Positions 1 to 64,000 of a stretch of DNA of 64,000 bases are shown here, in pieces. The stretch lies in the IMG/VR virus record IMGVR_UViG_3300021068_000001, positions 106,819 through 170,818 of that record, one strand, 5' to 3'. Source of the DNA: a virus. Under the pieces are notes generated by a model that saw only the letters and a program-made list of their open reading frames with translations, was not told the DNA's origin and searched no databases. Positions within the stretch are counted from its first letter, which is position 1, and every line of letters starts with the position of its first letter. A program made the position numbers and the translations under genes.

Positions 1-75
1 AAAAGTGTAGTAACCTTACAGATTATAGACTCTGGAGGTACAGTAGTGAAGACAATGTACGCTGCTGGGGCATAG
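1..75 (+). CDS. Tail fibre protein, C-terminal end only (partial)
   Basis: Only the last 24 codons and a TAG stop lie in the window; the gene begins upstream of base 1. The translated end (VVTLQIIDSGGTVVKT) matches the end of the 883-residue fibre at 34091-36742 (AVTLQILDSGGSTVKT), so the two share at least a C-terminal module. Expected role is host-surface contact as part of the virion; this is inferred from the paralogue. Two late promoter motifs follow immediately. Confidence 0.7.
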   Translation, partial: KSVVTLQIIDSGGTVVKTMYAAGA

Positions 76-87
76 ACTTAAAAGATG

Positions 88-95
88 TATAAATA
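88..95 (+). promoter_or_regulatory. T4-type late promoter motif TATAAATA
   Basis: Exact TATAAATA octamer, the element recognised by gp55-type late sigma factors, one of which is encoded at 58643-59203. It lies between the end of a fibre gene and the virion-type gene at 195-1130. Confidence 0.6.
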
Positions 96-120
96 TATTA
101 TGGATATAGGTGAAAGAATT

Positions 121-128
121 TATAAATA
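121..128 (+). promoter_or_regulatory. T4-type late promoter motif TATAAATA (second copy)
   Basis: Second exact TATAAATA 33 bases after the first, 66 bases before the ATG at 195. Two copies in tandem in front of one structural gene suggest strong late expression. Confidence 0.6.
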
Positions 129-194
129 TGTAAATAGAGAGGTACTTACTAATAATTATAATATGAATGAGTACCAGAAATTAATGGAGACAAC

Positions 195-1130
195 ATGGCA
201 GTAAGAAAACCTTTATATGTAGCAAGTAGCAACTTACGAGAGATGACAACCGCAATGGTTTTAGAAATCGTACAAGCTGCTGTCTATCAATATTCACTAA
301 ATCCTGGCGTTGCTTTAACTGTATCTGCAGGCGGTGGAAACATCGGAAGTATTTCAGATACAAGAAAACAAGCAGGTGCTCAATCAACAAGTACAACTGC
401 ATTTCCAAGTGAGGGTACAACAGCTGAACCTAGTACGGTTACAGTAACTTACAATCACGTTGTATCAACGGATGCTAGTTTAACACCAACAGCTGACTCA
501 GGCAAAACATGGCCTGTATATTACAATTCAAGTGGACAGATTCAAGCAATGAATTTAGCAGACGTAAAAGATACTTTTTTACATCCTGCAATTGACTTAT
601 TAGCTTCAGGTTCAACAGGAACAGATCAAGCTGGAACTTATACAGTAAGTACTGGAACATCTTTAGCAGGTAGTACCAACATAAGTACAACAGCAATATA
701 TGCAGATACAAGAGCTGACACAGGTGCATATGCAGCTGGCAGTATTCCAGAAACACAAGATCAACCTACAACAATTACAAGTTATTACCTACATAGAATA
801 AATGGAAATGATAATTCATTTACTGAACCGTATTATTTGGATGGTTCAAACAATGTTAAAGAATATACAACCGCAGCTATTCAATCATTATTACAAGAAT
901 GGATGAGAAAAACAGCGGCTGATTCTGGTGATGGTTATGCTTTGAGTTATACTATAGGAACTACAGCAACTGGTAACACAAGAGGTTCTGGTATGGCTGA
1001 TACAATTTTAAATGGTTCTGGTAATTATCAGACAAGATATGTAAATACAGATGACTATAGGGCGCAAGAGTTTCCTAATGGATCATCTACAACAGCAAAC
1101 ACTTATTATTTAAGAATTATTAAATCGTAA
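195..1130 (+). CDS. Virion structural protein, marine T4-like phage type
   Basis: A 311-residue protein without membrane segments, rich in Thr, Ser, Ala, Gly and Asn like the fibre-associated proteins of this genome. The N-terminus (MAVRKPLYVASSNLREMTT) and the following Gly/Ser-rich stretch with Phe-Pro-Ser-Glu-x-Thr-Thr-Ala-Glu-Pro recall structural proteins I know from cyanomyoviruses; this is recall, not a database match. GGAG sits just upstream of ATG 195. Two TATAAATA motifs lie at 88 and 121, and a fibre gene ends just before, which supports a late virion role. Its exact position in the particle is not visible. Confidence 0.6.
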   Translation: MAVRKPLYVASSNLREMTTAMVLEIVQAAVYQYSLNPGVALTVSAGGGNIGSISDTRKQAGAQSTSTTAFPSEGTTAEPSTVTVTYNHVVSTDASLTPTADSGKTWPVYYNSSGQIQAMNLADVKDTFLHPAIDLLASGSTGTDQAGTYTVSTGTSLAGSTNISTTAIYADTRADTGAYAAGSIPETQDQPTTITSYYLHRINGNDNSFTEPYYLDGSNNVKEYTTAAIQSLLQEWMRKTAADSGDGYALSYTIGTTATGNTRGSGMADTILNGSGNYQTRYVNTDDYRAQEFPNGSSTTANTYYLRIIKS

Positions 1131-1164
1131 TATCATTCCTCCCGATATTGCTTTGTTATGAATT

Positions 1165-1914
1165 ATGAATATATTATTAACAGGTAGTGAAGGCTTTGTT
1201 GGCCAACATTTATTTAAATATTTAAAACCCAATCATAAAATAATTTGTTTAGACAAGTTAGCAGGTAATGATTTATTATCCTGTGACTTAAAATATTCCG
1301 TAGATTTAGTTATACATCTTGCTGGTTTATCTGGCGTAAGAGATAGTTTAGAAAGATCAACAGAATATTGGATACAAAATGTAATCGCAGGTCAAAGACT
1401 TTTTGATTATTTCAAAGACACAAGAATCCTATACGCAAGTTCATCAACAGCACACGAGCCTTGGAAAAATCCATATGCAATGAGTAAATATAGTTTGGAG
1501 CGTATTGCTCCTGCTAATAGTCTTGGTATGAGATTTACAACCATATATGGTCCTAATGCTAGAGAAAGTATGTTAATACCTAGAATATTAAGAAATGATG
1601 TGCCTTATATTAATACAAATCATAGTAGAGATTTTATACACGTGGAAGATGTTTGTTCGGCAATTTATTCTTTAATAACACACAATGCTATTACAGCTTA
1701 TCCAAATCATACAGGTGTCATAGATGTAGGTTCTGGTACGACAAACAATCTTATAAAGTTAATTGATTACTTCAAAATTGACTGTGAGCGTGTTATAGGA
1801 GATGAGTATGAAAGAATAGATAATCTTGCCGATACTGCTATACTAAATAGTACTGGCTGGTCACCAAAGATTAATTTATATGACTATATTAAGGAGAATA
1901 AAAATGACAACTGA
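1165..1914 (+). CDS. NAD-dependent epimerase/dehydratase (extended SDR)
   Basis: A 249-residue extended short-chain dehydrogenase, the family of UDP-glucose 4-epimerase and dTDP-glucose dehydratase. The Rossmann glycine motif TGSEGFVG covers residues 6-13. The catalytic Ser lies in YASSST (about 90-95) and the Tyr/Lys pair in YAMSK (104-108). It is shorter than the usual 300-340 residues, so the substrate lobe is reduced. It should oxidise or epimerise a nucleotide sugar in the cytoplasm. The next gene overlaps its 3' end, and the convergent minus-strand glycan island begins 500 bases further on, so it may supply a sugar to those glycosyltransferases (inference). Sugar specificity cannot be read from sequence. 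Confidence 0.85.
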   Translation: MNILLTGSEGFVGQHLFKYLKPNHKIICLDKLAGNDLLSCDLKYSVDLVIHLAGLSGVRDSLERSTEYWIQNVIAGQRLFDYFKDTRILYASSSTAHEPWKNPYAMSKYSLERIAPANSLGMRFTTIYGPNARESMLIPRILRNDVPYINTNHSRDFIHVEDVCSAIYSLITHNAITAYPNHTGVIDVGSGTTNNLIKLIDYFKIDCERVIGDEYERIDNLADTAILNSTGWSPKINLYDYIKENKNDN

Positions 1915-2449
1915 AATTAGTGAAGCAAGTGCAATAACTGAAGAATATTTAAAAGATAATTTTTTAACAGCGTACTTCATTGACAATGAAAGACAAAACA
2001 TAGAGATACAAACTACAACTAGAGATAAGAAACAAGTTATAACAAATATTATACCTTTTGATGAAGAAGATGTAAAATTTAAAGCACTACAAAGTGTTAT
2101 GAATGTGGATCAATTACACGAGTCTACATACCAAAAAGTTAAAAACGAAAGAAAATTGTTTGAAGAAACAGTTTTAAGAATCGCAAAAAAAGATGGTATT
2201 GTTATGGACTCTGCTAAGATTGATACAAAATTTTATCCAAAAGTAATTGACGCTCTTTTTAATGATGAGGAGAATGCAGATCATCTCTTTGCATTGAAAT
2301 TAGCTGTATTTGAATTAGAAAAAATTAAAGATTCACAAGAAGAAGATTTAAAAAAACAAATAAGACAATCTAAATCTAAAACAGAAATTATAGCAAAAGT
2401 TTGTGAGATTTTACTTCCTAAACGAGATATCCCTATTGGGGATATGTAA
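1904..2449 (+). CDS. Conserved-looking protein of unknown function
   Basis: 181 residues, acidic and Lys/Glu-rich, with a probable helical, coiled-coil-like C-terminal third and no membrane segment. I do not recognise a family. ATG 1904 is preferred over an in-frame ATG at 1880 because AAGGAG (1891-1896) lies at the right distance in front of it. The start overlaps the epimerase by 11 bases, so the two are probably co-translated. The 3' end overlaps the convergent minus-strand gene by 17 bases, and a hairpin lies in that overlap. Confidence 0.65.
   Translation: MTTEISEASAITEEYLKDNFLTAYFIDNERQNIEIQTTTRDKKQVITNIIPFDEEDVKFKALQSVMNVDQLHESTYQKVKNERKLFEETVLRIAKKDGIVMDSAKIDTKFYPKVIDALFNDEENADHLFALKLAVFELEKIKDSQEEDLKKQIRQSKSKTEIIAKVCEILLPKRDIPIGDM
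2427..2445. terminator. Hairpin at a convergent gene junction, possible weak bidirectional terminator
   Basis: ATATCCC (2427-2433), five-base loop, GGGATAT (2439-2445): a perfect 7 bp stem exactly where the plus gene ending at 2449 and the minus gene ending at 2433 overlap. There is no clear U tract on either side, so termination is uncertain, but the position suits a block to convergent transcription. Confidence 0.35.
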
Positions 2450-3047
2450 GATCCGACTTTAAAAAATATTTAGAATACCAACCAGTCCATCCTACTTCCA
2501 TTATGTGGTGCATTTGACCAAGCGTACACATACTAATTTGAGATGTAGTATCAAAGGTCGCCCTTTGAGATGGTTTATTATAGATGTAATCCTTTATTGA
2601 AGGACATACTCTACCATAAGTTTTGTATTTTATATTTTTGTAATACCATTCATCACTACCTCTTGTATAAGTGTCTATAAAATGCTTGTCATTAGCTTTA
2701 AATGTATTCCAGATGTGTGATACATCACCTGTCCAAGATACAACAGACGAATTTAAAGGTGTATGATTAGGTTCTCTCCACCAAGTATCATCTAAAAGTG
2801 TAAAATCTTTTCTAATTAAGTTGGGTAATTTATCAAAGATAATAACATCCAAATCAAAGTATAAATTTTCACCATCTCTAAATCTATCATACATTTGAAA
2901 TTTATTAAACCAATTACCATATAAGTCATCTTCAACAACTTCAAAACTATCATATTTTAGACCAGAGTATTTGTCTATCATATGTTTTAAGTTATCAACG
3001 TGCCATTGAGTAAACTTATTACCGAATCTACAACAAATAATCCGCAT
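2433..3047 (-). CDS. Putative GT-A fold glycosyltransferase
   Basis: 204 residues. A hydrophobic strand followed by D65-L-D67 (in NLYFDLDVIIF) has the form of the DxD metal and nucleotide-sugar site of GT-A glycosyltransferases. The context YFDxDVIIFDxL resembles the two neighbouring glycosyltransferases (DID and DFD), so the three may be distant paralogues. It is the last gene of the minus-strand island and overlaps the preceding gene by 20 bases. It would transfer a sugar from a nucleotide donor; donor, acceptor and linkage are unknown. No membrane segment is seen. The family call rests on one motif plus context. Confidence 0.55.
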   Translation of the reverse strand: MRIICCRFGNKFTQWHVDNLKHMIDKYSGLKYDSFEVVEDDLYGNWFNKFQMYDRFRDGENLYFDLDVIIFDKLPNLIRKDFTLLDDTWWREPNHTPLNSSVVSWTGDVSHIWNTFKANDKHFIDTYTRGSDEWYYKNIKYKTYGRVCPSIKDYIYNKPSQRATFDTTSQISMCTLGQMHHIMEVGWTGWYSKYFLKSDLTYPQ

Positions 3048-3768
3048 TTATTTTTCTTCCTACTCCTGTGTAGTGTATAACTTTAAGTTTTTCGTTTACT
3101 TCTTTATCTAATATCATATAATCAGTATTAAACTTTTTCATATACATTTGATTGAGTTGTAGATTTTCTTTAAAGTCATCTGTATATTTTGCAATCCATT
3201 CCTTAGGTGTTGTTGTTAGTTTTGCTTTATGTTCTAATACTTTCAATTTAACGTAATTTTGTTCGCCGTAGTATTTTTTATGTACAGTACCGTTATTATA
3301 AAAATGTAGTTGCCAGTATTCTGGATTAAGTGCGAAGTCATCCCAAACAAACTTCAAAGAACCTGATTTAAATTTATAAAACCCACCATTAATACCTAAC
3401 TTGTTTTCCCACCATTGACCATATGTAACTAATTCATTTTCTTCAACAGGCCAATTCAATAAATCATCTACATTGCTTACAATGACTTGATCTATATCCA
3501 TAATGATAATATCATCACCTGGATTTTGATGTGCAAATTGTGGACTGAAAAATTTTAGTTTGTGCCAATGTTTAACTATATTACTATGATGGTTGTAGGG
3601 GTAGATAAAGTCAGCCTTCATCCCTGGATGTTCAAAAGGATGTTTTCTATCTGCTAAACATATAAACTGAAAGGGAACTGTTGAATGTTTTTTTAAACCT
3701 TCGTAAAGTTTAGAAACATAAACTGGTGGATAAAAACCTTCAAAGAAGACTGTACATATTTTAAGCAT
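3028..3768 (-). CDS. Putative GT-A fold glycosyltransferase
   Basis: 246 residues from ATG 3768, chosen over an in-frame upstream start because GGAGAAG precedes it and it overlaps the end of the upstream gene by 8 bases. D91-I-D93 in IIIMDIDQVIVSN is a good DxD motif. The following Gly-Ile-Asn-Gly-Gly-Phe is typical of the substrate loop in GT8-like enzymes. It is cytoplasmic by appearance and part of the minus-strand glycan island. Specificity cannot be assigned. Confidence 0.65.
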   Translation of the reverse strand: MLKICTVFFEGFYPPVYVSKLYEGLKKHSTVPFQFICLADRKHPFEHPGMKADFIYPYNHHSNIVKHWHKLKFFSPQFAHQNPGDDIIIMDIDQVIVSNVDDLLNWPVEENELVTYGQWWENKLGINGGFYKFKSGSLKFVWDDFALNPEYWQLHFYNNGTVHKKYYGEQNYVKLKVLEHKAKLTTTPKEWIAKYTDDFKENLQLNQMYMKKFNTDYMILDKEVNEKLKVIHYTGVGRKINADYLL

Positions 3769-4696
3769 TAAGTCTTCTCCACACAAGGTCAAAATCTTTA
3801 TTAATCGTGTGGCAAAGGATTGTTTCTTCAGGTATAAAACCTTGATTATATAAAAAGTAGTGCCATTTGCTGTCTAACCACAGAACAGGTACCTCATTTT
3901 CTTTTAACTTAACTGAAAATAATGTTTCATTATCCCAACCAAAGTATTGTCTTATTCTATCAGGAAATATGTTAGTTACATATTTGTCATTTACTGTTAC
4001 GATTTGAGGATCTTCTCTACCTTTAGGAATATATAAAATATCTCTTGTTTGGATTTTTAAATGTGACATTAAAGCCATATTCTCCTCAAACTCACCAAAG
4101 TAATCTAATCTTGCAAGATTTAATTTATTAATACCTACAATGCCAGTATTAATAACATCATTTTTAATACTCATTTTTTTTTCAAACAACATTGCTTGAG
4201 CATTATAATATTTTGATGATGGACTTCTTATTGTTTGAGAGGTGTCAGTAATAGCTTCAATTGTATTAATTCTATCATTGTTATTTAATATTGCTATACC
4301 TTCATTTAAATTCCAATGTTCAAAAAAGTTTTCATTCTTCATAGGTACAACATCAAAATCCAAATATAATATTTCATCATATTCTTCAGCCAATAGATAC
4401 ATTAAATGTATCTTATAAAAGTTTATTATATTATACATTGTTAAGAAAGGATACTTTGTTTTCATTTTGGAATGATAAATCATAAAATCAGTATCATATT
4501 CATACAATTTAAAATCAGCACCTATTTTGTTAGCATACATTTCTTTTACAGCACAAAGGTCGCCATAATGAAGTTTAAACTGATTTTTTGTTCTTACGTT
4601 GACAGGAGTATCACCTTCTTTAAGGAGGTTTTTATCAAAGATATCTATGTCATCTTTTGGTATCTCAATATATAAAGTATAAATTATTCTTTTCAT
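3761..4696 (-). CDS. Putative glycosyltransferase, GT8-like
   Basis: 311 residues. D113-F-D115 in EILYLDFDVVP is a textbook DxD site, and INTGIVGINK further on resembles the conserved NxGxxxxN region of GT8-like enzymes. The start ATG (4696-4694) overlaps the stop of a 42-residue membrane peptide as ATGA, so the two are translationally coupled. This is the third and longest of three adjacent DxD glycosyltransferases. Having several in a row suggests assembly of a short oligosaccharide or decoration of a repeating glycan (inference). Confidence 0.72.
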   Translation of the reverse strand: MKRIIYTLYIEIPKDDIDIFDKNLLKEGDTPVNVRTKNQFKLHYGDLCAVKEMYANKIGADFKLYEYDTDFMIYHSKMKTKYPFLTMYNIINFYKIHLMYLLAEEYDEILYLDFDVVPMKNENFFEHWNLNEGIAILNNNDRINTIEAITDTSQTIRSPSSKYYNAQAMLFEKKMSIKNDVINTGIVGINKLNLARLDYFGEFEENMALMSHLKIQTRDILYIPKGREDPQIVTVNDKYVTNIFPDRIRQYFGWDNETLFSVKLKENEVPVLWLDSKWHYFLYNQGFIPEETILCHTINKDFDLVWRRLNA

Positions 4697-4821
4697 AATA
4701 TTGCTCCTATTAGTAAACCAATTAATATTCCTTCAACCCAAAATGCCCACCTATGCGAACCTTTGGCTGTATGTTTTTTTATAAATTCTTTTAACCATAT
4801 GTCAAATTCTTTATTTTCCAT
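4693..4821 (-). CDS. Small single-span membrane protein (42 aa)
   Basis: A 42-codon gene with a polar, Lys-rich N-terminus (MENKEFDIWLKEFIKKH) and a hydrophobic C-terminus (WVEGILIGLLIGAIL). AGGAAT lies upstream of the ATG at 4821, and its TGA overlaps the next ATG as ATGA. It fills what would otherwise be the only sizeable gap in the minus-strand operon. It may anchor the cytoplasmic glycosyltransferases at the inner membrane; that role is inference. Confidence 0.6.
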   Translation of the reverse strand: MENKEFDIWLKEFIKKHTAKGSHRWAFWVEGILIGLLIGAIL

Positions 4822-4831
4822 AATATTATTC

Positions 4832-5695
4832 CTATGCTGGCAAAGGATTCTTTTCTAAATCCTCAACTCTTGGAAGCCTTCCAATTAATGTAAATCTTGT
4901 TCCTCTTTCATCATTAATTTCATCTTCTATAAGTATTTCGCAATCTAAAGGTATTTGTGTTTTAAATTCTTTTACATTGTTTACACAATTTATATGAGTA
5001 TCAATATTGAACATATCATTTGATTGGAACGCAAAATGAGCAGTCTTTTTCATTCTTGTCCACCATGGAACTTTACGTGTAACTGGTACACCAAATTTAG
5101 AATCAAAGTATAGGGATTTAGGTCCTGGAGGTCCCCATTCAGACATTGGTCTCATATGTTCACAAGCGGTGTTAATGAAGATATCAGCATTTGTATATTC
5201 TTGTCTAAATTTTTCAAATACATCATCCGCAATAAAATTTACATTTGGGTAATCCATAAACAATCTATTTTTAGCTACATTTATTACTCTCTCGTCCATA
5301 TCTATTGCTGTTATTTTTTTAACTCTAGGTGCTAATGCAGGGACTAGAATGCTTCCAAACCAACAACCAAATATAACTATTTCTGTTTGCTCGTTAATTA
5401 ATCCAAATTCGTCAAGGTGATTTATGATATTAAATTTTGCGTTAACTTGTGGTGTACTGAAAGAATCTAAAAGACTATATTCTATATCTGGTTCTTTTTT
5501 TATAGTTTGTAATACGTTGTCAAGCAATCTATAATCAATGCCGTCATTTGTTGCCTTTAATATATTGTGTAAGAAACCAAATTGGTCATCCTCTTTTATT
5601 GCATATAATATATCATCAAGTGTTCTATAGTTTATATTTTTATTTTGCAAATCTATAATATTTTTAAAAAATTTCAAATTTTCTCGTTCTATCAT
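4832..5695 (-). CDS. SAM-dependent class I methyltransferase
   Basis: 287 residues. IVIFGCWFGS (about 105-114) corresponds to SAM-binding motif I (normally GxGxG, here GCWFG), followed by an acidic strand end ITAIDMDE (about 128-135). IFINTACEHM corresponds to motif IV. The first 80 residues contain repeated short helical units (LLDNVLQTIKKE, TLDDILYAIKE) not typical of the family. ATG 5695 is chosen because it overlaps the upstream TGA as ATGA; an in-frame TTG at 5710 is less likely. It sits directly after the carbamoyltransferase, so O- or N-methylation of the same glycan or small molecule is plausible (inference). Confidence 0.72.
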   Translation of the reverse strand: MIERENLKFFKNIIDLQNKNINYRTLDDILYAIKEDDQFGFLHNILKATNDGIDYRLLDNVLQTIKKEPDIEYSLLDSFSTPQVNAKFNIINHLDEFGLINEQTEIVIFGCWFGSILVPALAPRVKKITAIDMDERVINVAKNRLFMDYPNVNFIADDVFEKFRQEYTNADIFINTACEHMRPMSEWGPPGPKSLYFDSKFGVPVTRKVPWWTRMKKTAHFAFQSNDMFNIDTHINCVNNVKEFKTQIPLDCEILIEDEINDERGTRFTLIGRLPRVEDLEKNPLPA

Positions 5696-7206
5696 TTTCT
5701 TATAATCCAATCATTTATTATTAATATATCCAAATCAGTTCTTCTAAAGGTTCTTAAAGCGTGTTGTGGTGTTTCTACAATTGGTTCCTGACAATTGAAA
5801 CTTGTATTTAACAACATCGGTATGCCTGTTATCTTATAAAACTCATTCACTATATTATAAAACTTTTTGTTATCTTTTATATTTATAGTCTGTATTCTAG
5901 CCGTATTATCAACGTGAGTAATCCCTGGCACTTTATCAGTTTTAACTTGACATATACGTGACATATAAGGACTAGGTCCTCCTCTTGTATCAAAATATTC
6001 TTGGTAATGTTCTTCTAATACAACAGGTGCAAACGGTCTAAAATCTTCTCTCTTTTTTACTGTATGATTAATAATATCTTTAATATCAGGATTGCGTGGG
6101 TCTGCTAATATGCTTCTATTACCTAATGCTCTATTACCACTTTCTGATTTACCTTGAAACCAACCTACAATTTTTCCATCAGCAATTGCTTGTGCCACTT
6201 CTTTGTAATCTGCTTTTTCTTCACCTAGGTAATTATATTCTCTACCAGCATATGTGTTTGTTTTGTGTATATTATTATTTAAAGTAAAGTCAGCGTGTTG
6301 ATATGTTCCTATTGCTTGTCCTTCATCACCTACAGCAGGTGGTATGAAAACACTTTTATAATGTTTAGTAAATTCTTCGTTCATATATCCATTGTAAGCA
6401 ACGCCACCTGCAATACATAAGTTATCACAAGTCTTTAATGGGTACACATATTTTTTAATTTTATCAATTGTAAATTTTTGAAGTGTGTATGCTAGGTCAT
6501 CCATGCCGTGTGTTTCAACATCAATTTTTTTAAACTCTTTATATTTTCTTTCTAATACAGGTCCGTCCATTATGATTTCAAACGCATTATAATAATAACT
6601 ACTATACTTACCATATCCAACTTTACCCATAAGTTTACTTGCACCAAGTGTACCAAAACCTGTAAGATTAGACATATGGTTCCATAACCAACCAAGAGGT
6701 AGTACATCTGATAAGTCTATTAAATTTTGATCTTTGTCAAAGAATACACATCTAAATTTTGATCCTATACCATCAATTGCTAGTATATCTGATTGTTTAA
6801 AACCAGAGTTTATAAATGCGTAAGCAGCGTGTGATTGATGATGGTCTATAAAGTAGATATTATCTTTGTAATAATAATCCCATAATTTTTTAGGGTCGTA
6901 ATTAAATATTTCATCATGGCCTTTTAAAACTGTTTTTAGTAATTCATCTTTTGATTTTCTTACACCACCATAAGTATATGTCCAAGCTAGAATACCATCA
7001 TCAGGTTTTTTAAAATATCTTTCAGTAAACTCATCATTTAATCTATAGTCGCCAGGATCCAATATGTCTGATTGATGAGCATATGCCTCGGCTCTATATG
7101 GTAAGTTGTGTTTAAATCTTGTTTGTCTTTCTGCTTGATAATGATATGCACCATCATAGGTATTGTGGTCGTGTAAATTTAATGCTACGGAATATATTTT
7201 ACTCAT
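5692..7206 (-). CDS. Carbamoyltransferase, NodU/CmcH family
   Basis: 504 residues, close to the usual 500-600. The N-terminal Kae1-like domain shows the metal-binding DHHQSHAAYAF (121-131) and ILAIDGIGS. The C-terminal YrdC-like domain shows WFQGKSESGNRALGNRS, then ILADPRNP and REDFRPFAP, which are family hallmarks. Members use carbamoyl phosphate and ATP to carbamoylate sugars or antibiotic scaffolds through a carbamoyl-adenylate. Here it lies among glycosyltransferases, an aminotransferase and a methyltransferase, so a carbamoylated sugar is the simplest product. The gene overlaps the upstream radical SAM gene by 8 bases. Confidence 0.92.
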   Translation of the reverse strand: MSKIYSVALNLHDHNTYDGAYHYQAERQTRFKHNLPYRAEAYAHQSDILDPGDYRLNDEFTERYFKKPDDGILAWTYTYGGVRKSKDELLKTVLKGHDEIFNYDPKKLWDYYYKDNIYFIDHHQSHAAYAFINSGFKQSDILAIDGIGSKFRCVFFDKDQNLIDLSDVLPLGWLWNHMSNLTGFGTLGASKLMGKVGYGKYSSYYYNAFEIIMDGPVLERKYKEFKKIDVETHGMDDLAYTLQKFTIDKIKKYVYPLKTCDNLCIAGGVAYNGYMNEEFTKHYKSVFIPPAVGDEGQAIGTYQHADFTLNNNIHKTNTYAGREYNYLGEEKADYKEVAQAIADGKIVGWFQGKSESGNRALGNRSILADPRNPDIKDIINHTVKKREDFRPFAPVVLEEHYQEYFDTRGGPSPYMSRICQVKTDKVPGITHVDNTARIQTINIKDNKKFYNIVNEFYKITGIPMLLNTSFNCQEPIVETPQHALRTFRRTDLDILIINDWIIRK

Positions 7207-8038
7207 TTAATACACTCCCATATTTTGATATAGGAAAATGACCTTTAGGGTTAACATATTCCATACAACTTTTACAATAACTCTCATATTTAAATAATCT
7301 ATAATTCATCATTTTGTCAACGTTCTCCTGTGTAATTTCAAAATTTTTAGATACTATTAAATTATTAGCAAACTTTTTGCTACAATGTACTATGTGTCTT
7401 TTCTCAAAATCTATAACTGGCACCATAGGGAAAGCTGCACACATTTTTCTATCTATCTCGGCTGATTGTTCATCAATAACTTCTTTCATATTATCTTTGT
7501 TAGGCGTTCTACCATTAAAGGTTTTAAACATTGTGTTGTTATGACTTATTGCTTTTATATCTTCGGGAAAGTTATCTTTGTATTTAAAATAGTTAGGTGT
7601 TTTAACAACTAGATTGTAATTGTTAAAATTATTCTCTGGTAACCAAGGAAAATTACCTAACTTCTCAATTCTGTCTTCATAAAAATCTTCTGTTGAGTGT
7701 TCTACATAAAGTATATCTTTATCTTCTAGTATTTCAGGATATCTTTTTCTAACAAAAGAGTTTGATAATACTGAACAAACAAAATTAGGATACTTTTTAA
7801 TTTCATTAATAACATCTCTTAAATTTTTAATTAGACCTGGCTCACCACCTAATAGACAAACACGAATTTTATATTTCCTTAACTTCTCTAAAGTACTCTT
7901 TAGAAAATCCATATCAACAGTTAAGTTTCTCATCTCTAAAGTATAACTTGTACAATAATGGCAAGATTTATTACACGACATAGATAGGAAGAAGTCTATG
8001 GCTAAATAATCTTGTTGTATTTCTTTTAAATTTTTCAT
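7199..8038 (-). CDS. Radical SAM enzyme
   Basis: 279 residues. C22-x3-C26-x2-C29 (CNKSCHYC) is the [4Fe-4S]/SAM site, and CLLGGEPGL is the GGE motif that binds the SAM amino group. The C-terminal part has further Cys residues (CAAFP, HCSKK, CKSCMEYV) that could hold an auxiliary cluster, as in SPASM/twitch proteins. It starts with an ATGA overlap to the upstream gene and is followed by the carbamoyltransferase. The reaction is unknown; family members epimerise, dehydrogenate or cross-link peptides and sugars. Confidence 0.88.
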   Translation of the reverse strand: MKNLKEIQQDYLAIDFFLSMSCNKSCHYCTSYTLEMRNLTVDMDFLKSTLEKLRKYKIRVCLLGGEPGLIKNLRDVINEIKKYPNFVCSVLSNSFVRKRYPEILEDKDILYVEHSTEDFYEDRIEKLGNFPWLPENNFNNYNLVVKTPNYFKYKDNFPEDIKAISHNNTMFKTFNGRTPNKDNMKEVIDEQSAEIDRKMCAAFPMVPVIDFEKRHIVHCSKKFANNLIVSKNFEITQENVDKMMNYRLFKYESYCKSCMEYVNPKGHFPISKYGSVLNE

Positions 8039-8355
8039 CTATTATCAAATTTGTTAAAGAACAGTTTATTAAATGCTATTAACAACTTCTCTTTAGGTCT
8101 ACTTTTAAAATTGGTTTTTTTGAAAAGATAATCAGACCTTTCGTAACATTTTTCTATAATATATTCATAAATGTCCTCATTTTCTTTTTCAGTAAGTGAC
8201 CTGTCTATAACTAATTTATCTCCAAATATAAATTGCATTCTTTTAACAAACTGGATTAATCTGTATGGAATATCATCTGTTATATCAACCATATTATTAG
8301 TATCATCAACATAACAAAAATTAGTTCCTTTTGGACTTACAATTATCTCATTCAT
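8035..8355 (-). CDS. Unknown protein in the glycan island
   Basis: 106 residues with no motif I recognise, a basic C-terminus, and no signal peptide or membrane segment. Both ends overlap neighbours as ATGA, so it is a real, translationally coupled member of the operon between the DegT aminotransferase and a radical SAM enzyme. It could be a small partner protein of the radical SAM enzyme or a carrier; nothing in the sequence decides. Confidence 0.6.
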   Translation of the reverse strand: MNEIIVSPKGTNFCYVDDTNNMVDITDDIPYRLIQFVKRMQFIFGDKLVIDRSLTEKENEDIYEYIIEKCYERSDYLFKKTNFKSRPKEKLLIAFNKLFFNKFDNR

Positions 8356-9446
8356 ATTGTCATTATAATTATATCACATATCTTATCAACTTCATCATCT
8401 GTTACGTATGGATGAATTGGTAAAGATAAAATAGTTTCGGTTACTTTTTTACAATTTATACAATCGTCTTTTCTATGTATAATGGATTTATACATTTCAT
8501 TTTCAGATATAGGTTTGTTGTAATGTACATCTGCTTTCAATCTTTCTTTTAATAAATCTCTTGTTTTTTTGTCTTTTAATCTTATAACATATTTGTGATA
8601 GTTATGATTAAGACCGTTCGTTCTTGGTTGTATAATTACAGGCAATTGTTTTAAATTGTTATCATATCTTATTGCAACATTTAAACGACTATCTTGCCAT
8701 TCATCCATCTTCTTTAATCTAAAGTTTATAAACTCAGCATTGAATAATAACATTTTAGAATTATATCCTAACACTTCATTGTTTCCGTGTCTTCTTAATT
8801 TTCTTACTAAATTTGCTTGTTCTTTATTGTCTGTTAAAAAAGCACCACCGCCTGCAATACCAGCTACAGGTTTATTTGCATTGAAACTTATAGCGCTTAC
8901 GTCTCCAATTGTACCTGCCTTAATACCATTAAAACTAGAACCTAATGATTGACAAGCGTCCTCTATAAATGCAATATTCTTTTCTCTACAAAATTCTAAT
9001 ATCTCAAATGTCTCCGACATACTTCCAAACAAGTGTGGATATATAATTGCTTTTACTTTTGGAGACCACATTTTTTTAATACTCTCTAAAGACATATGGT
9101 AAGTATCTGGATCAATATCACAAAATACAGGTGTTGCACCTACCATAGTGATACAAGAAGCAGTTGATATCCAGGAGAAGTTAGTTGTTAATACTTCATC
9201 ACCAGGTTTAATTCCTATACCATCTTTAATACCTAAACTAATTAAAGCAAAATGTAATGCGTCTGTTCCACTACCTACAGCAACAGCATATTTTCTATCG
9301 GTTACTCCATATAATGAATGTAAAATACTCTTTTCTAAAAACTCTATATTTCTTTCTTGTTCTTTTTGCATAACTCTATCAAAAAGTTTTAAGTATTCTT
9401 CTTTGTTTTCTAAATATTCTCTACCCCAACCTGTGTAGTCTGTCAT
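8352..9446 (-). CDS. DegT/DnrJ/EryC1/StrS-family PLP aminotransferase
   Basis: 364 residues, the normal size. VGSGTDALHFAL (about 57-68) is the cofactor phosphate region. IEDACQSLGSS (161-171) contains the Asp that contacts the pyridine nitrogen. SFNANKPVAGIAGGG places the Schiff-base Lys at K192. These enzymes transaminate keto-sugar nucleotides to amino sugars. In this operon it suggests that an amino-sugar is made and transferred. It overlaps both neighbours as ATGA. The keto-sugar dehydratase that would feed it is not in this operon; the epimerase at 1165-1914 is a candidate. Confidence 0.92.
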   Translation of the reverse strand: MTDYTGWGREYLENKEEYLKLFDRVMQKEQERNIEFLEKSILHSLYGVTDRKYAVAVGSGTDALHFALISLGIKDGIGIKPGDEVLTTNFSWISTASCITMVGATPVFCDIDPDTYHMSLESIKKMWSPKVKAIIYPHLFGSMSETFEILEFCREKNIAFIEDACQSLGSSFNGIKAGTIGDVSAISFNANKPVAGIAGGGAFLTDNKEQANLVRKLRRHGNNEVLGYNSKMLLFNAEFINFRLKKMDEWQDSRLNVAIRYDNNLKQLPVIIQPRTNGLNHNYHKYVIRLKDKKTRDLLKERLKADVHYNKPISENEMYKSIIHRKDDCINCKKVTETILSLPIHPYVTDDEVDKICDIIIMTI

Positions 9447-10306
9447 ATATAAACTCCTATTTTGTTCATACCTTTACTATATCCTAATTTGTCAAATATA
9501 AATTGTGCTATTTGTTCTTGCCCTTTTGCGTTTGGATGTAAATCTAATTTAGATATTCTTTCAACACCGATCCAATCATCTGATAAAGCAAAAGCATTTA
9601 CTTCTAAATCTTTTTCTGTAGGCCAACCTAGGAAGTTACTATTAATTTTATTGTAATAAGGATTCTCTACCATTTGCTTTCTTAACTTTTTTGCGGATTC
9701 GTGTTTGTAAGCCATCTCTACTGTTGTTAGTTGATCGTTTGTATTTGGGATTCCCAAATCCCAACCAACGTGCTCTTGTTCTTTTTGCCAATTTTTGTGC
9801 TTAAAATGGTATTGTTTTTGATGGAGATGTCCTGCCCTTTCAATCGCTATCTGTTCCCATATATAACCTCTATATAAATTTAATATTTGGACTTGTCTAT
9901 ATGGCACTTTAAGATTTTCACAAACATTTTGAAAACTATAATAATATCTTATACTTCTATCTACCCAATATTCAATACAACCTTTAACATCTGTACTATC
10001 ATTAGTCCAATATCTATTGTTAGTGATTCTGGTTGAGAGTTGGTAGTCACGTCTAGGTGCTGTTGTCCAAGCAGGAAGAACTAGCCCTATCCTATTTGTA
10101 TTAAGTGTTTGTATTTTATCTATTAGTGAACTGTAAATATATTCTTGTCCTGCACCAGACTTACATAGATTGATACATTCCATATTTACTTTTTCAGCCA
10201 ATATTTCAGGCCACTTTGGCCAGTCACAATCCATATCAGGATGTGAAGCAGACGTCCAATTAACATCACCCCAACTACAACCACTTACTAATAATATATC
10301 TTTCAT
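9443..10306 (-). CDS. SGNH/GDSL-like hydrolase
   Basis: 287 residues. The N-terminal strand followed by SGCSWGD (8-14) places the nucleophile Ser11 as in block I of SGNH hydrolases. KSGAGQEY (about 49-56) resembles block II, and the C-terminal LDLHPNAKG supplies Asp255 and His257. Long inserts between the blocks make it larger than a minimal SGNH domain. Such enzymes add or remove acyl groups on glycans, or act as esterases. Position between DegT and the SPASM/radical SAM pair points to glycan acyl editing (inference). Confidence 0.72.
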   Translation of the reverse strand: MKDILLVSGCSWGDVNWTSASHPDMDCDWPKWPEILAEKVNMECINLCKSGAGQEYIYSSLIDKIQTLNTNRIGLVLPAWTTAPRRDYQLSTRITNNRYWTNDSTDVKGCIEYWVDRSIRYYYSFQNVCENLKVPYRQVQILNLYRGYIWEQIAIERAGHLHQKQYHFKHKNWQKEQEHVGWDLGIPNTNDQLTTVEMAYKHESAKKLRKQMVENPYYNKINSNFLGWPTEKDLEVNAFALSDDWIGVERISKLDLHPNAKGQEQIAQFIFDKLGYSKGMNKIGVYI

Positions 10307-10307
10307 A

Positions 10308-10667
10308 CTAAACTTCTTCCTTGATTATAGACTTACCTTCCTCATCAAAGTGATGGTTTATTTTTACTTTATCTTTGCCTCTATTTAAACAATGATACAA
10401 ACAGTTATGAGGAATTTTTGAGTGGTCACCCTTCTCACCTTCTCTCATTAGTTTTTCAAAACCTCTCCATTCATCTGACAATAATATTTCATCTATAGAT
10501 TCAACTTCACTTACTTTACTAACTTTTAACATCTTTTGAAATAAAGGTGTACTTAAAGTATATTCTTGGTCACAATAACAACAAGGTAATAAATGGCCTC
10601 TATTATTCATGGCCACTTGCATTTTACCATTTAAACATTTTGCAACAAACTTACCTTTCTTTGTCAT
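10308..10667 (-). CDS. Stand-alone SPASM/twitch-like iron-sulfur domain protein
   Basis: 119 residues. Cysteines at 11, 29, 30, 32, 89 and 93 in the order C-x7-VAMNNRGHLLPCCYC ... HNCLYHC match the auxiliary-cluster domain normally fused behind a radical SAM core (Cys, then a G-x-x-x-P-C strand turn, a helix, then a closing Cys pair). Here it is a separate gene starting inside the end of the radical SAM gene, with a 17-base overlap in another frame and its own AAGGA 10 bases before ATG 10667. It probably docks on the upstream radical SAM protein to rebuild a two-cluster enzyme. Confidence 0.68.
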   Translation of the reverse strand: MTKKGKFVAKCLNGKMQVAMNNRGHLLPCCYCDQEYTLSTPLFQKMLKVSKVSEVESIDEILLSDEWRGFEKLMREGEKGDHSKIPHNCLYHCLNRGKDKVKINHHFDEEGKSIIKEEV

Positions 10668-11334
10668 CTCTTACGTATCCTTGGTATGCTAAATTATATT
10701 CTTTCTTTGTAGGTCTCAATGGATCACTTTCATTCTTCCACCTTGATGAGTGTAACACTATAAACATTAGACCAAAATCTTTTGCCATCTGTTTAGCAAT
10801 GTCTAAATGATTTTCATTATAACTAAACACTATGTACTGCCACGATGGTGTTTTTTCTAAATGTTTTTTTGCCTCTAACATAACTCTAAAGAGTTTGTTA
10901 CCATCTTGGTTTATTCTATACAAATTACTTTCTTCAGGTAGTCCATCAATTCCAAATATCCATTTTGCTTTAGGGTGTGCTTTAAATGCTTTTACGTACC
11001 ACCTTTCAGGCTTTTGAGATGAGGCATTATGTATTGCAACATCTATATTTTTTTTATAAAGATAGTCTAATATTTCTACAAATTTAGGATGGTGTACAGG
11101 ATCAGATAATTGACCACAGAAATTAAATGAAGTAAAATGATCTGATAACTTTCTTATTTCGTCCATAGTAGCATCTCTTCCGTACACTTTTCTTCCTTTA
11201 AGTGTAAAGTTGGTTTGTCTTTGACATCTCATACATTGTAAAGGACATCTATTGCTTATATCAATATTTATTCCTCTAGTTGGACGCCTAAAAAACGAAA
11301 TAGGACTTGTATCTGTTATAATTTCTCTATCCAT
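10651..11334 (-). CDS. Radical SAM core protein
   Basis: 227 residues. C30-x3-C34-x2-C37 (CPLQCMRC) is the cluster site. FNFCGQLSDPVHHPKF corresponds to the region where peptide- and sugar-modifying members carry the GGE-like segment, here C-G-Q-L-S-D-P. The TIM-barrel core is followed by an abrupt end without auxiliary-cluster cysteines; these are encoded by the next gene. Residues 110-125 (KWIFGIDGLPEES) match the conserved S/GxDG barrel strand of twitch-type enzymes. The start overlaps the upstream gene by 19 bases. Confidence 0.85.
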   Translation of the reverse strand: MDREIITDTSPISFFRRPTRGINIDISNRCPLQCMRCQRQTNFTLKGRKVYGRDATMDEIRKLSDHFTSFNFCGQLSDPVHHPKFVEILDYLYKKNIDVAIHNASSQKPERWYVKAFKAHPKAKWIFGIDGLPEESNLYRINQDGNKLFRVMLEAKKHLEKTPSWQYIVFSYNENHLDIAKQMAKDFGLMFIVLHSSRWKNESDPLRPTKKEYNLAYQGYVRDDKER

Positions 11335-12191
11335 GCTAATAAATTTTTTACTTTGTCTTTGTTACGATTATCTGTTAAGCACCACGCAGGTCTTTTCCAA
11401 TAGATAGGACCACCATCTTTAAAGGATTTATCTCTTAAATAAATGACTTCTTTTCCTAACCATTTGCATTCTTGTATAATTCTAGGTGCAGGATCAAAAT
11501 TAGGTTTAGTATAAACATATGTATCAAACAGACCTAATAAGTTTTTCACAGGAACAAAAACGTGATTACGTTTTTCATTTATATATTTGTCTTTGTATGC
11601 TAGAATACCGTGTGAAGGATAGTCTTTGATATGTTTTTCAACCTCTCTATAATATGTTCTATTTGTTCCTAGAAATAGATATTTAAATTTTATATCATCT
11701 ACTACAGGTTTGTATATACTAAAGTTAATTATTTTTTCAAATTGTTCACCAACACCATTTACATATACTTCGTGGTCACATAAATTGACAACTTGCTTTG
11801 GTTTAAAATGTTCAAGTGCTAAAGGATATTCCTTTGGATGATTTTCTGAATATACAGAAATAAGTTTACCACCAAACACCTGATGTAGTGTTAATTTTTG
11901 TTCTTCACTATAAGTATTATAATCCAAGTATGCTAAAGTAATTTGACTTCTACCCATAATCAATGTTATGTCATTTGAGTGAGAAATAAAATTATTAAAT
12001 ATAACATTTTCGTACTTGGAATACGACTCATAAATGGCGTCTATATAGTCCTGCTCTGTATGTTTTTTATTGGGTATGATTATAAGTTTTGCATTTATGC
12101 CTTGGTCGTTGAGATAACAACAATGTTCGTAACTATAATGAAACAGTCCGTCACCAGGCTTACTTGTACATACTAAATTAACATTTTTCAT
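11316..12191 (-). CDS. Putative GT-B-like glycosyltransferase, first gene of the minus-strand island
   Basis: 291 residues with no signal or membrane segment. The C-terminal segment NFDPAPRIIQECKWLGKEVIY has the form of the GT-B donor-site helix (acidic residue in a PRxxxE-type motif followed by GKEV strand). The N-terminal KPGDGLFHYSYEHCCYLNDQG resembles the acceptor-domain start of GT4-like enzymes. The gene lies directly behind two sigma70-type promoters at 12197-12261. The family call is moderate; it could also be a non-catalytic glycan-binding relative. Confidence 0.5.
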   Translation of the reverse strand: MKNVNLVCTSKPGDGLFHYSYEHCCYLNDQGINAKLIIIPNKKHTEQDYIDAIYESYSKYENVIFNNFISHSNDITLIMGRSQITLAYLDYNTYSEEQKLTLHQVFGGKLISVYSENHPKEYPLALEHFKPKQVVNLCDHEVYVNGVGEQFEKIINFSIYKPVVDDIKFKYLFLGTNRTYYREVEKHIKDYPSHGILAYKDKYINEKRNHVFVPVKNLLGLFDTYVYTKPNFDPAPRIIQECKWLGKEVIYLRDKSFKDGGPIYWKRPAWCLTDNRNKDKVKNLLAWIEKL

Positions 12192-12196
12192 AACTC

Positions 12197-12225
12197 ATTA
12201 TAACATATTTATGTATAAATATCAA
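12197..12225 (-). promoter_or_regulatory. Sigma70-type promoter, minus strand, abutting the first ATG
   Basis: On the minus strand: TTGATA (12225-12220), 17 bases, TATAAT (12202-12197). The predicted start of transcription falls on the A of the ATG at 12191, which would give a leaderless message for the glycan island. Confidence 0.55.
12214..12221 (+). promoter_or_regulatory. Late promoter motif TATAAATA, plus strand
   Basis: Exact TATAAATA, 51 bases before ATG 12272, overlapping the minus-strand promoter spacer. It could drive the plus-strand oxygenase group late in infection while the minus strand is transcribed from sigma70 promoters. Confidence 0.45.
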
Positions 12226-12232
12226 TAGAGCA

Positions 12233-12261
12233 CTTATAAGTTATGCCAGATAATTTGACAA
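12233..12261 (-). promoter_or_regulatory. Second sigma70-type promoter, minus strand
   Basis: On the minus strand: TTGTCA (12261-12256), 17 bases, TATAAG (12238-12233). A start near 12226 would leave a leader of about 35 bases before ATG 12191. It is an alternative or addition to the promoter at 12197-12225. Confidence 0.5.
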
Positions 12262-12271
12262 AGGAGTTGAA

Positions 12272-12616
12272 ATGAGTTGTTTAGAAATACTAGTAGCAAT
12301 CACATTACATTTAGGCCTAGAAGGCGATTATAATAACATCCATCCACACGGTAGATGTACGATAGATAATTGGATTTCTGGTGCATATTATAATAGTGAG
12401 GAAAATGTTAGTTTATATGTTGGTAAAAAAATACCTAATGTAGATTATAATTGGGATTTAGAAATAGGTTTAGTTACAGGTTATAGTGGTGCTAAAGTTG
12501 CACCAATGATACGATACATTAATGATGGATGGTTTGTTGCACCTTCTTATGAAACGACACACGGTGGTAATATAGGAGTAACATTAGGTTATGAATTTAA
12601 GTTGGGTGGTCATTAA
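12272..12616 (+). CDS. Small beta-strand-rich protein, possible outer-membrane-like barrel
   Basis: 114 residues with a hydrophobic N-terminus (MSCLEILVAITLHLGLEGDY) and alternating aromatic/Gly strands (NVSLYVGKKI, DLEIGLVTGYSG, AKVAPMIRYI, NIGVTLGYEFKLGG) typical of short beta barrels. A C-terminal Tyr-Glu-Phe-Lys strand fits this. AAGGAG lies 5 bases before the ATG. The stop overlaps the MazG-like gene start (TAATG). Function is unknown; it might act at the cell surface, but cleavage of the N-terminus is not clear. Confidence 0.6.
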   Translation: MSCLEILVAITLHLGLEGDYNNIHPHGRCTIDNWISGAYYNSEENVSLYVGKKIPNVDYNWDLEIGLVTGYSGAKVAPMIRYINDGWFVAPSYETTHGGNIGVTLGYEFKLGGH

Positions 12617-12858
12617 TGAAAGTGAGAGATGAGATATTAACAATATTAATGGAAGAGTGTGCTGAAACTAGTATTGAGTGTAGTAAGGTGATCCGTTTTA
12701 ATATTGATAATACAGAAAGACTTGAAAAAGAATTAGGTGATGTGTTAATGATGGTAGAAATATTATCTGAAAATAAAATAGTATCAATGCAACGCATAAG
12801 AGAAGCATCCCAACAGAAAAGAGAAAAACTTAAAACTTGGAGTAAGATACCTTTATGA
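12616..12858 (+). CDS. MazG-like nucleotide pyrophosphohydrolase
   Basis: 80 residues, all helical. EECAE (13-17) and LEKELGDVL (36-44) form the ExxE...ExxD metal site of the MazG/all-alpha NTP-PPase family. Such enzymes hydrolyse NTPs or dNTPs to monophosphates. Phage versions are thought to affect the nucleotide pool or stress alarmones during takeover. At 80 residues it is a minimal single-domain version. It is coupled to the upstream gene (TAATG) and to the next oxygenase gene (ATGA). Confidence 0.82.
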   Translation: MKVRDEILTILMEECAETSIECSKVIRFNIDNTERLEKELGDVLMMVEILSENKIVSMQRIREASQQKREKLKTWSKIPL

Positions 12859-13508
12859 GTACTGAAACAAGAAGTAACAAAGCACTTCAAAGACTTTCGT
12901 TTATGGGTGATTGGTTACAAATGAAACAACGTATTGATACAAGACAAATAATGAAAGACCTTGAGCCTTATAAAGAGGATTGGAAACCTTACAATTTAAG
13001 AAACTCAAACAATAGGTGGGGATTAAGTATTACTAGTTTAGATGGTGGTTTAAGTGGCGTACCTGATTTAGATAGTTTACTACAATATAATAAATTAAAT
13101 AAAACTAATATTACAAATCATCATATAAAAAAATACACCGAAGTATATAAGAACTCGGAAGAACTACAGAAACTTATCGCACCTTGGAAAGATTGGTTAG
13201 GTAGATGTCATTTTCTAAAACTAAACACAGGTGGATATTTTCCTGAACATTATGATATAAACAAAATAGAATATGGTTTTGATGAAATAAGATTAATTGC
13301 TTTTATTAATAACTGTAATAAAAAAGATTTAAAATTTATCTATGAGGATACAGTTAGAGATGTAGAAGATGGCACGTTATATTATTTTAACGCAAATAAA
13401 AGACATTCAGTCTTTAGTACTTCAGACGATATAATAATGGTAGTTTTTTGTATGAAGTTTGATGACACATTGTTTGAAAAATTAATAGAAGAATATAGGT
13501 TTGCATAA
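12855..13508 (+). CDS. Aspartyl/asparaginyl hydroxylase-like 2-oxoglutarate oxygenase
   Basis: 217 residues. GGYFPEHYD gives the iron ligands H132 and D134; KRHSVFS gives H184. DEIRLIAFINN after the first pair matches the R-L-x-x-x-I strand of the Asp/Asn beta-hydroxylase family. It would use Fe(II), O2 and 2-oxoglutarate to hydroxylate a substrate that is unknown here. It is first of four oxygenase-type genes in an overlapped run and is the most different in sequence from the other three. Confidence 0.75.
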   Translation: MSTETRSNKALQRLSFMGDWLQMKQRIDTRQIMKDLEPYKEDWKPYNLRNSNNRWGLSITSLDGGLSGVPDLDSLLQYNKLNKTNITNHHIKKYTEVYKNSEELQKLIAPWKDWLGRCHFLKLNTGGYFPEHYDINKIEYGFDEIRLIAFINNCNKKDLKFIYEDTVRDVEDGTLYYFNANKRHSVFSTSDDIIMVVFCMKFDDTLFEKLIEEYRFA

Positions 13509-14038
13509 TGTGGTATCATAGAAAATTTAAATTACGATATGACGCTAACGTGTTCAATGATATAATTGAATATGCTAAAACAGCAGAATGGAAACAAGGT
13601 TACGATCAAAATGGTTTAATATGGAACATTGAAGAACTGCCTTTAAAACCTGAACAGTTTCCTATACTAAATGAATTATACGAAGGTCTAAATGCAGAAT
13701 TTAAAAGACCTTCTTTTTTCCTCAGCAATGTAAAACCAGGTGGGTTAGTAAATCATATAGACCATAACAAATGGGGTAATCTTGGTATACCAATACTAGG
13801 AGATTTTAAAAATACACCTCAATATTTTTACGACCAATTCAATCATCCTGTAGAGTCATTTATAAATGATAGTCCTGTTATATTCAACACACGTATGCTA
13901 CACGCTGTGCCTAGAGAATTAGACGACACAGGACCGAGATGGATTTTAATGATGGATTTATTTGATTGGGTTGATAAGTTATTTGCTAAAGTTGATAATA
14001 AAACAATATGGACAGACACAAAGAATTTTAATGCGTAA
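13508..14038 (+). CDS. 2-oxoglutarate/Fe(II) oxygenase-like protein
   Basis: 176 residues. KPGGLVNHIDHNKWG supplies H83 and D85, MLHAVP supplies H132, and R144 (GPRWIL) is placed to bind the 2-oxoglutarate carboxylate. It shares the order PGG-x-x-x-H-x-D ... TPQ-x-F ... PVIF-x-x-R-x-LHAVP ... R with the gene at 15722-16333, so these are paralogues. It starts directly on the previous stop and overlaps the next gene by 8 bases. Confidence 0.75.
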   Translation: MWYHRKFKLRYDANVFNDIIEYAKTAEWKQGYDQNGLIWNIEELPLKPEQFPILNELYEGLNAEFKRPSFFLSNVKPGGLVNHIDHNKWGNLGIPILGDFKNTPQYFYDQFNHPVESFINDSPVIFNTRMLHAVPRELDDTGPRWILMMDLFDWVDKLFAKVDNKTIWTDTKNFNA

Positions 14039-15722
14039 CTTTTATTTTTTACAATTACCTTTGACAAGTGACGCTGCTTGTTTACCTCAAGCAATAGGTA
14101 CTATATGGAGTTATTGTGAACAATTTAAAGAAGTAAATACAAAATATAGACTTTCAGGTGTATGGTGGATAGAAAAGATAGACATAATTGAGCCAGACGT
14201 TGTGGCTGCAAGTTGTTATATGTGGAACTGGAAAGAAACATATGAAGTATTAAAAGATGTAAGACGTAGGTATCCTAAATGTAAAATAATTGTAGGTGGT
14301 CCTGATCCACAATATACATCTGAATGGTGTAAAAAGCATCCTGAAATAGACGCTGTGATGGCATACTATGGTGAAGAAACTATGAGAAGATTTTTAGTTG
14401 AGGACAATTTAGATATACCTGGTATAGTTACTAAAGATTTTAACAATGCAGCTCAGGCAGAATATGCTGATCCTAAAATGATTCCTAGTCCATATCTAAA
14501 TGGATTCTTTGATAGGTTATTAAAAGGTGATTGGAGTACTAAAAAATTCCGCTATAATAAGAAACCAATTAGAGTAATATTTGAAGGTAATAGAGGTTGT
14601 CCTTATACTTGTTCCTTCTGTGATATTGGTCACAAGAAATATACTAAAATACAAATGTTTGATACAGAAAAATGTTTACAAGAATTGCAATGGATGTGTG
14701 AAAAAAATGTAAGTTCCATAGATGTTGCTGATAGTAACTTTGGTATATTTCCTAGAGATGAAAAATTTGTAGATTATATAGTATCACAAAAAAAACTTGG
14801 TGTCTTTAATGGTAGATTTATGCCTACTTGGGCAAAAACACACGGTGACAAAATAATCAGATTAGCAAAAAAATTGCAAGACGGTGATGTAGATGAGATA
14901 TTTGGATTTAGTTTACAAAGTACAAATCCTGAAACTTTAACTAAAATAAAAAGAAGAAATGCGTTTGATATAAAAGACTTTAGACCTATTATAAAAGATT
15001 TAAAAAAGGATGGTGTTTCATCATATACTGAATTAATATTCCCTTTACCAGGAGATACACTTGAAACATTTAAAAATGGTTTACACGAAATAGTTAATAT
15101 GCCTGCACCGTTTGATATGATACAAATTAATACATTAAGTAGATTAAGTAATACAGAATTTAATACTGGATTTCCTGAAATGAAATGGAAGAATATAAAA
15201 GGTACTGCAAAACCATATAACAATGATGTTATAGATGAGATTGCTGTTGCAACAGACACAATGACAGAAGAGGAAGTGTTTGAAGGATTTTTCTATAGTA
15301 GAAGTTTTATTATACCAATGTATTGGTATGGTCTATCAAAATATTTAGCAGATTGTTATTATGATATTAATAACAATAGAAGTGAATTATATAAAAACAT
15401 TTATAATAATTTATTTCAACAAAAGGTATTTTCTGATCATAAGTTGGAAGTAAAAGAACATTACTTTAAAGCAATAAACGATTATAAAGATATTGGATAT
15501 AAGATACTTATTGATGATATAAATTACTATACAGATACAGCTTATTCTCATTTGTTTTATGTTGAGAATAATATATTTGGTACGCTAAAAGAAATGTATC
15601 CTGAATATGATGAAATTATTGACCAAAATAGAAATGATTTCAGACCTATTTTTGATAAAAAGGAATGGCTACGGGATATTCACGTAAGAGGAAGATTTGG
15701 CGAATCTTGGAAAGATGTATAA
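14031..15722 (+). CDS. Radical SAM enzyme with N-terminal B12-binding-type domain
   Basis: 563 residues from ATG 14031, which overlaps the upstream stop by 8 bases; in-frame upstream starts lie deep in the previous gene. The N-terminal part (EPDVVAASCYMWNW, IIVGGPDPQYTSEW, DAVMAYYGEETMRRFL) has the fold pattern of cobalamin-binding radical SAM enzymes but I see no DxHxxG cobalamin-ligand motif. C190-x3-C194-x2-C197 (CPYTCSFC) is the radical SAM cluster, and EIFGFSLQS and ELIFPLPGDT are later barrel strands. Members methylate or rearrange unactivated carbons. Flanked by oxygenases on both sides, it likely acts on the same substrate (inference). Confidence 0.85.
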   Translation: MRNFYFLQLPLTSDAACLPQAIGTIWSYCEQFKEVNTKYRLSGVWWIEKIDIIEPDVVAASCYMWNWKETYEVLKDVRRRYPKCKIIVGGPDPQYTSEWCKKHPEIDAVMAYYGEETMRRFLVEDNLDIPGIVTKDFNNAAQAEYADPKMIPSPYLNGFFDRLLKGDWSTKKFRYNKKPIRVIFEGNRGCPYTCSFCDIGHKKYTKIQMFDTEKCLQELQWMCEKNVSSIDVADSNFGIFPRDEKFVDYIVSQKKLGVFNGRFMPTWAKTHGDKIIRLAKKLQDGDVDEIFGFSLQSTNPETLTKIKRRNAFDIKDFRPIIKDLKKDGVSSYTELIFPLPGDTLETFKNGLHEIVNMPAPFDMIQINTLSRLSNTEFNTGFPEMKWKNIKGTAKPYNNDVIDEIAVATDTMTEEEVFEGFFYSRSFIIPMYWYGLSKYLADCYYDINNNRSELYKNIYNNLFQQKVFSDHKLEVKEHYFKAINDYKDIGYKILIDDINYYTDTAYSHLFYVENNIFGTLKEMYPEYDEIIDQNRNDFRPIFDKKEWLRDIHVRGRFGESWKDV

Positions 15723-16333
15723 TGTTAATTGAACAAGGTAAATTTTATGTTAAATGTCATAACATATATTACAACCAACAATGGTTAGTTGATGTGTTAG
15801 ATAGTTTATCTCCTAAAGATTGGGTAGATGGTGTTAGCACAACAGGTGTGGCATGGACAGTTAGTGAATGTAGAACTATTCCATACGAAGGAATGTGGAA
15901 AGATATTGTAGAAAATATTAATTTAGATACTGTAGGAAGCTCAGAAAGAGGACTAGAAGATAAAAAACCTTGGTGTTTCTTTTCTAAATTACCACCAGGT
16001 GGTATCAATCTTCATTATGACCATAGACGTTGGGGTGCTATACTATTTCCTGTAAGAGGTAAGTTTGAACTTACGCCTCAAATATTTGCAACTGAAAATT
16101 ATACAGAAATAGAAAGATTTAATTTTGAGAAAAGTAAAATACATAACAATGGTACACCAGTATTTTTTGACAGCAGAGTTTTACACGCTGTACCTACACC
16201 TATAGATGATGAGGAAGAAAGAGTTGTATTTTCTGTCAACATACACTCACACCCTACAGAAATGTATAAGAAGGCAATAGATGGAACTTGGTTAAATAAA
16301 AATACAGAAAATATAGGAGTATCAAATGACTAA
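15722..16333 (+). CDS. 2-oxoglutarate/Fe(II) oxygenase-like protein
   Basis: 203 residues from ATG 15722, which shares its first base with the upstream TAA. LPPGGINLHYDHRRWG supplies H98 and D100; VLHAVP supplies H155; EERVVF supplies R167. Clear paralogue of the gene at 13508-14038 (same motif order and the shared LHAVP box). Overlaps the next gene by 8 bases. Substrate unknown. Confidence 0.75.
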   Translation: MLIEQGKFYVKCHNIYYNQQWLVDVLDSLSPKDWVDGVSTTGVAWTVSECRTIPYEGMWKDIVENINLDTVGSSERGLEDKKPWCFFSKLPPGGINLHYDHRRWGAILFPVRGKFELTPQIFATENYTEIERFNFEKSKIHNNGTPVFFDSRVLHAVPTPIDDEEERVVFSVNIHSHPTEMYKKAIDGTWLNKNTENIGVSND

Positions 16334-16928
16334 TTTCTATTCTATACAAGCAGATAAATTAAAGTTTGATAGAGATATGCTGGTTGACTTTTATAAAACT
16401 GTGGATCAAACTAAATGGATACATAGACAGGACAAGTTACCTCAATATTGGCCTATAGATGAAAATAATAGTTTTGATCGTAACCATGAATTTTATAAAC
16501 TACTCGTAGAGAATATCAATGTTGATGTAGATGAAAATAGAATATATTTTAGTAGAGTACATCCTGGTGGTATACCAAATCATTGGGACTTTGAAAATTT
16601 TACTAAATTACAATTTCCAGTTATTTGTGATGAGAAGAATGATGACTGGTCTAAAACACCAGTAATTTTTATAGACCAATTTGATCAAACTGTAGAGCGT
16701 GTAGAACATACAAATAATACACCTCTACTTTATAGTGCTAATTATATGCACGGTACAATTAAATCTTTAGATAACCATAATGATAGAATAACATTTGTTG
16801 TTGATTTAAAATTTTGGTTTGAAAGAGTTAGGATAAAGTATAACGAGGGTACTTTATTTACGAATAACAAAGCGTTTTCTTGGAGTGACACCACGTTTGT
16901 TATGGACGAGGACCCACTCGTTAATTAA
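16326..16928 (+). CDS. 2-oxoglutarate/Fe(II) oxygenase-like protein, divergent paralogue
   Basis: 200 residues. HPGGIPNHWDFENF supplies H86 and D88; YMHGTI supplies H142; NDRITF supplies R154. The order of motifs is that of the two preceding oxygenases, but the His box has changed from LHAVP to MHGTI, and the segment between the metal sites is longer. It ends the coupled oxygenase run; a lipoprotein gene follows after 29 bases. Confidence 0.7.
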   Translation: MTNFYSIQADKLKFDRDMLVDFYKTVDQTKWIHRQDKLPQYWPIDENNSFDRNHEFYKLLVENINVDVDENRIYFSRVHPGGIPNHWDFENFTKLQFPVICDEKNDDWSKTPVIFIDQFDQTVERVEHTNNTPLLYSANYMHGTIKSLDNHNDRITFVVDLKFWFERVRIKYNEGTLFTNNKAFSWSDTTFVMDEDPLVN

Positions 16929-16957
16929 GAGATAAGTATAATATAGAAAAGGAAACA

Positions 16958-17158
16958 ATGAAAAAAATAGTAATGATAATAGGAACACTTTTAATAACAG
17001 CTGCAATAGCAGGTTGTTCTATACCTAAAAATCCAAAACTAACTTTTGGTAAGAAGTGTGTAGATAAAGGTGAAAATATTGTATATTCATATGTATGGTT
17101 ATATGATAAAGAAGGTGGCTTAGAAGCCAACGAAGATACTTGTAAAAAGATTGACTAA
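16958..17158 (+). CDS. Small lipoprotein
   Basis: 66 residues. A lysine start, a hydrophobic stretch and a lipobox AIAGC place the lipidated Cys at residue 20. The mature part (about 47 residues) has two further Cys (C34 and C62), which could form a disulfide in the periplasm. AAGGAAACA precedes the ATG. It lies in front of membrane transport genes; it may be a lysis or superinfection factor or a transporter accessory. No family is recognised. Confidence 0.72.
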   Translation: MKKIVMIIGTLLITAAIAGCSIPKNPKLTFGKKCVDKGENIVYSYVWLYDKEGGLEANEDTCKKID

Positions 17159-17189
17159 ATAACAACACTAGTTTATTGTGAGGTATATT

Positions 17190-17696
17190 ATGATGAGATT
17201 GATTATGACATTTTTATGTATTTCAGGCGTTCTTGCCTTGGGAAGGATAATTCCACATCCCCCAAATTTCACACCAATATTAGCTACAGCAATCTATACT
17301 CCATATTTGATTAATGATAGATGGATTGCAATGGCTATTCCTTTGTTAGCAATGTTTATTGCTGATATAGTTATAGGTTTTCATCCATATATGTTATGGG
17401 TATATGGTGCGATAGGTTTATCAACTTTAATTAGTGATTGGTCAATGCAGTTTAATAAAAAGTATATTCAATTAGGTGCAATGGCAATTGTATCTTCTGT
17501 ATTATTTTTTATCATAACAAATTTTGCAGTATGGACTATGTGGGATTATTATCCAAAAACAATTGATGGTTTAATAATGTGCTATACAATGGCAATACCT
17601 TTTTTTAAAAATACATTATTAGGAACTATAGTATATACATCACTTATAGTATTAACAGTTCAGAAAGGAATGAAATATGCGAAAAATTATATTTAA
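17190..17696 (+). CDS. DUF6580-type integral membrane protein
   Basis: 168 residues from ATG 17190 with GTGAGG in front; an in-frame GTG at 17178 is part of that ribosome site and an unlikely start. About five membrane segments. The conserved-looking PHPPNFTPILATAIY near residue 25 and MFIADIVIGFHPYMLWVYG fit my memory of the DUF6580 family, whose function is unknown. It occupies the place that the small TctB subunit would have beside TctA, but its sequence does not look like TctB. Its 3' end overlaps the next gene by 20 bases. Confidence 0.72.
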   Translation: MMRLIMTFLCISGVLALGRIIPHPPNFTPILATAIYTPYLINDRWIAMAIPLLAMFIADIVIGFHPYMLWVYGAIGLSTLISDWSMQFNKKYIQLGAMAIVSSVLFFIITNFAVWTMWDYYPKTIDGLIMCYTMAIPFFKNTLLGTIVYTSLIVLTVQKGMKYAKNYI

Positions 17697-17862
17697 AATA
17701 ATTTTGTTAATGGGATTAGTAGGCTGTTCAAGTCATACATTCGCACCAGATACAACGACATTAAAATATGGTCAAACTGGCCAAGATGGTGATGGTGTTA
17801 ATGGTGATTACGATTCAAATAATTTTGCCATTACACAAACGTTTAAATGGTCAAAACAGTAA
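17677..17862 (+). CDS. Small lipoprotein
   Basis: 61 residues with signal MRKIIFKIILLMGLVGC; lipobox LVGC puts the lipidated Cys at 17. The mature part is Gly/Asp/Asn-rich (GQTGQDGDGVNGDYDSNN) and ends in a beta-like FAITQTFKWSKQ. It overlaps the membrane protein gene and ends 14 bases before TctA. It may be an accessory of the transporter; no family is recognised. Confidence 0.7.
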   Translation: MRKIIFKIILLMGLVGCSSHTFAPDTTTLKYGQTGQDGDGVNGDYDSNNFAITQTFKWSKQ

Positions 17863-17876
17863 GGTAGTTTTTAATA

Positions 17877-19166
17877 ATGCCACCCGATCTTATACTTTGG
17901 GCAATAATTGGTACCTTTAGTGGTGTATTATTTGGTCTTATACCTGGTGCAGGAGCTTTTATTGCAACAGCAATTTTATATCCTTGGTTAACTGATATAT
18001 CTTCCATCAATGTTATGATGTATTATGTAACAGTTTTGATAGCGACACAATATACAAATAGTGTTACAGCAATTCTATATGGTATACCTGGTGACGCAGC
18101 TGCTATGGTTACAGCCCGAAATGGACATAGACTATTCTTAAAAGGTTTTGGTCACTTAGCCGTGACTAGTAATGCAGTCAGCAGTACAGTTGGAGTTATA
18201 TTTGCAACAACTGTTTTTATTTTAATATTACCCACAGTTATAGAAGTGTTTAGATTTTATAATAGTGTACTACAAACTTTTATTATTGCAGCTGTAATAT
18301 TAATGATTACTTTTTTAACTAAACAAAACAAATTGATAACAATATCATTTTTTGCATTGGGAGGTATACTTGCAAAAATAGGTGTTGATGGTGTTACATT
18401 TGATAAATTTCTAGTGTTTAATAATTCATATTTGGCAATAGGTGTACCTTTTGCAAGTGTGATGATTGGGTTGTATATTGTACCTGAATTATTAAGATTG
18501 AAAAGTTTTAAAATTGAAACACCTAAACGTATAAATACTTTTACAGTTGGTAAAGATACAACTACGCCTACACTCATAGGATGCTTCGTAGGTTTTTGGT
18601 GTGGTCTTGTACCAGGTGTTACAAATATTCTTGGCAGTTATGCTAGTGCAAATATTGTTAAACGGTTTTTCAAAAAACCAGTACTAAAAAGCATAGCAGC
18701 CGCAGAGGCAGCAAATAATAGTGGCGCTCTAAGCTCACTCTTGCCTTTGCTTATACTAGCGATACCTATCACAGGTAGTGAAGTGTTGATATTTTATATT
18801 ATGTTAGAAAATGGTTTTACTTTCAACGCTACAAATACAGTTAATAAATTAGGAGATATAATTTATATTATTCCTTTTGTTACTGTTTTTTGCCTTTGGT
18901 TAAGTTGGTATGGCTTCAATCTGTTAGGAAAGATTGCATATTACTATAAGAGATATAGAAATATTGCCAATCTCATTCTCCTCTCTACAATCGGTACAGT
19001 AAGTATTTTAATATTTACTGTACCGATTGTAGTGTTAATTTGCATACTTACTCTTTCTGCTATCGGTTTTTTACTCAAACGCTGGGATACAAGTCCTGTT
19101 ATATATGGATATTTCTTAAGCGATTTATTTTACGAAAATTTAATTAGAACACTAATTATCTTATAA
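17877..19166 (+). CDS. tctA: TctA-family large permease of a tripartite tricarboxylate-type transporter
   Basis: 429 residues, mostly hydrophobic, somewhat shorter than the usual ~500. Both family signatures are visible: GTFSGVLFGLIPGAGAF (about 12-28) with AILYGIPGDAAAMVTARNGH (about 64-83) in the first half, and GLVPGVTNI with AEAANNSGALSSLLPLL in the second. It should form the inner-membrane channel that imports a carboxylate using the ion gradient and a TctC-type binding protein, which follows 16 bases later. A long inverted repeat lies in its 3' part (18985-19032). A membrane transporter of this class in a phage suggests enhanced substrate uptake during infection (inference). Confidence 0.9.
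   Translation: MPPDLILWAIIGTFSGVLFGLIPGAGAFIATAILYPWLTDISSINVMMYYVTVLIATQYTNSVTAILYGIPGDAAAMVTARNGHRLFLKGFGHLAVTSNAVSSTVGVIFATTVFILILPTVIEVFRFYNSVLQTFIIAAVILMITFLTKQNKLITISFFALGGILAKIGVDGVTFDKFLVFNNSYLAIGVPFASVMIGLYIVPELLRLKSFKIETPKRINTFTVGKDTTTPTLIGCFVGFWCGLVPGVTNILGSYASANIVKRFFKKPVLKSIAAAEAANNSGALSSLLPLLILAIPITGSEVLIFYIMLENGFTFNATNTVNKLGDIIYIIPFVTVFCLWLSWYGFNLLGKIAYYYKRYRNIANLILLSTIGTVSILIFTVPIVVLICILTLSAIGFLLKRWDTSPVIYGYFLSDLFYENLIRTLIIL
18985..19032. repeat. 18-bp perfect inverted repeat inside tctA
   Basis: Arm CTACAATCGGTACAGTAA (18985-19002) is repeated as its exact reverse complement at 19015-19032, with a 12-base spacer that can itself pair partly. It encodes part of a membrane helix (around STIGTVSILIFTVPIVV). 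No U tract follows, so a simple terminator is unlikely. Confidence 0.85.
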
Positions 19167-19182
19167 TAAAAAAGGAAAAAAA

Positions 19183-19968
19183 ATGAAAAAAATAATGATG
19201 ATACTATTGAGTATGTTTATAACAACCTCTTTGTACGCTCAAGTAACAATAGTGAACCCAGGTTCAAGCGAAGGTGCGTTTAGACAAGTACTCACAACAA
19301 TAGGTTCAACATTTGACCACGACTTTGTTCAGGCTCATAATCCAGTTACTGCTTATTCTTACATAGATGGAGCAGTTGACGGTACTGAACCAATGTTAAC
19401 TGTTTGGTCTAGTGAATGGCCAGGTGATGATAGTTTACAAAGTCCAAAAATATCTAAAGATAATATAATTGCTTTGATGACATATGAAACGCTTATATGT
19501 AGCAGACAATTCAATTCATTAGAAGATATGGGTGGTAAAACTGTTAAGATTGCAACGTGGGGAAGTGAACCTGTTGCAAAATTTTTAAATAATTTAGGTG
19601 CAAAGTATGATGTTAATTTTGTAGTTGTGCCTTATGGTGGAAGCGGAAGTACAACAAAAGGTTATATTGGCAAAGACGCTAATACAGTCTTTACAATTAC
19701 TTCACGCCAATCCGCATTGGAAGAAGATACGTCAACAAAATGTATTGCCTTTTCTGAACACGGTGATTTCGGTTTTAGATTTTTAGACGCTATTATTACT
19801 GTCAATGCTAATGACGCCTTGGTTAATGAATTACGTTCTACTGTAACAAACCTCTCTAATACTGACGAGTGGAAAAGTAAATTCAAAGGCTCTGTAATTT
19901 ACATAGGTAACGGCACAGATAAAACAATTAATATGTTTGAAGAAGCTGTTTTAAACTTTAGTAAGTAA
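19183..19968 (+). CDS. tctC: TctC-family periplasmic substrate-binding protein
   Basis: 261 residues, shorter than the usual ~320. Signal peptide MKKIMMILLSMFITTSLYA with cleavage before Gln20. The mature N-terminus VTIVNPGSSEGAFRQVL matches the P-x-x-x-G-G/S-x-x-D/R strand-loop of Bug/TctC proteins; YETLICSRQFNSLEDMGGKTVKIATWG and VVPYGGSGSTTKGYIG correspond to the two substrate loops. It binds a small carboxylate in the periplasm and delivers it to TctA. The 3' end overlaps the convergent ATP-grasp gene by 11 bases. Confidence 0.83.
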   Translation: MKKIMMILLSMFITTSLYAQVTIVNPGSSEGAFRQVLTTIGSTFDHDFVQAHNPVTAYSYIDGAVDGTEPMLTVWSSEWPGDDSLQSPKISKDNIIALMTYETLICSRQFNSLEDMGGKTVKIATWGSEPVAKFLNNLGAKYDVNFVVVPYGGSGSTTKGYIGKDANTVFTITSRQSALEEDTSTKCIAFSEHGDFGFRFLDAIITVNANDALVNELRSTVTNLSNTDEWKSKFKGSVIYIGNGTDKTINMFEEAVLNFSK

Positions 19969-21286
19969 TACAATTATGTAAGAGCTGATTGGCATCCTTA
20001 TAGTTGTCAAACAGCTCTTGCTGATCCCTGCCAGTTATGTTTAGATTTACATTAAATTTTCTGTTTTGTAGATTTTGAAATTCAGGTATTTCCATATCAA
20101 CTTCTAATTTTCTATTCAGATAGTTCCAATATTTTTCAATAACTTCTAAATTTTTTATATCTTTTATTACACCAGGTTTTAATTGAGTACAACCCCACAA
20201 TAGGTGATTAGTTATTTCTGGTTCTTTATTATTACCTATGTTAGCAAATATATTATTGCCAGGTAGTTTATCTAAAATATTAATAAACTGTCCTATTCTA
20301 GGATTAAAATCTATTGCAATTAACTTATAGCCTGATATATGAAAGTCAGGACCTGCAAAATTCATCTCTTGTATATTTAATTTATCAACAATAGTTTGTA
20401 AAAACTTTAATATCTCTCTATGTTTTGTTGGCATAATTTCAACAACAGGAACAGACCAACAACACATATCTCTAGCAATATCACTTTTTGTACTGTTAGA
20501 ATGTTGTTGAATAGGATTGTAATTAAAATCTAAAATATCACCATACTTTACTTTAGATTGTCTGGTATAAAATAGTATATCTACTTTACCGTTCTTTACA
20601 TAACCCATTGGAGATATTGAAGGCTCTTCACTCCAATAATACCCTTGTGCCATTATTCTACAAGGTGTGTTATTAAAGTTTTCGTTTTGAATACCTTTTT
20701 TGTTTATATCAAAGAAGTCATTATGATAATCTATCTTACTTAAATGATCCAAAAAGTGGTGTTTATTATTCCATCTTCTATACTCTATTATAGGTGTATT
20801 TTGATCTGATTTAGGATAGAAAGAATTACTACCTGTGCCGATATCAGGTTTTGTAAAAAATTCTTTATTGTTGAATATGTTTAGTTGACTATGAAATGTT
20901 GGTGTAACACTTTCAGGTACGTTATGTCCTAAACCAATTGTTCTGCAATAGTCATCTAGTTTTTGTTTGTTACTAAAGATTTCAGCTGCAAATGGAGTTA
21001 TGTTATTAATACCATAATAGCTTTCTAGTTGACTTTGTATAGGAAAAAGATTTTCGCTTACAGTTATTACTTTACTGCAAGATGGAACTTTTTGTGTTAT
21101 TTCTAAAATATCAAATTTTTTTGATACGATAAGTTTGTCTATGTGTTTTATGAAAGGTTTATAGCGGTCACCTGCCTTATTAGGTACCACATCACAAACC
21201 AATGTGATGTGGTTATTTAAATTCGCTGTGATATGTCCTTCAGACTTGTTAAGGCTTCTTTTGTGTGATAATATAATTACATTCAT
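19958..21286 (-). CDS. ATP-grasp ligase-like protein
   Basis: 442 residues. FFTKPDIGTGSNSFY (about 137-152) is the flexible glycine loop over ATP, and LIAIDFNPRIGQF is the DxNPR-type metal/ATP site near residue 335. The N-terminal 90 residues form a Rossmann-like pre-ATP-grasp domain. Such enzymes join a carboxylate to an amine through an acyl phosphate (peptides, siderophores, cofactors). It lies on the minus strand behind two small proteins and opposite the transporter; whether the imported acid is its substrate is speculation. The ATG at 21286 has only a weak ribosome site. Confidence 0.72.
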   Translation of the reverse strand: MNVIILSHKRSLNKSEGHITANLNNHITLVCDVVPNKAGDRYKPFIKHIDKLIVSKKFDILEITQKVPSCSKVITVSENLFPIQSQLESYYGINNITPFAAEIFSNKQKLDDYCRTIGLGHNVPESVTPTFHSQLNIFNNKEFFTKPDIGTGSNSFYPKSDQNTPIIEYRRWNNKHHFLDHLSKIDYHNDFFDINKKGIQNENFNNTPCRIMAQGYYWSEEPSISPMGYVKNGKVDILFYTRQSKVKYGDILDFNYNPIQQHSNSTKSDIARDMCCWSVPVVEIMPTKHREILKFLQTIVDKLNIQEMNFAGPDFHISGYKLIAIDFNPRIGQFINILDKLPGNNIFANIGNNKEPEITNHLLWGCTQLKPGVIKDIKNLEVIEKYWNYLNRKLEVDMEIPEFQNLQNRKFNVNLNITGRDQQELFDNYKDANQLLHNCITY

Positions 21287-21323
21287 TTTTCATAATATAT
21301 AGATGTAAAATAACTATAAGATA

Positions 21324-21671
21324 TTATCTCTTAAAGTCACCATTGTCAAATTTATAAGCCCAATTAGGTTCTACTTTCATTGACTGCTCTTGTACACCTT
21401 CGTCTATTGATGGTAATTTTGATCTCTCTCCATCCCATTCTTTAAAGGTTTCTTCATCTGCAAACTCTCTTATGATTATAACACTTTTGTTATCAACATT
21501 TAATTCAGCTTGTTTGACTACTTTATAATTTTCGTCATTAGCAATATGTTGTTTAATAATATCTGTATCAATTTTAGCTGAAGATGTTTTGTTAAAAAAA
21601 TCTTCAACTGAACCGAAAGTTAAGCTCGAGTCAACGTTTGTTAGCTTCCATTTTTTAGTTACTACTGGCAT
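21324..21671 (-). CDS. Small protein, tandem paralogue 2
   Basis: 115 residues from ATG 21671, one base after the stop of the upstream paralogue; longer in-frame starts overlap that gene without support. W-K-x-L-x-x-V then TFGSVEDFFNKT, D-x-x-I-K-x-H, SVIIIREFAD and ERSKLPSIDEG line up with the gene at 21673-22080. Soluble and acidic. Function unknown; late motif upstream suggests late expression and possibly a virion part. Confidence 0.7.
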   Translation of the reverse strand: MPVVTKKWKLTNVDSSLTFGSVEDFFNKTSSAKIDTDIIKQHIANDENYKVVKQAELNVDNKSVIIIREFADEETFKEWDGERSKLPSIDEGVQEQSMKVEPNWAYKFDNGDFKR

Positions 21672-21672
21672 T

Positions 21673-22080
21673 TTATTTGTACTCCTCTTCTTTGTGTCTT
21701 TTTTTGCTTTCCCATTGCTCATAGTCCATAATTGGGTATGTGACACCTACATCCCACGAGTCTATGTCTATAAAACTATTGGCACCGCCTTCTTCTTCAG
21801 AAATATTAAAGTCAACGTTTGGGAGGAACGCTCTATTTTTTTTCCATATTTCATAGCTATTAAAATCTTCAAATCTTCTTAATGTGATAACTGTTTTTTT
21901 ATCTGCTAGCAAGAACGAATCTTGTGCCGCTATATTTTTCTCATTATTTTGTTTGTGCGCTTTTATGTCTTCAGGATCTGTCGCTCCTGTATATGTATTG
22001 TCAAAGAAATCTTGTGGGTCCTCAAACGTAGTTTCAGGACTAACAGTATTTAGATATCTCCATTGTGTGTCTATGCTCAT
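21673..22080 (-). CDS. Small protein, tandem paralogue 1
   Basis: 135 residues. Shares W-R-Y-L-N-T-V, TFEDPQDFFDNT, D-I-K-A-H-K-x-x-N, TVITLRRFED and NRAFLPNVDF in the same order with the following gene, so the pair arose by tandem duplication. AAGGTAAAATT precedes the ATG. A minus-strand late motif CATAAATA lies 31 bases upstream. No family recognised. Confidence 0.7.
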   Translation of the reverse strand: MSIDTQWRYLNTVSPETTFEDPQDFFDNTYTGATDPEDIKAHKQNNEKNIAAQDSFLLADKKTVITLRRFEDFNSYEIWKKNRAFLPNVDFNISEEEGGANSFIDIDSWDVGVTYPIMDYEQWESKKRHKEEEYK

Positions 22081-22110
22081 AATTTTACCTTGTTTTTACT
22101 CTAATAGTAT

Positions 22111-22118
22111 TATTTATG
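22111..22118 (-). promoter_or_regulatory. Minus-strand late promoter motif CATAAATA
   Basis: Minus-strand CATAAATA fits the NATAAATA late consensus reported for T4-like cyanophages. Start of transcription near 22105 gives a leader of about 25 bases with a ribosome site before ATG 22080. It faces away from the plus-strand TATAAATA at 22121. Confidence 0.5.
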
Positions 22119-22120
22119 CG

Positions 22121-22128
22121 TATAAATA
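22121..22128 (+). promoter_or_regulatory. Late promoter TATAAATA placed five bases before an ATG
   Basis: TATAAATA is followed by CTACT and then the ATG of the gene at 22134. In T4 late promoters transcription starts about this far downstream of the octamer, so the message should be leaderless or nearly so. Confidence 0.6.
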
Positions 22129-22133
22129 CTACT

Positions 22134-22469
22134 ATGGCAGCTGTAGCAAATTATACAATAGAACAAGGCACAACATTCAGTTCAGCAGTAACAGTTAAAG
22201 ATAATCAAGGAAACGCATTAGATTTAACTGGTTATACTGCTAGTGCAAAAATGGCCTTGGGGTATAGTTCTACGAGAACGAGGACAAGTTTTACCTCGGA
22301 ATTTGATACTGACAGATCAACAGGTATTATAACTATATCTTTGACTGCAACTCAAACTGCCGCTTTGGACGCACCAGCACGTTATGTCTTTGATTTAGAT
22401 ATAACAGCGGGTGATGGAACAGTAACAAGAATAATTGAGGGTCTAATAACGGTTAGACCTAACGTATAA
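22134..22469 (+). CDS. Small beta-sandwich virion protein
   Basis: 111 residues from ATG 22134; an in-frame ATG at 22116 lies upstream of the late promoter octamer and would not be transcribed from it. The pattern TIEQGTTFSSAVTVKDNQG, LDLTGYTASAKM, STGIITISLTATQTAAL, ARYVFDLDI, VTRIIEGLITVRP is that of a common small structural protein of marine T4-like phages (recall). Likely an Ig-like fold next to baseplate or fibre. Confidence 0.65.
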   Translation: MAAVANYTIEQGTTFSSAVTVKDNQGNALDLTGYTASAKMALGYSSTRTRTSFTSEFDTDRSTGIITISLTATQTAALDAPARYVFDLDITAGDGTVTRIIEGLITVRPNV

Positions 22470-22491
22470 TAATAATAAGGAGAAATACAAT

Positions 22492-22794
22492 ATGAGTAGT
22501 GAAACAATCAACTCAACAGAAACGACAGCAGCACCAACTGCGCCAGTAGAAGCGTCTTTTACAATTGATGGAAAAGACTATAAAAGAAGTGATTTGTCAC
22601 CACAATGCTTTAATAGTATTGTTGTAAGACAGGACTTACAAGCAACTAAAGTAAAATTAACATTAGAATTAGAAAAAGTTGCAATTTTACAGGCACATTA
22701 TGATACTGTCATCGCTAAAGATTTAGGTATTGACTTAGCAAAAAAAGTCAAAGAAGACAAATCTAAAACAAACAGCGACGCTAATAAAAAATAG
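22492..22794 (+). CDS. Small acidic/helical protein, possible fibre accessory
   Basis: 100 residues. A Thr/Ser/Ala-rich N-terminus is followed by SFTIDGKDYKRSDLSPQ and a long charged helix with a Lys-rich end. The IDGKDYxxxDLS segment recalls small conserved phage proteins of the DUF6447 type; this is recall only. AAGGAG lies 12 bases before the ATG. Lies inside the fibre block, so a virion or assembly role is likely. Confidence 0.55.
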   Translation: MSSETINSTETTAAPTAPVEASFTIDGKDYKRSDLSPQCFNSIVVRQDLQATKVKLTLELEKVAILQAHYDTVIAKDLGIDLAKKVKEDKSKTNSDANKK

Positions 22795-22835
22795 TTGACA
22801 TATTAATTATTGATTGATTTAGATTATCTTATTAT

Positions 22836-22843
22836 TATAAATA
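22836..22843 (+). promoter_or_regulatory. Late promoter motif TATAAATA
   Basis: Exact octamer 29 bases before the ATG at 22873, at the head of the tail fibre genes. Confidence 0.6.
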
Positions 22844-22872
22844 TTGGTAACACAGTATAATAATAGGTAAAA

Positions 22873-23139
22873 ATGTCAAATAATATAACTGCGACTTACA
22901 GTACAGGCACGAATACAACTGCTACAATTAATAATACTACAACAGGACCAAGGAATGTTTCTGTAACGGCGCCGTCAGTAGCGAAATTAACAAAACTTAC
23001 AGCTTTAAGTGATGTTAACTCTACAACTTTAGACGATGGTGCTATGCTACAATATGATGATTCATCAAAAAAATTTATAACAAGAACTGAAATAAAAACT
23101 GAAAGTGGAAATTTAGTACTTAACGGTGGCACATTTTAA
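22873..23139 (+). CDS. Small tail-fibre-associated structural protein
   Basis: 88 residues, Thr/Asn/Ser-rich. The C-terminal LTALSDVNSTTLDDGAMLQY resembles a segment in the 149-residue protein at 25542 (TTLSDVSVTGI...HLHYDGSEW), a linker found in marine phage fibres (recall). Late motif upstream; stop is 13 bases before the 783-residue fibre. Confidence 0.6.
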   Translation: MSNNITATYSTGTNTTATINNTTTGPRNVSVTAPSVAKLTKLTALSDVNSTTLDDGAMLQYDDSSKKFITRTEIKTESGNLVLNGGTF

Positions 23140-23152
23140 CTAGGGAGATAAA

Positions 23153-25504
23153 ATGGCAACTATAATAAAGATTAGAAGAACCACAGGTGCTAATGCACCC
23201 AGCGGTCTTAACCAAGGGGAATTAGCATACGTTTATGATACATCAAATGCTGACAGCGGTGCTGGCGGTAATGGTGTACGATTATTCATTGGTGACCCCA
23301 CATCAACATCCAATTCTGCAATAGAAATTGGTGGTAGATATTACACACAACTTTTAGACCACGCACACGGAACGCTAACAGCGTCTTCGGGTATAGTAGT
23401 AGATTCAAATAAAGCAATTGATGAATTGTTTATTGGAAATAGTGCTACAGTCGGTGGTACAATTAAATTTAACGAAGGCACAAATAATGGTGCCCATTTC
23501 ATAGCACTTAAATCTCCCAATAGTGTTGCGGCTAGCGTTACATTTACATTACCAGCAACTGATGGATCAGATGGTCACGTATTACAAACTGATGGATCAG
23601 GTGCATTATCATTTGCAGCTCCAGCGTCAAGTTCATTTACACTTGCTGCTGATAGTGGTTCAAGTGATACATTTACGACAGGTCAAACATTAACAATTGC
23701 TGGTGGTACTGGTATTGGTACAACTGTATCAGACAACAATATTTCAGTTGCTATAGACGCAACAGTTGCTACATTAACTGGTTCTCAAACACTAACAAAC
23801 AAAACATTAACAAGTCCAACAATCAATACTGGTACTATTAGTTTAGGTGCAAACCTAACTATGGGTGCATATAGTTTAGTTTTTGAAGGTTCAACAGCGG
23901 ATGATTTTGAAACAACATTAACAGTTACAGATCCAACTGCTGATAGAACAATTACTTTACCAAATGCAACAGACACATTAGTAGGTCTTGCAACAACAGA
24001 TACACTAACAAACAAAACATTAACAAGTGCTGTATTAAACACAGGCGTTAGTGGTTCAGCAATCAAAGATGAAGACGATTTAACTTCCAATTCTGCTACA
24101 CATTTAGCAACACAACAAAGTATTAAAGCATATGTTGACTCACAAGTCACAGCACAAGATTTAGATTTTCAAGGTGACTCTGGTGGTGCTCTTGCAATTG
24201 ATTTAGATAGTGAAACATTAACAATCGCTGGTGGTACTGGATTAGATTCAGTTGGTTCTGGAAATTCAATAACATTAAACATAGACGCAACAGTTGCTAC
24301 TCTTACAGGTTCACAAACACTAACAAACAAAACAATTGATAGTGCTAGTAATACATTAACATTAGATTTAGGTGAAGGTACTTTAACTGGTACAACTGCT
24401 GAATTTAATAGTGCATTACAAGATGGTTCTTTTACTACATTAGCAGGAACTGAAACACTAACAAACAAAACTCTTACTGCACCTAAAATTGCTGACGATG
24501 GATTTATCGCTGACGCAAGTGGTAATGAGCAAATTCTTTTCCAAACAACAGCAAGTGCTGTTAATTATTTAGAAGTTACTAACTCAGCTGCAGGCAATGG
24601 CTTTAAAGTCGGAACTGCAGGCGGTGATACAAACATTGATTTAATACTTGATCCTAAAGGTTCTGGTGTTGTTGATGTTAATTCAAGTAGAATTACAAAC
24701 GTTACTGATCCAACAGGTGCCCAAGACGCAGCTACAAAAGCTTATGTTGACGCAACTGCAAACGGATTAGATGTAAAAGATTCTGCAAAACTTGCTACAA
24801 CAGCTGCATTATCTGCTTGTACATACAATAACGGTAATGGTACTTTAACTGCTGACGCCAATGGCGCTTTATCAGTTGATGGTGTTGCCGTAGCAGTAAA
24901 TGATAGAATATTAGTTAAAAATCAAGCCTCAGCGGTACAAAATGGTCTTTACAAAGTAACAGCAACAGGTAGTGGAGGTGCGGCTTTCGTACTTACAAGA
25001 ACTCCTGACGCTGACGCAGCTTCAGAAATTACAGGCGGCGCTTTCGTATTCGTTGAATCAGGTACTGCAAATGCTGACAATGGTTATGTATTCACACACG
25101 ATGGTACTCCAACATTAGGTTCAACTAATATTACAGTTTCACAATTCTCTGGTGCTGGTCAAATTAGTGCTGGTAACGCATTAACAAAAACTGGTAACAC
25201 TTTAGATGTTGCTGTTGATGATAGTACGTTAGAGATATCAAGTGACGCTGTACAGATTAAAACAACCTATCCTGGTCAAACATCAATTACAACTTTAGGA
25301 ACTATTGCAACTGGTACTTGGAATGGTACAGCAATTGGTAATATATATGGTGGTACAGGACAAACAACATACACTACTGGTGATATGTTATATGCAAGTG
25401 GTTCAAACACTCTTGGTAAACTGGCATTAGGTGCAAGTGGTAAAATTTTACAATCAAACGGTAGTAATATAGCATATGGCGATATAGACGGCGGTACTTA
25501 CTAA
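23153..25504 (+). CDS. Tail fibre protein (783 aa)
   Basis: N-terminal MATIIKIRRTTGANAPSGL with QGELAYVYDT is the attachment-type start found in marine phage fibres. The body consists of degenerate repeats: four TLTNKT(L/I) turns, one DEDxxxSNSATHLATQQSIKAYVD-like block, and IAGGTGIxT beta-helix turns. Residues about 530-680 are a distinct domain (ATKAYVDATANGLDVKDSAK through TRTPDADAASEITGG) without the repeat, similar to the neck-to-shaft segment of long fibres. GGGAG precedes the ATG. Role: host recognition or fibre shaft. Confidence 0.85.
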   Translation: MATIIKIRRTTGANAPSGLNQGELAYVYDTSNADSGAGGNGVRLFIGDPTSTSNSAIEIGGRYYTQLLDHAHGTLTASSGIVVDSNKAIDELFIGNSATVGGTIKFNEGTNNGAHFIALKSPNSVAASVTFTLPATDGSDGHVLQTDGSGALSFAAPASSSFTLAADSGSSDTFTTGQTLTIAGGTGIGTTVSDNNISVAIDATVATLTGSQTLTNKTLTSPTINTGTISLGANLTMGAYSLVFEGSTADDFETTLTVTDPTADRTITLPNATDTLVGLATTDTLTNKTLTSAVLNTGVSGSAIKDEDDLTSNSATHLATQQSIKAYVDSQVTAQDLDFQGDSGGALAIDLDSETLTIAGGTGLDSVGSGNSITLNIDATVATLTGSQTLTNKTIDSASNTLTLDLGEGTLTGTTAEFNSALQDGSFTTLAGTETLTNKTLTAPKIADDGFIADASGNEQILFQTTASAVNYLEVTNSAAGNGFKVGTAGGDTNIDLILDPKGSGVVDVNSSRITNVTDPTGAQDAATKAYVDATANGLDVKDSAKLATTAALSACTYNNGNGTLTADANGALSVDGVAVAVNDRILVKNQASAVQNGLYKVTATGSGGAAFVLTRTPDADAASEITGGAFVFVESGTANADNGYVFTHDGTPTLGSTNITVSQFSGAGQISAGNALTKTGNTLDVAVDDSTLEISSDAVQIKTTYPGQTSITTLGTIATGTWNGTAIGNIYGGTGQTTYTTGDMLYASGSNTLGKLALGASGKILQSNGSNIAYGDIDGGTY

Positions 25505-25541
25505 TCGTCAAATTAATTAATAAGTTAATGGATTTATAGAG

Positions 25542-25991
25542 ATGGCGACAGTTATTAAATTAAAAACAGGAACATCAGCTCCTACAACAAGTGATATAAC
25601 ATCACGTGAGGTAGCAATTGATACTTCCGCACAAAAATTTTATATTAATGATAGTGGGACTATTAAAGAAATAGGTGGTGCAACTACCTCTACTTTAACT
25701 ACTTTATCAGACGTATCTGTTACAGGTATTCAAGCAACACAACATTTACATTATGATGGTTCTGAATGGGTAAATGATTACGATTTTAATATCGGTAAAA
25801 GAATTCCATTTACCAAAGCAGACACTACAGCAACAACAATCGCTCTTGTAAATAACAAAGATATGACAACAATAAATGGATTTTTAGACCATACGGTTTC
25901 TCAATCATATTATCTTCCATTTACATTAGCAGCTGGTTCAGCAGTAACAACAATAAGACCAGGGCATATGCCTACATTGGAAGGAATTTAA
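25542..25991 (+). CDS. Short fibre-type protein with attachment-like N-terminus
   Basis: 149 residues. MATVIKLKTGTSAPTTSDITSREVAIDT followed by FYINDSGTIKEIGG is the same kind of N-terminal module as the large fibres, but the repeated shaft is missing. The C-terminal 60 residues (DMTTINGFLDHTVSQSYYLPF) form a separate domain. It ends 5 bases before the giant fibre, so the two are co-translated and may assemble together. No strong ribosome site is seen. Confidence 0.65.
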   Translation: MATVIKLKTGTSAPTTSDITSREVAIDTSAQKFYINDSGTIKEIGGATTSTLTTLSDVSVTGIQATQHLHYDGSEWVNDYDFNIGKRIPFTKADTTATTIALVNNKDMTTINGFLDHTVSQSYYLPFTLAAGSAVTTIRPGHMPTLEGI

Positions 25992-25996
25992 TTTAA

Positions 25997-28900
25997 ATGG
26001 CAAGTAAAACACCCATAAGAGCCACACTCTCTGGATCAACTGTAACAGGATTAGCTGAATTTCAATCAGGAGATTTTATACCTTTATCTGCTGGTGGTAT
26101 TGGCGCTTCTTTATCAATTGGTTCTGCAGGACAAGTATTAAAAGTAAACACTGGTGCTAGTGCTTTAGAATTTGGTAGTGTAGAAGCCATCGTAAATATA
26201 GACGGTGCAACAGATTTAGAAAGTGCTACATTAGCAGTAGGCGATAAGATATTATTATCTGATGGTGGTACTGAAGGTAGAGTATTACTATCTCAACTAG
26301 ATACTTTATTTTCTGGTACATCAAAAACTCTTACAAACAAAACTATCAATAGTAATGCAAATACTTTACATATTGATTTAGATGATTTAGGTACATTTAC
26401 AGGTACACTTGCAGAATTTAACGCAGGATTACAAGGAGATAGTTTTGTTTCTTTAACAGGAAGTGAAACACTTACAAATAAAACTTTAACAACACCAACT
26501 TTAACAAGTCCTGTTTTAAACACAGGCGTTAGTGGTTCGGCAGTTAAAGATGAAGATAATATGGCAAGTGACTCTGCTACTCACTTGGCAACACAACAAA
26601 GTATTAAAAAATATGTTGATGATTCAATATTAACAAAAGATAATACAGACGAAATTACTGAAGGTTCTACAAACCTTTATTATACAAACGCAAGAGCAGA
26701 CGCTAGAATTACAAATGCTCTTAAAGATGAAGACAATATGGCGTCTGATAGTGCTACTCACGTACCATCGCAACAATCAGTTAAGGCATATGTTGACGCT
26801 ACTGTTACAGCAGAAGATTTAGATATTACAACTGATAGTGGTACAATTGCAATTGATTTAGATTCAGAAACATTAACAGTTACAGGCGGTACTGGATTAG
26901 ATTCAAGTGCAACTGGTAATGCTGTCACACTTGCTATTGATAGTACGGTTACAACATTAACAGGTTCACAAACATTAACAAACAAAACTTTAACAAGTGC
27001 TGTATTAAATACAGGAGTTTCAGGAAGTGCTATATTAGATGAAGATAATATGGCGACTAATTCTGCTACTCAATTAGCAACACAACAAAGTATTAAAGCA
27101 TATGTTGACGCATTATCACAAGCGTTTACTATTGCTGCTGATAGTGGTTCAAACGATACAGTAACCGTTGGTACAGATACTTTAACATTCGCTGGTGGTA
27201 CAGGTATTGATACAACTGTTTCTAACAATCAGATTTCAAGTGCTATAGACGCAACAGTTGCTACATTAGCAGGTTCACAAACATTAACGAATAAAACTTT
27301 AACAACTCCTGTAATCGCTGAAATAGACGCAACTGGCAACTTTGATATTGACGCTGTTGCTAATGTTAATATAGACTCTGGTAGTAATATTATATCATTT
27401 AGTACAGGTGGTACAGGATTCTTACAACTTCAGAACGATTCAGGAAGTACATGGATTAGAAATACTGGACAAGACAATGATATAAAATTTGTAGGTAATG
27501 ATGGTGGAGGAACCATTACAGCTTTAACTATAGATATGTCAGACGGTGGTCACGCAATATTTAATAATGACATTACCGTACCACTTAATATCTATACTGA
27601 CGGAAATCTTAATGTAAGAGTAGATAATAAGAAAATAAGAATTGGTGCAGGTGAAGATTTACAACTTTACCACGATGGAACAAATTCATATATTACAAAT
27701 GACCAAGGTGCTTTAAAAATTGCAACAGAAACTTCTGGTATTGCAATTACATTAGGACATGGAACTTCAGAAGTTACAGTTGCTGATAATTTAACAGTTG
27801 GTGGCAATACTACCATTACAGGAAATTTAAATGTAAATGGTACAACTACAACACTTGCTACAACTAACTCAATAATAGCAGATACACTTATAGAATTAGG
27901 TAATGGAGTATCAGGTACTCCTGGTAATGATTCTGGTATCGTAATTGAGAGAGGTGATTTAAATAACGCATTTATAGGATTTGATGAGAGTGCTGACAAA
28001 TTTATCGTTGGTACTGGAACATTTACTGGTGCAAGTACAGGAAATTTAACAATTACAACTGGCACATTGGTTGCAAACGTTGAAGGTAATGTAACTGGTA
28101 ACGTAACAGGAAATGCTGACACAGCAACTGCATTAGCAAATGCTAGAACAATTGGTGGAGTATCATTTGATGGTAGTGCCAATATTAGTTTACCTGGTGT
28201 TAATAGTGCAGGTAATCAGAATACAACAGGATCAGCTGCAACTCTAACAACTGCTAGAACAATTGGTGGAGTATCATTTGATGGTAGTGCAGCTATTAAT
28301 TTACCTGGTGTTAATGCCTCAGGTTCACAAGACACATCTGGTAACGCTGCTACGGCAACTAAACTAGCAACTGCTAGAGCAATTGCTGGTCAAAATTTTG
28401 ATGGTACTGCAGCTATAACAATTGCGTCAACTGATTTATCTAATACAGCTGCAATCACATTATTAACTGCAAGTCAAACTTTAACTAATAAAACATTAAC
28501 AAGTCCTGTTTTAAATACAGGTGTTTCTGGTAGTGCTATATTAGATGAAGACGCTATGGGTTCAAATAGTGCAACCCAATTAGCAACACAACAATCCATT
28601 AAAGCATATGTTGACGCTAAAGTTACAGCTGAAGATTTAGACATAACTACAGATTCTGGAACAATCGCAATAGATTTAGATAGTGAAACTTTAACAGTTA
28701 CAGGCGGTACTGGATTAGATTCAAGTGCTACAGGCAATGCTGTTACACTTGCTATTGATAGTACAGTTGCAACTTTAACAGGTTCTCAAACCCTTACGAA
28801 TAAAACTTTAACTGCTCCAGTTATTGCTACAATTTCAAATACTGGAACATTAACTTTACCTACTTCTACAGATACACTAGTTGGTAGAGCTACAACAGAT

Positions 28901-31900
28901 ACTTTAACAAATAAAACTTTAACAGCACCAAATCTTTCAGGTGTACAAATAACAGACGGCTCACTTGTATTTGAAGGTGCAACCGATGACGCTTACGAAA
29001 CTACTTTTGCAATTACAGACCCAACAGCAGATAGAACAATTACATTCCAAAATGGTACAGGTACCGTTGCTTTCTTAACAGATGTAACTGGTGGTTCTAC
29101 TCCTGGTGCTTTCACAACTATTACACTTAATAACAATATTACTTTTGAAGGCGATACGGCTAACGATTTTGAAACAACTTTAGCAGTTGTTGATCCTACA
29201 GCAGATAGAACAGTTAGTATTCCAGACGCTACAGGTACAGTATCATTAATTGCACATACAGAAACGTTAACAAATAAAACAATTGATTTAGGAAACAATA
29301 CTTTAACTGGTTCTTTAGCAGAATTTAATACTGCTTTACAAGGGGATAGTTTTGTTTCTTTAACTGGTTCTGAAACACTTACGAATAAAACAATAACAAG
29401 TGCTACTCTAACAAACCCTACTATTGCTCAAATACTCGCAACAACATTTACGTTAAATGCAAGTGCCGACATTACATTAGACGCTGGTGGCCAAGATATT
29501 ATTTTATCAGATGATGATACTATTGTTGGTACTATTAGTATGGGTAATTCTGATCTAGCAATTAGATCCAGGGTTTCAGATAAAGATTTAATATTTAAAG
29601 GTAGTGATGGTGGTTCCGAAATCACAGCATTAACTTTAGATATGTCAGACGCTGGTGCAGCTATATTTAATCACAATGTAACTGTAGGAAATAATTTAGT
29701 AGTTTCAGGTAACTTAACTGTTTCTGGTGATACAACAACTGTTAATACTTCAACATTATCCGTAGAAGATCCATTAATTATAATGGCGTCTGGTAATAAT
29801 GCGGCTGACGCTGTTGATATTGGTTTATATGGATTATATGACACAAGTGGTTCACAAGATTTATATTCAGGACTGTTTAGGGATGCTTCAGATACTAAAT
29901 GGAAATTATTTAAAGACCTTCAGGCAGCGCCAACTACTACTGTTAATACAAGTGGTACTGGTTATGCAACTGGAACATTAGTTGCTAATTTAGAAGGAAA
30001 TGTAACTGGTAATGTTACAGGTAATACATCTGGAACAGCTGCTACGGTTACGACCGCAGCTCAACCTGCAATTACTTCAGTAGGAACTTTAACTACTTTA
30101 CAAGTTGATAATCTTAACATTAATGGCAATACAATATCATCTACAGCAGGTACTGATTTAAATATTACACCATTAACAGGACAACAAATTGTATTAGACG
30201 GAACAATAATAGTTGACGCTGGTGTAGTTACTGGAGCAACAAGTATTACATCAACTGCATTGGTTGGTGCTTTAACAGGAAACGCTTCTACAGCAACTGC
30301 ATTAGAAACTGCTAGAACAATCGCTGGAGTATCTTTTGATGGTACTGCTAATATTGCGATTGCGTCAACAAATTTATCTGATACTGCTTCAATTGCATTA
30401 TTAACAGCTTCACAAACTTTAACTAATAAGACATTAACAGCACCAACAATTAACGCAGCTACCGTAACAGGCGCTGTAACATTTGCTGGCGATGTAAACT
30501 TTGACTCTGGTACTTTATTTGTAGATGAAAGCGCAGATAAAGTTGGGATTGGAACGACTACGCCTGCGAGATCATTAGAAATTTCACAATCAATTCCAGT
30601 AATCAGAATAACAGATACGGACGCTGCCGCTGGATATATGGAAATGGCAGGTGCAGGTGCTGAATTTAAATTTGATTTAGATAAAGATAACGCTTTAGAT
30701 AATTCAATATTAACTTTTAGAGTTGATGGTAATTATGTAATGAAATTTAGAGATGGTGCGTCTGAATTTGCTGATGGTAGTGCTGCTTTTCCAAGTATTA
30801 CTAACATCGGAGATGTAAACACAGGATTATACTTTAGTGCTGCTGATACAATGGCTTTTTCAGCTGGTGGTACTTCACAATTTACAATGGCAGATGGAGT
30901 TATAGCTCCTGTTACAGATAGTGATGTTGATCTAGGTACAAACTCTTTACGTTTCAAAAATGCTTATATAGATAGTATCACAGGTGCTCTTACAGGTAAC
31001 GCTTCTACAGCAACTACACTTGCAACTGCTAGAACAATTGCAGGTCAAAGTTTTGATGGTTCAGCAAACATAACTATTGCTTCAACAGATTTATCAGACA
31101 CAGCAAGTATTGCTTTATTAACATCAACACAGACTTTAACTAATAAAACTTTAACAACACCTACTATTGCTCAAATTAATGCAACTAACTTTTTACTAGA
31201 CGCTTCAAATAATATTGATATAGACGCTGGTGGTGGAGATGTAACATTTAAAAAAGGTGGTACTGCTTGGGGACTATTCAAAGAATCAAGTGGTGACGCT
31301 GTATTTGAAGTTAAGACTAACAACAAAGATATGGTCTTCAAAGGTGAAGATGATGGTTCATCTATCACAATGCTTACACTTGATGGTTCAGACGGTGGTA
31401 CTGCTATATTCAATAAAGATATAAAACTTGGTGATAGTAAAAACATTGAGTTTGGTGCAAGTGGCGATTTAAGATTATACCACGATGGTTCAAATTCGTA
31501 TATAGATGACGTAGGAACAGGTGCTATTGTCGTTAGAGGTTCAGCAATTAATATACAATCAGATAGTTTAAATCTTAAAAACTATGCAGGCGATGAATCA
31601 TATCTAGTAGGTACAGCAGATGGTGCTGTAGAAATCAGATACGATAATAGTAAGAAATTTGAAACAACATCTTCAGGTGTAACAATAACAGGTGCGGCTG
31701 TCGCTACTGGATTTACTGGTGCTCTTACAGGAAACGCTTCCACAGCAACTGCATTAGAAACTGCTAGAACAATTGCAGGTGTATCATTTGATGGTAGTGC
31801 AAATATTGCTATTGCGTCAACTGATTTATCTAACACATCAAATATTACTTTAAATGACGCTTCGCAAACTTTAACGAATAAAACATTAACTACTCCTACT

Positions 31901-33346
31901 ATTACAGAAATAGATAGTGGTTCTACAATTACATTAGACGCTACAACAGATATTAATTTAGACGCTGATAGTGGGTATGTTTATCTTAAAGACGCAGCTA
32001 CAGCTGTTGGACTTTTTAAGTTAACTGGATCAGATTTCTATGCCAAATCTGTTGTACAAGATAAAGATATAATATTCCAAGGAAATGATGGTGGTTCAAC
32101 TATCACAGCATTAACTTTAGATATGTCAGACGCTGGTTCTGCTATATTTAATCACAATGCAACTATAGGAAATAATTTAGTAGTTACAGGTGACTTAACA
32201 GTAAATGGTACAACTACAACTGTTGCAACTACAAATACAACTGTAGCAGACTCACTATTAGAATTAGGAAATGGTACTTCAGGTACTCCTTCCAATGACG
32301 CTGGTTTAGTAATAGAAAGAGGCGATTCAAATAACGCATTTATAGGATTTGACGAGTCGGCAGATAAGTTCATTGTTGGTACAGGAACATTTACTGGTGC
32401 TTCAACAGGCAATCTAACAATTACAACTGGAACATTAGTTGCTAATTTAGAAGGAAATGTAACTGGTAACGTAACAGGTAATACATCTGGTACTGCTGCT
32501 ACAGTTACAACTGCAGCTCAACCTGCAATTACTTCAGTAGGAACTTTAACAGCTCTTTCAGTTGACAATATAACTATAAACGGCAATGATATTTCCTCTA
32601 CAGCAGGAACAGATTTAACAATAACTCCATTAACAGGACAACAAATTGTACTTGATGGTACAATCGTAATTGACGCAGGTGTAGTTACAGGTGCAACAAG
32701 TATTACAAGTACTGCATTTGTTGGCGCCTTAACAGGAAATGCTAGTACAGCAACATTAGCTTCTTCAGCAACTGCATTAGCAAATGCTAGAACAATCGCT
32801 GGTCAAAGTTTTGATGGTACTGGTAACATAACAATTGCTTCAACAGATTTATCTGATACTTCTGCTGTTTCATTATTGACTGCAAGTCAAACATTAACAA
32901 ATAAAACATTAACAAGTCCTGTAATCAACACAGGTGTTTCTGGTTCTGCTATTGCTGATGAAGACAATATGTCTTCTGATTCGGCAACGAAATTAGCAAC
33001 ACAACAAAGTATTAAAGCATATGTAGATGGACTAGCTTTATCATTAATTGATGAAGACAATATGTCAAGTGATAGTGCTACACGTCCACCTTCTCAACAA
33101 TCAGTTAAGGCTTATGTGGATGATAATGTTTCAAGTGTTTCAGCTTCAAGTACAACTACATTTACTAATAAAACAATATCAGGTTCATCAAACACAATCA
33201 CAGGATTAAACGCTGCCAGTATGGGTGGCGGAAGTGTTTCAAACACAGAATTTGACTTTTTAAATGGGGTCACAAGTGCAATTCAAACACAATTAGATAA
33301 TAAATCAACGAAAGGTTTTGCTATTGCGATGGCAATTGCATTATAA
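25997..33346 (+). CDS. Giant tail fibre protein (2449 aa)
   Basis: The largest gene in the window. By hand count it has fourteen (S/T)xTxTNKT turns and six DEDxMxSxSATxxxxQQSxKAYVD-like blocks, with ARTIAGxSFDGxANIxIAS and GNVTGNxxGTAATVTTAAQP turns between them. GTKAGDF-type N-terminus is replaced by MASKTPIRATLSGSTVTGL. Several blocks recur: about 27953-28045 with 32320-32410, and 29790-29960 with 36340-36500 in another gene. The end, FDFLNGVTSAIQTQLDNKS then GFAIAMAIAL, is a typical fibre C-terminus. Probably a trimeric shaft with a receptor tip. Long antisense open frames here are shadows of the repeat. Confidence 0.88.
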   Translation: MASKTPIRATLSGSTVTGLAEFQSGDFIPLSAGGIGASLSIGSAGQVLKVNTGASALEFGSVEAIVNIDGATDLESATLAVGDKILLSDGGTEGRVLLSQLDTLFSGTSKTLTNKTINSNANTLHIDLDDLGTFTGTLAEFNAGLQGDSFVSLTGSETLTNKTLTTPTLTSPVLNTGVSGSAVKDEDNMASDSATHLATQQSIKKYVDDSILTKDNTDEITEGSTNLYYTNARADARITNALKDEDNMASDSATHVPSQQSVKAYVDATVTAEDLDITTDSGTIAIDLDSETLTVTGGTGLDSSATGNAVTLAIDSTVTTLTGSQTLTNKTLTSAVLNTGVSGSAILDEDNMATNSATQLATQQSIKAYVDALSQAFTIAADSGSNDTVTVGTDTLTFAGGTGIDTTVSNNQISSAIDATVATLAGSQTLTNKTLTTPVIAEIDATGNFDIDAVANVNIDSGSNIISFSTGGTGFLQLQNDSGSTWIRNTGQDNDIKFVGNDGGGTITALTIDMSDGGHAIFNNDITVPLNIYTDGNLNVRVDNKKIRIGAGEDLQLYHDGTNSYITNDQGALKIATETSGIAITLGHGTSEVTVADNLTVGGNTTITGNLNVNGTTTTLATTNSIIADTLIELGNGVSGTPGNDSGIVIERGDLNNAFIGFDESADKFIVGTGTFTGASTGNLTITTGTLVANVEGNVTGNVTGNADTATALANARTIGGVSFDGSANISLPGVNSAGNQNTTGSAATLTTARTIGGVSFDGSAAINLPGVNASGSQDTSGNAATATKLATARAIAGQNFDGTAAITIASTDLSNTAAITLLTASQTLTNKTLTSPVLNTGVSGSAILDEDAMGSNSATQLATQQSIKAYVDAKVTAEDLDITTDSGTIAIDLDSETLTVTGGTGLDSSATGNAVTLAIDSTVATLTGSQTLTNKTLTAPVIATISNTGTLTLPTSTDTLVGRATTDTLTNKTLTAPNLSGVQITDGSLVFEGATDDAYETTFAITDPTADRTITFQNGTGTVAFLTDVTGGSTPGAFTTITLNNNITFEGDTANDFETTLAVVDPTADRTVSIPDATGTVSLIAHTETLTNKTIDLGNNTLTGSLAEFNTALQGDSFVSLTGSETLTNKTITSATLTNPTIAQILATTFTLNASADITLDAGGQDIILSDDDTIVGTISMGNSDLAIRSRVSDKDLIFKGSDGGSEITALTLDMSDAGAAIFNHNVTVGNNLVVSGNLTVSGDTTTVNTSTLSVEDPLIIMASGNNAADAVDIGLYGLYDTSGSQDLYSGLFRDASDTKWKLFKDLQAAPTTTVNTSGTGYATGTLVANLEGNVTGNVTGNTSGTAATVTTAAQPAITSVGTLTTLQVDNLNINGNTISSTAGTDLNITPLTGQQIVLDGTIIVDAGVVTGATSITSTALVGALTGNASTATALETARTIAGVSFDGTANIAIASTNLSDTASIALLTASQTLTNKTLTAPTINAATVTGAVTFAGDVNFDSGTLFVDESADKVGIGTTTPARSLEISQSIPVIRITDTDAAAGYMEMAGAGAEFKFDLDKDNALDNSILTFRVDGNYVMKFRDGASEFADGSAAFPSITNIGDVNTGLYFSAADTMAFSAGGTSQFTMADGVIAPVTDSDVDLGTNSLRFKNAYIDSITGALTGNASTATTLATARTIAGQSFDGSANITIASTDLSDTASIALLTSTQTLTNKTLTTPTIAQINATNFLLDASNNIDIDAGGGDVTFKKGGTAWGLFKESSGDAVFEVKTNNKDMVFKGEDDGSSITMLTLDGSDGGTAIFNKDIKLGDSKNIEFGASGDLRLYHDGSNSYIDDVGTGAIVVRGSAINIQSDSLNLKNYAGDESYLVGTADGAVEIRYDNSKKFETTSSGVTITGAAVATGFTGALTGNASTATALETARTIAGVSFDGSANIAIASTDLSNTSNITLNDASQTLTNKTLTTPTITEIDSGSTITLDATTDINLDADSGYVYLKDAATAVGLFKLTGSDFYAKSVVQDKDIIFQGNDGGSTITALTLDMSDAGSAIFNHNATIGNNLVVTGDLTVNGTTTTVATTNTTVADSLLELGNGTSGTPSNDAGLVIERGDSNNAFIGFDESADKFIVGTGTFTGASTGNLTITTGTLVANLEGNVTGNVTGNTSGTAATVTTAAQPAITSVGTLTALSVDNITINGNDISSTAGTDLTITPLTGQQIVLDGTIVIDAGVVTGATSITSTAFVGALTGNASTATLASSATALANARTIAGQSFDGTGNITIASTDLSDTSAVSLLTASQTLTNKTLTSPVINTGVSGSAIADEDNMSSDSATKLATQQSIKAYVDGLALSLIDEDNMSSDSATRPPSQQSVKAYVDDNVSSVSASSTTTFTNKTISGSSNTITGLNAASMGGGSVSNTEFDFLNGVTSAIQTQLDNKSTKGFAIAMAIAL
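27640..27840 (+). repeat. Fibre block shared with the 883-residue fibre
   Basis: Encodes YHDGTNSYIT...GALKIATETSG...ITLGHGTSEVTVADNLTV; nearly the same residues are encoded at about 34440-34600. Boundaries are approximate, judged by eye from the translations. Confidence 0.7.
29790..29990 (+). repeat. Fibre block shared with the 883-residue fibre
   Basis: Encodes NNAADAVDIGLYGLYDTSG, then SQDLY, FRDA, W-K-x-FKD and APTTTVNTSGTGYA. The same block occurs at about 36340-36530. Boundaries are approximate. Confidence 0.7.
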
Positions 33347-33357
33347 ATATATAAATA
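33342..33357 (+). promoter_or_regulatory. Two overlapping late promoter motifs
   Basis: TATAAATATATAAATA contains two TATAAATA octamers (33342-33349 and 33350-33357). The first overlaps the stop of the giant fibre. The next ATG is at 33371. Confidence 0.6.
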
Positions 33358-33370
33358 AGAGAGATATAAT

Positions 33371-33697
33371 ATGGCACAAAATTTTAGAAGATATATAGCA
33401 AGAAACGTTGGGACGTCTGCTTCAACACTTTTTACTGCTAACAGTTACGATACTGTTATAGGTATCGCTTTGGCGAATACAACGTCAAGTGAAATTAAAG
33501 TAGATGTTTATATTAATGATGGATCAAATGACTATTATCTTATAAAAAATGCACCTATTCAAACTGGTGGGGCTTTACAAATTATAGACGGAGGAGCAAA
33601 ATACGTAGTACATTCTGCTGACGTATTAAAAGTAGTATCTGATACTGCTAGTTCTTGTGATGTAGTTGTAAGTACAGTAGATGATATATCAAGTTAG
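33371..33697 (+). CDS. Small virion protein, beta-rich
   Basis: 108 residues. MAQNFRRYIARNVGTSASTLF, then VIGIALANTTSSEIKVDVYIND, IKNAPIQTGGALQIIDGG and DVLKVVSDTASSCDVVVST resemble small structural proteins near tail fibres in marine myoviruses (recall). Doubled late motif upstream and GAGAGATATAAT before the ATG. Probably a fibre cap, hinge or decoration subunit. Confidence 0.65.
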   Translation: MAQNFRRYIARNVGTSASTLFTANSYDTVIGIALANTTSSEIKVDVYINDGSNDYYLIKNAPIQTGGALQIIDGGAKYVVHSADVLKVVSDTASSCDVVVSTVDDISS

Positions 33698-33704
33698 GAA
33701 ATAA

Positions 33705-33983
33705 ATGGCTTACATAGGAAATAACGTTACACAAACTGCTGTTGATACAACAGATCAAAGATTTGACGAATTTAAGGCAACATCAATTGACGCTTCTGCT
33801 GTACAGACGATATTTTTAGGCGGAGATGAAACGGCAGTAAGTGGTTCTCCAGAAGACGCTTTCGGCGTTTCTTTGAATAATGTAAGTGCTGATTGTAATC
33901 ACAAAACATATAGAAGAATTGATATGGGTAATGTAGTTGCCGTAGTAGGCGTAGTTGACTTTGGTTATGTAGCAAGTTCATAA
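33705..33983 (+). CDS. Small fibre-associated protein
   Basis: 92 residues starting MAYIGNNVTQTAVDTTDQRFDE (in the style of fibre attachment modules) and ending in a beta strand VVAVVGVVDFGYVASS. AGGAAAT precedes the ATG, 7 bases after the previous stop. No family recognised; location suggests a virion role. Confidence 0.55.
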   Translation: MAYIGNNVTQTAVDTTDQRFDEFKATSIDASAVQTIFLGGDETAVSGSPEDAFGVSLNNVSADCNHKTYRRIDMGNVVAVVGVVDFGYVASS

Positions 33984-34045
33984 TATTATGAATTTTAGGA
34001 AAATAAAGTAACGTAAAAAAAAAGGGAGTTCAAATAACTAAATAT

Positions 34046-34053
34046 TATAAATA
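34046..34053 (+). promoter_or_regulatory. Late promoter motif TATAAATA
   Basis: Exact octamer 37 bases before the ATG of the 883-residue fibre; GGGAG ribosome site lies between them. Confidence 0.6.
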
Positions 34054-34090
34054 ATAGAAGTTAGTTTGTTACAAAAGGGAGAGAACAACA

Positions 34091-36742
34091 ATGCCAACAA
34101 TTTTACAATTAAGAAGAGGTACTACTGCTGAAAACGCTGCCTATACAGGCTCAGTTGGTGAAATAACGGTAGATACTACATTAGATAAAGTTATCTTACA
34201 CGATGGTTCTACTGCAGGTGGTACAACGGTTGGTAACTTACAAGGAGTAATTCAATTAGGTAAGACAGCAACAGGAGAAATAGACACTTCTTCTGGAAAT
34301 CTTACAATAGATTCAGCAGGTGGCACAGTCGCCATTGACGATAACGCAACAGTTTCAGGAACATTAGGTGTTACAGGAGTAGCAACATTTTCTACTCACG
34401 TTGCAATGGGCGATAGTGATATTTTAAAAATAGGTGCTGGACCAGATTTAACATTATACCACGACGGAACAAACTCATACATTACAAATTCAACAGGTGC
34501 TTTAAAAGTTGCAACAGAAACTTCTGGTGTAGCGATTACATTAGGGCACTCAACTTCGGAAGTTACAGTTGCAGATAACCTTACGGTTACTGGAAACCTT
34601 ACAGTTTCTGGAACAACAACAACTGTAGATTCTACAACAGTTAATATACAAAATGCTTTTGTTTTTGAAGGTGCAACAGATGACGCTTACGAAACAACTT
34701 TAACAACAGTTGACCCAACAGCAGATAGATCAGTAAGTTTACCAAATGCTACTGATACACTAGTTGGTAAAGCAACAACAGATACACTTACAAATAAATC
34801 AATTGATTTAGCAGATAATACACTTACAGGTTCTTTAGCAGAATGGAATAGTGCATTACAAAGTGAAAGTTTTGTTTCATTAACAGGTTCAGAAACATTA
34901 ACAAATAAAACTTTAACAACACCAACATTAACTACACCTGTTATTAATACAGGTGCAAGTTTAAAAAATGGTTCATCTAGTGCTGGTTACGCTGATTTTT
35001 ATGAAGATAGTGATAACGGTACAAATAGAGTTAGATTAATTGGACCTGCTTCTACAGCAGATGTCACTTTAACTTTACCTGCTTCTACTGATACATTAGT
35101 TGGTAAAGCAACAACAGACACATTTACAAATAAAACATTAACAAGTCCTGTTATTAATACAGCAGTTTCAGGAAGTGCTATACTTGATGAAGACGCAATG
35201 GGATCAAATAGTGCAACTCAACTTGCTACTCAACAATCAATCAAAGCTTATGTTGACGCAAAAGCGACAGCAGCAGATTTAGATTTAACTTCAGACTCTG
35301 GAACAATTGATATTGATTTAGATTCTGAAACATTAACAGTTGCTGGTGGTACTGGAATTGATTCAAGTGCTACAGGTACTACAGTTACAGTTGCTGTTGA
35401 CTCAAATGTTGTTCTTTTAACAGATAGTCAAACTTTAACAAACAAAACTTTAACAGCACCAACAATTACAAGTCCTGCAATAAATACAGGAGTTTCAGGT
35501 TCTGCCATAAAAGACGAAGACAATATGGCGTCAGATTCTGCTACTCACTTATCAACTCAACAATCAATTAAAGCATACGTTGACTCAAAAGTAACAGCAG
35601 AAGATTTAGATTTAACTACAGACTCTGGAACAATTGATATTGATTTAGACTCTGAAACGTTAACAATCGCTGGTGGTACTGGATTAACTTCAAGTGCGAC
35701 AGGAACTACAGCAACACTTGCTATTGACAGTACAGTAACAACATTAACAGGAACACAAACATTAACTAATAAAACATTAACAAGTGCTGTGTTAACAACA
35801 CCACAGATTAATGATACTTCAGCGAATCATCAATATGTATTTGCTGTAAGTGAATTAGCAGCAGATAGAACAGTAACTTTACCTTTACTAACTGGTAATG
35901 ACCAAGTTACTATGGATGCTCACGCAACTACATTAACTAACAAAACAATTGATTTAGCAGATAATACTGTAACAGGTTCACTTGCTGAGTTTAATACTGC
36001 ATTACAAAGTGAAAGTTTTGCTGGTCTTGCGGCTGCACAAACATTAACGAACAAAACTATATCAGGTTCTTCAAACACATTATCTAATATTGCTAATGGT
36101 TCATTAACCAATTCTGCAATAACAGTTTCAGATGGTTCCAATACTACAGCAGTTGCTCTAGGCGGAACAATGACATTTGCTGGAACTAATAATGAAGTAG
36201 AAGTTGCTGAAAGTTCAGGAACAGTAACTATCGGATTACCTGCTAACGTAACAATCTCTGGAAACTTAACTGTTTCTGGCGATACTACTACAGTTAATAC
36301 TGCAACATTGGCAGTAGAAGACCCATTAATTTCTCTGGCAACAGGAAACAATGCGGCTGACGCTGTTGATATCGGGTTATATGGATTGTATGATACATCT
36401 GGTTCACAAGACCTTTACGGTGGTATCTTTAGGGATGCTGGCGATGGTAAGTGGAAAGTATTTAAAGACAATCAAGCAGCTCCAACAACAACTGTAAACA
36501 CAAGTGGTACAGGATATGCTGTTGGAACAATTGTTGCAAACCTAGAAGCAACAACTGCTACATTGGGTGGCGTAGATATTTTATCTACAACTAATAGTAA
36601 AACAGTTACGAACAAAACTATTAACTGTTCTAATAATACAATTTCTAATATTGTTTCATCTATGTTTGCTAGTGCTGTAACATTACAGATACTAGATTCT
36701 GGTGGTTCAACTGTTAAGACAATTGTTGGTTCTGCTACGTAA
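34091..36742 (+). CDS. Tail fibre protein (883 aa)
   Basis: N-terminus MPTILQLRRGTTAENAAYTG, then GEITVDTTLDKVILHDGST, is a widely found fibre attachment module. The shaft has about eight T-x-T-x-TNK(T/S) turns and two DEDxMxSxSATxLxTQQSIKAYVD-like blocks, and shares blocks with the giant fibre. The C-terminus (AVTLQILDSGGSTVKT) is shared with the fibre ending at base 75. Late motif at 34046. Probably one of at least four fibre-type products that share exchangeable modules. Confidence 0.86.
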   Translation: MPTILQLRRGTTAENAAYTGSVGEITVDTTLDKVILHDGSTAGGTTVGNLQGVIQLGKTATGEIDTSSGNLTIDSAGGTVAIDDNATVSGTLGVTGVATFSTHVAMGDSDILKIGAGPDLTLYHDGTNSYITNSTGALKVATETSGVAITLGHSTSEVTVADNLTVTGNLTVSGTTTTVDSTTVNIQNAFVFEGATDDAYETTLTTVDPTADRSVSLPNATDTLVGKATTDTLTNKSIDLADNTLTGSLAEWNSALQSESFVSLTGSETLTNKTLTTPTLTTPVINTGASLKNGSSSAGYADFYEDSDNGTNRVRLIGPASTADVTLTLPASTDTLVGKATTDTFTNKTLTSPVINTAVSGSAILDEDAMGSNSATQLATQQSIKAYVDAKATAADLDLTSDSGTIDIDLDSETLTVAGGTGIDSSATGTTVTVAVDSNVVLLTDSQTLTNKTLTAPTITSPAINTGVSGSAIKDEDNMASDSATHLSTQQSIKAYVDSKVTAEDLDLTTDSGTIDIDLDSETLTIAGGTGLTSSATGTTATLAIDSTVTTLTGTQTLTNKTLTSAVLTTPQINDTSANHQYVFAVSELAADRTVTLPLLTGNDQVTMDAHATTLTNKTIDLADNTVTGSLAEFNTALQSESFAGLAAAQTLTNKTISGSSNTLSNIANGSLTNSAITVSDGSNTTAVALGGTMTFAGTNNEVEVAESSGTVTIGLPANVTISGNLTVSGDTTTVNTATLAVEDPLISLATGNNAADAVDIGLYGLYDTSGSQDLYGGIFRDAGDGKWKVFKDNQAAPTTTVNTSGTGYAVGTIVANLEATTATLGGVDILSTTNSKTVTNKTINCSNNTISNIVSSMFASAVTLQILDSGGSTVKTIVGSAT

Positions 36743-36829
36743 TATTTAATTAATCCCTTAATTATCTATTTTTACCTAACGCATTTATGCGTAAACTAGG
36801 ATTGAGCCTTATTAACAGTTAAAAAATCT

Positions 36830-36837
36830 TATAAATA
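36830..36837 (+). promoter_or_regulatory. Late promoter motif TATAAATA
   Basis: Exact octamer (TATAAATAGTAATAAAGGA context) 19 bases before the ATG of the gp13 gene; heads the neck-to-terminase operon. A small ACGCAT/ATGCGT inverted repeat lies upstream at 36779-36792. Confidence 0.6.
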
Positions 36838-36856
36838 GTAATAAAGGAACTATTAA

Positions 36857-37672
36857 ATGGCTAATCCAAATACCAGAGAAACATTAAAACAGTATGCTTT
36901 AAGAACATTAGGCAAGCCTGTTATTGAGATTAACGTTGATGACGATCAATTAGAAGATAGATTAGATGAAGCGTTACAATATTTTTCACAATATCATTAT
37001 GATGGTGTTGAGAGAACATACCTTAAATATAAAGTTACACAAGCAGACGTAGATAGAATAATATCTCCTGATGGAGATACTGCTTCATCAATCACTAAAA
37101 ATTCAGTTACTACTGCATGGACTGAACAGAATAATTTTATATTAGTTCCAGAAGCCGTATTAGCAGTAACTAGAATATTCCCATTATCAAATAGAGGCAA
37201 TCAAAATATGTTTGATATGAGATATCAATTAAGATTAAACGACCTTTACGATTTTTCATCAACATCAATTATACATTATGATATGGTGTTAAGACATTTA
37301 GATTTTTTAGATCATTTATTAGTAGGTGAAAAACCAGTAAGATTTAATCAATATAATAATAAACTGTTTGTAGATATGGATTGGAAAACAGACATATCTG
37401 TAGGTGAGTTTCTTGTTATTGAATGTTTTAGAAAATTAGATCCAACAGTTATGACAGATGTTTATAATGACATTTATTTAAAACGATATGTTACAGCATT
37501 AATCAAAAGACAATGGGGTGCTAACTTATCAAAATTCAATGGCGTTGCTATGTTAGGTGGTGTTACTCTTAATGGTCAACAAATATTCCAAGAGTCACAA
37601 GACGACATAAAAAGATTAGAAGAAGAAATAAGAGGCACATACGAAACGCCTGTAACGTATATGATAGGATAA
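36857..37672 (+). CDS. gp13: Neck protein, T4 gp13-like
   Basis: 271 residues. TLKQYALRTLGKPVIEINVDDDQLEDRLDEALQ is the characteristic start; IYLKRYVTALIKRQWGANLSKF and the C-terminal ESQDDIKRLEEEIR fit the family. With gp14 it forms the head-completing neck that seals the packaged head and joins the tail. Gene order 13-14-15-16-17 supports the call. AAAGGA lies before the ATG; the next gene starts 5 bases after the stop. Confidence 0.88.
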   Translation: MANPNTRETLKQYALRTLGKPVIEINVDDDQLEDRLDEALQYFSQYHYDGVERTYLKYKVTQADVDRIISPDGDTASSITKNSVTTAWTEQNNFILVPEAVLAVTRIFPLSNRGNQNMFDMRYQLRLNDLYDFSSTSIIHYDMVLRHLDFLDHLLVGEKPVRFNQYNNKLFVDMDWKTDISVGEFLVIECFRKLDPTVMTDVYNDIYLKRYVTALIKRQWGANLSKFNGVAMLGGVTLNGQQIFQESQDDIKRLEEEIRGTYETPVTYMIG

Positions 37673-37676
37673 TGCC

Positions 37677-38471
37677 ATGCCAGTTAATCACTACTTCCAA
37701 GGTGGCAACGGAATTGGAAACACAGCAGAAAAAAGATTACACGAAGATTTAATCATAGAAGGTCTAAAGATATACGGCCTTGACTGCTTTTATTTACCAA
37801 GAACACTAGTTAATAAAGATTTAATTTTAGGAGAGGATACTCTTTCTAAATTTGACGCTTCATATATGTTAGAAATGTATGTTGAAACGCAAGAAGGATT
37901 TGCTGGTGAACAAGAATTAGTATCTAAATTTGGTTTAGAAATTAGAGAAGATACAACGTTTATGATTTCTAAAAGACGTTGGCAAAATCAAGTTGATAAT
38001 AAAGCAACTTTAATAATAACAGGTAGACCAAATGAAGGTGATTTAGTTTATGTACCTTTGATGAATAGTTTTTTTGAGATACAGTTTGTTGAAGACCAAG
38101 AGCCATTCTTCCAATTAGGAAACCTCCCAGTTTATAAATTAAGAACAACTAGATTCGAATACAGTTCAGAAAAATTTGATGTTGGTAGACAAGAAATTGA
38201 CCAACTTGAAGATAGATTATCAACAGATATATTAAAAGAACAATTAGTATTAGAAGATGGTGGTGGTATGTTATTAGAAAATTCTGATACAGTAACAGGT
38301 GTATATGAATATGTAATATTAGAATCAGATGATTACAATTTAGCAACACAAACTAGAGATTATGCTGATAACACTACATACGAATCAGACGCTGGTTTTG
38401 GTACTGAAAGTACAGCAGATGATATACTAGACTTTACTGAAAGAAATCCATTTGGAGAGGTTGACGAGTAA
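37677..38471 (+). CDS. gp14: Neck protein, T4 gp14-like
   Basis: 264 residues. MPVNHYFQGGNGIGNTAEKRL followed by LIIEGLKIYGLDCFYLPRTLV is a recognisable gp14 start in marine T4-like phages. Acidic C-terminal third. Partner of gp13 in the neck and whisker region. Its stop overlaps the next ATG (TAATG). Confidence 0.88.
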   Translation: MPVNHYFQGGNGIGNTAEKRLHEDLIIEGLKIYGLDCFYLPRTLVNKDLILGEDTLSKFDASYMLEMYVETQEGFAGEQELVSKFGLEIREDTTFMISKRRWQNQVDNKATLIITGRPNEGDLVYVPLMNSFFEIQFVEDQEPFFQLGNLPVYKLRTTRFEYSSEKFDVGRQEIDQLEDRLSTDILKEQLVLEDGGGMLLENSDTVTGVYEYVILESDDYNLATQTRDYADNTTYESDAGFGTESTADDILDFTERNPFGEVDE

Positions 38472-39271
38472 TGTTTGGACAAAGATTTTACCACGAGTCA
38501 TTAAGAAAAGTTGTTGTAGCATTTGGTACAATATTTAATAATGTCATTATTCATAGAACAAATAGTGATGGTGATGTTGTGCAAAAAATAAAAGTACCTT
38601 TAGCATATTCGCCTAAAGAAAAGTTTTTAGTAAGATTAGAACAACAACCTAATTTAGAACAAAGAGAAACTGCTATATCATTACCTCGTATGGGGTTTGA
38701 AATATCAGGTATATCTTATGATTCATCTCGTAAGTTACAAAGAGTAGGTAAGTTTAAAAATGTTAATACTTCAGACGCAAGTAAACAATACTATCAATAT
38801 AATCCTGTTCCATATAATATATCTTTTAATTTATATTCGTTTACAGCAACTGCTGAAGATGGATTAATAATTATAGAACAAATATTGCCTTATTTTCAAC
38901 CAGATTATACTGTTACAATAAATGCAATTCCAGATATGGGAATTAAAAGAGATGTACCTATTACTTTAAATTCTGTAGATTATGCTGACAGTTATGATGG
39001 CTCATTTACAACTAGAAGAGCAGTTAATTATAGTTTAAACTTTACTGCTAAAACATATTTGTATGGTCCTATATACTCTAAATCTATTATTAAAGAAACA
39101 ATAACGGATTTATATACAGACACAACTGGAAGTCCTACAAGAGAAGAAAGAATTGTGGTTGTTCCTAATCCGACAAGTGCTGACGCTGATGATGATTTCG
39201 GATTTACAACAACTATAACTGTTCACAAGGATTCTAAAAATTATAACCCAAGTACTGGAAGTGATGGATAA
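38471..39271 (+). CDS. gp15: Proximal tail sheath stabiliser, T4 gp15-like
   Basis: 266 residues, close to T4 gp15 (272). FGQRFYHESLRKVVVAFGTIFNNV, SLPRMGFEISGISYDSSRKL and YFQPDYTVTINAIPDMG are family features. It caps the top of the tail and joins it to the neck. Fixed order between gp14 and gp16. Confidence 0.88.
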   Translation: MFGQRFYHESLRKVVVAFGTIFNNVIIHRTNSDGDVVQKIKVPLAYSPKEKFLVRLEQQPNLEQRETAISLPRMGFEISGISYDSSRKLQRVGKFKNVNTSDASKQYYQYNPVPYNISFNLYSFTATAEDGLIIIEQILPYFQPDYTVTINAIPDMGIKRDVPITLNSVDYADSYDGSFTTRRAVNYSLNFTAKTYLYGPIYSKSIIKETITDLYTDTTGSPTREERIVVVPNPTSADADDDFGFTTTITVHKDSKNYNPSTGSDG

Positions 39272-39276
39272 TTATT

Positions 39277-39765
39277 ATGACTATAGACGACAAAATAAAT
39301 GAAGCTCTAGGTATCACACCAGAGAAACCTGCTACAAAAGCAGTAGTTAAAAAAGAATTTACTCCACCTGTTCCTAGATTAGAAGATAAGGACAAAGAAG
39401 ATGTGGATAATGATTACAAATACAGCAGAGAAAATTATTATAATCTTATAGAGCGTGGCCAAGACGCAATACAAGGTATATTAGATATTGCAGGTGAGAG
39501 TCAACACCCACGTGCTTATGAAGTTGCAGGTAATCTAATTAAACAAGTTGCTGATACAGTTGATAAATTACAAGATTTACAAGCTAAACTTAAAACATTA
39601 AAAGATGTACCTAACAAAACAACAGCAACTATTAAAAATGCTTTATTTGTAGGTTCTTCAGCAGAGTTACATAAAATGCTTAAAAACAAAAATAAAAATA
39701 TAACTCCTGAGGAAGATAAAAACTTTAAAAAAGGTTTTAATCCTGCGGAGCACGTATATGACTGA
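39277..39765 (+). CDS. gp16: Terminase small subunit, T4 gp16-like
   Basis: 162 residues, same size class as T4 gp16 (164). Helical centre ENYYNLIERGQDAIQGILDIAGESQHPRAYEVAGNLIK resembles the DNA-recognition/oligomerisation core of the family (segment given here in part as NYYNLIERGQDAIQGIL). Regulates DNA recognition and gp17 activity. Its last 8 bases overlap the large subunit gene. Confidence 0.82.
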   Translation: MTIDDKINEALGITPEKPATKAVVKKEFTPPVPRLEDKDKEDVDNDYKYSRENYYNLIERGQDAIQGILDIAGESQHPRAYEVAGNLIKQVADTVDKLQDLQAKLKTLKDVPNKTTATIKNALFVGSSAELHKMLKNKNKNITPEEDKNFKKGFNPAEHVYD

Positions 39766-41389
39766 AGCATATCTAGGAAATCCTAATTTATTTAAAGCAA
39801 ATACAAAGATAGAATACACCGAAAAGCAAGTACGTGAGATTGCAAAGTGTATGGAAGATCCTACATATTTTATTACAACATATATTAAGATTGTAAATAT
39901 TGACCATGGTTTAATACCATTTGATATGTACAAGTTTCAGGCAAAGATGGTTGATACTTTTCATAACAATAGATTTTCAATTGCAAAATTGCCTAGACAG
40001 TCAGGTAAATCAACAACAATCATTGCTTATCTATTACATCAAGTTATATTCAATGATAATATAAACGTTGCAATATTGGCCAACAAAAGTTCAACTGCTA
40101 GAGATTTATTAGGCAGACTTCAACTCGCATACGAAAATTTACCTGCTTGGTTACAACAAGGCGTTCTCAATTGGAACAAAGGTTCACTTGAATTAGAAAA
40201 TGGTTCAAAAATACTTGCAGCTGCAACATCTTCAAGTGCGATCCGAGGTGGTTCTTATAATATAATATTCCTTGATGAGTTTGCGTTTATCCCTAATAAT
40301 ATAGCTGAACAGTTTTTTAGTTCAGTTTATCCTACAATTTCATCTGGTCAAACATCTAAAGTTATGATAGTTTCTACTCCACATGGAATGAATATGTTTT
40401 ATAAACTTTGGAATGATTCAGTACATGGAAGAAATGATTATAAACCTATAGAAGTACATTGGTCTGAAGTTCCAGGTAGAGATGATAAATGGAAAGAACA
40501 AACAATAAGAAATACTTCCGAAGCACAATTTACTACCGAGTTTGAATGTGAGTTTGTAGGTTCAGTTGATACACTTATTAATCCAGCAAAGCTAAGAATG
40601 TTATCACACCATACACCTCTTATTTCAAATGCTGGAATAGATGTGTATGAACAACCAGTAAAAGGAAAAGATTATGTAATGACAGTTGACGTTGCTAGAG
40701 GTACTGTAAGAGATTATTCAGCCTTTACTGTATTTGATGTTTCAAAAATGCCTTATCGTATGGTCGCAAAATTTAGAGATAATGAAATCAAACCTATTTT
40801 ATTTCCTCACACAATAGAAAGAGTAGCAAAAAATTATAATATGGCTTATGTTTGTGTTGAAGTAAATGATATAGGACATCAAGTAGCAGACGCTTTACAA
40901 TTTGAATTAGAATATACAAACTTATTAATGTGTATGATGAAAGGTAGAGCTGGACAAATATTGGGTGGTGGATTTTCTAAAAGGGGAACACAATTAGGTG
41001 TTCGTATGACAAAACAAGTAAAAAGAATAGGCGCCTCTAACTTAAAAAGTTTAGTTGAAGGCGACAAAATGTACATACCAGATTTTCATACAATACAAGA
41101 ATTATCAACATTTGTAAGACGTGGTAGTGGTTGGCAGGCTGAAGAAGGTTCTAATGATGATTTGGTTATGTGTTGTCTTATATTTGCATGGATAACAAAT
41201 CAAAGATATTTTAAAGAAATGACAGACCAGGATGTTCGTGCTAAAATGTATGAAGAACAACAACACGCAATAGAACAAGATATGGCACCATTTGGGTTTA
41301 TGGATGATGGTTTAAATGATGATAGTTTTCAGGATGACAAAGGCGAAACATGGACACCTGTTACAGTAAGAAAAGGAGAGATGCTGTAG
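39758..41389 (+). CDS. gp17: Terminase large subunit, T4 gp17-like
   Basis: 543 residues. Walker A LPRQSGKST (78-86), Walker B NIIFLDEFAF (168-177), coupling motif VSTPHG (205-210). The C-terminal nuclease begins with MTVDVARGTVRDYSAF, whose Asp residues bind metal, and continues with VCVEVNDIG. It powers packaging into the prohead through the portal and cuts the concatemer. The GNDDL-type segment near the end (SNDDLVMCCL) carries the third nuclease acid. Confidence 0.95.
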   Translation: MTEAYLGNPNLFKANTKIEYTEKQVREIAKCMEDPTYFITTYIKIVNIDHGLIPFDMYKFQAKMVDTFHNNRFSIAKLPRQSGKSTTIIAYLLHQVIFNDNINVAILANKSSTARDLLGRLQLAYENLPAWLQQGVLNWNKGSLELENGSKILAAATSSSAIRGGSYNIIFLDEFAFIPNNIAEQFFSSVYPTISSGQTSKVMIVSTPHGMNMFYKLWNDSVHGRNDYKPIEVHWSEVPGRDDKWKEQTIRNTSEAQFTTEFECEFVGSVDTLINPAKLRMLSHHTPLISNAGIDVYEQPVKGKDYVMTVDVARGTVRDYSAFTVFDVSKMPYRMVAKFRDNEIKPILFPHTIERVAKNYNMAYVCVEVNDIGHQVADALQFELEYTNLLMCMMKGRAGQILGGGFSKRGTQLGVRMTKQVKRIGASNLKSLVEGDKMYIPDFHTIQELSTFVRRGSGWQAEEGSNDDLVMCCLIFAWITNQRYFKEMTDQDVRAKMYEEQQHAIEQDMAPFGFMDDGLNDDSFQDDKGETWTPVTVRKGEML

Positions 41390-41405
41390 TAAAGGTGACA
41401 AAATT

Positions 41406-41413
41406 TATAAATA
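41406..41413 (+). promoter_or_regulatory. Late promoter motif TATAAATA
   Basis: Exact octamer 49 bases before the tail sheath ATG; AGAGGAG ribosome site follows. Confidence 0.6.
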
Positions 41414-41462
41414 TAAACGAGATTAAATGATACTTATTAGCTAATAAGAGGAGAACAAACAT

Positions 41463-43388
41463 ATGGCATTTCAAGTTTCACCAGGTGTTCTCGTACAAGA
41501 GAAAGACTTAACAAACGTAATCCCAGCAGTAGCAACTACGATCGGTGCTGTTGCAGGTCAATTTAATCAAGGTCCAATGGATGAAGTAATATCTATTGCG
41601 TCTGAAAAAGAATTGGTAGAAACGTTTGGAAAACCTGACTCTACAAACTTTGAATACTTTTTTAGTGCTGCTAGTTTTCTACAGTACTCATCAAGTTTAA
41701 GGGTTGTGCGAGCTGCAAACACTTCAAGTGTAAACGCTGTCGTTTCTGGGACAGCTTTAAGAATAAAGAATACAGAGCATTACTCTAACGGTGACGGAAG
41801 TACAGGACCTTATAACGATGGTTCTGCTAACGTTGGCGAGTGGGCTGCAAGAACAGCAGGCGCTTGGGGTAATAACTTAAAGATTTCAACGTGTCCGAGT
41901 GCAACGGCATACGAAGAAACAAATAAAACAACAACTAATGACTCTTCAACAGCAGTAGGAGATACCACTATCGTATTAACATCAGGAACTGATTTTAATG
42001 TAGGTGATATCGTTAACTTCGGCGAATCTGGTGGGCACGAATACAGAATTACAGTAGTTTCAACAAACACTATAACTTTTGTAAGACACCCTTCAGGCAC
42101 AGGCGGACTACACACAGCTGTTGCAAATGGTACACAAGTAAGACGAAGATGGCAATACTATGACCTAGTAGATAAAGCACCAGCTACATCAACTTATGCT
42201 TCTACAAGAAGTGGAGTAAATGACGAGCTACACATTGTAGTTATAGATGAAGACGGCGCTATATCAGGTACTGCTGGTGAAGTTTTAGAAGTTTATGATT
42301 CACTATCAAAAGCTTCTGACGCTAAAACACCACAAGGTGACACTAACTATTATCCAGATGTAATCTACAATAGATCAGAATATATCTATTGGATGGATCA
42401 CATTGCAACTGGTTCAAATTGGGGTAGTACAGCTTCTGGAGTAACTTCCACAGCTCTTACAGCACCATATAGTAGATCACTAGTTGACGGTGCAGATGGT
42501 TCCGCGGTTACAACTGCTGAATTAAAAACTGCTTACGAACATTACAATGACGCTGATACAGTAGATGTTAACTTAATCATCGCTGGTAAAGGTGACGCTA
42601 CTCACGTAGATAACTTAATTACAATCGCTGAAAACAGAAAAGACGCAATCGTATTTGCTTCTCCTGAAAGAAGTGATGTAGTTAACGTAACAAACTCTAC
42701 TACTCAAACAACTAACGTTAAAGGTTTCTTTGACGCTGTTAGAAGTTCAAGTTATGTAGTTTTTGATAGTGGGTACAAATATACTTACGACAAATATAAT
42801 GACTTATTTAGATACATTCCTTTAAACGGAGACGTTGCTGGATTGGCTGCAAGAACAGACTTAATCGCAGACTCTTGGTTCTCACCTGCTGGATTTAACA
42901 GAGGCGGAATTAGAGGTGCAGTTAAACTTGCTTACAACCCAGTCAAAACTCAAAGGGATGAATTGTACAGAGCTAGAGTAAATCCAATTGTAACTTTACC
43001 AGGACAAGGTACACTCTTGTTTGGTGATAAAACTGGACTATCTACGCCGAGTGCATTTGATAGAATAAACGTAAGAAGATTGTTTATCACTTTGGAGAAA
43101 GCGATATCAACTGCTTCTAAATTCCAACTATTTGAATTTAATGACGAGTTCACAAGAGCTCAATTTAGAAATATGGTTGAACCATTTTTAAGAGATGTAC
43201 AAGGCAGACGAGGTGTTACAGACTTTTTAGTTACTTGTGATACTTCTAACAATACTGCTGATGTTATTGATAGAAATGAGTTTAGAGCAGATATATTTGT
43301 TAAACCAAATAGATCAATCAACTTTATACAACTACAATTCGTTGCGACAAGATCAGGCGTTGCATTTGAAGAAGTGGTAGGAGGATAA
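41463..43388 (+). CDS. gp18: Tail sheath protein, T4 gp18-like
   Basis: 641 residues (T4: 659). N-terminus FQVSPGVLVQEKDLTNVIPAV is typical of contractile sheath subunits; SPAGFNRGGIRGAVKLAYNP and the end RLFITLEKAISTASKFQLFE with RGVTDFLVTCD form the conserved core domain that carries the sheath lattice. Highly expressed late protein with its own late motif and strong ribosome site. Confidence 0.93.
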   Translation: MAFQVSPGVLVQEKDLTNVIPAVATTIGAVAGQFNQGPMDEVISIASEKELVETFGKPDSTNFEYFFSAASFLQYSSSLRVVRAANTSSVNAVVSGTALRIKNTEHYSNGDGSTGPYNDGSANVGEWAARTAGAWGNNLKISTCPSATAYEETNKTTTNDSSTAVGDTTIVLTSGTDFNVGDIVNFGESGGHEYRITVVSTNTITFVRHPSGTGGLHTAVANGTQVRRRWQYYDLVDKAPATSTYASTRSGVNDELHIVVIDEDGAISGTAGEVLEVYDSLSKASDAKTPQGDTNYYPDVIYNRSEYIYWMDHIATGSNWGSTASGVTSTALTAPYSRSLVDGADGSAVTTAELKTAYEHYNDADTVDVNLIIAGKGDATHVDNLITIAENRKDAIVFASPERSDVVNVTNSTTQTTNVKGFFDAVRSSSYVVFDSGYKYTYDKYNDLFRYIPLNGDVAGLAARTDLIADSWFSPAGFNRGGIRGAVKLAYNPVKTQRDELYRARVNPIVTLPGQGTLLFGDKTGLSTPSAFDRINVRRLFITLEKAISTASKFQLFEFNDEFTRAQFRNMVEPFLRDVQGRRGVTDFLVTCDTSNNTADVIDRNEFRADIFVKPNRSINFIQLQFVATRSGVAFEEVVGG

Positions 43389-43392
43389 ACCA

Positions 43393-43920
43393 ATGCCAAA
43401 TATTAATGACTTTAAAGCTAAGTTAAGAGGCGGAGGCGCTCGTGCCAATCAATTTAGAGTAACAATGCCTTTTCCAGGGTTTGCTGCTGTAGGTGGGGAG
43501 ACTGAAACAATGTCTTTTCTATGTACATCAACTAACTTACCAGGAATGACAGTTGCAGAAGTAGCTGTTCCATTTAGAGGTAGGGAATTATATGTTGCAG
43601 GTGATAGAACATTTGCTACATGGACAACTACTGTCTTAAATGATACAGACTTCTTAATACGTAACGCATACGAAAGATGGTTAAACGGTATCAACAATAT
43701 GTCAGATAACGAAGGATTAGTTAATCCAGTAGATTATCAAGTTGACTCATTTGTTGACCAATTAGACCGTAACGGTAATGTGATTAAATCATATACATTC
43801 AGAGGAATGTTTCCAACAACGTTGGATGACATTGCGCTATCTTATGGCGATAACAACTCGTTAGAGTCGTTTACTGCTACACATAGGTATCAATATTTTG
43901 AAACAAACACTACTACTTAA
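43393..43920 (+). CDS. gp19: Tail tube protein, T4 gp19-like
   Basis: 175 residues (T4: 163). ANQFRVTMPFP, TSTNLPGMTVAEVAVPFRGRELYVAGDRTF and WTTTVLNDTDFLIRNAYERW are diagnostic of the gp19 tube fold. Stacks as hexameric rings inside the sheath. Four bases after gp18, so co-expressed. Related in fold to the protein at 50534-51160. Confidence 0.93.
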   Translation: MPNINDFKAKLRGGGARANQFRVTMPFPGFAAVGGETETMSFLCTSTNLPGMTVAEVAVPFRGRELYVAGDRTFATWTTTVLNDTDFLIRNAYERWLNGINNMSDNEGLVNPVDYQVDSFVDQLDRNGNVIKSYTFRGMFPTTLDDIALSYGDNNSLESFTATHRYQYFETNTTT

Positions 43921-43926
43921 TACCGT

Positions 43927-43934
43927 TATAAGTA
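43927..43934 (+). promoter_or_regulatory. Late-promoter-like motif TATAAGTA
   Basis: One mismatch to TATAAATA, 23 bases before the portal ATG with AGGAG between. Possible weak late promoter for the portal gene. Confidence 0.3.
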
Positions 43935-43957
43935 TTAGTAATAGGAGAAACTAAATT

Positions 43958-45604
43958 ATGGCTGAACTGTTTGGGTTTAAAATAGAGCGTTCAAAAACGC
44001 CAACATCAGATCCGAGACAAAACATAGTACCACCACAAGCGGAAGACGGAACACAAACCGTCCCCGCTGGTGGTTTCTTTGCGTCTTATGGAGGATTTGA
44101 CGTTACCGCTCGTAACGAGTTAGATTTAATTAGAAGATATAGAGAAGTAGCACTCCATCCAGAGTGTGACCTTGCAATTGAGGATATAATATCTGAAGCA
44201 ATTGTATCAAACGAAAATCAACAATCTGTACAATTAGATTTAACTAAAATTGAATATAGCGAATCAATCAAAAAGAAAATAAGAGAATCATTTGTTGAGG
44301 TATTAAAATTATTAAATTTTGATATCAAAGGACACGATATTTTTAGAAGATGGTATGTTGATGGAAGAATGTTCTATCATAAAATCATTGACAAAGATAG
44401 TCCTAGATTAGGAATAACAGAATTAAGATACATTGATCCAAGAAAAATTAAAAAGATAAGAGAAGTTAGAAAGCAAAGAACTGATGGAATGCCTAGTTCA
44501 TTTGCTTTTGAAAATAAATTCCAAGAGTATTATATTTTCAACGAAAGAGGAATACATCCGACTGCAACATCAAACGCAGGTGGATTAAGAATAGCGACAG
44601 ACGCTATTGCTTATTGTCCATCAGGATTAATAGACCAAACTCACAATCAAGTCTTATCTTATTTACATAAAGCAATTAAACCAGTTAATCAATTAAGAAT
44701 GATTGAAGACGCTGTTGTTATTTACAGAATTGCTAGAGCACCTGAAAGAAGAATATTCTATATTGATGTAGGTAACTTACCTAAAATCAAAGCTGAACAA
44801 TATTTAAGAGATGTTATGGCTAGATATAGAAACAAACTTGTTTATGACGCAAGTACAGGTGAGATTAGAGATGACAGAAATTATATGAGTATGTTAGAAG
44901 ACTTTTGGTTACCTCGTAGAGAAGGTGGGAGAGGAACTGAAATTACTACTTTACCAGGTGGTCAAAACTTGGGTGAGATTGCCGATATAGAATATTTCCA
45001 AAAGAAATTATATCGTTCATTAAACATACCAATTAGTAGATTAGAAGGTGGTCAAGGATTTAATCTTGGTCGTGCAGCTGAAATTAGTAGAGATGAAGTT
45101 AAGTTTACTAAATTCATAGGCAGATTGAGAAAGAAATTCTGTATGTTATTCCACGACCTTTTAAAAACACAATTAATTTTAAAAGGTGTTATTGCTCCTG
45201 AAGAATGGCCTGTAATACAAGGTGATATAACATTTAGTTTCTTACAAGATGGATATTTTGCTGAATTAAAACATAGTGAAATGTTGAGAGAAAGAGTACA
45301 ACTGGCACAACAATTAGAAATGTATGTTGGTAAGTATTTCTCTAATGAGTATATAAGAACAAAAATATTCAAACAAAATGAAACCGAGATTGAAGAAATT
45401 GATCAACAAATAGAAGATGAAGGTGGGTCAGAACAGGCTGCAATGAACACAGGAATAGGTGGACTTGAACAACAACCCAAAACTGGGAAAACAAATGGTA
45501 AAGAAGCTCCACTAGCAGTAAGTGCTAAACAAAAGGCTGACAAAAAACAATTTAAGGATGCAGAAACAAAAGCTAGAGATTCTTATAAAACAGGAGATAA
45601 ATAG
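43958..45604 (+). CDS. gp20: Portal vertex protein, T4 gp20-like
   Basis: 548 residues (T4: 524). YREVALHPECDLAIEDIISEAI, RWYVDGRMFYHKIID, YIDPRKIKKIREV and KKLYRSLNIPISRLEGGQGF are gp20 landmarks. A dodecamer forms the DNA channel and assembly initiator at one vertex. The Gln/Lys-rich C-terminal 60 residues are variable. AGGAG precedes the ATG. Confidence 0.94.
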   Translation: MAELFGFKIERSKTPTSDPRQNIVPPQAEDGTQTVPAGGFFASYGGFDVTARNELDLIRRYREVALHPECDLAIEDIISEAIVSNENQQSVQLDLTKIEYSESIKKKIRESFVEVLKLLNFDIKGHDIFRRWYVDGRMFYHKIIDKDSPRLGITELRYIDPRKIKKIREVRKQRTDGMPSSFAFENKFQEYYIFNERGIHPTATSNAGGLRIATDAIAYCPSGLIDQTHNQVLSYLHKAIKPVNQLRMIEDAVVIYRIARAPERRIFYIDVGNLPKIKAEQYLRDVMARYRNKLVYDASTGEIRDDRNYMSMLEDFWLPRREGGRGTEITTLPGGQNLGEIADIEYFQKKLYRSLNIPISRLEGGQGFNLGRAAEISRDEVKFTKFIGRLRKKFCMLFHDLLKTQLILKGVIAPEEWPVIQGDITFSFLQDGYFAELKHSEMLRERVQLAQQLEMYVGKYFSNEYIRTKIFKQNETEIEEIDQQIEDEGGSEQAAMNTGIGGLEQQPKTGKTNGKEAPLAVSAKQKADKKQFKDAETKARDSYKTGDK

Positions 45605-45609
45605 ATAAT

Positions 45610-45864
45610 ATGACTAAAGATGATACAAAAAAATTCGTAAATTCACTTGAAAAGGGCGACAACAAACAAGCAGGAACAGACATTAAAAATGCTCTTGCTG
45701 ATAAAGTTTCTGGCGCCTTGGACGATGCTAAAGTTGATGTGGCTAAATCTGTATTTACAGGACAGCAAGGTGTAGAAACACCTGAAGCTAATCCTTTTAC
45801 AGGTAATGATACAGCTGCAGAAGCTCCTGCACCAGAGGTTCCAAGTGATGAAGTGGCTAAGTAA
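45610..45864 (+). CDS. Probable prohead core protein in the gp67 position
   Basis: 84 residues, acidic and Ala/Lys/Asp-rich, low complexity, no membrane segment. T4 gp67 is an 80-residue acidic core protein encoded directly after gp20; size, charge and position agree, though no motif proves homology. GATAAATA precedes it (45596-45603). The next gene starts inside its 3' end in another frame. Confidence 0.6.
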   Translation: MTKDDTKKFVNSLEKGDNKQAGTDIKNALADKVSGALDDAKVDVAKSVFTGQQGVETPEANPFTGNDTAAEAPAPEVPSDEVAK

Positions 45865-46102
45865 TTTTATAAAAGAACAAATTACTGAAGCAAACGACTA
45901 CAAACGTACTAGGCAATATAATAAATTATCTCCTAGAATGAAACGTGCTGTAGATATGGTTTTTAAAGCCGCTGATAAAGACGCAGATGTGATTGCTAAT
46001 TTTGAAAAAAATGTTAGTGCAGCTGCAAACAAATTTGGAGTAAAGAAACAAGATTTAATGAAATATTTTGATAAGGAAACATTAACAATTTTAAGGAGAT
46101 AG
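45848..46102 (+). CDS. Small basic core-region protein in the gp68 position
   Basis: 84 residues from ATG 45848 (MKWLSNFIKEQITEANDYK), preferred over an in-frame ATG at 45806 deeper in the previous gene. Rich in Lys/Arg (YKRTRQYNKLSPRMKRAV) with helical C-terminus ending KKQDLMKYFDKETLTIL. Position corresponds to T4 gp68, but it is much shorter (T4: 141), so the equivalence is positional only. I recall related short proteins at this place in marine T4-like phages. Confidence 0.6.
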   Translation: MKWLSNFIKEQITEANDYKRTRQYNKLSPRMKRAVDMVFKAADKDADVIANFEKNVSAAANKFGVKKQDLMKYFDKETLTILRR

Positions 46103-46104
46103 AA

Positions 46105-46482
46105 ATGGCAGTAACACAAAGAGTTCTAACAGACAATGCTTATGGCGCTAAAGTTTTAATAAACTTTGATGGTCATGGCTCAGCTGTAACTATTGACGCT
46201 TCAGCATTAGCAAATAAAGAAGCTTCAGGTGATAGACTAGATATTAAAAAAATATCTTGGTCTTTAGACACAGAAGTGGCAATAACTTTTACTGGTTCAA
46301 ATGTTGTAGAGGCGATTGATCTTGCAGGCGGTACAACAGGTAGTTTTGATTCACACGTTATCACTAACGGTGCAACACAACCTGGAGACGCTACAGACGC
46401 TGATATAATATTAACACCAGGAACTGGTACAGACGGTTTTGTTTATTTGGAACTAATTAAGTCAGTCGGCTTTGGTAACTAA
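46105..46482 (+). CDS. Small virion-type protein, paralogue A
   Basis: 125 residues, beta-rich. MAVTQRVLTDNAYGAKVLINF, VTIDASAL, RLDIKKISWSLDTEVAITFTG and GFVYLELIKS line up with the next gene (TQVLTDTTGVKYAVKL, KVDAS, RKISKIFWSVNTS), so the two are tandem paralogues. AAGGAG precedes the ATG. Placed between core genes and the prohead protease, a site not occupied in T4; a head decoration or whisker role is possible (inference). Confidence 0.65.
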   Translation: MAVTQRVLTDNAYGAKVLINFDGHGSAVTIDASALANKEASGDRLDIKKISWSLDTEVAITFTGSNVVEAIDLAGGTTGSFDSHVITNGATQPGDATDADIILTPGTGTDGFVYLELIKSVGFGN

Positions 46483-46484
46483 TA

Positions 46485-46877
46485 ATGGCTGATACAGTAT
46501 CTACACAGGTATTAACAGATACTACAGGTGTCAAATATGCGGTTAAACTAACCAATTATTCAGATGGCACAGGTGAAACTTTAGTACAAAAGGTTGACGC
46601 TTCGGCAACAACTTTTATGACTGAAGACGGCAATCGTAAAATATCAAAAATATTTTGGTCAGTAAATACATCCAATTCAAAGTCTGCCGTTGAATTAATA
46701 TGGGATGGTGCAACAAACGCTACAGGTGTTTCGTTGTCTGGTCAAGGTTTTTGGGACTTACGTGCTGATGGTAATGAGATAGCTAACAACGCAACAACAC
46801 CAACAGGTGATGTTTTACTCTCAACAAAAAATTTTGCAATTGGAGATAATTATACGGTTTTAGTGGTATTCAGATAA
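46485..46877 (+). CDS. Small virion-type protein, paralogue B
   Basis: 130 residues, beta-rich paralogue of the previous gene (see the shared VLTD-x-x-G, DAS and KI-x-WS-x-(D/N)T boxes). Starts 2 bases after the previous stop. Ends FAIGDNYTVLVVFR. Function unknown; co-expression with head genes suggests a capsid surface or core component. Confidence 0.65.
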   Translation: MADTVSTQVLTDTTGVKYAVKLTNYSDGTGETLVQKVDASATTFMTEDGNRKISKIFWSVNTSNSKSAVELIWDGATNATGVSLSGQGFWDLRADGNEIANNATTPTGDVLLSTKNFAIGDNYTVLVVFR

Positions 46878-46884
46878 CAATTTG

Positions 46885-46892
46885 TATAAATA
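46885..46892 (+). promoter_or_regulatory. Late promoter motif TATAAATA
   Basis: Exact octamer 27 bases before the prohead protease ATG. Confidence 0.6.
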
Positions 46893-46919
46893 ATAAAGAG
46901 AAGTTAGAGATAGATACAA

Positions 46920-47567
46920 ATGAGATTAATTACCGAAGAAGTAACACAAGCAAAATACATTGTAGAAGAAGACAAAAATGGCAAAAAAAATTATGCCATT
47001 AAAGGTATTTTTTTACAATCGGACGTGAAGAACAGAAATGGAAGAATCTATCCTAAAGAGATACTTCAAAAAGAAGTTCACAGATATAATAGAGAGTTCA
47101 TAGAAAAGAATAGAGCATTTGGCGAACTAGGACATCCAGACGGACCTACCGTTAACCTAGAAAGAGTTTCGCATATGATAAAAGCTCTACATCCCGAAGG
47201 CAATAATTTTATAGGCGAAGCCCGAGTTTTGGATACCCCATATGGAAAAATAGTGAAAAGTTTAATAGATGAGGGTGCAACACTAGGAGTTTCAAGTAGA
47301 GGAATGGGCACACTTGTTCAAGCAGGTGGTGCTAACATAGTCAAAGACGATTTTTACCTTGCAACAGCGGCTGATATAGTCGCAGACCCATCGGCTCCCG
47401 ATGCTTTTGTAGAAGGCATTATGGAAGGAAAAGAATGGATTTGGAATAATGGCGTTTTGAAAGAGCAAGAAGTAAACGAATTAAAGTTACAGGCAGATAA
47501 GAAAGCACTATCAGACAGAGCGGAAGTTAACGCAAAAGTCTTTGAAAACTTCCTTAAAAAGCTGTAA
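46920..47567 (+). CDS. gp21: Prohead core protease, T4 gp21-like
   Basis: 215 residues (T4: 212). KNRNGRIYPKEIL, FGELGHPDGPTVNLERVSH and TLGVSSRGMGTL contain the catalytic His (72) and Ser (125 or 126) of this herpes-protease-like serine peptidase. It cleaves scaffold and capsid proteins inside the prohead before packaging. Own late motif upstream. Confidence 0.92.
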   Translation: MRLITEEVTQAKYIVEEDKNGKKNYAIKGIFLQSDVKNRNGRIYPKEILQKEVHRYNREFIEKNRAFGELGHPDGPTVNLERVSHMIKALHPEGNNFIGEARVLDTPYGKIVKSLIDEGATLGVSSRGMGTLVQAGGANIVKDDFYLATAADIVADPSAPDAFVEGIMEGKEWIWNNGVLKEQEVNELKLQADKKALSDRAEVNAKVFENFLKKL

Positions 47568-47570
47568 TTT

Positions 47571-47578
47571 TATAAATA
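47571..47578 (+). promoter_or_regulatory. Late promoter motif TATAAATA
   Basis: Exact octamer just after the gp21 stop, 75 bases before the scaffold gene; the only late motif seen before gp22-gp23. Confidence 0.6.
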
Positions 47579-47653
47579 GTAATTGACACTTTCCGTAAGG
47601 AGAGGTGGATTATTTGCAAAACAACAACTAATAACTAATGAGGAGATAGATCA

Positions 47654-49036
47654 ATGACGGACAAAACTGTGGCAGATTTGCCAAAGAAAAACGCCGTTCC
47701 AGCTGAAGCGCCAAAATCATTGGCTGCAACTGTACAACAAGTATTAACAAAAGCAGTTACGCATCCAAGTGATCCAAAATCGGATTTCGCACAAGGGGTA
47801 AGTCATATTACTGGCGACCCACACCAGAAAAGTGCAGGCACAGCGGACACATCAAACATTACATCTCTTAAGCGAGAAGATACAGACAAAGAAGACGATA
47901 AAGAAAAAGAAACTTTAAAAGCAAATGCTGATAAAGAAAAAGAGTCTGTAAAAGAAGACGCTAAAGAGGATGAAAAGGACGAAAAAGAAACTTTAAAAGC
48001 AAATGCTGATAAAGAAAAAGAAAAAGATAAAGAAGAAGTAAAAGAAGGCGAACTTCCAGCTGCTTTGCAAAAAGCAATTGATAAGAAGAAGGAAGGCGCT
48101 AAAGAGTCTGACGAAAAAGAAGACAAAAAAGACGTTAAAGAATCTGAAGAAAAATCTAAAGAAGAAAAAGAAAAAGAAATTTCTAAAGTGACTGAAGACG
48201 AAGACAAGAAAGACAAGAAAGAAGACGAGAAGAAAGACGAAGTTAAGGAAGAAGACGAAAAATCTAAAGAAGTTAAGAAAGAAACTGCTAAAGATAAAGT
48301 TAAAGACCTTGATGTAAAAGAAGACGTTAAAGCTCTAACTGATGGTGAAGACCTTTCAGAAGAATTTAAAGCTAAAGCGGCTACAATCTTCGAATCTGCT
48401 ATCAAAGCAAAACTTGTTGAAGAAATTGAAAAATTGGAAGGCGAATACGAAACTAAAGTTGCTGAGAAAGTTGAAGAAACTAAATCAGAAATCGTAGAAA
48501 AAGTTGACGCTTATCTAAATTATGTCGTTGAGGAGTGGATGAAAGAAAACGAATTAGCGATAGAAAAAGGTTTAAGAGCTGAGATTACTGAAGATTTTAT
48601 TGGTGGTCTTAAATCTTTATTTGAATCTCATTACATCAATGTTCCACAAGAGAAGTATGATGTTATTGAGACTCAGGCTGCAGAAATAGAGAAGTTAAAA
48701 GAAGAAGTTAACCAATCTATTGAAAAAACAGTTGAGTTAAATCAGAAGGTGGGAGAGTTTACTAGAGATGGAATTATAAAAGAAGTATCTAGTGATCTTG
48801 CTGAAACTGAAACTGAAAAACTTAAAGGTTTAGCAGAAGGAATTGAATATAAGGACGCAGAAAGTTTTAGAAAAAGTGTAGAAACGTTAAAAAATTCTTA
48901 CTTCCCTAAAACAGAAGCGAGTGATAAACAATCTAATGAAGTAGCTGACAATAATGCTGGTTCTGATATGACGGAATCAATGGCTGCATATACGGCTGCA
49001 ATTAGTAAATCAAAGAAAAATCCTTATCTTAAATAG
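47654..49036 (+). CDS. gp22: Prohead scaffold core protein, T4 gp22-like
   Basis: 460 residues, longer than T4 gp22 (269). Residues about 75-240 are an extreme Lys/Glu/Asp low-complexity region with an internal duplication (ETLKANADKEKE twice). The C-terminal half (AKAATIFESAIKAKLVEEI, YLNYVVEEWMKENELAIEKG, FIGGLKSLFESHYINVPQEK) is the recognisable scaffold domain and coiled coil. It forms the temporary inner core and is digested by gp21. GAGGAG precedes the ATG. Confidence 0.9.
   Translation: MTDKTVADLPKKNAVPAEAPKSLAATVQQVLTKAVTHPSDPKSDFAQGVSHITGDPHQKSAGTADTSNITSLKREDTDKEDDKEKETLKANADKEKESVKEDAKEDEKDEKETLKANADKEKEKDKEEVKEGELPAALQKAIDKKKEGAKESDEKEDKKDVKESEEKSKEEKEKEISKVTEDEDKKDKKEDEKKDEVKEEDEKSKEVKKETAKDKVKDLDVKEDVKALTDGEDLSEEFKAKAATIFESAIKAKLVEEIEKLEGEYETKVAEKVEETKSEIVEKVDAYLNYVVEEWMKENELAIEKGLRAEITEDFIGGLKSLFESHYINVPQEKYDVIETQAAEIEKLKEEVNQSIEKTVELNQKVGEFTRDGIIKEVSSDLAETETEKLKGLAEGIEYKDAESFRKSVETLKNSYFPKTEASDKQSNEVADNNAGSDMTESMAAYTAAISKSKKNPYLK
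47903..48021 (+). repeat. 41-bp perfect direct repeat in gp22, period 78 bp
   Basis: Bases 47903-47943 recur without change at 47981-48021. The period of 78 is 26 codons, so the reading frame is kept. Recent duplication inside the charged linker. Confidence 0.85.
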
Positions 49037-49043
49037 ATTTGGA

Positions 49044-49063
49044 TTTTAGTTAATTAACTAAAA
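49044..49063. repeat. 20-bp perfect palindrome between gp22 and gp23
   Basis: TTTTAGTTAATTAACTAAAA, followed directly by the AAAGGAG ribosome site of the major capsid gene. It can form an AU-rich hairpin in the message. Confidence 0.8.
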
Positions 49064-49079
49064 AAAGGAGAGATAGAAA

Positions 49080-50456
49080 ATGTTTTTATCTGAATCAATA
49101 CAACAAAAGTGGCAGCCTGTTTTGGATCATCCTGACCTTCCAGAGGTTAAGGATAGTTACAAACGAGCCGTTACTTCAATGGTGTTGGAGAACCAAGAAA
49201 AAGCGCTTAAAGAAGACGCAGCTTTCTTAACAGAAGCAGCTCCTACAAACGCAACAGGTTCATCAATACAAAATTGGAACCCTATTTTAATTAGCTTAGT
49301 TAGAAGAAGTATGCCTAACCTTATCGCTTACGATATCGCTGGTGTACAACCAATGTCAGGCCCTACAGGCTTGATTTTCGCTATGAGAAGCAGATATACT
49401 TCTCAAAGTGGTGGTGAAGCTCTTTTTGACGAAGCTGATACAGATTTTTCTGGCCGTAATGCGGCTGGTTCATCTGTTGCAGGTGCTTCCGCAGTCGCAC
49501 ACGCTGGCGAAAACCCAGCCGTGCTTAACGACTCAATAGGTACTTCTACTGGATACACATCTGGTACAGGTATGACTACAGCTTACGCAGAAGCTCTTGG
49601 AGATGCTGCTGCTAACGCTTTCGCTGAAATGGCATTCTCAATTGAGAAATCAACTGTGACAGCAAAAAGCAGAGCGCTAAAAGCCGAGTACACTATGGAG
49701 TTAGCACAAGACCTTAAAGCAATTCACGGCTTAGACGCTGAAACTGAATTATCAAACATCTTATCTGCTGAAATCTTAGCTGAAATCAATAGAGAAGTAG
49801 TTAGAACAGTTTATAGAACTGCTGAAGTTGGTGCTGCTGATAACGATAACTCACACGCTGCTATTAACACGACAACAGCTGGAATTTTTGACCTTGATAC
49901 TGACTCAAATGGTAGATGGTCGGTTGAGAGATTCAAAGGACTTATGTTCCAACTGGAAAGAGATGCTAATACTATCGCACAAAGAACAAGACGTGGAAAA
50001 GGTAATATGATTATCTGTTCTTCTGACGTTGCTAGTGCTTTACAAATGGCTGGTGTTTTAGATTACACTCCTGCGTTAAACAACAACTTAAACATTGACG
50101 ATACTGGTAATACTTTTGCTGGTGTTTTAAATGGCAAATTTAAAGTTTACATTGACCCATATGCTGCTAATTTAGCTTCAAATGCAAGTCCTGCTAAACA
50201 ATACTATGTTGTTGGTTACAAAGGAACATCGCCATATGACGCAGGATTATTTTACTGCCCATATGTACCTCTACAAATGGTTAGAGCGGTAGGCCAAGAC
50301 AACTTCCAACCAAAAATTGGATTTAAAACTAGATACGGCATGGTGGCAAACCCATTTGCTGGCGCTAGTGCGTCTTCAGCTATTACTGCTGACGGTGTTG
50401 GTGCAATCAACGCTAACAGATACTACAGACGTGTTCAAGTTACGAACATTATGTAA
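49080..50456 (+). CDS. gp23: Major capsid protein, T4 gp23-like
   Basis: 458 residues. PNLIAYDIAGVQPMSGPTGL with FAMRSRY is diagnostic, as are the Ala-rich insertion, AEYTMELAQDLKAIHGLDAE, RGKGNMIICSSDVASALQM and the end CPYVPLQMVRAVGQ. The N-terminal part up to about residue 50-55 is probably removed by gp21 (LTEAA region), as in T4. HK97 fold, hexamers of the head. Strong AAAGGAGAG ribosome site and a strong terminator downstream. Confidence 0.95.
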   Translation: MFLSESIQQKWQPVLDHPDLPEVKDSYKRAVTSMVLENQEKALKEDAAFLTEAAPTNATGSSIQNWNPILISLVRRSMPNLIAYDIAGVQPMSGPTGLIFAMRSRYTSQSGGEALFDEADTDFSGRNAAGSSVAGASAVAHAGENPAVLNDSIGTSTGYTSGTGMTTAYAEALGDAAANAFAEMAFSIEKSTVTAKSRALKAEYTMELAQDLKAIHGLDAETELSNILSAEILAEINREVVRTVYRTAEVGAADNDNSHAAINTTTAGIFDLDTDSNGRWSVERFKGLMFQLERDANTIAQRTRRGKGNMIICSSDVASALQMAGVLDYTPALNNNLNIDDTGNTFAGVLNGKFKVYIDPYAANLASNASPAKQYYVVGYKGTSPYDAGLFYCPYVPLQMVRAVGQDNFQPKIGFKTRYGMVANPFAGASASSAITADGVGAINANRYYRRVQVTNIM

Positions 50457-50480
50457 TATTTGTTGAGAAACAAATCAGAA

Positions 50481-50506
50481 AAGGGCGCTTCGGCGCCCTT
50501 TTTTTT
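50481..50506 (+). terminator. Rho-independent terminator after gp23
   Basis: AAGGGCGC, TTCG tetraloop, GCGCCCTT and a run of eight T. The GC-rich stem stands out in this AT-rich genome. It isolates the capsid message from the downstream late promoter at 50521. Confidence 0.95.
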
Positions 50507-50520
50507 GGCCTAATAAGTCT

Positions 50521-50528
50521 TATAAATA
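50521..50528 (+). promoter_or_regulatory. Late promoter TATAAATA placed five bases before an ATG
   Basis: TATAAATA, GTAGT, then ATG 50534: same geometry as at 22121-22134. Predicted leaderless late message. Confidence 0.6.
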
Positions 50529-50533
50529 GTAGT

Positions 50534-51160
50534 ATGACAATTATAAACTCTAATACAAGACAGCCAACTAAACTAGACTATGCAAGTCCTACACAATTTA
50601 AGTTTTCTATAATTAAATTACCTAAAGTAGAATACTTTTGTACGGCTGCAAACATACCTGGTATCACACTAGGTACTGCAAATCAGGATACACCTTTTAA
50701 AGATATACCTATCCCAGGTGATAAAGCAGATTATGATACTTTGAATATATCTTTTTTAGTAGATGAAAATTTAGAAAACTATAGAGAGATCCATGGATGG
50801 ATGACTGGTCTTGGTTTTCCTAAAGACCATTCACAATTTAGAAATTTACAACAAGCTGGTTCAGATAGATATCCTACTACTACAAGTGAAACTTATAATA
50901 AAGAATTAGGACAAGTAGTAAAACAAACTTCGGATGATGGTGGTTTATATTCAGACGCTACATTATTTGTATTAACAAGTAAAAACAATCCAAATATAGA
51001 AGTTAGATTTAGAGATATATATCCTATATCATTGTCTGGTTTAGATTACAATCAACAAGCAACAGATATTAATTATCTAACTTGCGCTGTTACATTTCAA
51101 TACAAGATATATGAGTTTGCAAATATTAGTGGGAGCACAACTATAGAAACTACTAGTTAA
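50534..51160 (+). CDS. Tail-tube-fold protein; tail completion candidate
   Basis: 208 residues. SPTQFKFSIIKLPKVEYFCTAANIPG and FKDIPIPGDKADYDTLNISFLVDENLENYREIHGWM follow the gp19 tube pattern (motifs quoted in part: PTQFKFSIIKLPKVEYF; PIPGDKADYDTLNISF). In cyanomyoviruses a protein of this type lies between gp23 and uvsY and is often labelled gp3, the tail completion protein; I recall this but cannot verify it. T4 gp3 is shorter (176). Role: tube terminator or tube-like cap. Late promoter directly upstream. Confidence 0.7.
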   Translation: MTIINSNTRQPTKLDYASPTQFKFSIIKLPKVEYFCTAANIPGITLGTANQDTPFKDIPIPGDKADYDTLNISFLVDENLENYREIHGWMTGLGFPKDHSQFRNLQQAGSDRYPTTTSETYNKELGQVVKQTSDDGGLYSDATLFVLTSKNNPNIEVRFRDIYPISLSGLDYNQQATDINYLTCAVTFQYKIYEFANISGSTTIETTS

Positions 51161-51166
51161 TTATAA

Positions 51167-51174
51167 AATAAATA
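51167..51174 (+). promoter_or_regulatory. Possible late promoter AATAAATA
   Basis: Fits NATAAATA; 10 bases before the first radical SAM gene of the cassette. Sequence around it is AT-only, so chance is likely. Confidence 0.3.
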
Positions 51175-51184
51175 ATATTATATT

Positions 51185-52579
51185 ATGACCGTTCGCAAAA
51201 GACCATCACAGCAAAATTTACGTAAATTTATTACACGAGGAGGACCAGGAGACAAGTACCTTGGGGAAGGGAAAGTCAATATGGACTCGTGGTTCAAAAA
51301 AGAGAATGTAGATATTTTAGAAGACCAAATTAGAAGTGGAGAGTTACCATTCTTTTGTGGTGCACCATTTCAAATGGTTTATACTACAACTAGAGGAGAA
51401 TATGCTCCATGTTCCTGGGTACAAGAAGGTTTTAATCCTAACATAAAAAATGTAAGTATTAAAAAATACTTTAAAGATAATGCAAATTTAAATGCTCTCC
51501 GTAAAGAGATGACCACTCCTGGGGACCCTTTAAAGTTAGCAAAAAAATGGTGTGTAAACTGTATGAGTCAGGAAAAGATTTATGGTAGATCAAGGAGACA
51601 AGCTTCATTAAAAATACAAACAAACGATAGAGGTTTATGGCCTGGTATAAGAAGAGCTGTTGAAGAATGGAAGAAGACAGGACAAGGTCATTTAGAAGAT
51701 AGAATATTAGAGATACAAATTAAAGCATTTGGAAACAAATGTAACCTAGATTGTTATATGTGTGTTCCTTATGATTCTACTACCAGATTAAAGACTATAC
51801 ATTCTGAACAACTAAAAGATGAAAAGGTATTTTCAGAATATGCTAAAACACATATTGCAGCTATGCCAAAACAAACTCTTACTTCTATAGTAGACCAGGT
51901 AGCTGAACTTGCCCCATACATTTATAACTTAAAGTTTATTGGTGGTGAACCTTTAGTTATGAAAAACTTTTATGAGATGTTAGACGCAATAATAAAGACA
52001 GGACACGCTGATAAAATGTTTGTAAAATATCAGACTAATATGTCCGTAGTAGAATTTGAAAGAGTTAAAATAACAAATTATATTCCTCATTTTTTAAACT
52101 TTGAATTTACAGTATCTTTGGATGGAGTTGATAAGTGGGATGAATATATTAGACGTAGGTCTGATTTTGAAGGAATTGTTAACAACATAAGAGAGGTAAA
52201 AAAATATCCTAATGTAACTGTAAACGTAAATGGAACAATATCCTTTTTAAGTGTATTGAGATTCTATAAATTGATAGAATGGTTTAATGATAATAATGAT
52301 TTATTCTTTCAGATAAACTGGTCAAATATCAGAGGACCAAAGAAATTATGTGCCAATGTATTGCCTGATAAGATCAAAGAAGACCTTATTCCATTGTATA
52401 AAGACTGGCCAGACATACAAAATGTTCTTAAAGAAGACAATCACGGACTAGACTATCAGGATACGCTTGACTACCTTTTAATGAATGATAAATACTATAA
52501 AGGCACTAAATGGGATATGAATTTATTTGAGGTATTTCCTGAACTAGAACCATATCATAATAAAAAGGAGACAAAGTAA
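51185..52579 (+). CDS. Twitch/SPASM-type radical SAM protein A
   Basis: 464 residues. Unusual order: an N-terminal auxiliary-cluster-like domain (C58, C76, C123, C126 in FFCGAPF, YAPCSWV and WCVNC) comes before the radical SAM core with C186-x3-C190-x2-C193 (CNLDCYMC). FIGGEPLVM is the SAM amino-binding motif, and SLDGVDKWDEYIR is a conserved barrel strand. TRGGPGDK near the start is shared with the paralogue at 53870. Modifies an unknown substrate, likely peptide or small molecule. No precursor peptide gene is seen next to it. Confidence 0.88.
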   Translation: MTVRKRPSQQNLRKFITRGGPGDKYLGEGKVNMDSWFKKENVDILEDQIRSGELPFFCGAPFQMVYTTTRGEYAPCSWVQEGFNPNIKNVSIKKYFKDNANLNALRKEMTTPGDPLKLAKKWCVNCMSQEKIYGRSRRQASLKIQTNDRGLWPGIRRAVEEWKKTGQGHLEDRILEIQIKAFGNKCNLDCYMCVPYDSTTRLKTIHSEQLKDEKVFSEYAKTHIAAMPKQTLTSIVDQVAELAPYIYNLKFIGGEPLVMKNFYEMLDAIIKTGHADKMFVKYQTNMSVVEFERVKITNYIPHFLNFEFTVSLDGVDKWDEYIRRRSDFEGIVNNIREVKKYPNVTVNVNGTISFLSVLRFYKLIEWFNDNNDLFFQINWSNIRGPKKLCANVLPDKIKEDLIPLYKDWPDIQNVLKEDNHGLDYQDTLDYLLMNDKYYKGTKWDMNLFEVFPELEPYHNKKETK

Positions 52580-53280
52580 TGACACAATTAGACCTATTAG
52601 ATGAAAGGCGACACGTAAAGGTATATGATGGTGAATCTATACCTGATAAGGAGTTGATTGAAAAGATCCTTTGGAGAGCATGGAAAGTTACGCCTTCAAA
52701 AAATAATTTTATGCCATATCACGTTAACGTTTTAGGACCTGAAAGGGCTTCTGAAAAAGAATCAATATGGATGAAATCAGTTAAGAATAAGAAATCAATT
52801 AATGAAACAAACATACCCAAGTATCACGCCGATTATAGTGAAAAACATAAAGTTTGGAAAGAAGATGGTTATAACGCATATTTCTATCATTTAAAATCTG
52901 CTCCATATCTTTTAGTTTTTACTCAAAGAGTATGTACACCAAATGATTATTATAGAAAAAGTATAGAGGGTGGAGACTTCTATGAACAAATGCACGAAGA
53001 CCATATGGAATCTATGTTGAGAACTACTGCTGTTGAAGTTGGTATGTTCTGCGCTAATTTAGCTGTATTTGCTTTAGAAGAAGGATTACATACTTCAACT
53101 ATTGCTTGTTTCCCACACGGAGATCCAGATAAATGGAAAGATTTACCGTGGGTGGAACATCCTGTAGTCTTATTAGCAAGTATTGGAAAGAGCGCTCAAC
53201 TTCGTAGGGAGCATATGAATACAGCAGAAAGAAAAGATGATATCAAACCTTCTGCTGAAACTGTTATAAAATGGATATAA
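52579..53280 (+). CDS. Nitroreductase-family flavoprotein
   Basis: 233 residues. ERRHVKVYDGESIPDKELIEKIL gives the first phosphate-binding Arg pair (R10, R11). RAWKVTPSKNNFMPYHV is the FMN SxxNxQPW-like segment, and GMFCANLAVFALEEGLHTSTI is the conserved helix at the dimer interface. Binds FMN and uses NAD(P)H; could reduce, desaturate or recycle a redox intermediate for the radical SAM partners. Starts on the upstream stop (TAATG). Confidence 0.82.
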   Translation: MTQLDLLDERRHVKVYDGESIPDKELIEKILWRAWKVTPSKNNFMPYHVNVLGPERASEKESIWMKSVKNKKSINETNIPKYHADYSEKHKVWKEDGYNAYFYHLKSAPYLLVFTQRVCTPNDYYRKSIEGGDFYEQMHEDHMESMLRTTAVEVGMFCANLAVFALEEGLHTSTIACFPHGDPDKWKDLPWVEHPVVLLASIGKSAQLRREHMNTAERKDDIKPSAETVIKWI

Positions 53281-53281
53281 A

Positions 53282-53863
53282 ATGGGTCTGGAGAACAAGA
53301 CAATAGTATTATTAATTGATTTTGAAGGCCATCCTGCAATGGGTGACGAACATACTAACCATCTTCGTTATTCTTGCTTAAATGGACTATTGTCAATTCC
53401 AGATTCAGATTTATATATTATATCTAATCACTTGCAAGGAATTTCAAGTGATGACAAAAGCACACATTTAAAAATGTGTGAAATAGAAAAAATGGTGGCT
53501 GCAGAAGGCAGACACACTTGGAGAAATATTGATCCTGATAAAGAAATATCTGTTAAAGATATTGAAGCTATATTAGAGAAAGACGGCTATCGTATTAAAA
53601 ATGTTATTTTAGGTGGCTGCAATACAGCAGGTTGTGTTTTAAGAACAAGAGGATATTCTGCACAAAAATGGGCTGAAGCTGGACACAATGTACAGATATA
53701 TCTTCCTATGTGTGCTGATTATCAATTGGCAGGTCTTAATCAAGCTGAAAGAAATTTAAAAGCATTTACTATAATGTACACGATTATTAAACATCATAAT
53801 CTATTTGATAGAATAGATATTGTAAGGAGACTAGACCAATTAAAATTTAAACACGACTGGTAA
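53282..53863 (+). CDS. Isochorismatase-like cysteine hydrolase
   Basis: 193 residues. VLLIDFEGHP supplies the first catalytic Asp (D13), and NVILGGCNTAGCVLRTRGYSA corresponds to the family box with nucleophile Cys118 (motif quoted here: VILGGCNTAGCVLRT). The third catalytic residue (Lys) is not certain. Members hydrolyse amides, nicotinamide or isochorismate. One base after the nitroreductase stop region and 7 bases before the second radical SAM gene, so it belongs to the same operon. Confidence 0.72.
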   Translation: MGLENKTIVLLIDFEGHPAMGDEHTNHLRYSCLNGLLSIPDSDLYIISNHLQGISSDDKSTHLKMCEIEKMVAAEGRHTWRNIDPDKEISVKDIEAILEKDGYRIKNVILGGCNTAGCVLRTRGYSAQKWAEAGHNVQIYLPMCADYQLAGLNQAERNLKAFTIMYTIIKHHNLFDRIDIVRRLDQLKFKHDW

Positions 53864-53869
53864 AATATT

Positions 53870-55372
53870 ATGAAAGATATGAATCCAACCGAACTGGATA
53901 CCAACGAATGGATTGATCCAACTATTAAAAGACTTGGTAAGGAAAAGGCACGATTAACCAGAGGTGGTCCTGGCGATAAGTCAACACCAGGTAACGTTGA
54001 TACATCGGAATGGTGGCAAGACGTTTCTAAAAGAACAAAAGAAACTAGAGCATTCACACCTATAAAAGGCATACCAGTAAAAGATAAAACACTTATACAA
54101 AAAGCAAAAGATAAAGACATTTTTTTTTGTACAATCCCTTTCACACAAGCTTATTCTGAAATGAATGGTAGGTGGCAAGCCTGCTGTTTCGCTCACGCTC
54201 CTATGAATGGTCCTACAGTTGAAGATACAACTATCAAGGAATGGATGGAAGATAGTTCGTATATGAACTCCATTAGAAAAGAAATGACAACGCCTGGTTC
54301 TGATTTGAGGAATGTTAAAAAGTGGTGTCAAAGATGTGTATCAGACGAAGAAAGATATGGAAGATCCAGAAGAACAAACTGTTTAAAAATCCATACTAAT
54401 AATTCTGAATTTTGGGATGACATTCAAAAGAGTGTTGATTTATATGAAGCAACTGGCAAGTGGACATTTTTTGAAAGAATTATAGAAGTACAGTTAAAGA
54501 TATTTGGTTCGGAATGTAATTTAGATTGCCATATGTGTATTCACACTAACTCAACAGTAAGACAAGCTGTCGCAAAGAAGGGTGTTTGGAGTAAAGCAAT
54601 TTGGGAAAAGGATACGTCTTGGCCAGACCATATAATTAATTTTAAAACACACGGAAAAGATCGTACAAAAGGTACAATTGAACAGGTGCTTGAGTTAGCA
54701 CCATACATAAGAAGTATTAAAATTATTGGTGGTGAGCCTTTAATTATGAAAAAACATTATGAGATGATGGAAAAAATTGTAAAATCTGGACACGCTGATA
54801 AAATTTTTGTTAAGTATCAAACAAATATGACCAAAACAAAAACAGGTAGACATAGTATATTTGATTATGTACCTTACTTTAAAGAAGTGGCTATGGTGGG
54901 TTCTGTAGATGGTGTAGGTAAAACTATAGAGTATATAAGAAGAAGAACAAATTGGAAAGAGCTTGTAGAAAATATAGAAGAATGTAAAAAATATCCTAAT
55001 GTAGTTGTTGACTTTAATGGGTTGGTATCGTTTTTAAGTGTAATGAGATTTTACGAAGTAATTGATTATGTAAAACAGAACCCAAATATATTTCAAATCA
55101 ATTGGGCTATGTTAGAAACTCCAATACATTTAAGACCTAATAATTTACCTGAACCAATAAAACAAAAGTTAATTCCAAAGTACGAAGACTATCCTGACAT
55201 TGTGGCTGCTCTGGAAAGACCTATGGATCCAGGAGTTAATATACAAGATATATTTCAATATCTATTAAAACAAGATAAACACTATGAAGGAACAAAATGG
55301 GAAATGCACCTGTTTGATGTTTTCCCTGAACTTAAAGAATACTACGATCCAAATTATAAAGAGATAACGTAA
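53870..55372 (+). CDS. Twitch/SPASM-type radical SAM protein B
   Basis: 500 residues, paralogue of the gene at 51185. N-terminal auxiliary domain with C87, C105, C106, C153 and C156; radical SAM cluster C216-x3-C220-x2-C223 (CNLDCHMC); IIGGEPLIM; SVDGVGKTIEYIRRRTNW. It has an extra 12 residues in front of TRGGPGDK and an extra Cys (C106). Same C-terminal layout ending in HYEGTKWEMHLFDVFPEL. Two different paralogues around a redox enzyme and a hydrolase suggest two successive modifications or a heterodimer. Confidence 0.88.
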   Translation: MKDMNPTELDTNEWIDPTIKRLGKEKARLTRGGPGDKSTPGNVDTSEWWQDVSKRTKETRAFTPIKGIPVKDKTLIQKAKDKDIFFCTIPFTQAYSEMNGRWQACCFAHAPMNGPTVEDTTIKEWMEDSSYMNSIRKEMTTPGSDLRNVKKWCQRCVSDEERYGRSRRTNCLKIHTNNSEFWDDIQKSVDLYEATGKWTFFERIIEVQLKIFGSECNLDCHMCIHTNSTVRQAVAKKGVWSKAIWEKDTSWPDHIINFKTHGKDRTKGTIEQVLELAPYIRSIKIIGGEPLIMKKHYEMMEKIVKSGHADKIFVKYQTNMTKTKTGRHSIFDYVPYFKEVAMVGSVDGVGKTIEYIRRRTNWKELVENIEECKKYPNVVVDFNGLVSFLSVMRFYEVIDYVKQNPNIFQINWAMLETPIHLRPNNLPEPIKQKLIPKYEDYPDIVAALERPMDPGVNIQDIFQYLLKQDKHYEGTKWEMHLFDVFPELKEYYDPNYKEIT

Positions 55373-55378
55373 CACTAT

Positions 55379-55398
55379 ATACTTTTATTGAAAAGTAT
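55379..55398. repeat. 8-bp inverted repeat before uvsY
   Basis: ATACTTTT, loop ATTG, AAAAGTAT. AU-only-type stem with no U tract, in the 60-base gap between the radical SAM cassette and the recombination genes. Possible RNA processing or weak boundary element. Confidence 0.5.
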
Positions 55399-55432
55399 GA
55401 TATACTATAGTTAAATATACAATGGAGATATT

Positions 55433-55861
55433 ATGACATTTGACGAACTACAAGAGTTGGCTGAAAAAGATTTAAAACTAAATGATACTGAACTAGATAT
55501 AGAATCATTAAAGACCCCACAATTACATAACAAATATTCAAAGTTTCACAATCAATATATTAATCTGTTAAAGAAAGCAGAGCAAGATAGAGATGTAATG
55601 GTTAGAGATAAATGGGAATATTACACAGGTAAAGCAGACGCTAGCGTCTATCAAGCAAAACCTTTTAATCTTAAAATTTTAAAACCAGATGTTGACAAAT
55701 ATCTCAAAGCAGATCCCGACTTAATCAAGTTGGAACAAAAGGTAGTTTATATAGAGAGTGTTGTAAACTATTTGGACAAGACAATTAGACTAATTGCAAA
55801 TCGTTCCTTTCAAATAAAGAACGCAATTGAGTGGCGTAAATTCACTTCTGGCGTTATCTAA
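55433..55861 (+). CDS. uvsY: UvsY-like recombination mediator
   Basis: 142 residues (T4: 137). TFDELQELAEKDLKLNDTELD, KYSKFHNQYINLLKKAEQD, YYTGKADASVYQAKPFN and the C-terminal RSFQIKNAIEWRKFTSGV are characteristic. Loads UvsX on gp32-covered single-stranded DNA during recombination-dependent replication. TGGAG precedes the ATG. First gene of the recombination group. Confidence 0.92.
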   Translation: MTFDELQELAEKDLKLNDTELDIESLKTPQLHNKYSKFHNQYINLLKKAEQDRDVMVRDKWEYYTGKADASVYQAKPFNLKILKPDVDKYLKADPDLIKLEQKVVYIESVVNYLDKTIRLIANRSFQIKNAIEWRKFTSGVI

Positions 55862-55864
55862 AAA

Positions 55865-57328
55865 ATGCAAAACATTATAGTTGACAAGGTCAATGACGTT
55901 TACATTCGGATTGACGCTGACGCAAGTATCCGTAGAGAACTTTCCGAGTATTTTTCATTTGAAGTACCTGGCTATAAGTTTACACCCCAATTTCGTAATA
56001 GAGTTTGGGACGGAAAAATCAGATTATATTCGTATGCTACAGGTCAATTATATGTTGGATTGTACCCCTATCTAAAAGACTGGTGTAAGAAGAAAGATAT
56101 ACATATTGTTGAATCTAGTGAAATATTGACATATAATAACGCCATAGCCGCCGATATAGGCGGTTTAATAGACTCTTATGAACTATCTATCACGCCGAGG
56201 GACTATCAAATTGACGCTTTTAAATATGCCTTGGAATATAATAGAGGACTAATATTATCTCCTACTGCCTCTGGCAAGTCATTAATCATCTATATGTTAG
56301 TAAGACATTATTTAAATGTCATAGACAATAATATACTCATTATTGTTCCTACAACTTCACTTGTAGAGCAGTTATATAAAGATTTTAAATCTTATGGATT
56401 TAATGTGGAGAAAAATGTCAGTAGAAATTATCACGGATATGATATTGAAGAAGATAAACGAATTGTAATCTCCACGTGGCAATCATTGTATAAAATGCCT
56501 AAAGAGTTTTTTGAAGACTATGGTGCTGTTATAGGTGATGAGGCACACTTATTCAAAGCTGTATCACTTACAAAGATAATGACAAAACTTGTAGATTGTA
56601 AATATCGTATTGGTCTCACAGGTACTTTAGATGATAGTAAAACACATAGATTAGTATTACAAGGTTTGTTTGGAATGGTTAACAAAGTTATATCAACAAC
56701 TGAATTGATTGATAGAAAACAACTTGCTGATTTAAAGATTATGTGTCTGAACTTAAAGTATCCAGAAGTGGAGGCAAAGAAAGTATATGGAGTAAAGTAC
56801 TTTGAAGAATTGGAATACCTTACTCAAAATATTGCTCGTAATAAATACATACGAAATCTAGCCTTGGCACTTAATGGAAATACTTTATGTTTGTTCCAAT
56901 TGGTTGAAAAACACGGTGAAATTTTATTTAAATTAATCAAAGAAAAAGTAGACCCTAAACGAAAGGTGTTTTTTGTTTATGGTGGAACAGAAACTAATGA
57001 TAGAGAAAAGATTAGAGCAATTACAGAAAAATCTGATAACGCAATTATCATCGCTTCTTTCGGGACGTTTAGTACTGGTATCAATATTCGCAATTTACAC
57101 AACATTGTTTTTAGTAGCCCTAGTAAAAGCCCTATAAGAATATTACAAAGTATAGGTAGAGGTTTAAGAGTAAAAGATAATAAATCAAATGCTACTTTAT
57201 ATGATATATCAGATGATTTAACCTATAAAGGTAAGAAGAACTTTACCTTAACACACTTCCAAGAACGAGTTGAATTATATAATAGAGAAGGATTTAACTA
57301 TGAAATACATAGCGTGGATTTAAAATGA
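55865..57328 (+). CDS. uvsW: UvsW-like RNA-DNA/recombination helicase
   Basis: 487 residues (T4: 587; marine versions are shorter). Walker A LSPTASGKS (131-139), DEAH box GDEAHLF (224-230), GLTGTLDD motif III and QSIGRGLRVK motif VI define a superfamily 2 helicase. The N-terminal 100 residues form the substrate-binding domain (PRDYQIDAF is the Q-motif-like start of the motor). Unwinds R-loops and branched DNA at the early-to-late replication switch. Ends in ATGA overlap with the next gene. Confidence 0.93.
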   Translation: MQNIIVDKVNDVYIRIDADASIRRELSEYFSFEVPGYKFTPQFRNRVWDGKIRLYSYATGQLYVGLYPYLKDWCKKKDIHIVESSEILTYNNAIAADIGGLIDSYELSITPRDYQIDAFKYALEYNRGLILSPTASGKSLIIYMLVRHYLNVIDNNILIIVPTTSLVEQLYKDFKSYGFNVEKNVSRNYHGYDIEEDKRIVISTWQSLYKMPKEFFEDYGAVIGDEAHLFKAVSLTKIMTKLVDCKYRIGLTGTLDDSKTHRLVLQGLFGMVNKVISTTELIDRKQLADLKIMCLNLKYPEVEAKKVYGVKYFEELEYLTQNIARNKYIRNLALALNGNTLCLFQLVEKHGEILFKLIKEKVDPKRKVFFVYGGTETNDREKIRAITEKSDNAIIIASFGTFSTGINIRNLHNIVFSSPSKSPIRILQSIGRGLRVKDNKSNATLYDISDDLTYKGKKNFTLTHFQERVELYNREGFNYEIHSVDLK

Positions 57329-57789
57329 TATCAGATGGAGATTTTAAGTTTCTATTAGATAAGAGTCAAGGCTCTACAAAAATACTAGAGATAGGTACAG
57401 GTACAGGTAAAAGTACAGCTGCTTTACGACTCAACGCTGAGGTGTATACCATTGACAAAAATGATATGTTTGATTATAATGTAGATTGTTATAGATTTAT
57501 TACTGAAAGCAAAGTTTATTGGCAATCTTATACGCACTATGACTTTGACTTTGTTTTTATAGATGGCTCTATAACTAAACTAGACTGTGAACAAATATTA
57601 AAAAGAACAAAGGACTCTTTTAAAATAGTATTCCACGATTATCTACCTAATGAAGATAAAGACCCAGGCAAAAATAAAGGTTATTATAATATGAAAGTAT
57701 TTAAAGAAACAGCGTTGTTAAGTTATGCTATGGTTGAAGAATTAGGTGGTACTCATTGTGCCATAATAGCGCTTAAAAAAGATAAATAG
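57325..57789 (+). CDS. SAM-dependent methyltransferase, small
   Basis: 154 residues. ILEIGTGTGKSTAAL is motif I (EIGTGTG), VYTIDKNDMF ends with the acidic ribose ligand, and FVFIDGSITKLDCEQIL then FHDYLP is motif IV of O-methyltransferase-like members (FIDG, HDY). ATG overlaps the UvsW stop (ATGA). Target unknown: nucleic acid, protein or small molecule. Its placement inside the recombination group is not seen in T4. Confidence 0.78.
   Translation: MISDGDFKFLLDKSQGSTKILEIGTGTGKSTAALRLNAEVYTIDKNDMFDYNVDCYRFITESKVYWQSYTHYDFDFVFIDGSITKLDCEQILKRTKDSFKIVFHDYLPNEDKDPGKNKGYYNMKVFKETALLSYAMVEELGGTHCAIIALKKDK
57781..57788 (+). promoter_or_regulatory. Possible late promoter GATAAATA five bases before an ATG
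   Basis: Fits NATAAATA and repeats the TATAAATA-N5-ATG geometry, but it is made up of the last codons of the previous gene (GAT AAA TAG), so it may be chance. Confidence 0.35.
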
Positions 57790-57793
57790 TTAT

Positions 57794-58258
57794 ATGATTA
57801 ATCGCATTGATGATAAAACTGTTAAGATAATAAGGTTAGTTTCTGGTGAAGAAATCTGCTGTAAGTTCCCCTTACACAAATCGCAACTACCTGAAAACTC
57901 AAAACTATTAAGATTACAGGATCCTATGTTAATTAAATATGTTCCTCGTATAACTGAACAAGGTATATCTGACTATATTGCTTTAGTTAAATGGGTTGGT
58001 TTTACAGATGAAAAAATCGTTACTATACCTGTTGACAAAATTATAACAATATGCAATGCTACACCTCAATTTACAAAAAGGTATAGTGACCTTTCAAACT
58101 CACTAAAACACGCAAAACAACCATTACCAGGATTTATACAAAGAGATATGACGGAAGAGGAGTTAGAACACGCCGCTTCCTTGGAAAGAGAATTGAACAA
58201 TGAGAACTTAAAAGACGTTGCTGAATATTGGAATATGCCTAGTAAAAAGATCCACTAG
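57794..58258 (+). CDS. Conserved-looking small protein, Sm-like N-terminal region
   Basis: 154 residues. VKIIRLVSGEEICCKFPL and LIKYVPRITEQG...IALVKWVGFTDEKIVTIPVDKI have the strand pattern of an Lsm-like barrel, which I recall from marine T4-like phages between uvsW and gp55. The C-terminal part is a charged helix (MTEEELEHAASLERELNNE). GATAAATA (57781-57788) lies five bases before the ATG, overlapping the previous stop. Function unknown; RNA binding is one possibility. Confidence 0.6.
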   Translation: MINRIDDKTVKIIRLVSGEEICCKFPLHKSQLPENSKLLRLQDPMLIKYVPRITEQGISDYIALVKWVGFTDEKIVTIPVDKIITICNATPQFTKRYSDLSNSLKHAKQPLPGFIQRDMTEEELEHAASLERELNNENLKDVAEYWNMPSKKIH

Positions 58259-58351
58259 TAGTTTTAAATCTAATCTAGTCACTAGCTAGGTATTCTCGGT
58301 AACAACCTACATAGGTAGTATAACAACGAATTGGGAATATGTCAAGCGGCC

Positions 58352-58597
58352 ATGAAAATTAGATTTTATCACAGACTAGACGGCACAAGATGGTTGGGAT
58401 TCATACTAGCCATAATAGGTACATACATACTTTCAGACGCAAATCCTTCAACTCAATGGTTGGGGTGGGCGATTACAACTCTATCCTGTAGTATATGGAT
58501 ATATATGGGTATAAAAGATAAAGATATACCTAGAGCATTAATGGAAGTAATGTATTTTTTACTTGCAATAAGAGCTATATTTAATTGGTTATTTTGA
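58352..58597 (+). CDS. Small integral membrane protein
   Basis: 81 residues from ATG 58352; an in-frame TTG at 58331 is a less likely start. Three hydrophobic segments: WLGFILAIIGTYILS, QWLGWAITTLSCSIWIYMGI and LMEVMYFLLAIRAIFNWLF. Lies between the Sm-like gene and gp55 in a looser region. Could be a holin-like or superinfection protein, but no charged C-terminus typical of holins is present. No ribosome site is obvious. Function unknown. Confidence 0.55.
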   Translation: MKIRFYHRLDGTRWLGFILAIIGTYILSDANPSTQWLGWAITTLSCSIWIYMGIKDKDIPRALMEVMYFLLAIRAIFNWLF

Positions 58598-58607
58598 CCG
58601 TAAACCA

Positions 58608-58636
58608 TTGACAAATGCGACCATTTATAGTATTAT
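58608..58636 (+). promoter_or_regulatory. Sigma70-type promoter for gp55
   Basis: TTGACA (58608-58613), 17 bases, TATTAT (58631-58636). Expected start is about 58643, the A of the gp55 ATG, giving a leaderless message. A host-type promoter fits the need to make the late sigma factor before late transcription. Confidence 0.7.
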
Positions 58637-58642
58637 ATAATA

Positions 58643-59203
58643 ATGAATACAAAATTAAAAATAAAGAAAAAACCTGAACACTATGTAGATAATAAAAAGT
58701 TTCTACTAGCGATGATAGAGTATAAGGATAAGTGTAGTAAAGCTGACAAGAGAAAAAGAAGCTCACCACCAGTTACTAATTATATTGGTGAATGTTTTTT
58801 GAAGATTGCGAATCACTTATCTTATAGACCTAATTTTATTAATTATACTTTTAGAGATGATATGATTTCTGATGGTATAGAAAACTGTTTACAATATCTT
58901 AAAAACTTTAATCCCGAAAAGTCAAATAATCCATTTGCCTATTTTACACAAATCATTTACTATGCTTTTATTAGGAGAATACAGAAGGAAAAGAAACAAT
59001 CTAATATTAAATATAAAATGATAGAACAAGCAGGTATAGATGAGTTTGCTGTATTGCCTGGCGATACAAACAATGATTACAAGAATCAATTTTTAGATTT
59101 TTTAAGAAAGAACAGGCCTTCAACTGAAGAACCTGCAAAACATTCAGAAATAAAAGTTAAGAAAAGAAAAAAAAGAACCTACAAAAGTGTTTTGGATGTT
59201 TGA
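58643..59203 (+). CDS. gp55: Late-transcription sigma factor, T4 gp55-like
   Basis: 186 residues (T4: 185). FLKIANHLSYRPNFINYTFRDDMISDGIENCLQYLKNFNPEKSNNPFAYFTQII (quoted in part: DDMISDGIENCLQYL; NPFAYFTQIIYYAFIRRI) is the sigma region 2-like core that contacts RNA polymerase and the late -10 octamer. Basic C-terminus KVKKRKKRTYK. It directs host polymerase to TATAAATA promoters, many of which are in this window. Confidence 0.93.
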   Translation: MNTKLKIKKKPEHYVDNKKFLLAMIEYKDKCSKADKRKRSSPPVTNYIGECFLKIANHLSYRPNFINYTFRDDMISDGIENCLQYLKNFNPEKSNNPFAYFTQIIYYAFIRRIQKEKKQSNIKYKMIEQAGIDEFAVLPGDTNNDYKNQFLDFLRKNRPSTEEPAKHSEIKVKKRKKRTYKSVLDV

Positions 59204-59273
59204 TTGGTTTGATATGACCGCTATTACTATAGCGGCTATAGCTATAATAATATTCTTATTAATGGTAACCTAA
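59196..59273 (+). CDS. Possible 25-residue membrane microprotein
   Basis: MFDWFDMTAITIAAIAIII then FLLMVT: a short polar start and one full membrane span. It overlaps the gp55 end by 8 bases and its TAA shares a base with the gp47 ATG. Both couplings and the hydrophobic run support translation, but the length is short and no ribosome site is clear. Confidence 0.45.
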   Translation: MFDWFDMTAITIAAIAIIIFLLMVT

Positions 59274-60340
59274 TGAAGATTGCAATATTAAACGATACTC
59301 ACTTTGGTGTTCGTAATGACAGCGAAGCGTTTAGAAATTATCAGCTTAGATTTTATAACGAAATCTTTTTCCCATATTTACAAGAACACAACATTAAAAC
59401 TTTGGTACACCTAGGTGATGTTGTTGACAGAAGAAAGTTTATTAACTTTCAAACTGCTTCTATTTTTAGAAGAAAATTTTGGGATAGACTTTATGAAGAA
59501 CAAATTGATACACACATTATAATAGGTAACCACGATACTTATTTTAAAAATACTAATAATGTTAACGCTGTAGAAAATTTATATTCAACCTTTGACAAAA
59601 AAAATGAACCGTGGGTTTATACTAAAGCAGAAGTAGTAAATTTTGATGGTACTGATATTTTATTTGTACCTTGGATTTGTGATGACAATAGAGAACACTC
59701 TATAGAAATGTTGCAACACGCTAAAGCAGAATTAATATTTGGACATTTAGAGATTAAAGGTATTGAAATGCAGAATGGAATTATCAATGAATATGGTAAT
59801 GATAAAGCAGATTTTAGTAGATTTGAAAGAGTTATATCAGGACACTTTCACAAACATACAGATGATGGCCAAATACATTATTGTGGTGCTCAATATGAAA
59901 TGACTTGGTCAGATTATAAAGACCCTAAAGCATTTACTATATTTGATACAGAAACAAGAGAGTTAACAAGAATAAGCAACCCTTATACAATTCATAAAAA
60001 AATAATATATGATGATAAAAAGAACAACTATGACCTTTTTGATATACAACCTTATCATAATCACTTCATTAAATTAATAGTATTAAATAAGACAAATGAC
60101 CAAGTATTTGACAAATTTGTGGAAAGATTGTATAATGATATAACGGTACACGACTTAAATATTATAGAGGATTATTCTGATATTAAAGCAAGTGTCCGAG
60201 AAGATATTTTAGAAATGGGCGAAGATACAGTTACATTTTTAAATAATTATGTTGACCAGTTGGAAACAGATGTGAATAAAACAAGATTAAAACAATATTT
60301 GAAATCCATTTACATAGAAGCAAGTGATACTAAAGCGTGA
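59273..60340 (+). CDS. gp47: Recombination nuclease subunit, T4 gp47 (SbcD/Mre11-like)
   Basis: 355 residues (T4: 339). Metallophosphoesterase motifs in order: LNDTHFG (7-13), HLGDVVDRRKF, IIGNHDTY, FGHLEI and SGHFHKH. Forms the nuclease with gp46 that resects DNA ends and degrades host DNA. The next gene begins at its last four bases. Confidence 0.95.
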   Translation: MKIAILNDTHFGVRNDSEAFRNYQLRFYNEIFFPYLQEHNIKTLVHLGDVVDRRKFINFQTASIFRRKFWDRLYEEQIDTHIIIGNHDTYFKNTNNVNAVENLYSTFDKKNEPWVYTKAEVVNFDGTDILFVPWICDDNREHSIEMLQHAKAELIFGHLEIKGIEMQNGIINEYGNDKADFSRFERVISGHFHKHTDDGQIHYCGAQYEMTWSDYKDPKAFTIFDTETRELTRISNPYTIHKKIIYDDKKNNYDLFDIQPYHNHFIKLIVLNKTNDQVFDKFVERLYNDITVHDLNIIEDYSDIKASVREDILEMGEDTVTFLNNYVDQLETDVNKTRLKQYLKSIYIEASDTKA

Positions 60341-60534
60341 TACCTGATAATAAAAACCAAGATAGAATTTATGTAGATACAACACATATTGCTTGTCAAG
60401 CAGATCATCCTAGAGTATTCTATACACCTAACAAAGATGGTTATGTTGTTTGTGAATATTGTAATGTAATGTTTGTATTAAAAGAAGACGCTGATACTAC
60501 AACGGAGAGGTTATTTGTATATGATATACTTTAA
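60337..60534 (+). CDS. Small CHCC-type zinc-finger protein
   Basis: 65 residues with a GTG start at 60337 overlapping the gp47 stop. C20-x3-H24 then C-x2-C in DHPRVFYTPNKDGYVVCEYC match the zf-CHCC pattern known from the NDUFS6 family of mitochondrial and alphaproteobacterial proteins. Its 3' end overlaps gp46 by 14 bases. It may be a structural or regulatory partner of the gp46-gp47 complex (inference from position). Confidence 0.78.
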   Translation: MIPDNKNQDRIYVDTTHIACQADHPRVFYTPNKDGYVVCEYCNVMFVLKEDADTTTERLFVYDIL

Positions 60535-62233
60535 AAAATTAAGATGGCGTAATTTTCTATCTACAGGTAATCAATTTATAGAGGTTGACCTAGCAAAGTC
60601 ACCATCAACATTAATTATTGGTATGAATGGTGCAGGTAAATCAACTTTACTTGACGCATTATGTTTTGCTTTATTCAATCGGTCATTTAGAGATATTAAA
60701 AAAGAGCAACTTGTTAATACAATTAATAATGCTGATTGTGAAATAGAGTGTGAGTTTGAAACACATAACAAAAGATATAAAATTATAAGAGGTATTAAAC
60801 CAAATGTATTTGAGATATATTCTGATGGTGTTCTATTAGACCAAATGGCTTCTAATATAGACTATCAAAATATGTTAGAAACAAATATTTTAAAATGTAA
60901 TTATCGTGCCTTTTGTCAAGTTGTTATATTAGGTTCTACTTCTTATGAACCTTTTATGCACCTACGTGCTAGATATAGACGAGAGGTTGTAGAGGAAATA
61001 TTAGACATAAGAGTCTTTAGTCATATGGACTTATTATTAAGACAGAAACAAGGTGAGTTAAACAAATCTGTTGTTGATGTTAAACACCGATATGATTTAA
61101 TGAAGGAGAAATTAGAATTACAGAACACCCATTTTGCACAAATACAAGATAGAGATAATACTGATATAGAATATAGAAAAGAACAATTAAAAGAAAACGC
61201 TCAAAGTAATTATGACTACAATCAGAAATTACAATTACTTAATGAAAAAATCATATCTACAAAAGCAGAGGTATGGGGTGGTGACCAACATAATAAAAAG
61301 GCAAATGAATTATATAAACTTGAAGCGAAGATTGAAACTAATTTAGAAAGACATAAGAGCAGCTTAAACTTTTTTAAAAACAATGATAACTGTCCTACTT
61401 GTACACAACCAATTGATTTAACATTTAAACAAAACAAACTTGTTGAAGAAAATGCAAAGATATGGAAATTAGAATCGGGATTAAAAGAATTATCTAAAGA
61501 GGCAGAAATAACAGAAGCGAAAATAGAAGAAATGAATAAAATCGCTGAAAAATTATCTGAATTAAATATATCTGTGGCTAAAGTAAACACTTCTATTTCA
61601 GAAATCAATAGACACTCCAATAGAATCGATACTGAAATTTCTAAACTAGAAAGTGATAAACAAAATACAAGTAAAGTTGCTGAAGAATTACAAAAACTTA
61701 AAGATGGTTTAGTTGATGTTAATTTAGAAAAAGAAAAGGTTGTAGAAGAAAAGAAATATATTGATATTGCTAGAGAAATACTTAATGACACAGGTGTTAA
61801 AGCAAACATCATTAAGAAGTATCTACCTATAATGAATAACTTAATTAATAAGTATTTACAATCTATGGACTTCTTTGTTAACTTTAATTTAGATGAGGAG
61901 TTTAACGAAACAATTAAAAGTCGCCATAGAGATACATTTAATTATAATAGTTTTAGTGAAGGTGAGAAATTAAGAATAGACCTTGCATTATTATTTACGT
62001 GGCGTACTATTGCCAAAATGAAAAACAGTACAAACACAAACTTATTAATACTTGATGAAATATTTGATAGTAGTTTAGACGGTCAAGGTACCGAAGACTT
62101 TTTTAAAATACTTAAATCACTATCAAAAGAAAATACATTTATTATATCTCATAAAGGGGACATACTATTTGATAGGTTTACAAATATAATTAAATTTGAA
62201 AAATACAAAAACTTTACAAGGTTAGCACAATGA
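60521..62233 (+). CDS. gp46: Recombination nuclease ATPase subunit, T4 gp46 (SbcC/Rad50-like)
   Basis: 570 residues (T4: 560) from ATG 60521; an in-frame TTG at 60515 is less likely. Walker A GMNGAGKST (34-42), zinc hook CPTC (291-294) at the tip of a long coiled coil, ABC signature FSEGEKLRID (about 477), Walker B LLILDEIFD (about 508). ATPase that controls the gp47 nuclease. Overlaps the deformylase gene by four bases (ATGA). Confidence 0.95.
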   Translation: MIYFKKLRWRNFLSTGNQFIEVDLAKSPSTLIIGMNGAGKSTLLDALCFALFNRSFRDIKKEQLVNTINNADCEIECEFETHNKRYKIIRGIKPNVFEIYSDGVLLDQMASNIDYQNMLETNILKCNYRAFCQVVILGSTSYEPFMHLRARYRREVVEEILDIRVFSHMDLLLRQKQGELNKSVVDVKHRYDLMKEKLELQNTHFAQIQDRDNTDIEYRKEQLKENAQSNYDYNQKLQLLNEKIISTKAEVWGGDQHNKKANELYKLEAKIETNLERHKSSLNFFKNNDNCPTCTQPIDLTFKQNKLVEENAKIWKLESGLKELSKEAEITEAKIEEMNKIAEKLSELNISVAKVNTSISEINRHSNRIDTEISKLESDKQNTSKVAEELQKLKDGLVDVNLEKEKVVEEKKYIDIAREILNDTGVKANIIKKYLPIMNNLINKYLQSMDFFVNFNLDEEFNETIKSRHRDTFNYNSFSEGEKLRIDLALLFTWRTIAKMKNSTNTNLLILDEIFDSSLDGQGTEDFFKILKSLSKENTFIISHKGDILFDRFTNIIKFEKYKNFTRLAQ

Positions 62234-62784
62234 TATATGAATTGTTACCACCAACTGATACAAGAGTCCTGTCAAGCATAGCACCTTTTGATATTGATGT
62301 TTTTAAAAAGGAAGAAAAAATAGAACTAAAAGAATTTGTAGATAATATGTTTGAAACAATGACAAAGTATGGAGGCATAGGTCTATCATCAAACCAAGTA
62401 GGCAAACCTTATCGTATGTTTGTAATGGGTTCTCATTCCGCAATACACAAAGGTAAAAAATGGGCGTGTATTAATCCAACAATAGTATCAGCAAGTAAAC
62501 AGACAACAAGATTAAAAGAAGGTTGTTTAACATATCCTTTTTTATTTTTAGATATAGAACGACCAAGTGCTGTCAAGGTTAAATACTTTGATGAAGAAAT
62601 GAAAGAACAGGAAGAAGAAATGATTGGCATTGTGAGTAGATGTTACCAACACGAGCTAGATCATATGAACGGAACAGTTTTTACAGAAAAAGTAAGTAAG
62701 TTTAAACTAGATTATGCTATGAGAAAACGTGATAAAGAAATAAGAAGGGTGCAAAGATTATGGAAACAAAGACAAAAATCCTAA
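62230..62784 (+). CDS. def: Peptide deformylase
   Basis: 184 residues. Motif 1 GGIGLSSNQVG (48-58), motif 2 EGCLT (97-101, Cys99 metal ligand), motif 3 HELDH (141-145, His141 and His145 metal, Glu142 catalytic). Motif 1 usually reads GxGxAAxQ; here two Ser replace the two Ala. Removes the formyl group from new proteins; phage copies are known in marine phages and may help rapid maturation of viral or photosystem proteins. Slightly extended between motifs 1 and 2. Confidence 0.93.
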   Translation: MIYELLPPTDTRVLSSIAPFDIDVFKKEEKIELKEFVDNMFETMTKYGGIGLSSNQVGKPYRMFVMGSHSAIHKGKKWACINPTIVSASKQTTRLKEGCLTYPFLFLDIERPSAVKVKYFDEEMKEQEEEMIGIVSRCYQHELDHMNGTVFTEKVSKFKLDYAMRKRDKEIRRVQRLWKQRQKS

Positions 62785-63374
62785 AAGAACTAGACTTACC
62801 TGAATACACACAAAGTTTAGATGATACTAATAAATTTTTAGATAGTCTAACTTATTCAGCAGTTAAAACAAAATACAATGCAAAGGGTGATTGGGATGCT
62901 ATATCAATAAAAGGATATAGTGATGACATAAACAATATTTTAAAACCAGGTGTATTAAAATCAGATGTTGAAGACAAACCATTAAGATGGACAAGTCTAT
63001 ATGAAGAGCCTGCATTGTTACCTTTAAAAGAAATACTATCTCATATACCAGCAGAGTTTGAAAGAGTAAGAGTTATGAGATTAAAAGCAGGTACAACTAT
63101 AAAAAAACATACAGATAAGGTTGATAAAGAAATAAAGAGTGGTAACATTATAAGATTACATATACCATTAAGAACAAATGATAACGTACATTTTTATCTA
63201 TGGGAAGGTAAAGTAGAACAACACTTTAATTTACAAGTTGGAAGATACTATTTTGTAGATGTATCTAAACCACACGCTGTACATAATAAGACAACTTTTG
63301 ATAGATTACATTTAGTAGTAGATTGTTATAATAATCCTAGATTAAAAAATCTATTGAAGCAAGGAGACGAATGA
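62760..63374 (+). CDS. Aspartyl/asparaginyl beta-hydroxylase-like oxygenase
   Basis: 204 residues. TIKKHTDKVDKE gives H117 and D119; IIRLHIPLRTN is the conserved strand after them; KPHAVHNKTTFDRLHLVVD gives H172 (or H175) and R182. It fits the Asp/Asn hydroxylase-type 2-oxoglutarate oxygenases better than the group at 13508-16928. AGAAGGG precedes the ATG, which lies 25 bases inside the deformylase gene. Substrate may be a protein; unknown. Confidence 0.83.
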   Translation: METKTKILKELDLPEYTQSLDDTNKFLDSLTYSAVKTKYNAKGDWDAISIKGYSDDINNILKPGVLKSDVEDKPLRWTSLYEEPALLPLKEILSHIPAEFERVRVMRLKAGTTIKKHTDKVDKEIKSGNIIRLHIPLRTNDNVHFYLWEGKVEQHFNLQVGRYYFVDVSKPHAVHNKTTFDRLHLVVDCYNNPRLKNLLKQGDE

Positions 63375-63808
63375 TCTTTGCAAAAAAAAGTGATTTTAAG
63401 AAAGTAAAAGAAATATTTTATAGTCATAAGAAATGGTTTCCTCACGTAAGAACTGACTATATGAAAAGGATGATTGCAAGAAAACAACTAATTTTAGAAG
63501 ACGGTATATTGATAACCTTTCATCACGCTAAAAGAAGACAGACAATAGGTGATGTTCACGTTAGAAAAGGCGATACTGTATTACACCAAATTGCAAGTGA
63601 TTCGCCAGGGTCTGGTAAAGGTCAAGCAATATTAAATGACTTTTTTGACTATTGTCCTAGAGATGTGTTTTTATCAGTTAGAGCTGACAACTTGACTGCA
63701 AACAGATTTTATGTTAAAATGAATATGAATTTAATTGGTAGTACTAGTTGGGCAAAAGGTACATTACCAGGGAATGTATATGTCAAACGCAAAAAGATTT
63801 GGCATTAA
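63371..63808 (+). CDS. GNAT-type acetyltransferase
   Basis: 145 residues. DSPGSGKGQAILNDFFDYC is motif A, whose G-x-G-K/R-G loop binds the acetyl-CoA pyrophosphate; LSVRADNLTANRFYVKMNM is motif B. ATG overlaps the previous stop (ATGA). Could acetylate a protein N-terminus, an amino sugar or an antibiotic-like amine; no acceptor is indicated. Confidence 0.85.
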   Translation: MIFAKKSDFKKVKEIFYSHKKWFPHVRTDYMKRMIARKQLILEDGILITFHHAKRRQTIGDVHVRKGDTVLHQIASDSPGSGKGQAILNDFFDYCPRDVFLSVRADNLTANRFYVKMNMNLIGSTSWAKGTLPGNVYVKRKKIWH

Positions 63809-63831
63809 AAAAAAGGAGAATAAAGAATAAA

Positions 63832-64000
63832 ATGAAAATATTATGTATATTATATGATGATCCAAAAGACGGTATGCCAAAATCATATCCAGTCAAAGAC
63901 TTACCAAAATTAGAAAAGTATCCAGATGGTATGACATTACCATCACCTAAAGGAAGAGATTTCAACGCAGGAGAATTACTAGGTTGTGTTTCAGGTGAAC
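63832..64000 (+). CDS. fdh: NAD-dependent formate dehydrogenase, N-terminus (partial)
   Basis: The first 56 codons are in the window; the gene runs off the right edge. KILCILYDDPKDGMPKSYP, then LPKLEKYPDG-x-TLPSPK-x-x-DF and GELLG-x-VSGE match the N-terminus of bacterial D-2-hydroxyacid dehydrogenase-family formate dehydrogenases (for example the Pseudomonas enzyme: LCVLYDDPVDGYPKTY ... GQTLPTPKAIDF ... GQLLGSVSGE). The enzyme turns formate and NAD+ into CO2 and NADH. AAGGAG lies upstream. As a phage gene it would supply reducing power during infection (inference). The catalytic His and Arg lie outside the window. Confidence 0.85.
   Translation, partial: MKILCILYDDPKDGMPKSYPVKDLPKLEKYPDGMTLPSPKGRDFNAGELLGCVSGE

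Follow-up and report, generated by a model that had tools for sequence, protein, structure and literature searches.

On balance, we regard the four genes that lie between the tail tube gene and uvsY in the phage genome examined here as one dispersed module of a virus-encoded pathway, rich in radical SAM enzymes, that makes and tailors a sugar or surface glycan of an unusual kind. The rest of the biosynthetic set lies elsewhere in the same genome, and gene fusions and rearranged relatives tie the parts together.

The four-gene cassette and its slot

The 64-kb stretch of DNA analysed here (the window) carries at positions 51185-55372 four intact, co-directional and nearly abutting ORFs. These encode two radical SAM proteins of the N-terminal-twitch family (RS1 and RS2, N_Twi_rSAM), which enclose a nitroreductase-fold FMN oxidoreductase (NTR) and an isochorismatase/nicotinamidase-fold protein (CYS) (Table 1). 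From the tail tube gene to uvsY, successive spacings are 24, −1, 1, 6 and 60 bp. Antisense ORFs within RS2 were regarded as spurious. The source is probably a marine T4-like phage with SAR11 bacteria as its host. Its nearest isolates infect SAR11.

An earlier note on this DNA had described a four-gene cassette at this place, and the cassette is real. The order RS1-NTR-CYS-RS2 recurs across more than 25 different contigs of marine viruses, and dN/dS relative to the nearest relative is 0.18-0.32, which together place the cassette beyond chance; its genes are under purifying selection. The same note held that the cassette interrupts a gp23-to-uvsY region made up of core genes only. The insertion stands, but the strict core-only character of the region does not: the slot is empty in Pelagibacter phage Mosig and holds endonuclease V in HTVC008M, so the tail tube/uvsY junction is a variable slot. 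With uvsW alone as the recruiting gene, 63 contigs were obtained: this slot was empty in 39, held RS2 only in 17 and RS1-NTR-CYS in one, and contained the four-gene set in six (one with a doubled CYS, three being the window's own virus). Co-occurrence of the four genes is thus mixed, with the order often kept but RS2 also found alone in the slot. In the one RS2-only genome examined, phage G1925 (165.7 kb), the partner genes sit elsewhere.

Table 1. Features of the cassette, its flanks, the second module and an epimerase gene in the window
Feature	Coordinates	Strand	Details
NAD-dependent epimerase/dehydratase	1165..1914	+	PF01370 82 bits
GT50, conserved cluster protein	2433..3047	-	conserved position
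GT49, glycosyltransferase-like by appearance	3028..3792	-	no Pfam match; kept beside GT57 and GT50
Glycosyltransferase family 8 (GT8)	3761..4696	-	PF01501 32.7 bits
Methyltransferase-like protein	4832..5710	-	PF13649 24.3 bits, just under cut-off
CARB, NodU/TobZ-type carbamoyltransferase	5692..7206	-	PF16861, PF02543
RS11, radical SAM protein nearly always near carbamoyltransferase	7199..8038	-	PF04055 35.2 bits
F51, small conserved protein	8035..8355	-	fused to DegT in Mosig
DegT/DnrJ/EryC1/StrS sugar aminotransferase	8352..9446	-	PF01041 260 bits
SGNH/GDSL-like protein	9443..10306	-	homologue L036:11430-12365 PF00657 23.3 bits, just under cut-off; own HMM
TWI5, stand-alone twitch/SPASM domain protein	10308..10667	-	PF13186 weak, 17.6 bits; own HMM
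RSC3, radical SAM core without auxiliary domain	10651..11334	-	PF04055 16.8 bits, below cut-off; own HMM
GT0, glycosyltransferase-like (inferred label)	11316..12191	-	homologues fused to third N_Twi_rSAM
Tail tube protein (flank)	50534..51160	+	PHROG 45 tail tube, 3.7e-40
RS1, N_Twi_rSAM	51185..52579	+	464 aa; NF033640 281 bits; PF04055
NTR, nitroreductase-fold FMN oxidoreductase	52579..53280	+	233 aa; PF00881 45.5 bits
CYS, isochorismatase/nicotinamidase-fold protein	53282..53863	+	193 aa; AF2 pLDDT 90.9; invariant Cys118
RS2, second N_Twi_rSAM	53870..55372	+	500 aa; NF033640 286 bits
TRGGPGDK...GNVDTSEWW motif of RS2	53954..54020, approximate	+	RS1 copy near 51236-51310
uvsY (flank)	55433..55861	+	PF11056, 3e-34

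Properties of the cassette proteins

RS1 and RS2 both match the model NF033640 ('twitch domain-containing radical SAM protein') over its full length (positions 3-397/398), more than 100 bits above the curated cut-off of 170 bits. This model is defined by an N-terminal twitch, and in the phage proteins the twitch cysteines (C87, C105, C153 and C156) likewise precede the radical SAM core with its CX3CX2C cysteines (C216, C220 and C223). All seven cluster cysteines are invariant in 22 of 22 phage sequences. Sequence comparison confirms RS1 and RS2 as N_Twi_rSAM members with intact predicted cluster residues, in keeping with the earlier description of two paralogous twitch-first radical SAM proteins. 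Unlike the cellular members of the family, the phage branch forms its own clade in a maximum-likelihood (ML) tree (RS1 orthogroup support 100/100) and bears an N-terminal GGPGD...VDTSxWF motif (TRGGPGDK...GNVDTSEWW in RS2), which nearly all phage RS1 and RS2 proteins have and which is absent from the eight cellular N_Twi_rSAMs compared. A reading of GGPGD as a leader peptide was set aside because the motif remains mid-protein where RS2 is fused behind a PP-loop domain. The cellular proteins form a separate clade with long branches, so their function may not transfer to phage RS1 and RS2. The best Foldseek neighbours of the RS2 model were sactipeptide maturases, viperin and MoaA (TMq ≤ 0.28), and these give no pointer to sugars. 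PDB profile searches with RS, CYS, the PP-loop protein and GT0 returned nothing useful.

The identification of NTR as an FMN nitroreductase was borne out by a PF00881 score well above the cut-off of 23.5 bits, and the NTR profile also matches solved nitroreductases and iodotyrosine deiodinase. For CYS, described earlier as an isochorismatase-like hydrolase, the fold was upheld but the catalytic triad was not. Its AF2 model resembles nicotinamidase/isochorismatase folds (SaPncA by Foldseek: E 2e-4, TMt 0.67, 13% identity) and Cys118 is invariant in 28 of 28 sequences, but no Pfam or NCBIfam profile matched, and the Asp-Lys-Cys triad is not conserved across these 28 sequences. Judged by its modelled fold, CYS appears to be an isochorismatase relative, and its hydrolase activity is uncertain because the Asp position varies (D/H/E) and no Lys is invariant. 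NTR and CYS travel as a pair among relatives, and also adjoin ribonucleotide reductase (nrdA/nrdB-like) genes there without RS.

Fusions and further modules

The earlier note had proposed a candidate undescribed phage system. The pathway does appear undescribed, but the cassette does not stand alone: through gene fusions and through relatives with rearranged genomes, RS1 and RS2 are linked to a carbamoyltransferase, a QueC-like PP-loop protein and a DegT/glycosyltransferase cluster. RS1 is fused to the carbamoyltransferase in contigs L013, L014, L015 and L017, RS2 lies behind the PP-loop protein in L029, L088, L090 and L103, and a glycosyltransferase-like protein is fused to a third N_Twi_rSAM in L032, L033, L036, L086, L087, L104 and L107. 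In 80 contigs recruited by the carbamoyltransferase, RS11 was present in 74, and genes within 10 kb included those of the NTR family (61), RS2 (25), CYS (24) and RS1 (18).

In the source genome, the rest of the biosynthetic set occupies two more modules, at window positions 2433-12191 and at G000:84940-88083 (84.9-88.1 kb). The set includes a DegT sugar aminotransferase, a carbamoyltransferase, a methyltransferase, an SGNH protein, glycosyltransferases and an epimerase and lies in the tail-fibre/host-recognition cluster; nucleotide-sugar enzymes (DegT, epimerase, carbamoyltransferase) and a glycosyltransferase (GT8) are thereby found in one phage within the window. Cluster families were assigned by per-family HMMs; the label 'glycosyltransferase' is without Pfam support for GT0, GT49 and GT50, and the GT0 homologue in Mosig likewise has no Pfam match. 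Counting split twitch/core proteins, the set has six radical SAM enzymes, or seven with one B12-type gene, and no cellular counterpart of these enzymes as a set was found.

The full set occurs together in two large phage genomes, those of the source phage and G1925, in different arrangements. In G1925 the uvsY slot contains only RS2, and away from it lie RS1 with the PP-loop protein, a split radical SAM protein and NTR2; NTR with CYS; and a carbamoyltransferase/glycosyltransferase cluster. In the ML tree the second G1925 copy groups with RS1 and the slot copies with RS2. Scanning genomes for the carbamoyltransferase gave three close matches (L123-L125), of which L125 is a contig of clear phage origin and L123 and L124 bear the same set of phage genes; a plasmid search found nothing. 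Pelagibacter phage Mosig EXVC030M (MT647606) shares, in a cluster at 49-73 kb, the gene set and order of the window's second module and also encodes an NTR-family protein but, unlike the source phage, has nothing in the tail tube/uvsY slot and gave no RS1 match by tblastn of MT647606.

A 2020 paper reported radical-SAM cassettes within LPS gene clusters of pelagimyophages, and the parts of that account considered here describe LPS-type glycosyltransferases in the host-recognition cluster and LPS genes scattered in twos and threes (PMC7029224). The source phage is similar in being a T4-like, SAR11-type phage with GT8 genes in the tail-fibre region, but differs from those parts of the account in its N_Twi pair, nitroreductase and isochorismatase-fold genes, fusions and uvsY slot.

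When bacterial and archaeal contigs were scanned for the RS profile, with two short patterns only, no relative appeared, which counts as weak evidence; a later genome search found rare cellular N_Twi_rSAMs. These lie in O-antigen/ABC-export loci, with Wzm/Wzt, RmlC/D, WbsX, GT2 and sulfotransferase neighbours, and one is itself a Wzt-N_Twi fusion.

Alternative readings and the proposed pathway

If the PP-loop enzyme acts as its QueC-type C-terminal CxxCxxC might suggest, the radical SAM proteins could join it in making a deazapurine-like modified nucleotide, DNA base or cofactor. SGGxDS and the C-terminal cysteine motif are common to this enzyme and the QueC family, to which QatC and Cap9 belong. 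Deazaguanine pathways of phages and QueC proteins put to new uses are known (PMC13329287), and the nrdA/nrdB-like neighbours of NTR and CYS would also fit. We nevertheless consider this unlikely. The PF06508 match is marginal (23.7 bits against a cut-off of 22), and the deazapurine synthesis gene set is incomplete, with no QueD/PTPS (PF01242) or GTP cyclohydrolase I/FolE (PF01227) in the 170.8-kb, possibly incomplete record. Unlike the QueC family as described (PMC13329287), the partner is fused to RS2 and sits among sugar-type enzymes; DegT, carbamoyltransferase and glycosyltransferase genes fit a base pathway poorly, though glycosylated bases exist.

The earlier note also saw a resemblance to peptide modification. 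RiPP-like maturation of a phage or host peptide or protein by RS1 and RS2, with the nitroreductase and hydrolase as accessories, would agree with the frequent role of SPASM/twitch radical SAM enzymes as peptide maturases, with the tandem radical SAM genes and with weak matches of CteB and SkfB to the core of the RS2 model. This reading is disfavoured and seems to us improbable: no gap in the cassette is long enough for a precursor gene, as the earlier remark that no precursor peptide is seen would lead one to expect, and no conserved small gene was seen beside RS1 or RS2 in the other clusters, though a precursor could be encoded at a distance in the genome or by the host. The partners are instead a carbamoyltransferase, DegT and glycosyltransferases, and cellular relatives sit in surface-polysaccharide loci.

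A twitch radical SAM dehydrogenase with DegT and a carbamoyltransferase recalls the aminocyclitol antibiotics, whose enzymes include BtrN/BtrS and TobZ, and the product might then not be a surface glycan but a diffusible small molecule, such as an aminocyclitol-like antibiotic, a signal or a siderophore. BtrN-type sugar/aminocyclitol dehydrogenases do combine a radical SAM core and a twitch cluster with DegT as pathway partner, as here, but in RS1 and RS2 the twitch precedes the core, and no match to BtrN was obtained at the level of sequence or fold. Several glycosyltransferase-type genes, the tail-fibre/host-recognition location, the lack of an exporter among the genes examined and the small gain for a lytic phage from a secreted product leave us doubting such a molecule strongly. 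Least probable of all is an independent mobile metabolic cassette that shares genomes with the other modules by coincidence, for which the often empty or RS2-only slot and the mobile NTR-CYS pair might speak, but against which stand fusions of several types with the other modules and the retention of the set in two large genomes that differ in arrangement.

We therefore return to a sugar or glycan pathway, in which we infer that RS1 and RS2 act on a carbohydrate. Through SAM radical chemistry, in which the twitch cluster would accept the electron, they would oxidise or rearrange a sugar-like intermediate, and the DegT aminotransferase would aminate the keto group left behind. The QueC-like PP-loop enzyme might then catalyse an amidation and the carbamoyltransferase a carbamoylation, while the FMN nitroreductase could set the redox state and CYS might hydrolyse or transfer an acyl or amide group. 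Methyl- and glycosyltransferases would afterwards cap and attach the unit. The likely target would be the host O-chain or envelope glycan, resulting in receptor change or superinfection exclusion, or the phage fibre.

More tentatively, this may be a widespread marine phage pathway in which cooperating radical SAM enzymes produce a chemically new sugar or glycan with which the phage redecorates, during infection, the surface of its host or its own virion. If so, abundant ocean phages would encode a large radical-enzyme sugar pathway that, as a set, was not found in cells. It would also offer a hypothesis, the first drawn from gene context, about the uncharacterised N_Twi_rSAM family, and would replace the loose label 'radical SAM AMG' with a defined list of genes and fusion partners open to biochemical testing.

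The cassette proteins

The four cassette genes lie exactly where the earlier note placed them, and both of its radical SAM proteins, RS1 and RS2, belong to NCBIfam NF033640 (N_Twi_rSAM). The auxiliary domain described there as preceding the core is present in both proteins, but since this family is defined by a twitch domain preceding the radical SAM core, such an arrangement is a family trait rather than a new architecture. The cluster residues are intact: twitch cysteines C87, C105, C153 and C156 and the CX3CX2C motif (C216, C220 and C223; RS2 numbering), seven in all, are invariant across 22 aligned phage proteins. A structural search with the AF2 model of RS2 (pLDDT 85) yielded no informative neighbour.

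NTR is a nitroreductase, as indicated by a PF00881 match and profile matches to solved nitroreductases. CYS had no family match, and its predicted structure (pLDDT 90.9) resembles nicotinamidase/isochorismatase folds. In the CYS alignment Cys118 is invariant, but the triad Asp position varies among D, E and H and there is no fully conserved Lys, so hydrolase activity is not assured. The phage also encodes a CYS paralogue (39% identical).

Relative to the nearest relative, dN/dS values of the four cassette genes are 0.21, 0.18, 0.32 and 0.21, compared with 0.06-0.09 for uvsW, uvsY and the tail tube gene. The cassette genes are thus under selection yet evolve faster than core genes.

Location of genes discussed and composition of cellular N_Twi_rSAM loci (tildes mark natural gene fusions)
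Feature	Location	Strand	Description
RS1	window 51185-52579	plus	full-length NF033640 member
RS2	window 53870-55372	plus	full-length NF033640 member
Second module	window 2433-12191	minus	partner genes
Third module	genome 84.9-88.1 kb		partner genes
42-aa ORF	window 4666-4862	minus	hydrophobic C-terminus; in sole sizeable gap of glycan module
Split radical SAM enzyme	window 10308-11334		stand-alone twitch/SPASM protein beside bare core
Split radical SAM enzyme	L117:5796-7191 (genome about 85.8-87.2 kb)		as preceding
B12-binding + radical SAM protein	window 13962-15722		586 aa; PF02310 and PF04055; just past glycan module
Small gene for a radical SAM core	L113, about 16.8-17.4 kb (genome coordinates)		PF04055 above cut-off; outside the three modules
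CYS paralogue	L115:341-952 (genome about 40.3 kb)
Wzt~N_Twi fusion	L216:8582-11143	minus	cellular; ATPase of an O-antigen ABC exporter (ABC_tran, Wzt_C) joined to N_Twi radical SAM
Cellular locus			four tandem N_Twi copies, Wzm, RmlC, RmlD, WbsX, Wzt~N_Twi fusion
Cellular locus			Wzm/Wzt, three GT2
Cellular locus			GT1/GT2
Cellular locus			GT2, GT41, epimerase
Cellular locus			sulfotransferase~N_Twi~aminotransferase single protein
Cellular locus			GT2, epimerase

Occupancy of the tail tube/uvsY slot

The cassette occupies a slot bounded by a tail tube gene and uvsY. These two directly adjoin in the Pelagibacter phage Mosig, leaving the slot empty, and endonuclease V occupies it in HTVC008M. 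Because uvsY/uvsW DNA is 67-68% identical to these two Pelagibacter phages, the host is likely of SAR11 type. Among 63 slot-spanning contigs recruited by uvsW, independently of the cassette, the slot was empty in 39, held RS2 alone in 17 and RS1-NTR-CYS in one. The other six carried the four-gene set, with CYS duplicated in one of them; the window's own virus accounts for three of these six.

A larger, rearranged gene set

Relatives were recruited with each cassette gene by short peptide patterns, which yield fragments, and were mapped with 25 family HMMs. RS1, RS2, NTR and CYS of other phages sit within a long biosynthetic cluster. Its radical SAM-related members further include a bare core preceded by a stand-alone twitch protein, as well as one more radical SAM protein. 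The cluster also encodes a second nitroreductase, a QueC-like PP-loop enzyme, a DegT aminotransferase, SGNH proteins and a GT-like protein, along with carbamoyltransferase, methyltransferase and glycosyltransferase-like genes. Natural fusions join RS1 to the carbamoyltransferase (four contigs), the PP-loop enzyme to RS2 (four) and the GT-like protein to an N_Twi radical SAM (seven). The window's phage carries the remaining partners in two further modules. In G1925, a 165.7-kb phage record, RS2 alone is at the slot, RS1 lies with PP-loop, split radical SAM and second nitroreductase genes at 42 kb, NTR and CYS are at 8 kb and a carbamoyltransferase/glycosyltransferase cluster is around 69-71 kb; in a maximum-likelihood tree one of its copies falls in the RS1 group (100/100) and one in the RS2 group (94/88). 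The full set was seen together in these two large records only. That it is retained while its arrangement varies is the chief reason for proposing a single pathway, and explains why the cassette can appear complete or partial at one slot. The fusions and rearranged modules tie the cassette to this larger cluster.

Counting the B12-binding gene, the phage has seven radical SAM genes. In L030 and L124 the split twitch and core are fused in reverse order, core then twitch. An N_Twi radical SAM gene also lies between GT49 and GT50 in a tail-fibre region with no other cassette genes nearby (L035:1404-4133, L034). L123, L124 and L125, contigs assigned to MAGs of bacteria (Pelagibacter, Gammaproteobacteria, Rhodobiaceae), carry the phage cluster and are likely mis-binned virus, L125 having phage structural genes.

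Candidate chemistry

The gene set looks like sugar chemistry. Assignments are firm for GT8, the epimerase, the DegT aminotransferase (260 bits) and the carbamoyltransferase, which is of NodU/TobZ type; the methyltransferase and SGNH matches fall slightly under Pfam cut-offs, and GT0, GT49 and GT50 of the second module are glycosyltransferase-like by appearance alone. The analogies with BtrN and TobZ are from general knowledge. In other marine T4-like phages NTR, often with CYS, adjoins genes that we take to be ribonucleotide reductase genes (nrdA/nrdB-like), without RS1 or RS2 (L050-L068, e.g. L054 and L059), an association that a glycan reading leaves unaccounted for.

Alternatively, the QueC-like partner suggests a deazapurine-type pathway, but QueD and FolE were looked for and not found in the phage's 170.8-kb record. 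Peptide maturation by RS1 and RS2, one of the earlier note's suggestions, is disfavoured: that note's observation that no precursor is seen holds within the cassette, where gaps of 24, -1, 1, 6 and 60 bp are too short for a precursor gene, and no conserved small partner gene was noticed. A precursor may still lie elsewhere.

For the sugar reading, cellular N_Twi_rSAMs offer a comparison. They are rare (above cut-off in 1/385, 1/386, 2/399, 2/395 and 6/382 genomes of five groups). Neighbours at L226 and L231 gave nothing readable, and L229 and L230 resemble by sequence the locus with Wzm/Wzt and three GT2. In all six loci whose neighbours were named by family search, these are of surface-polysaccharide type. 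As the cellular proteins are distant from the phage ones, this support is no more than contextual.
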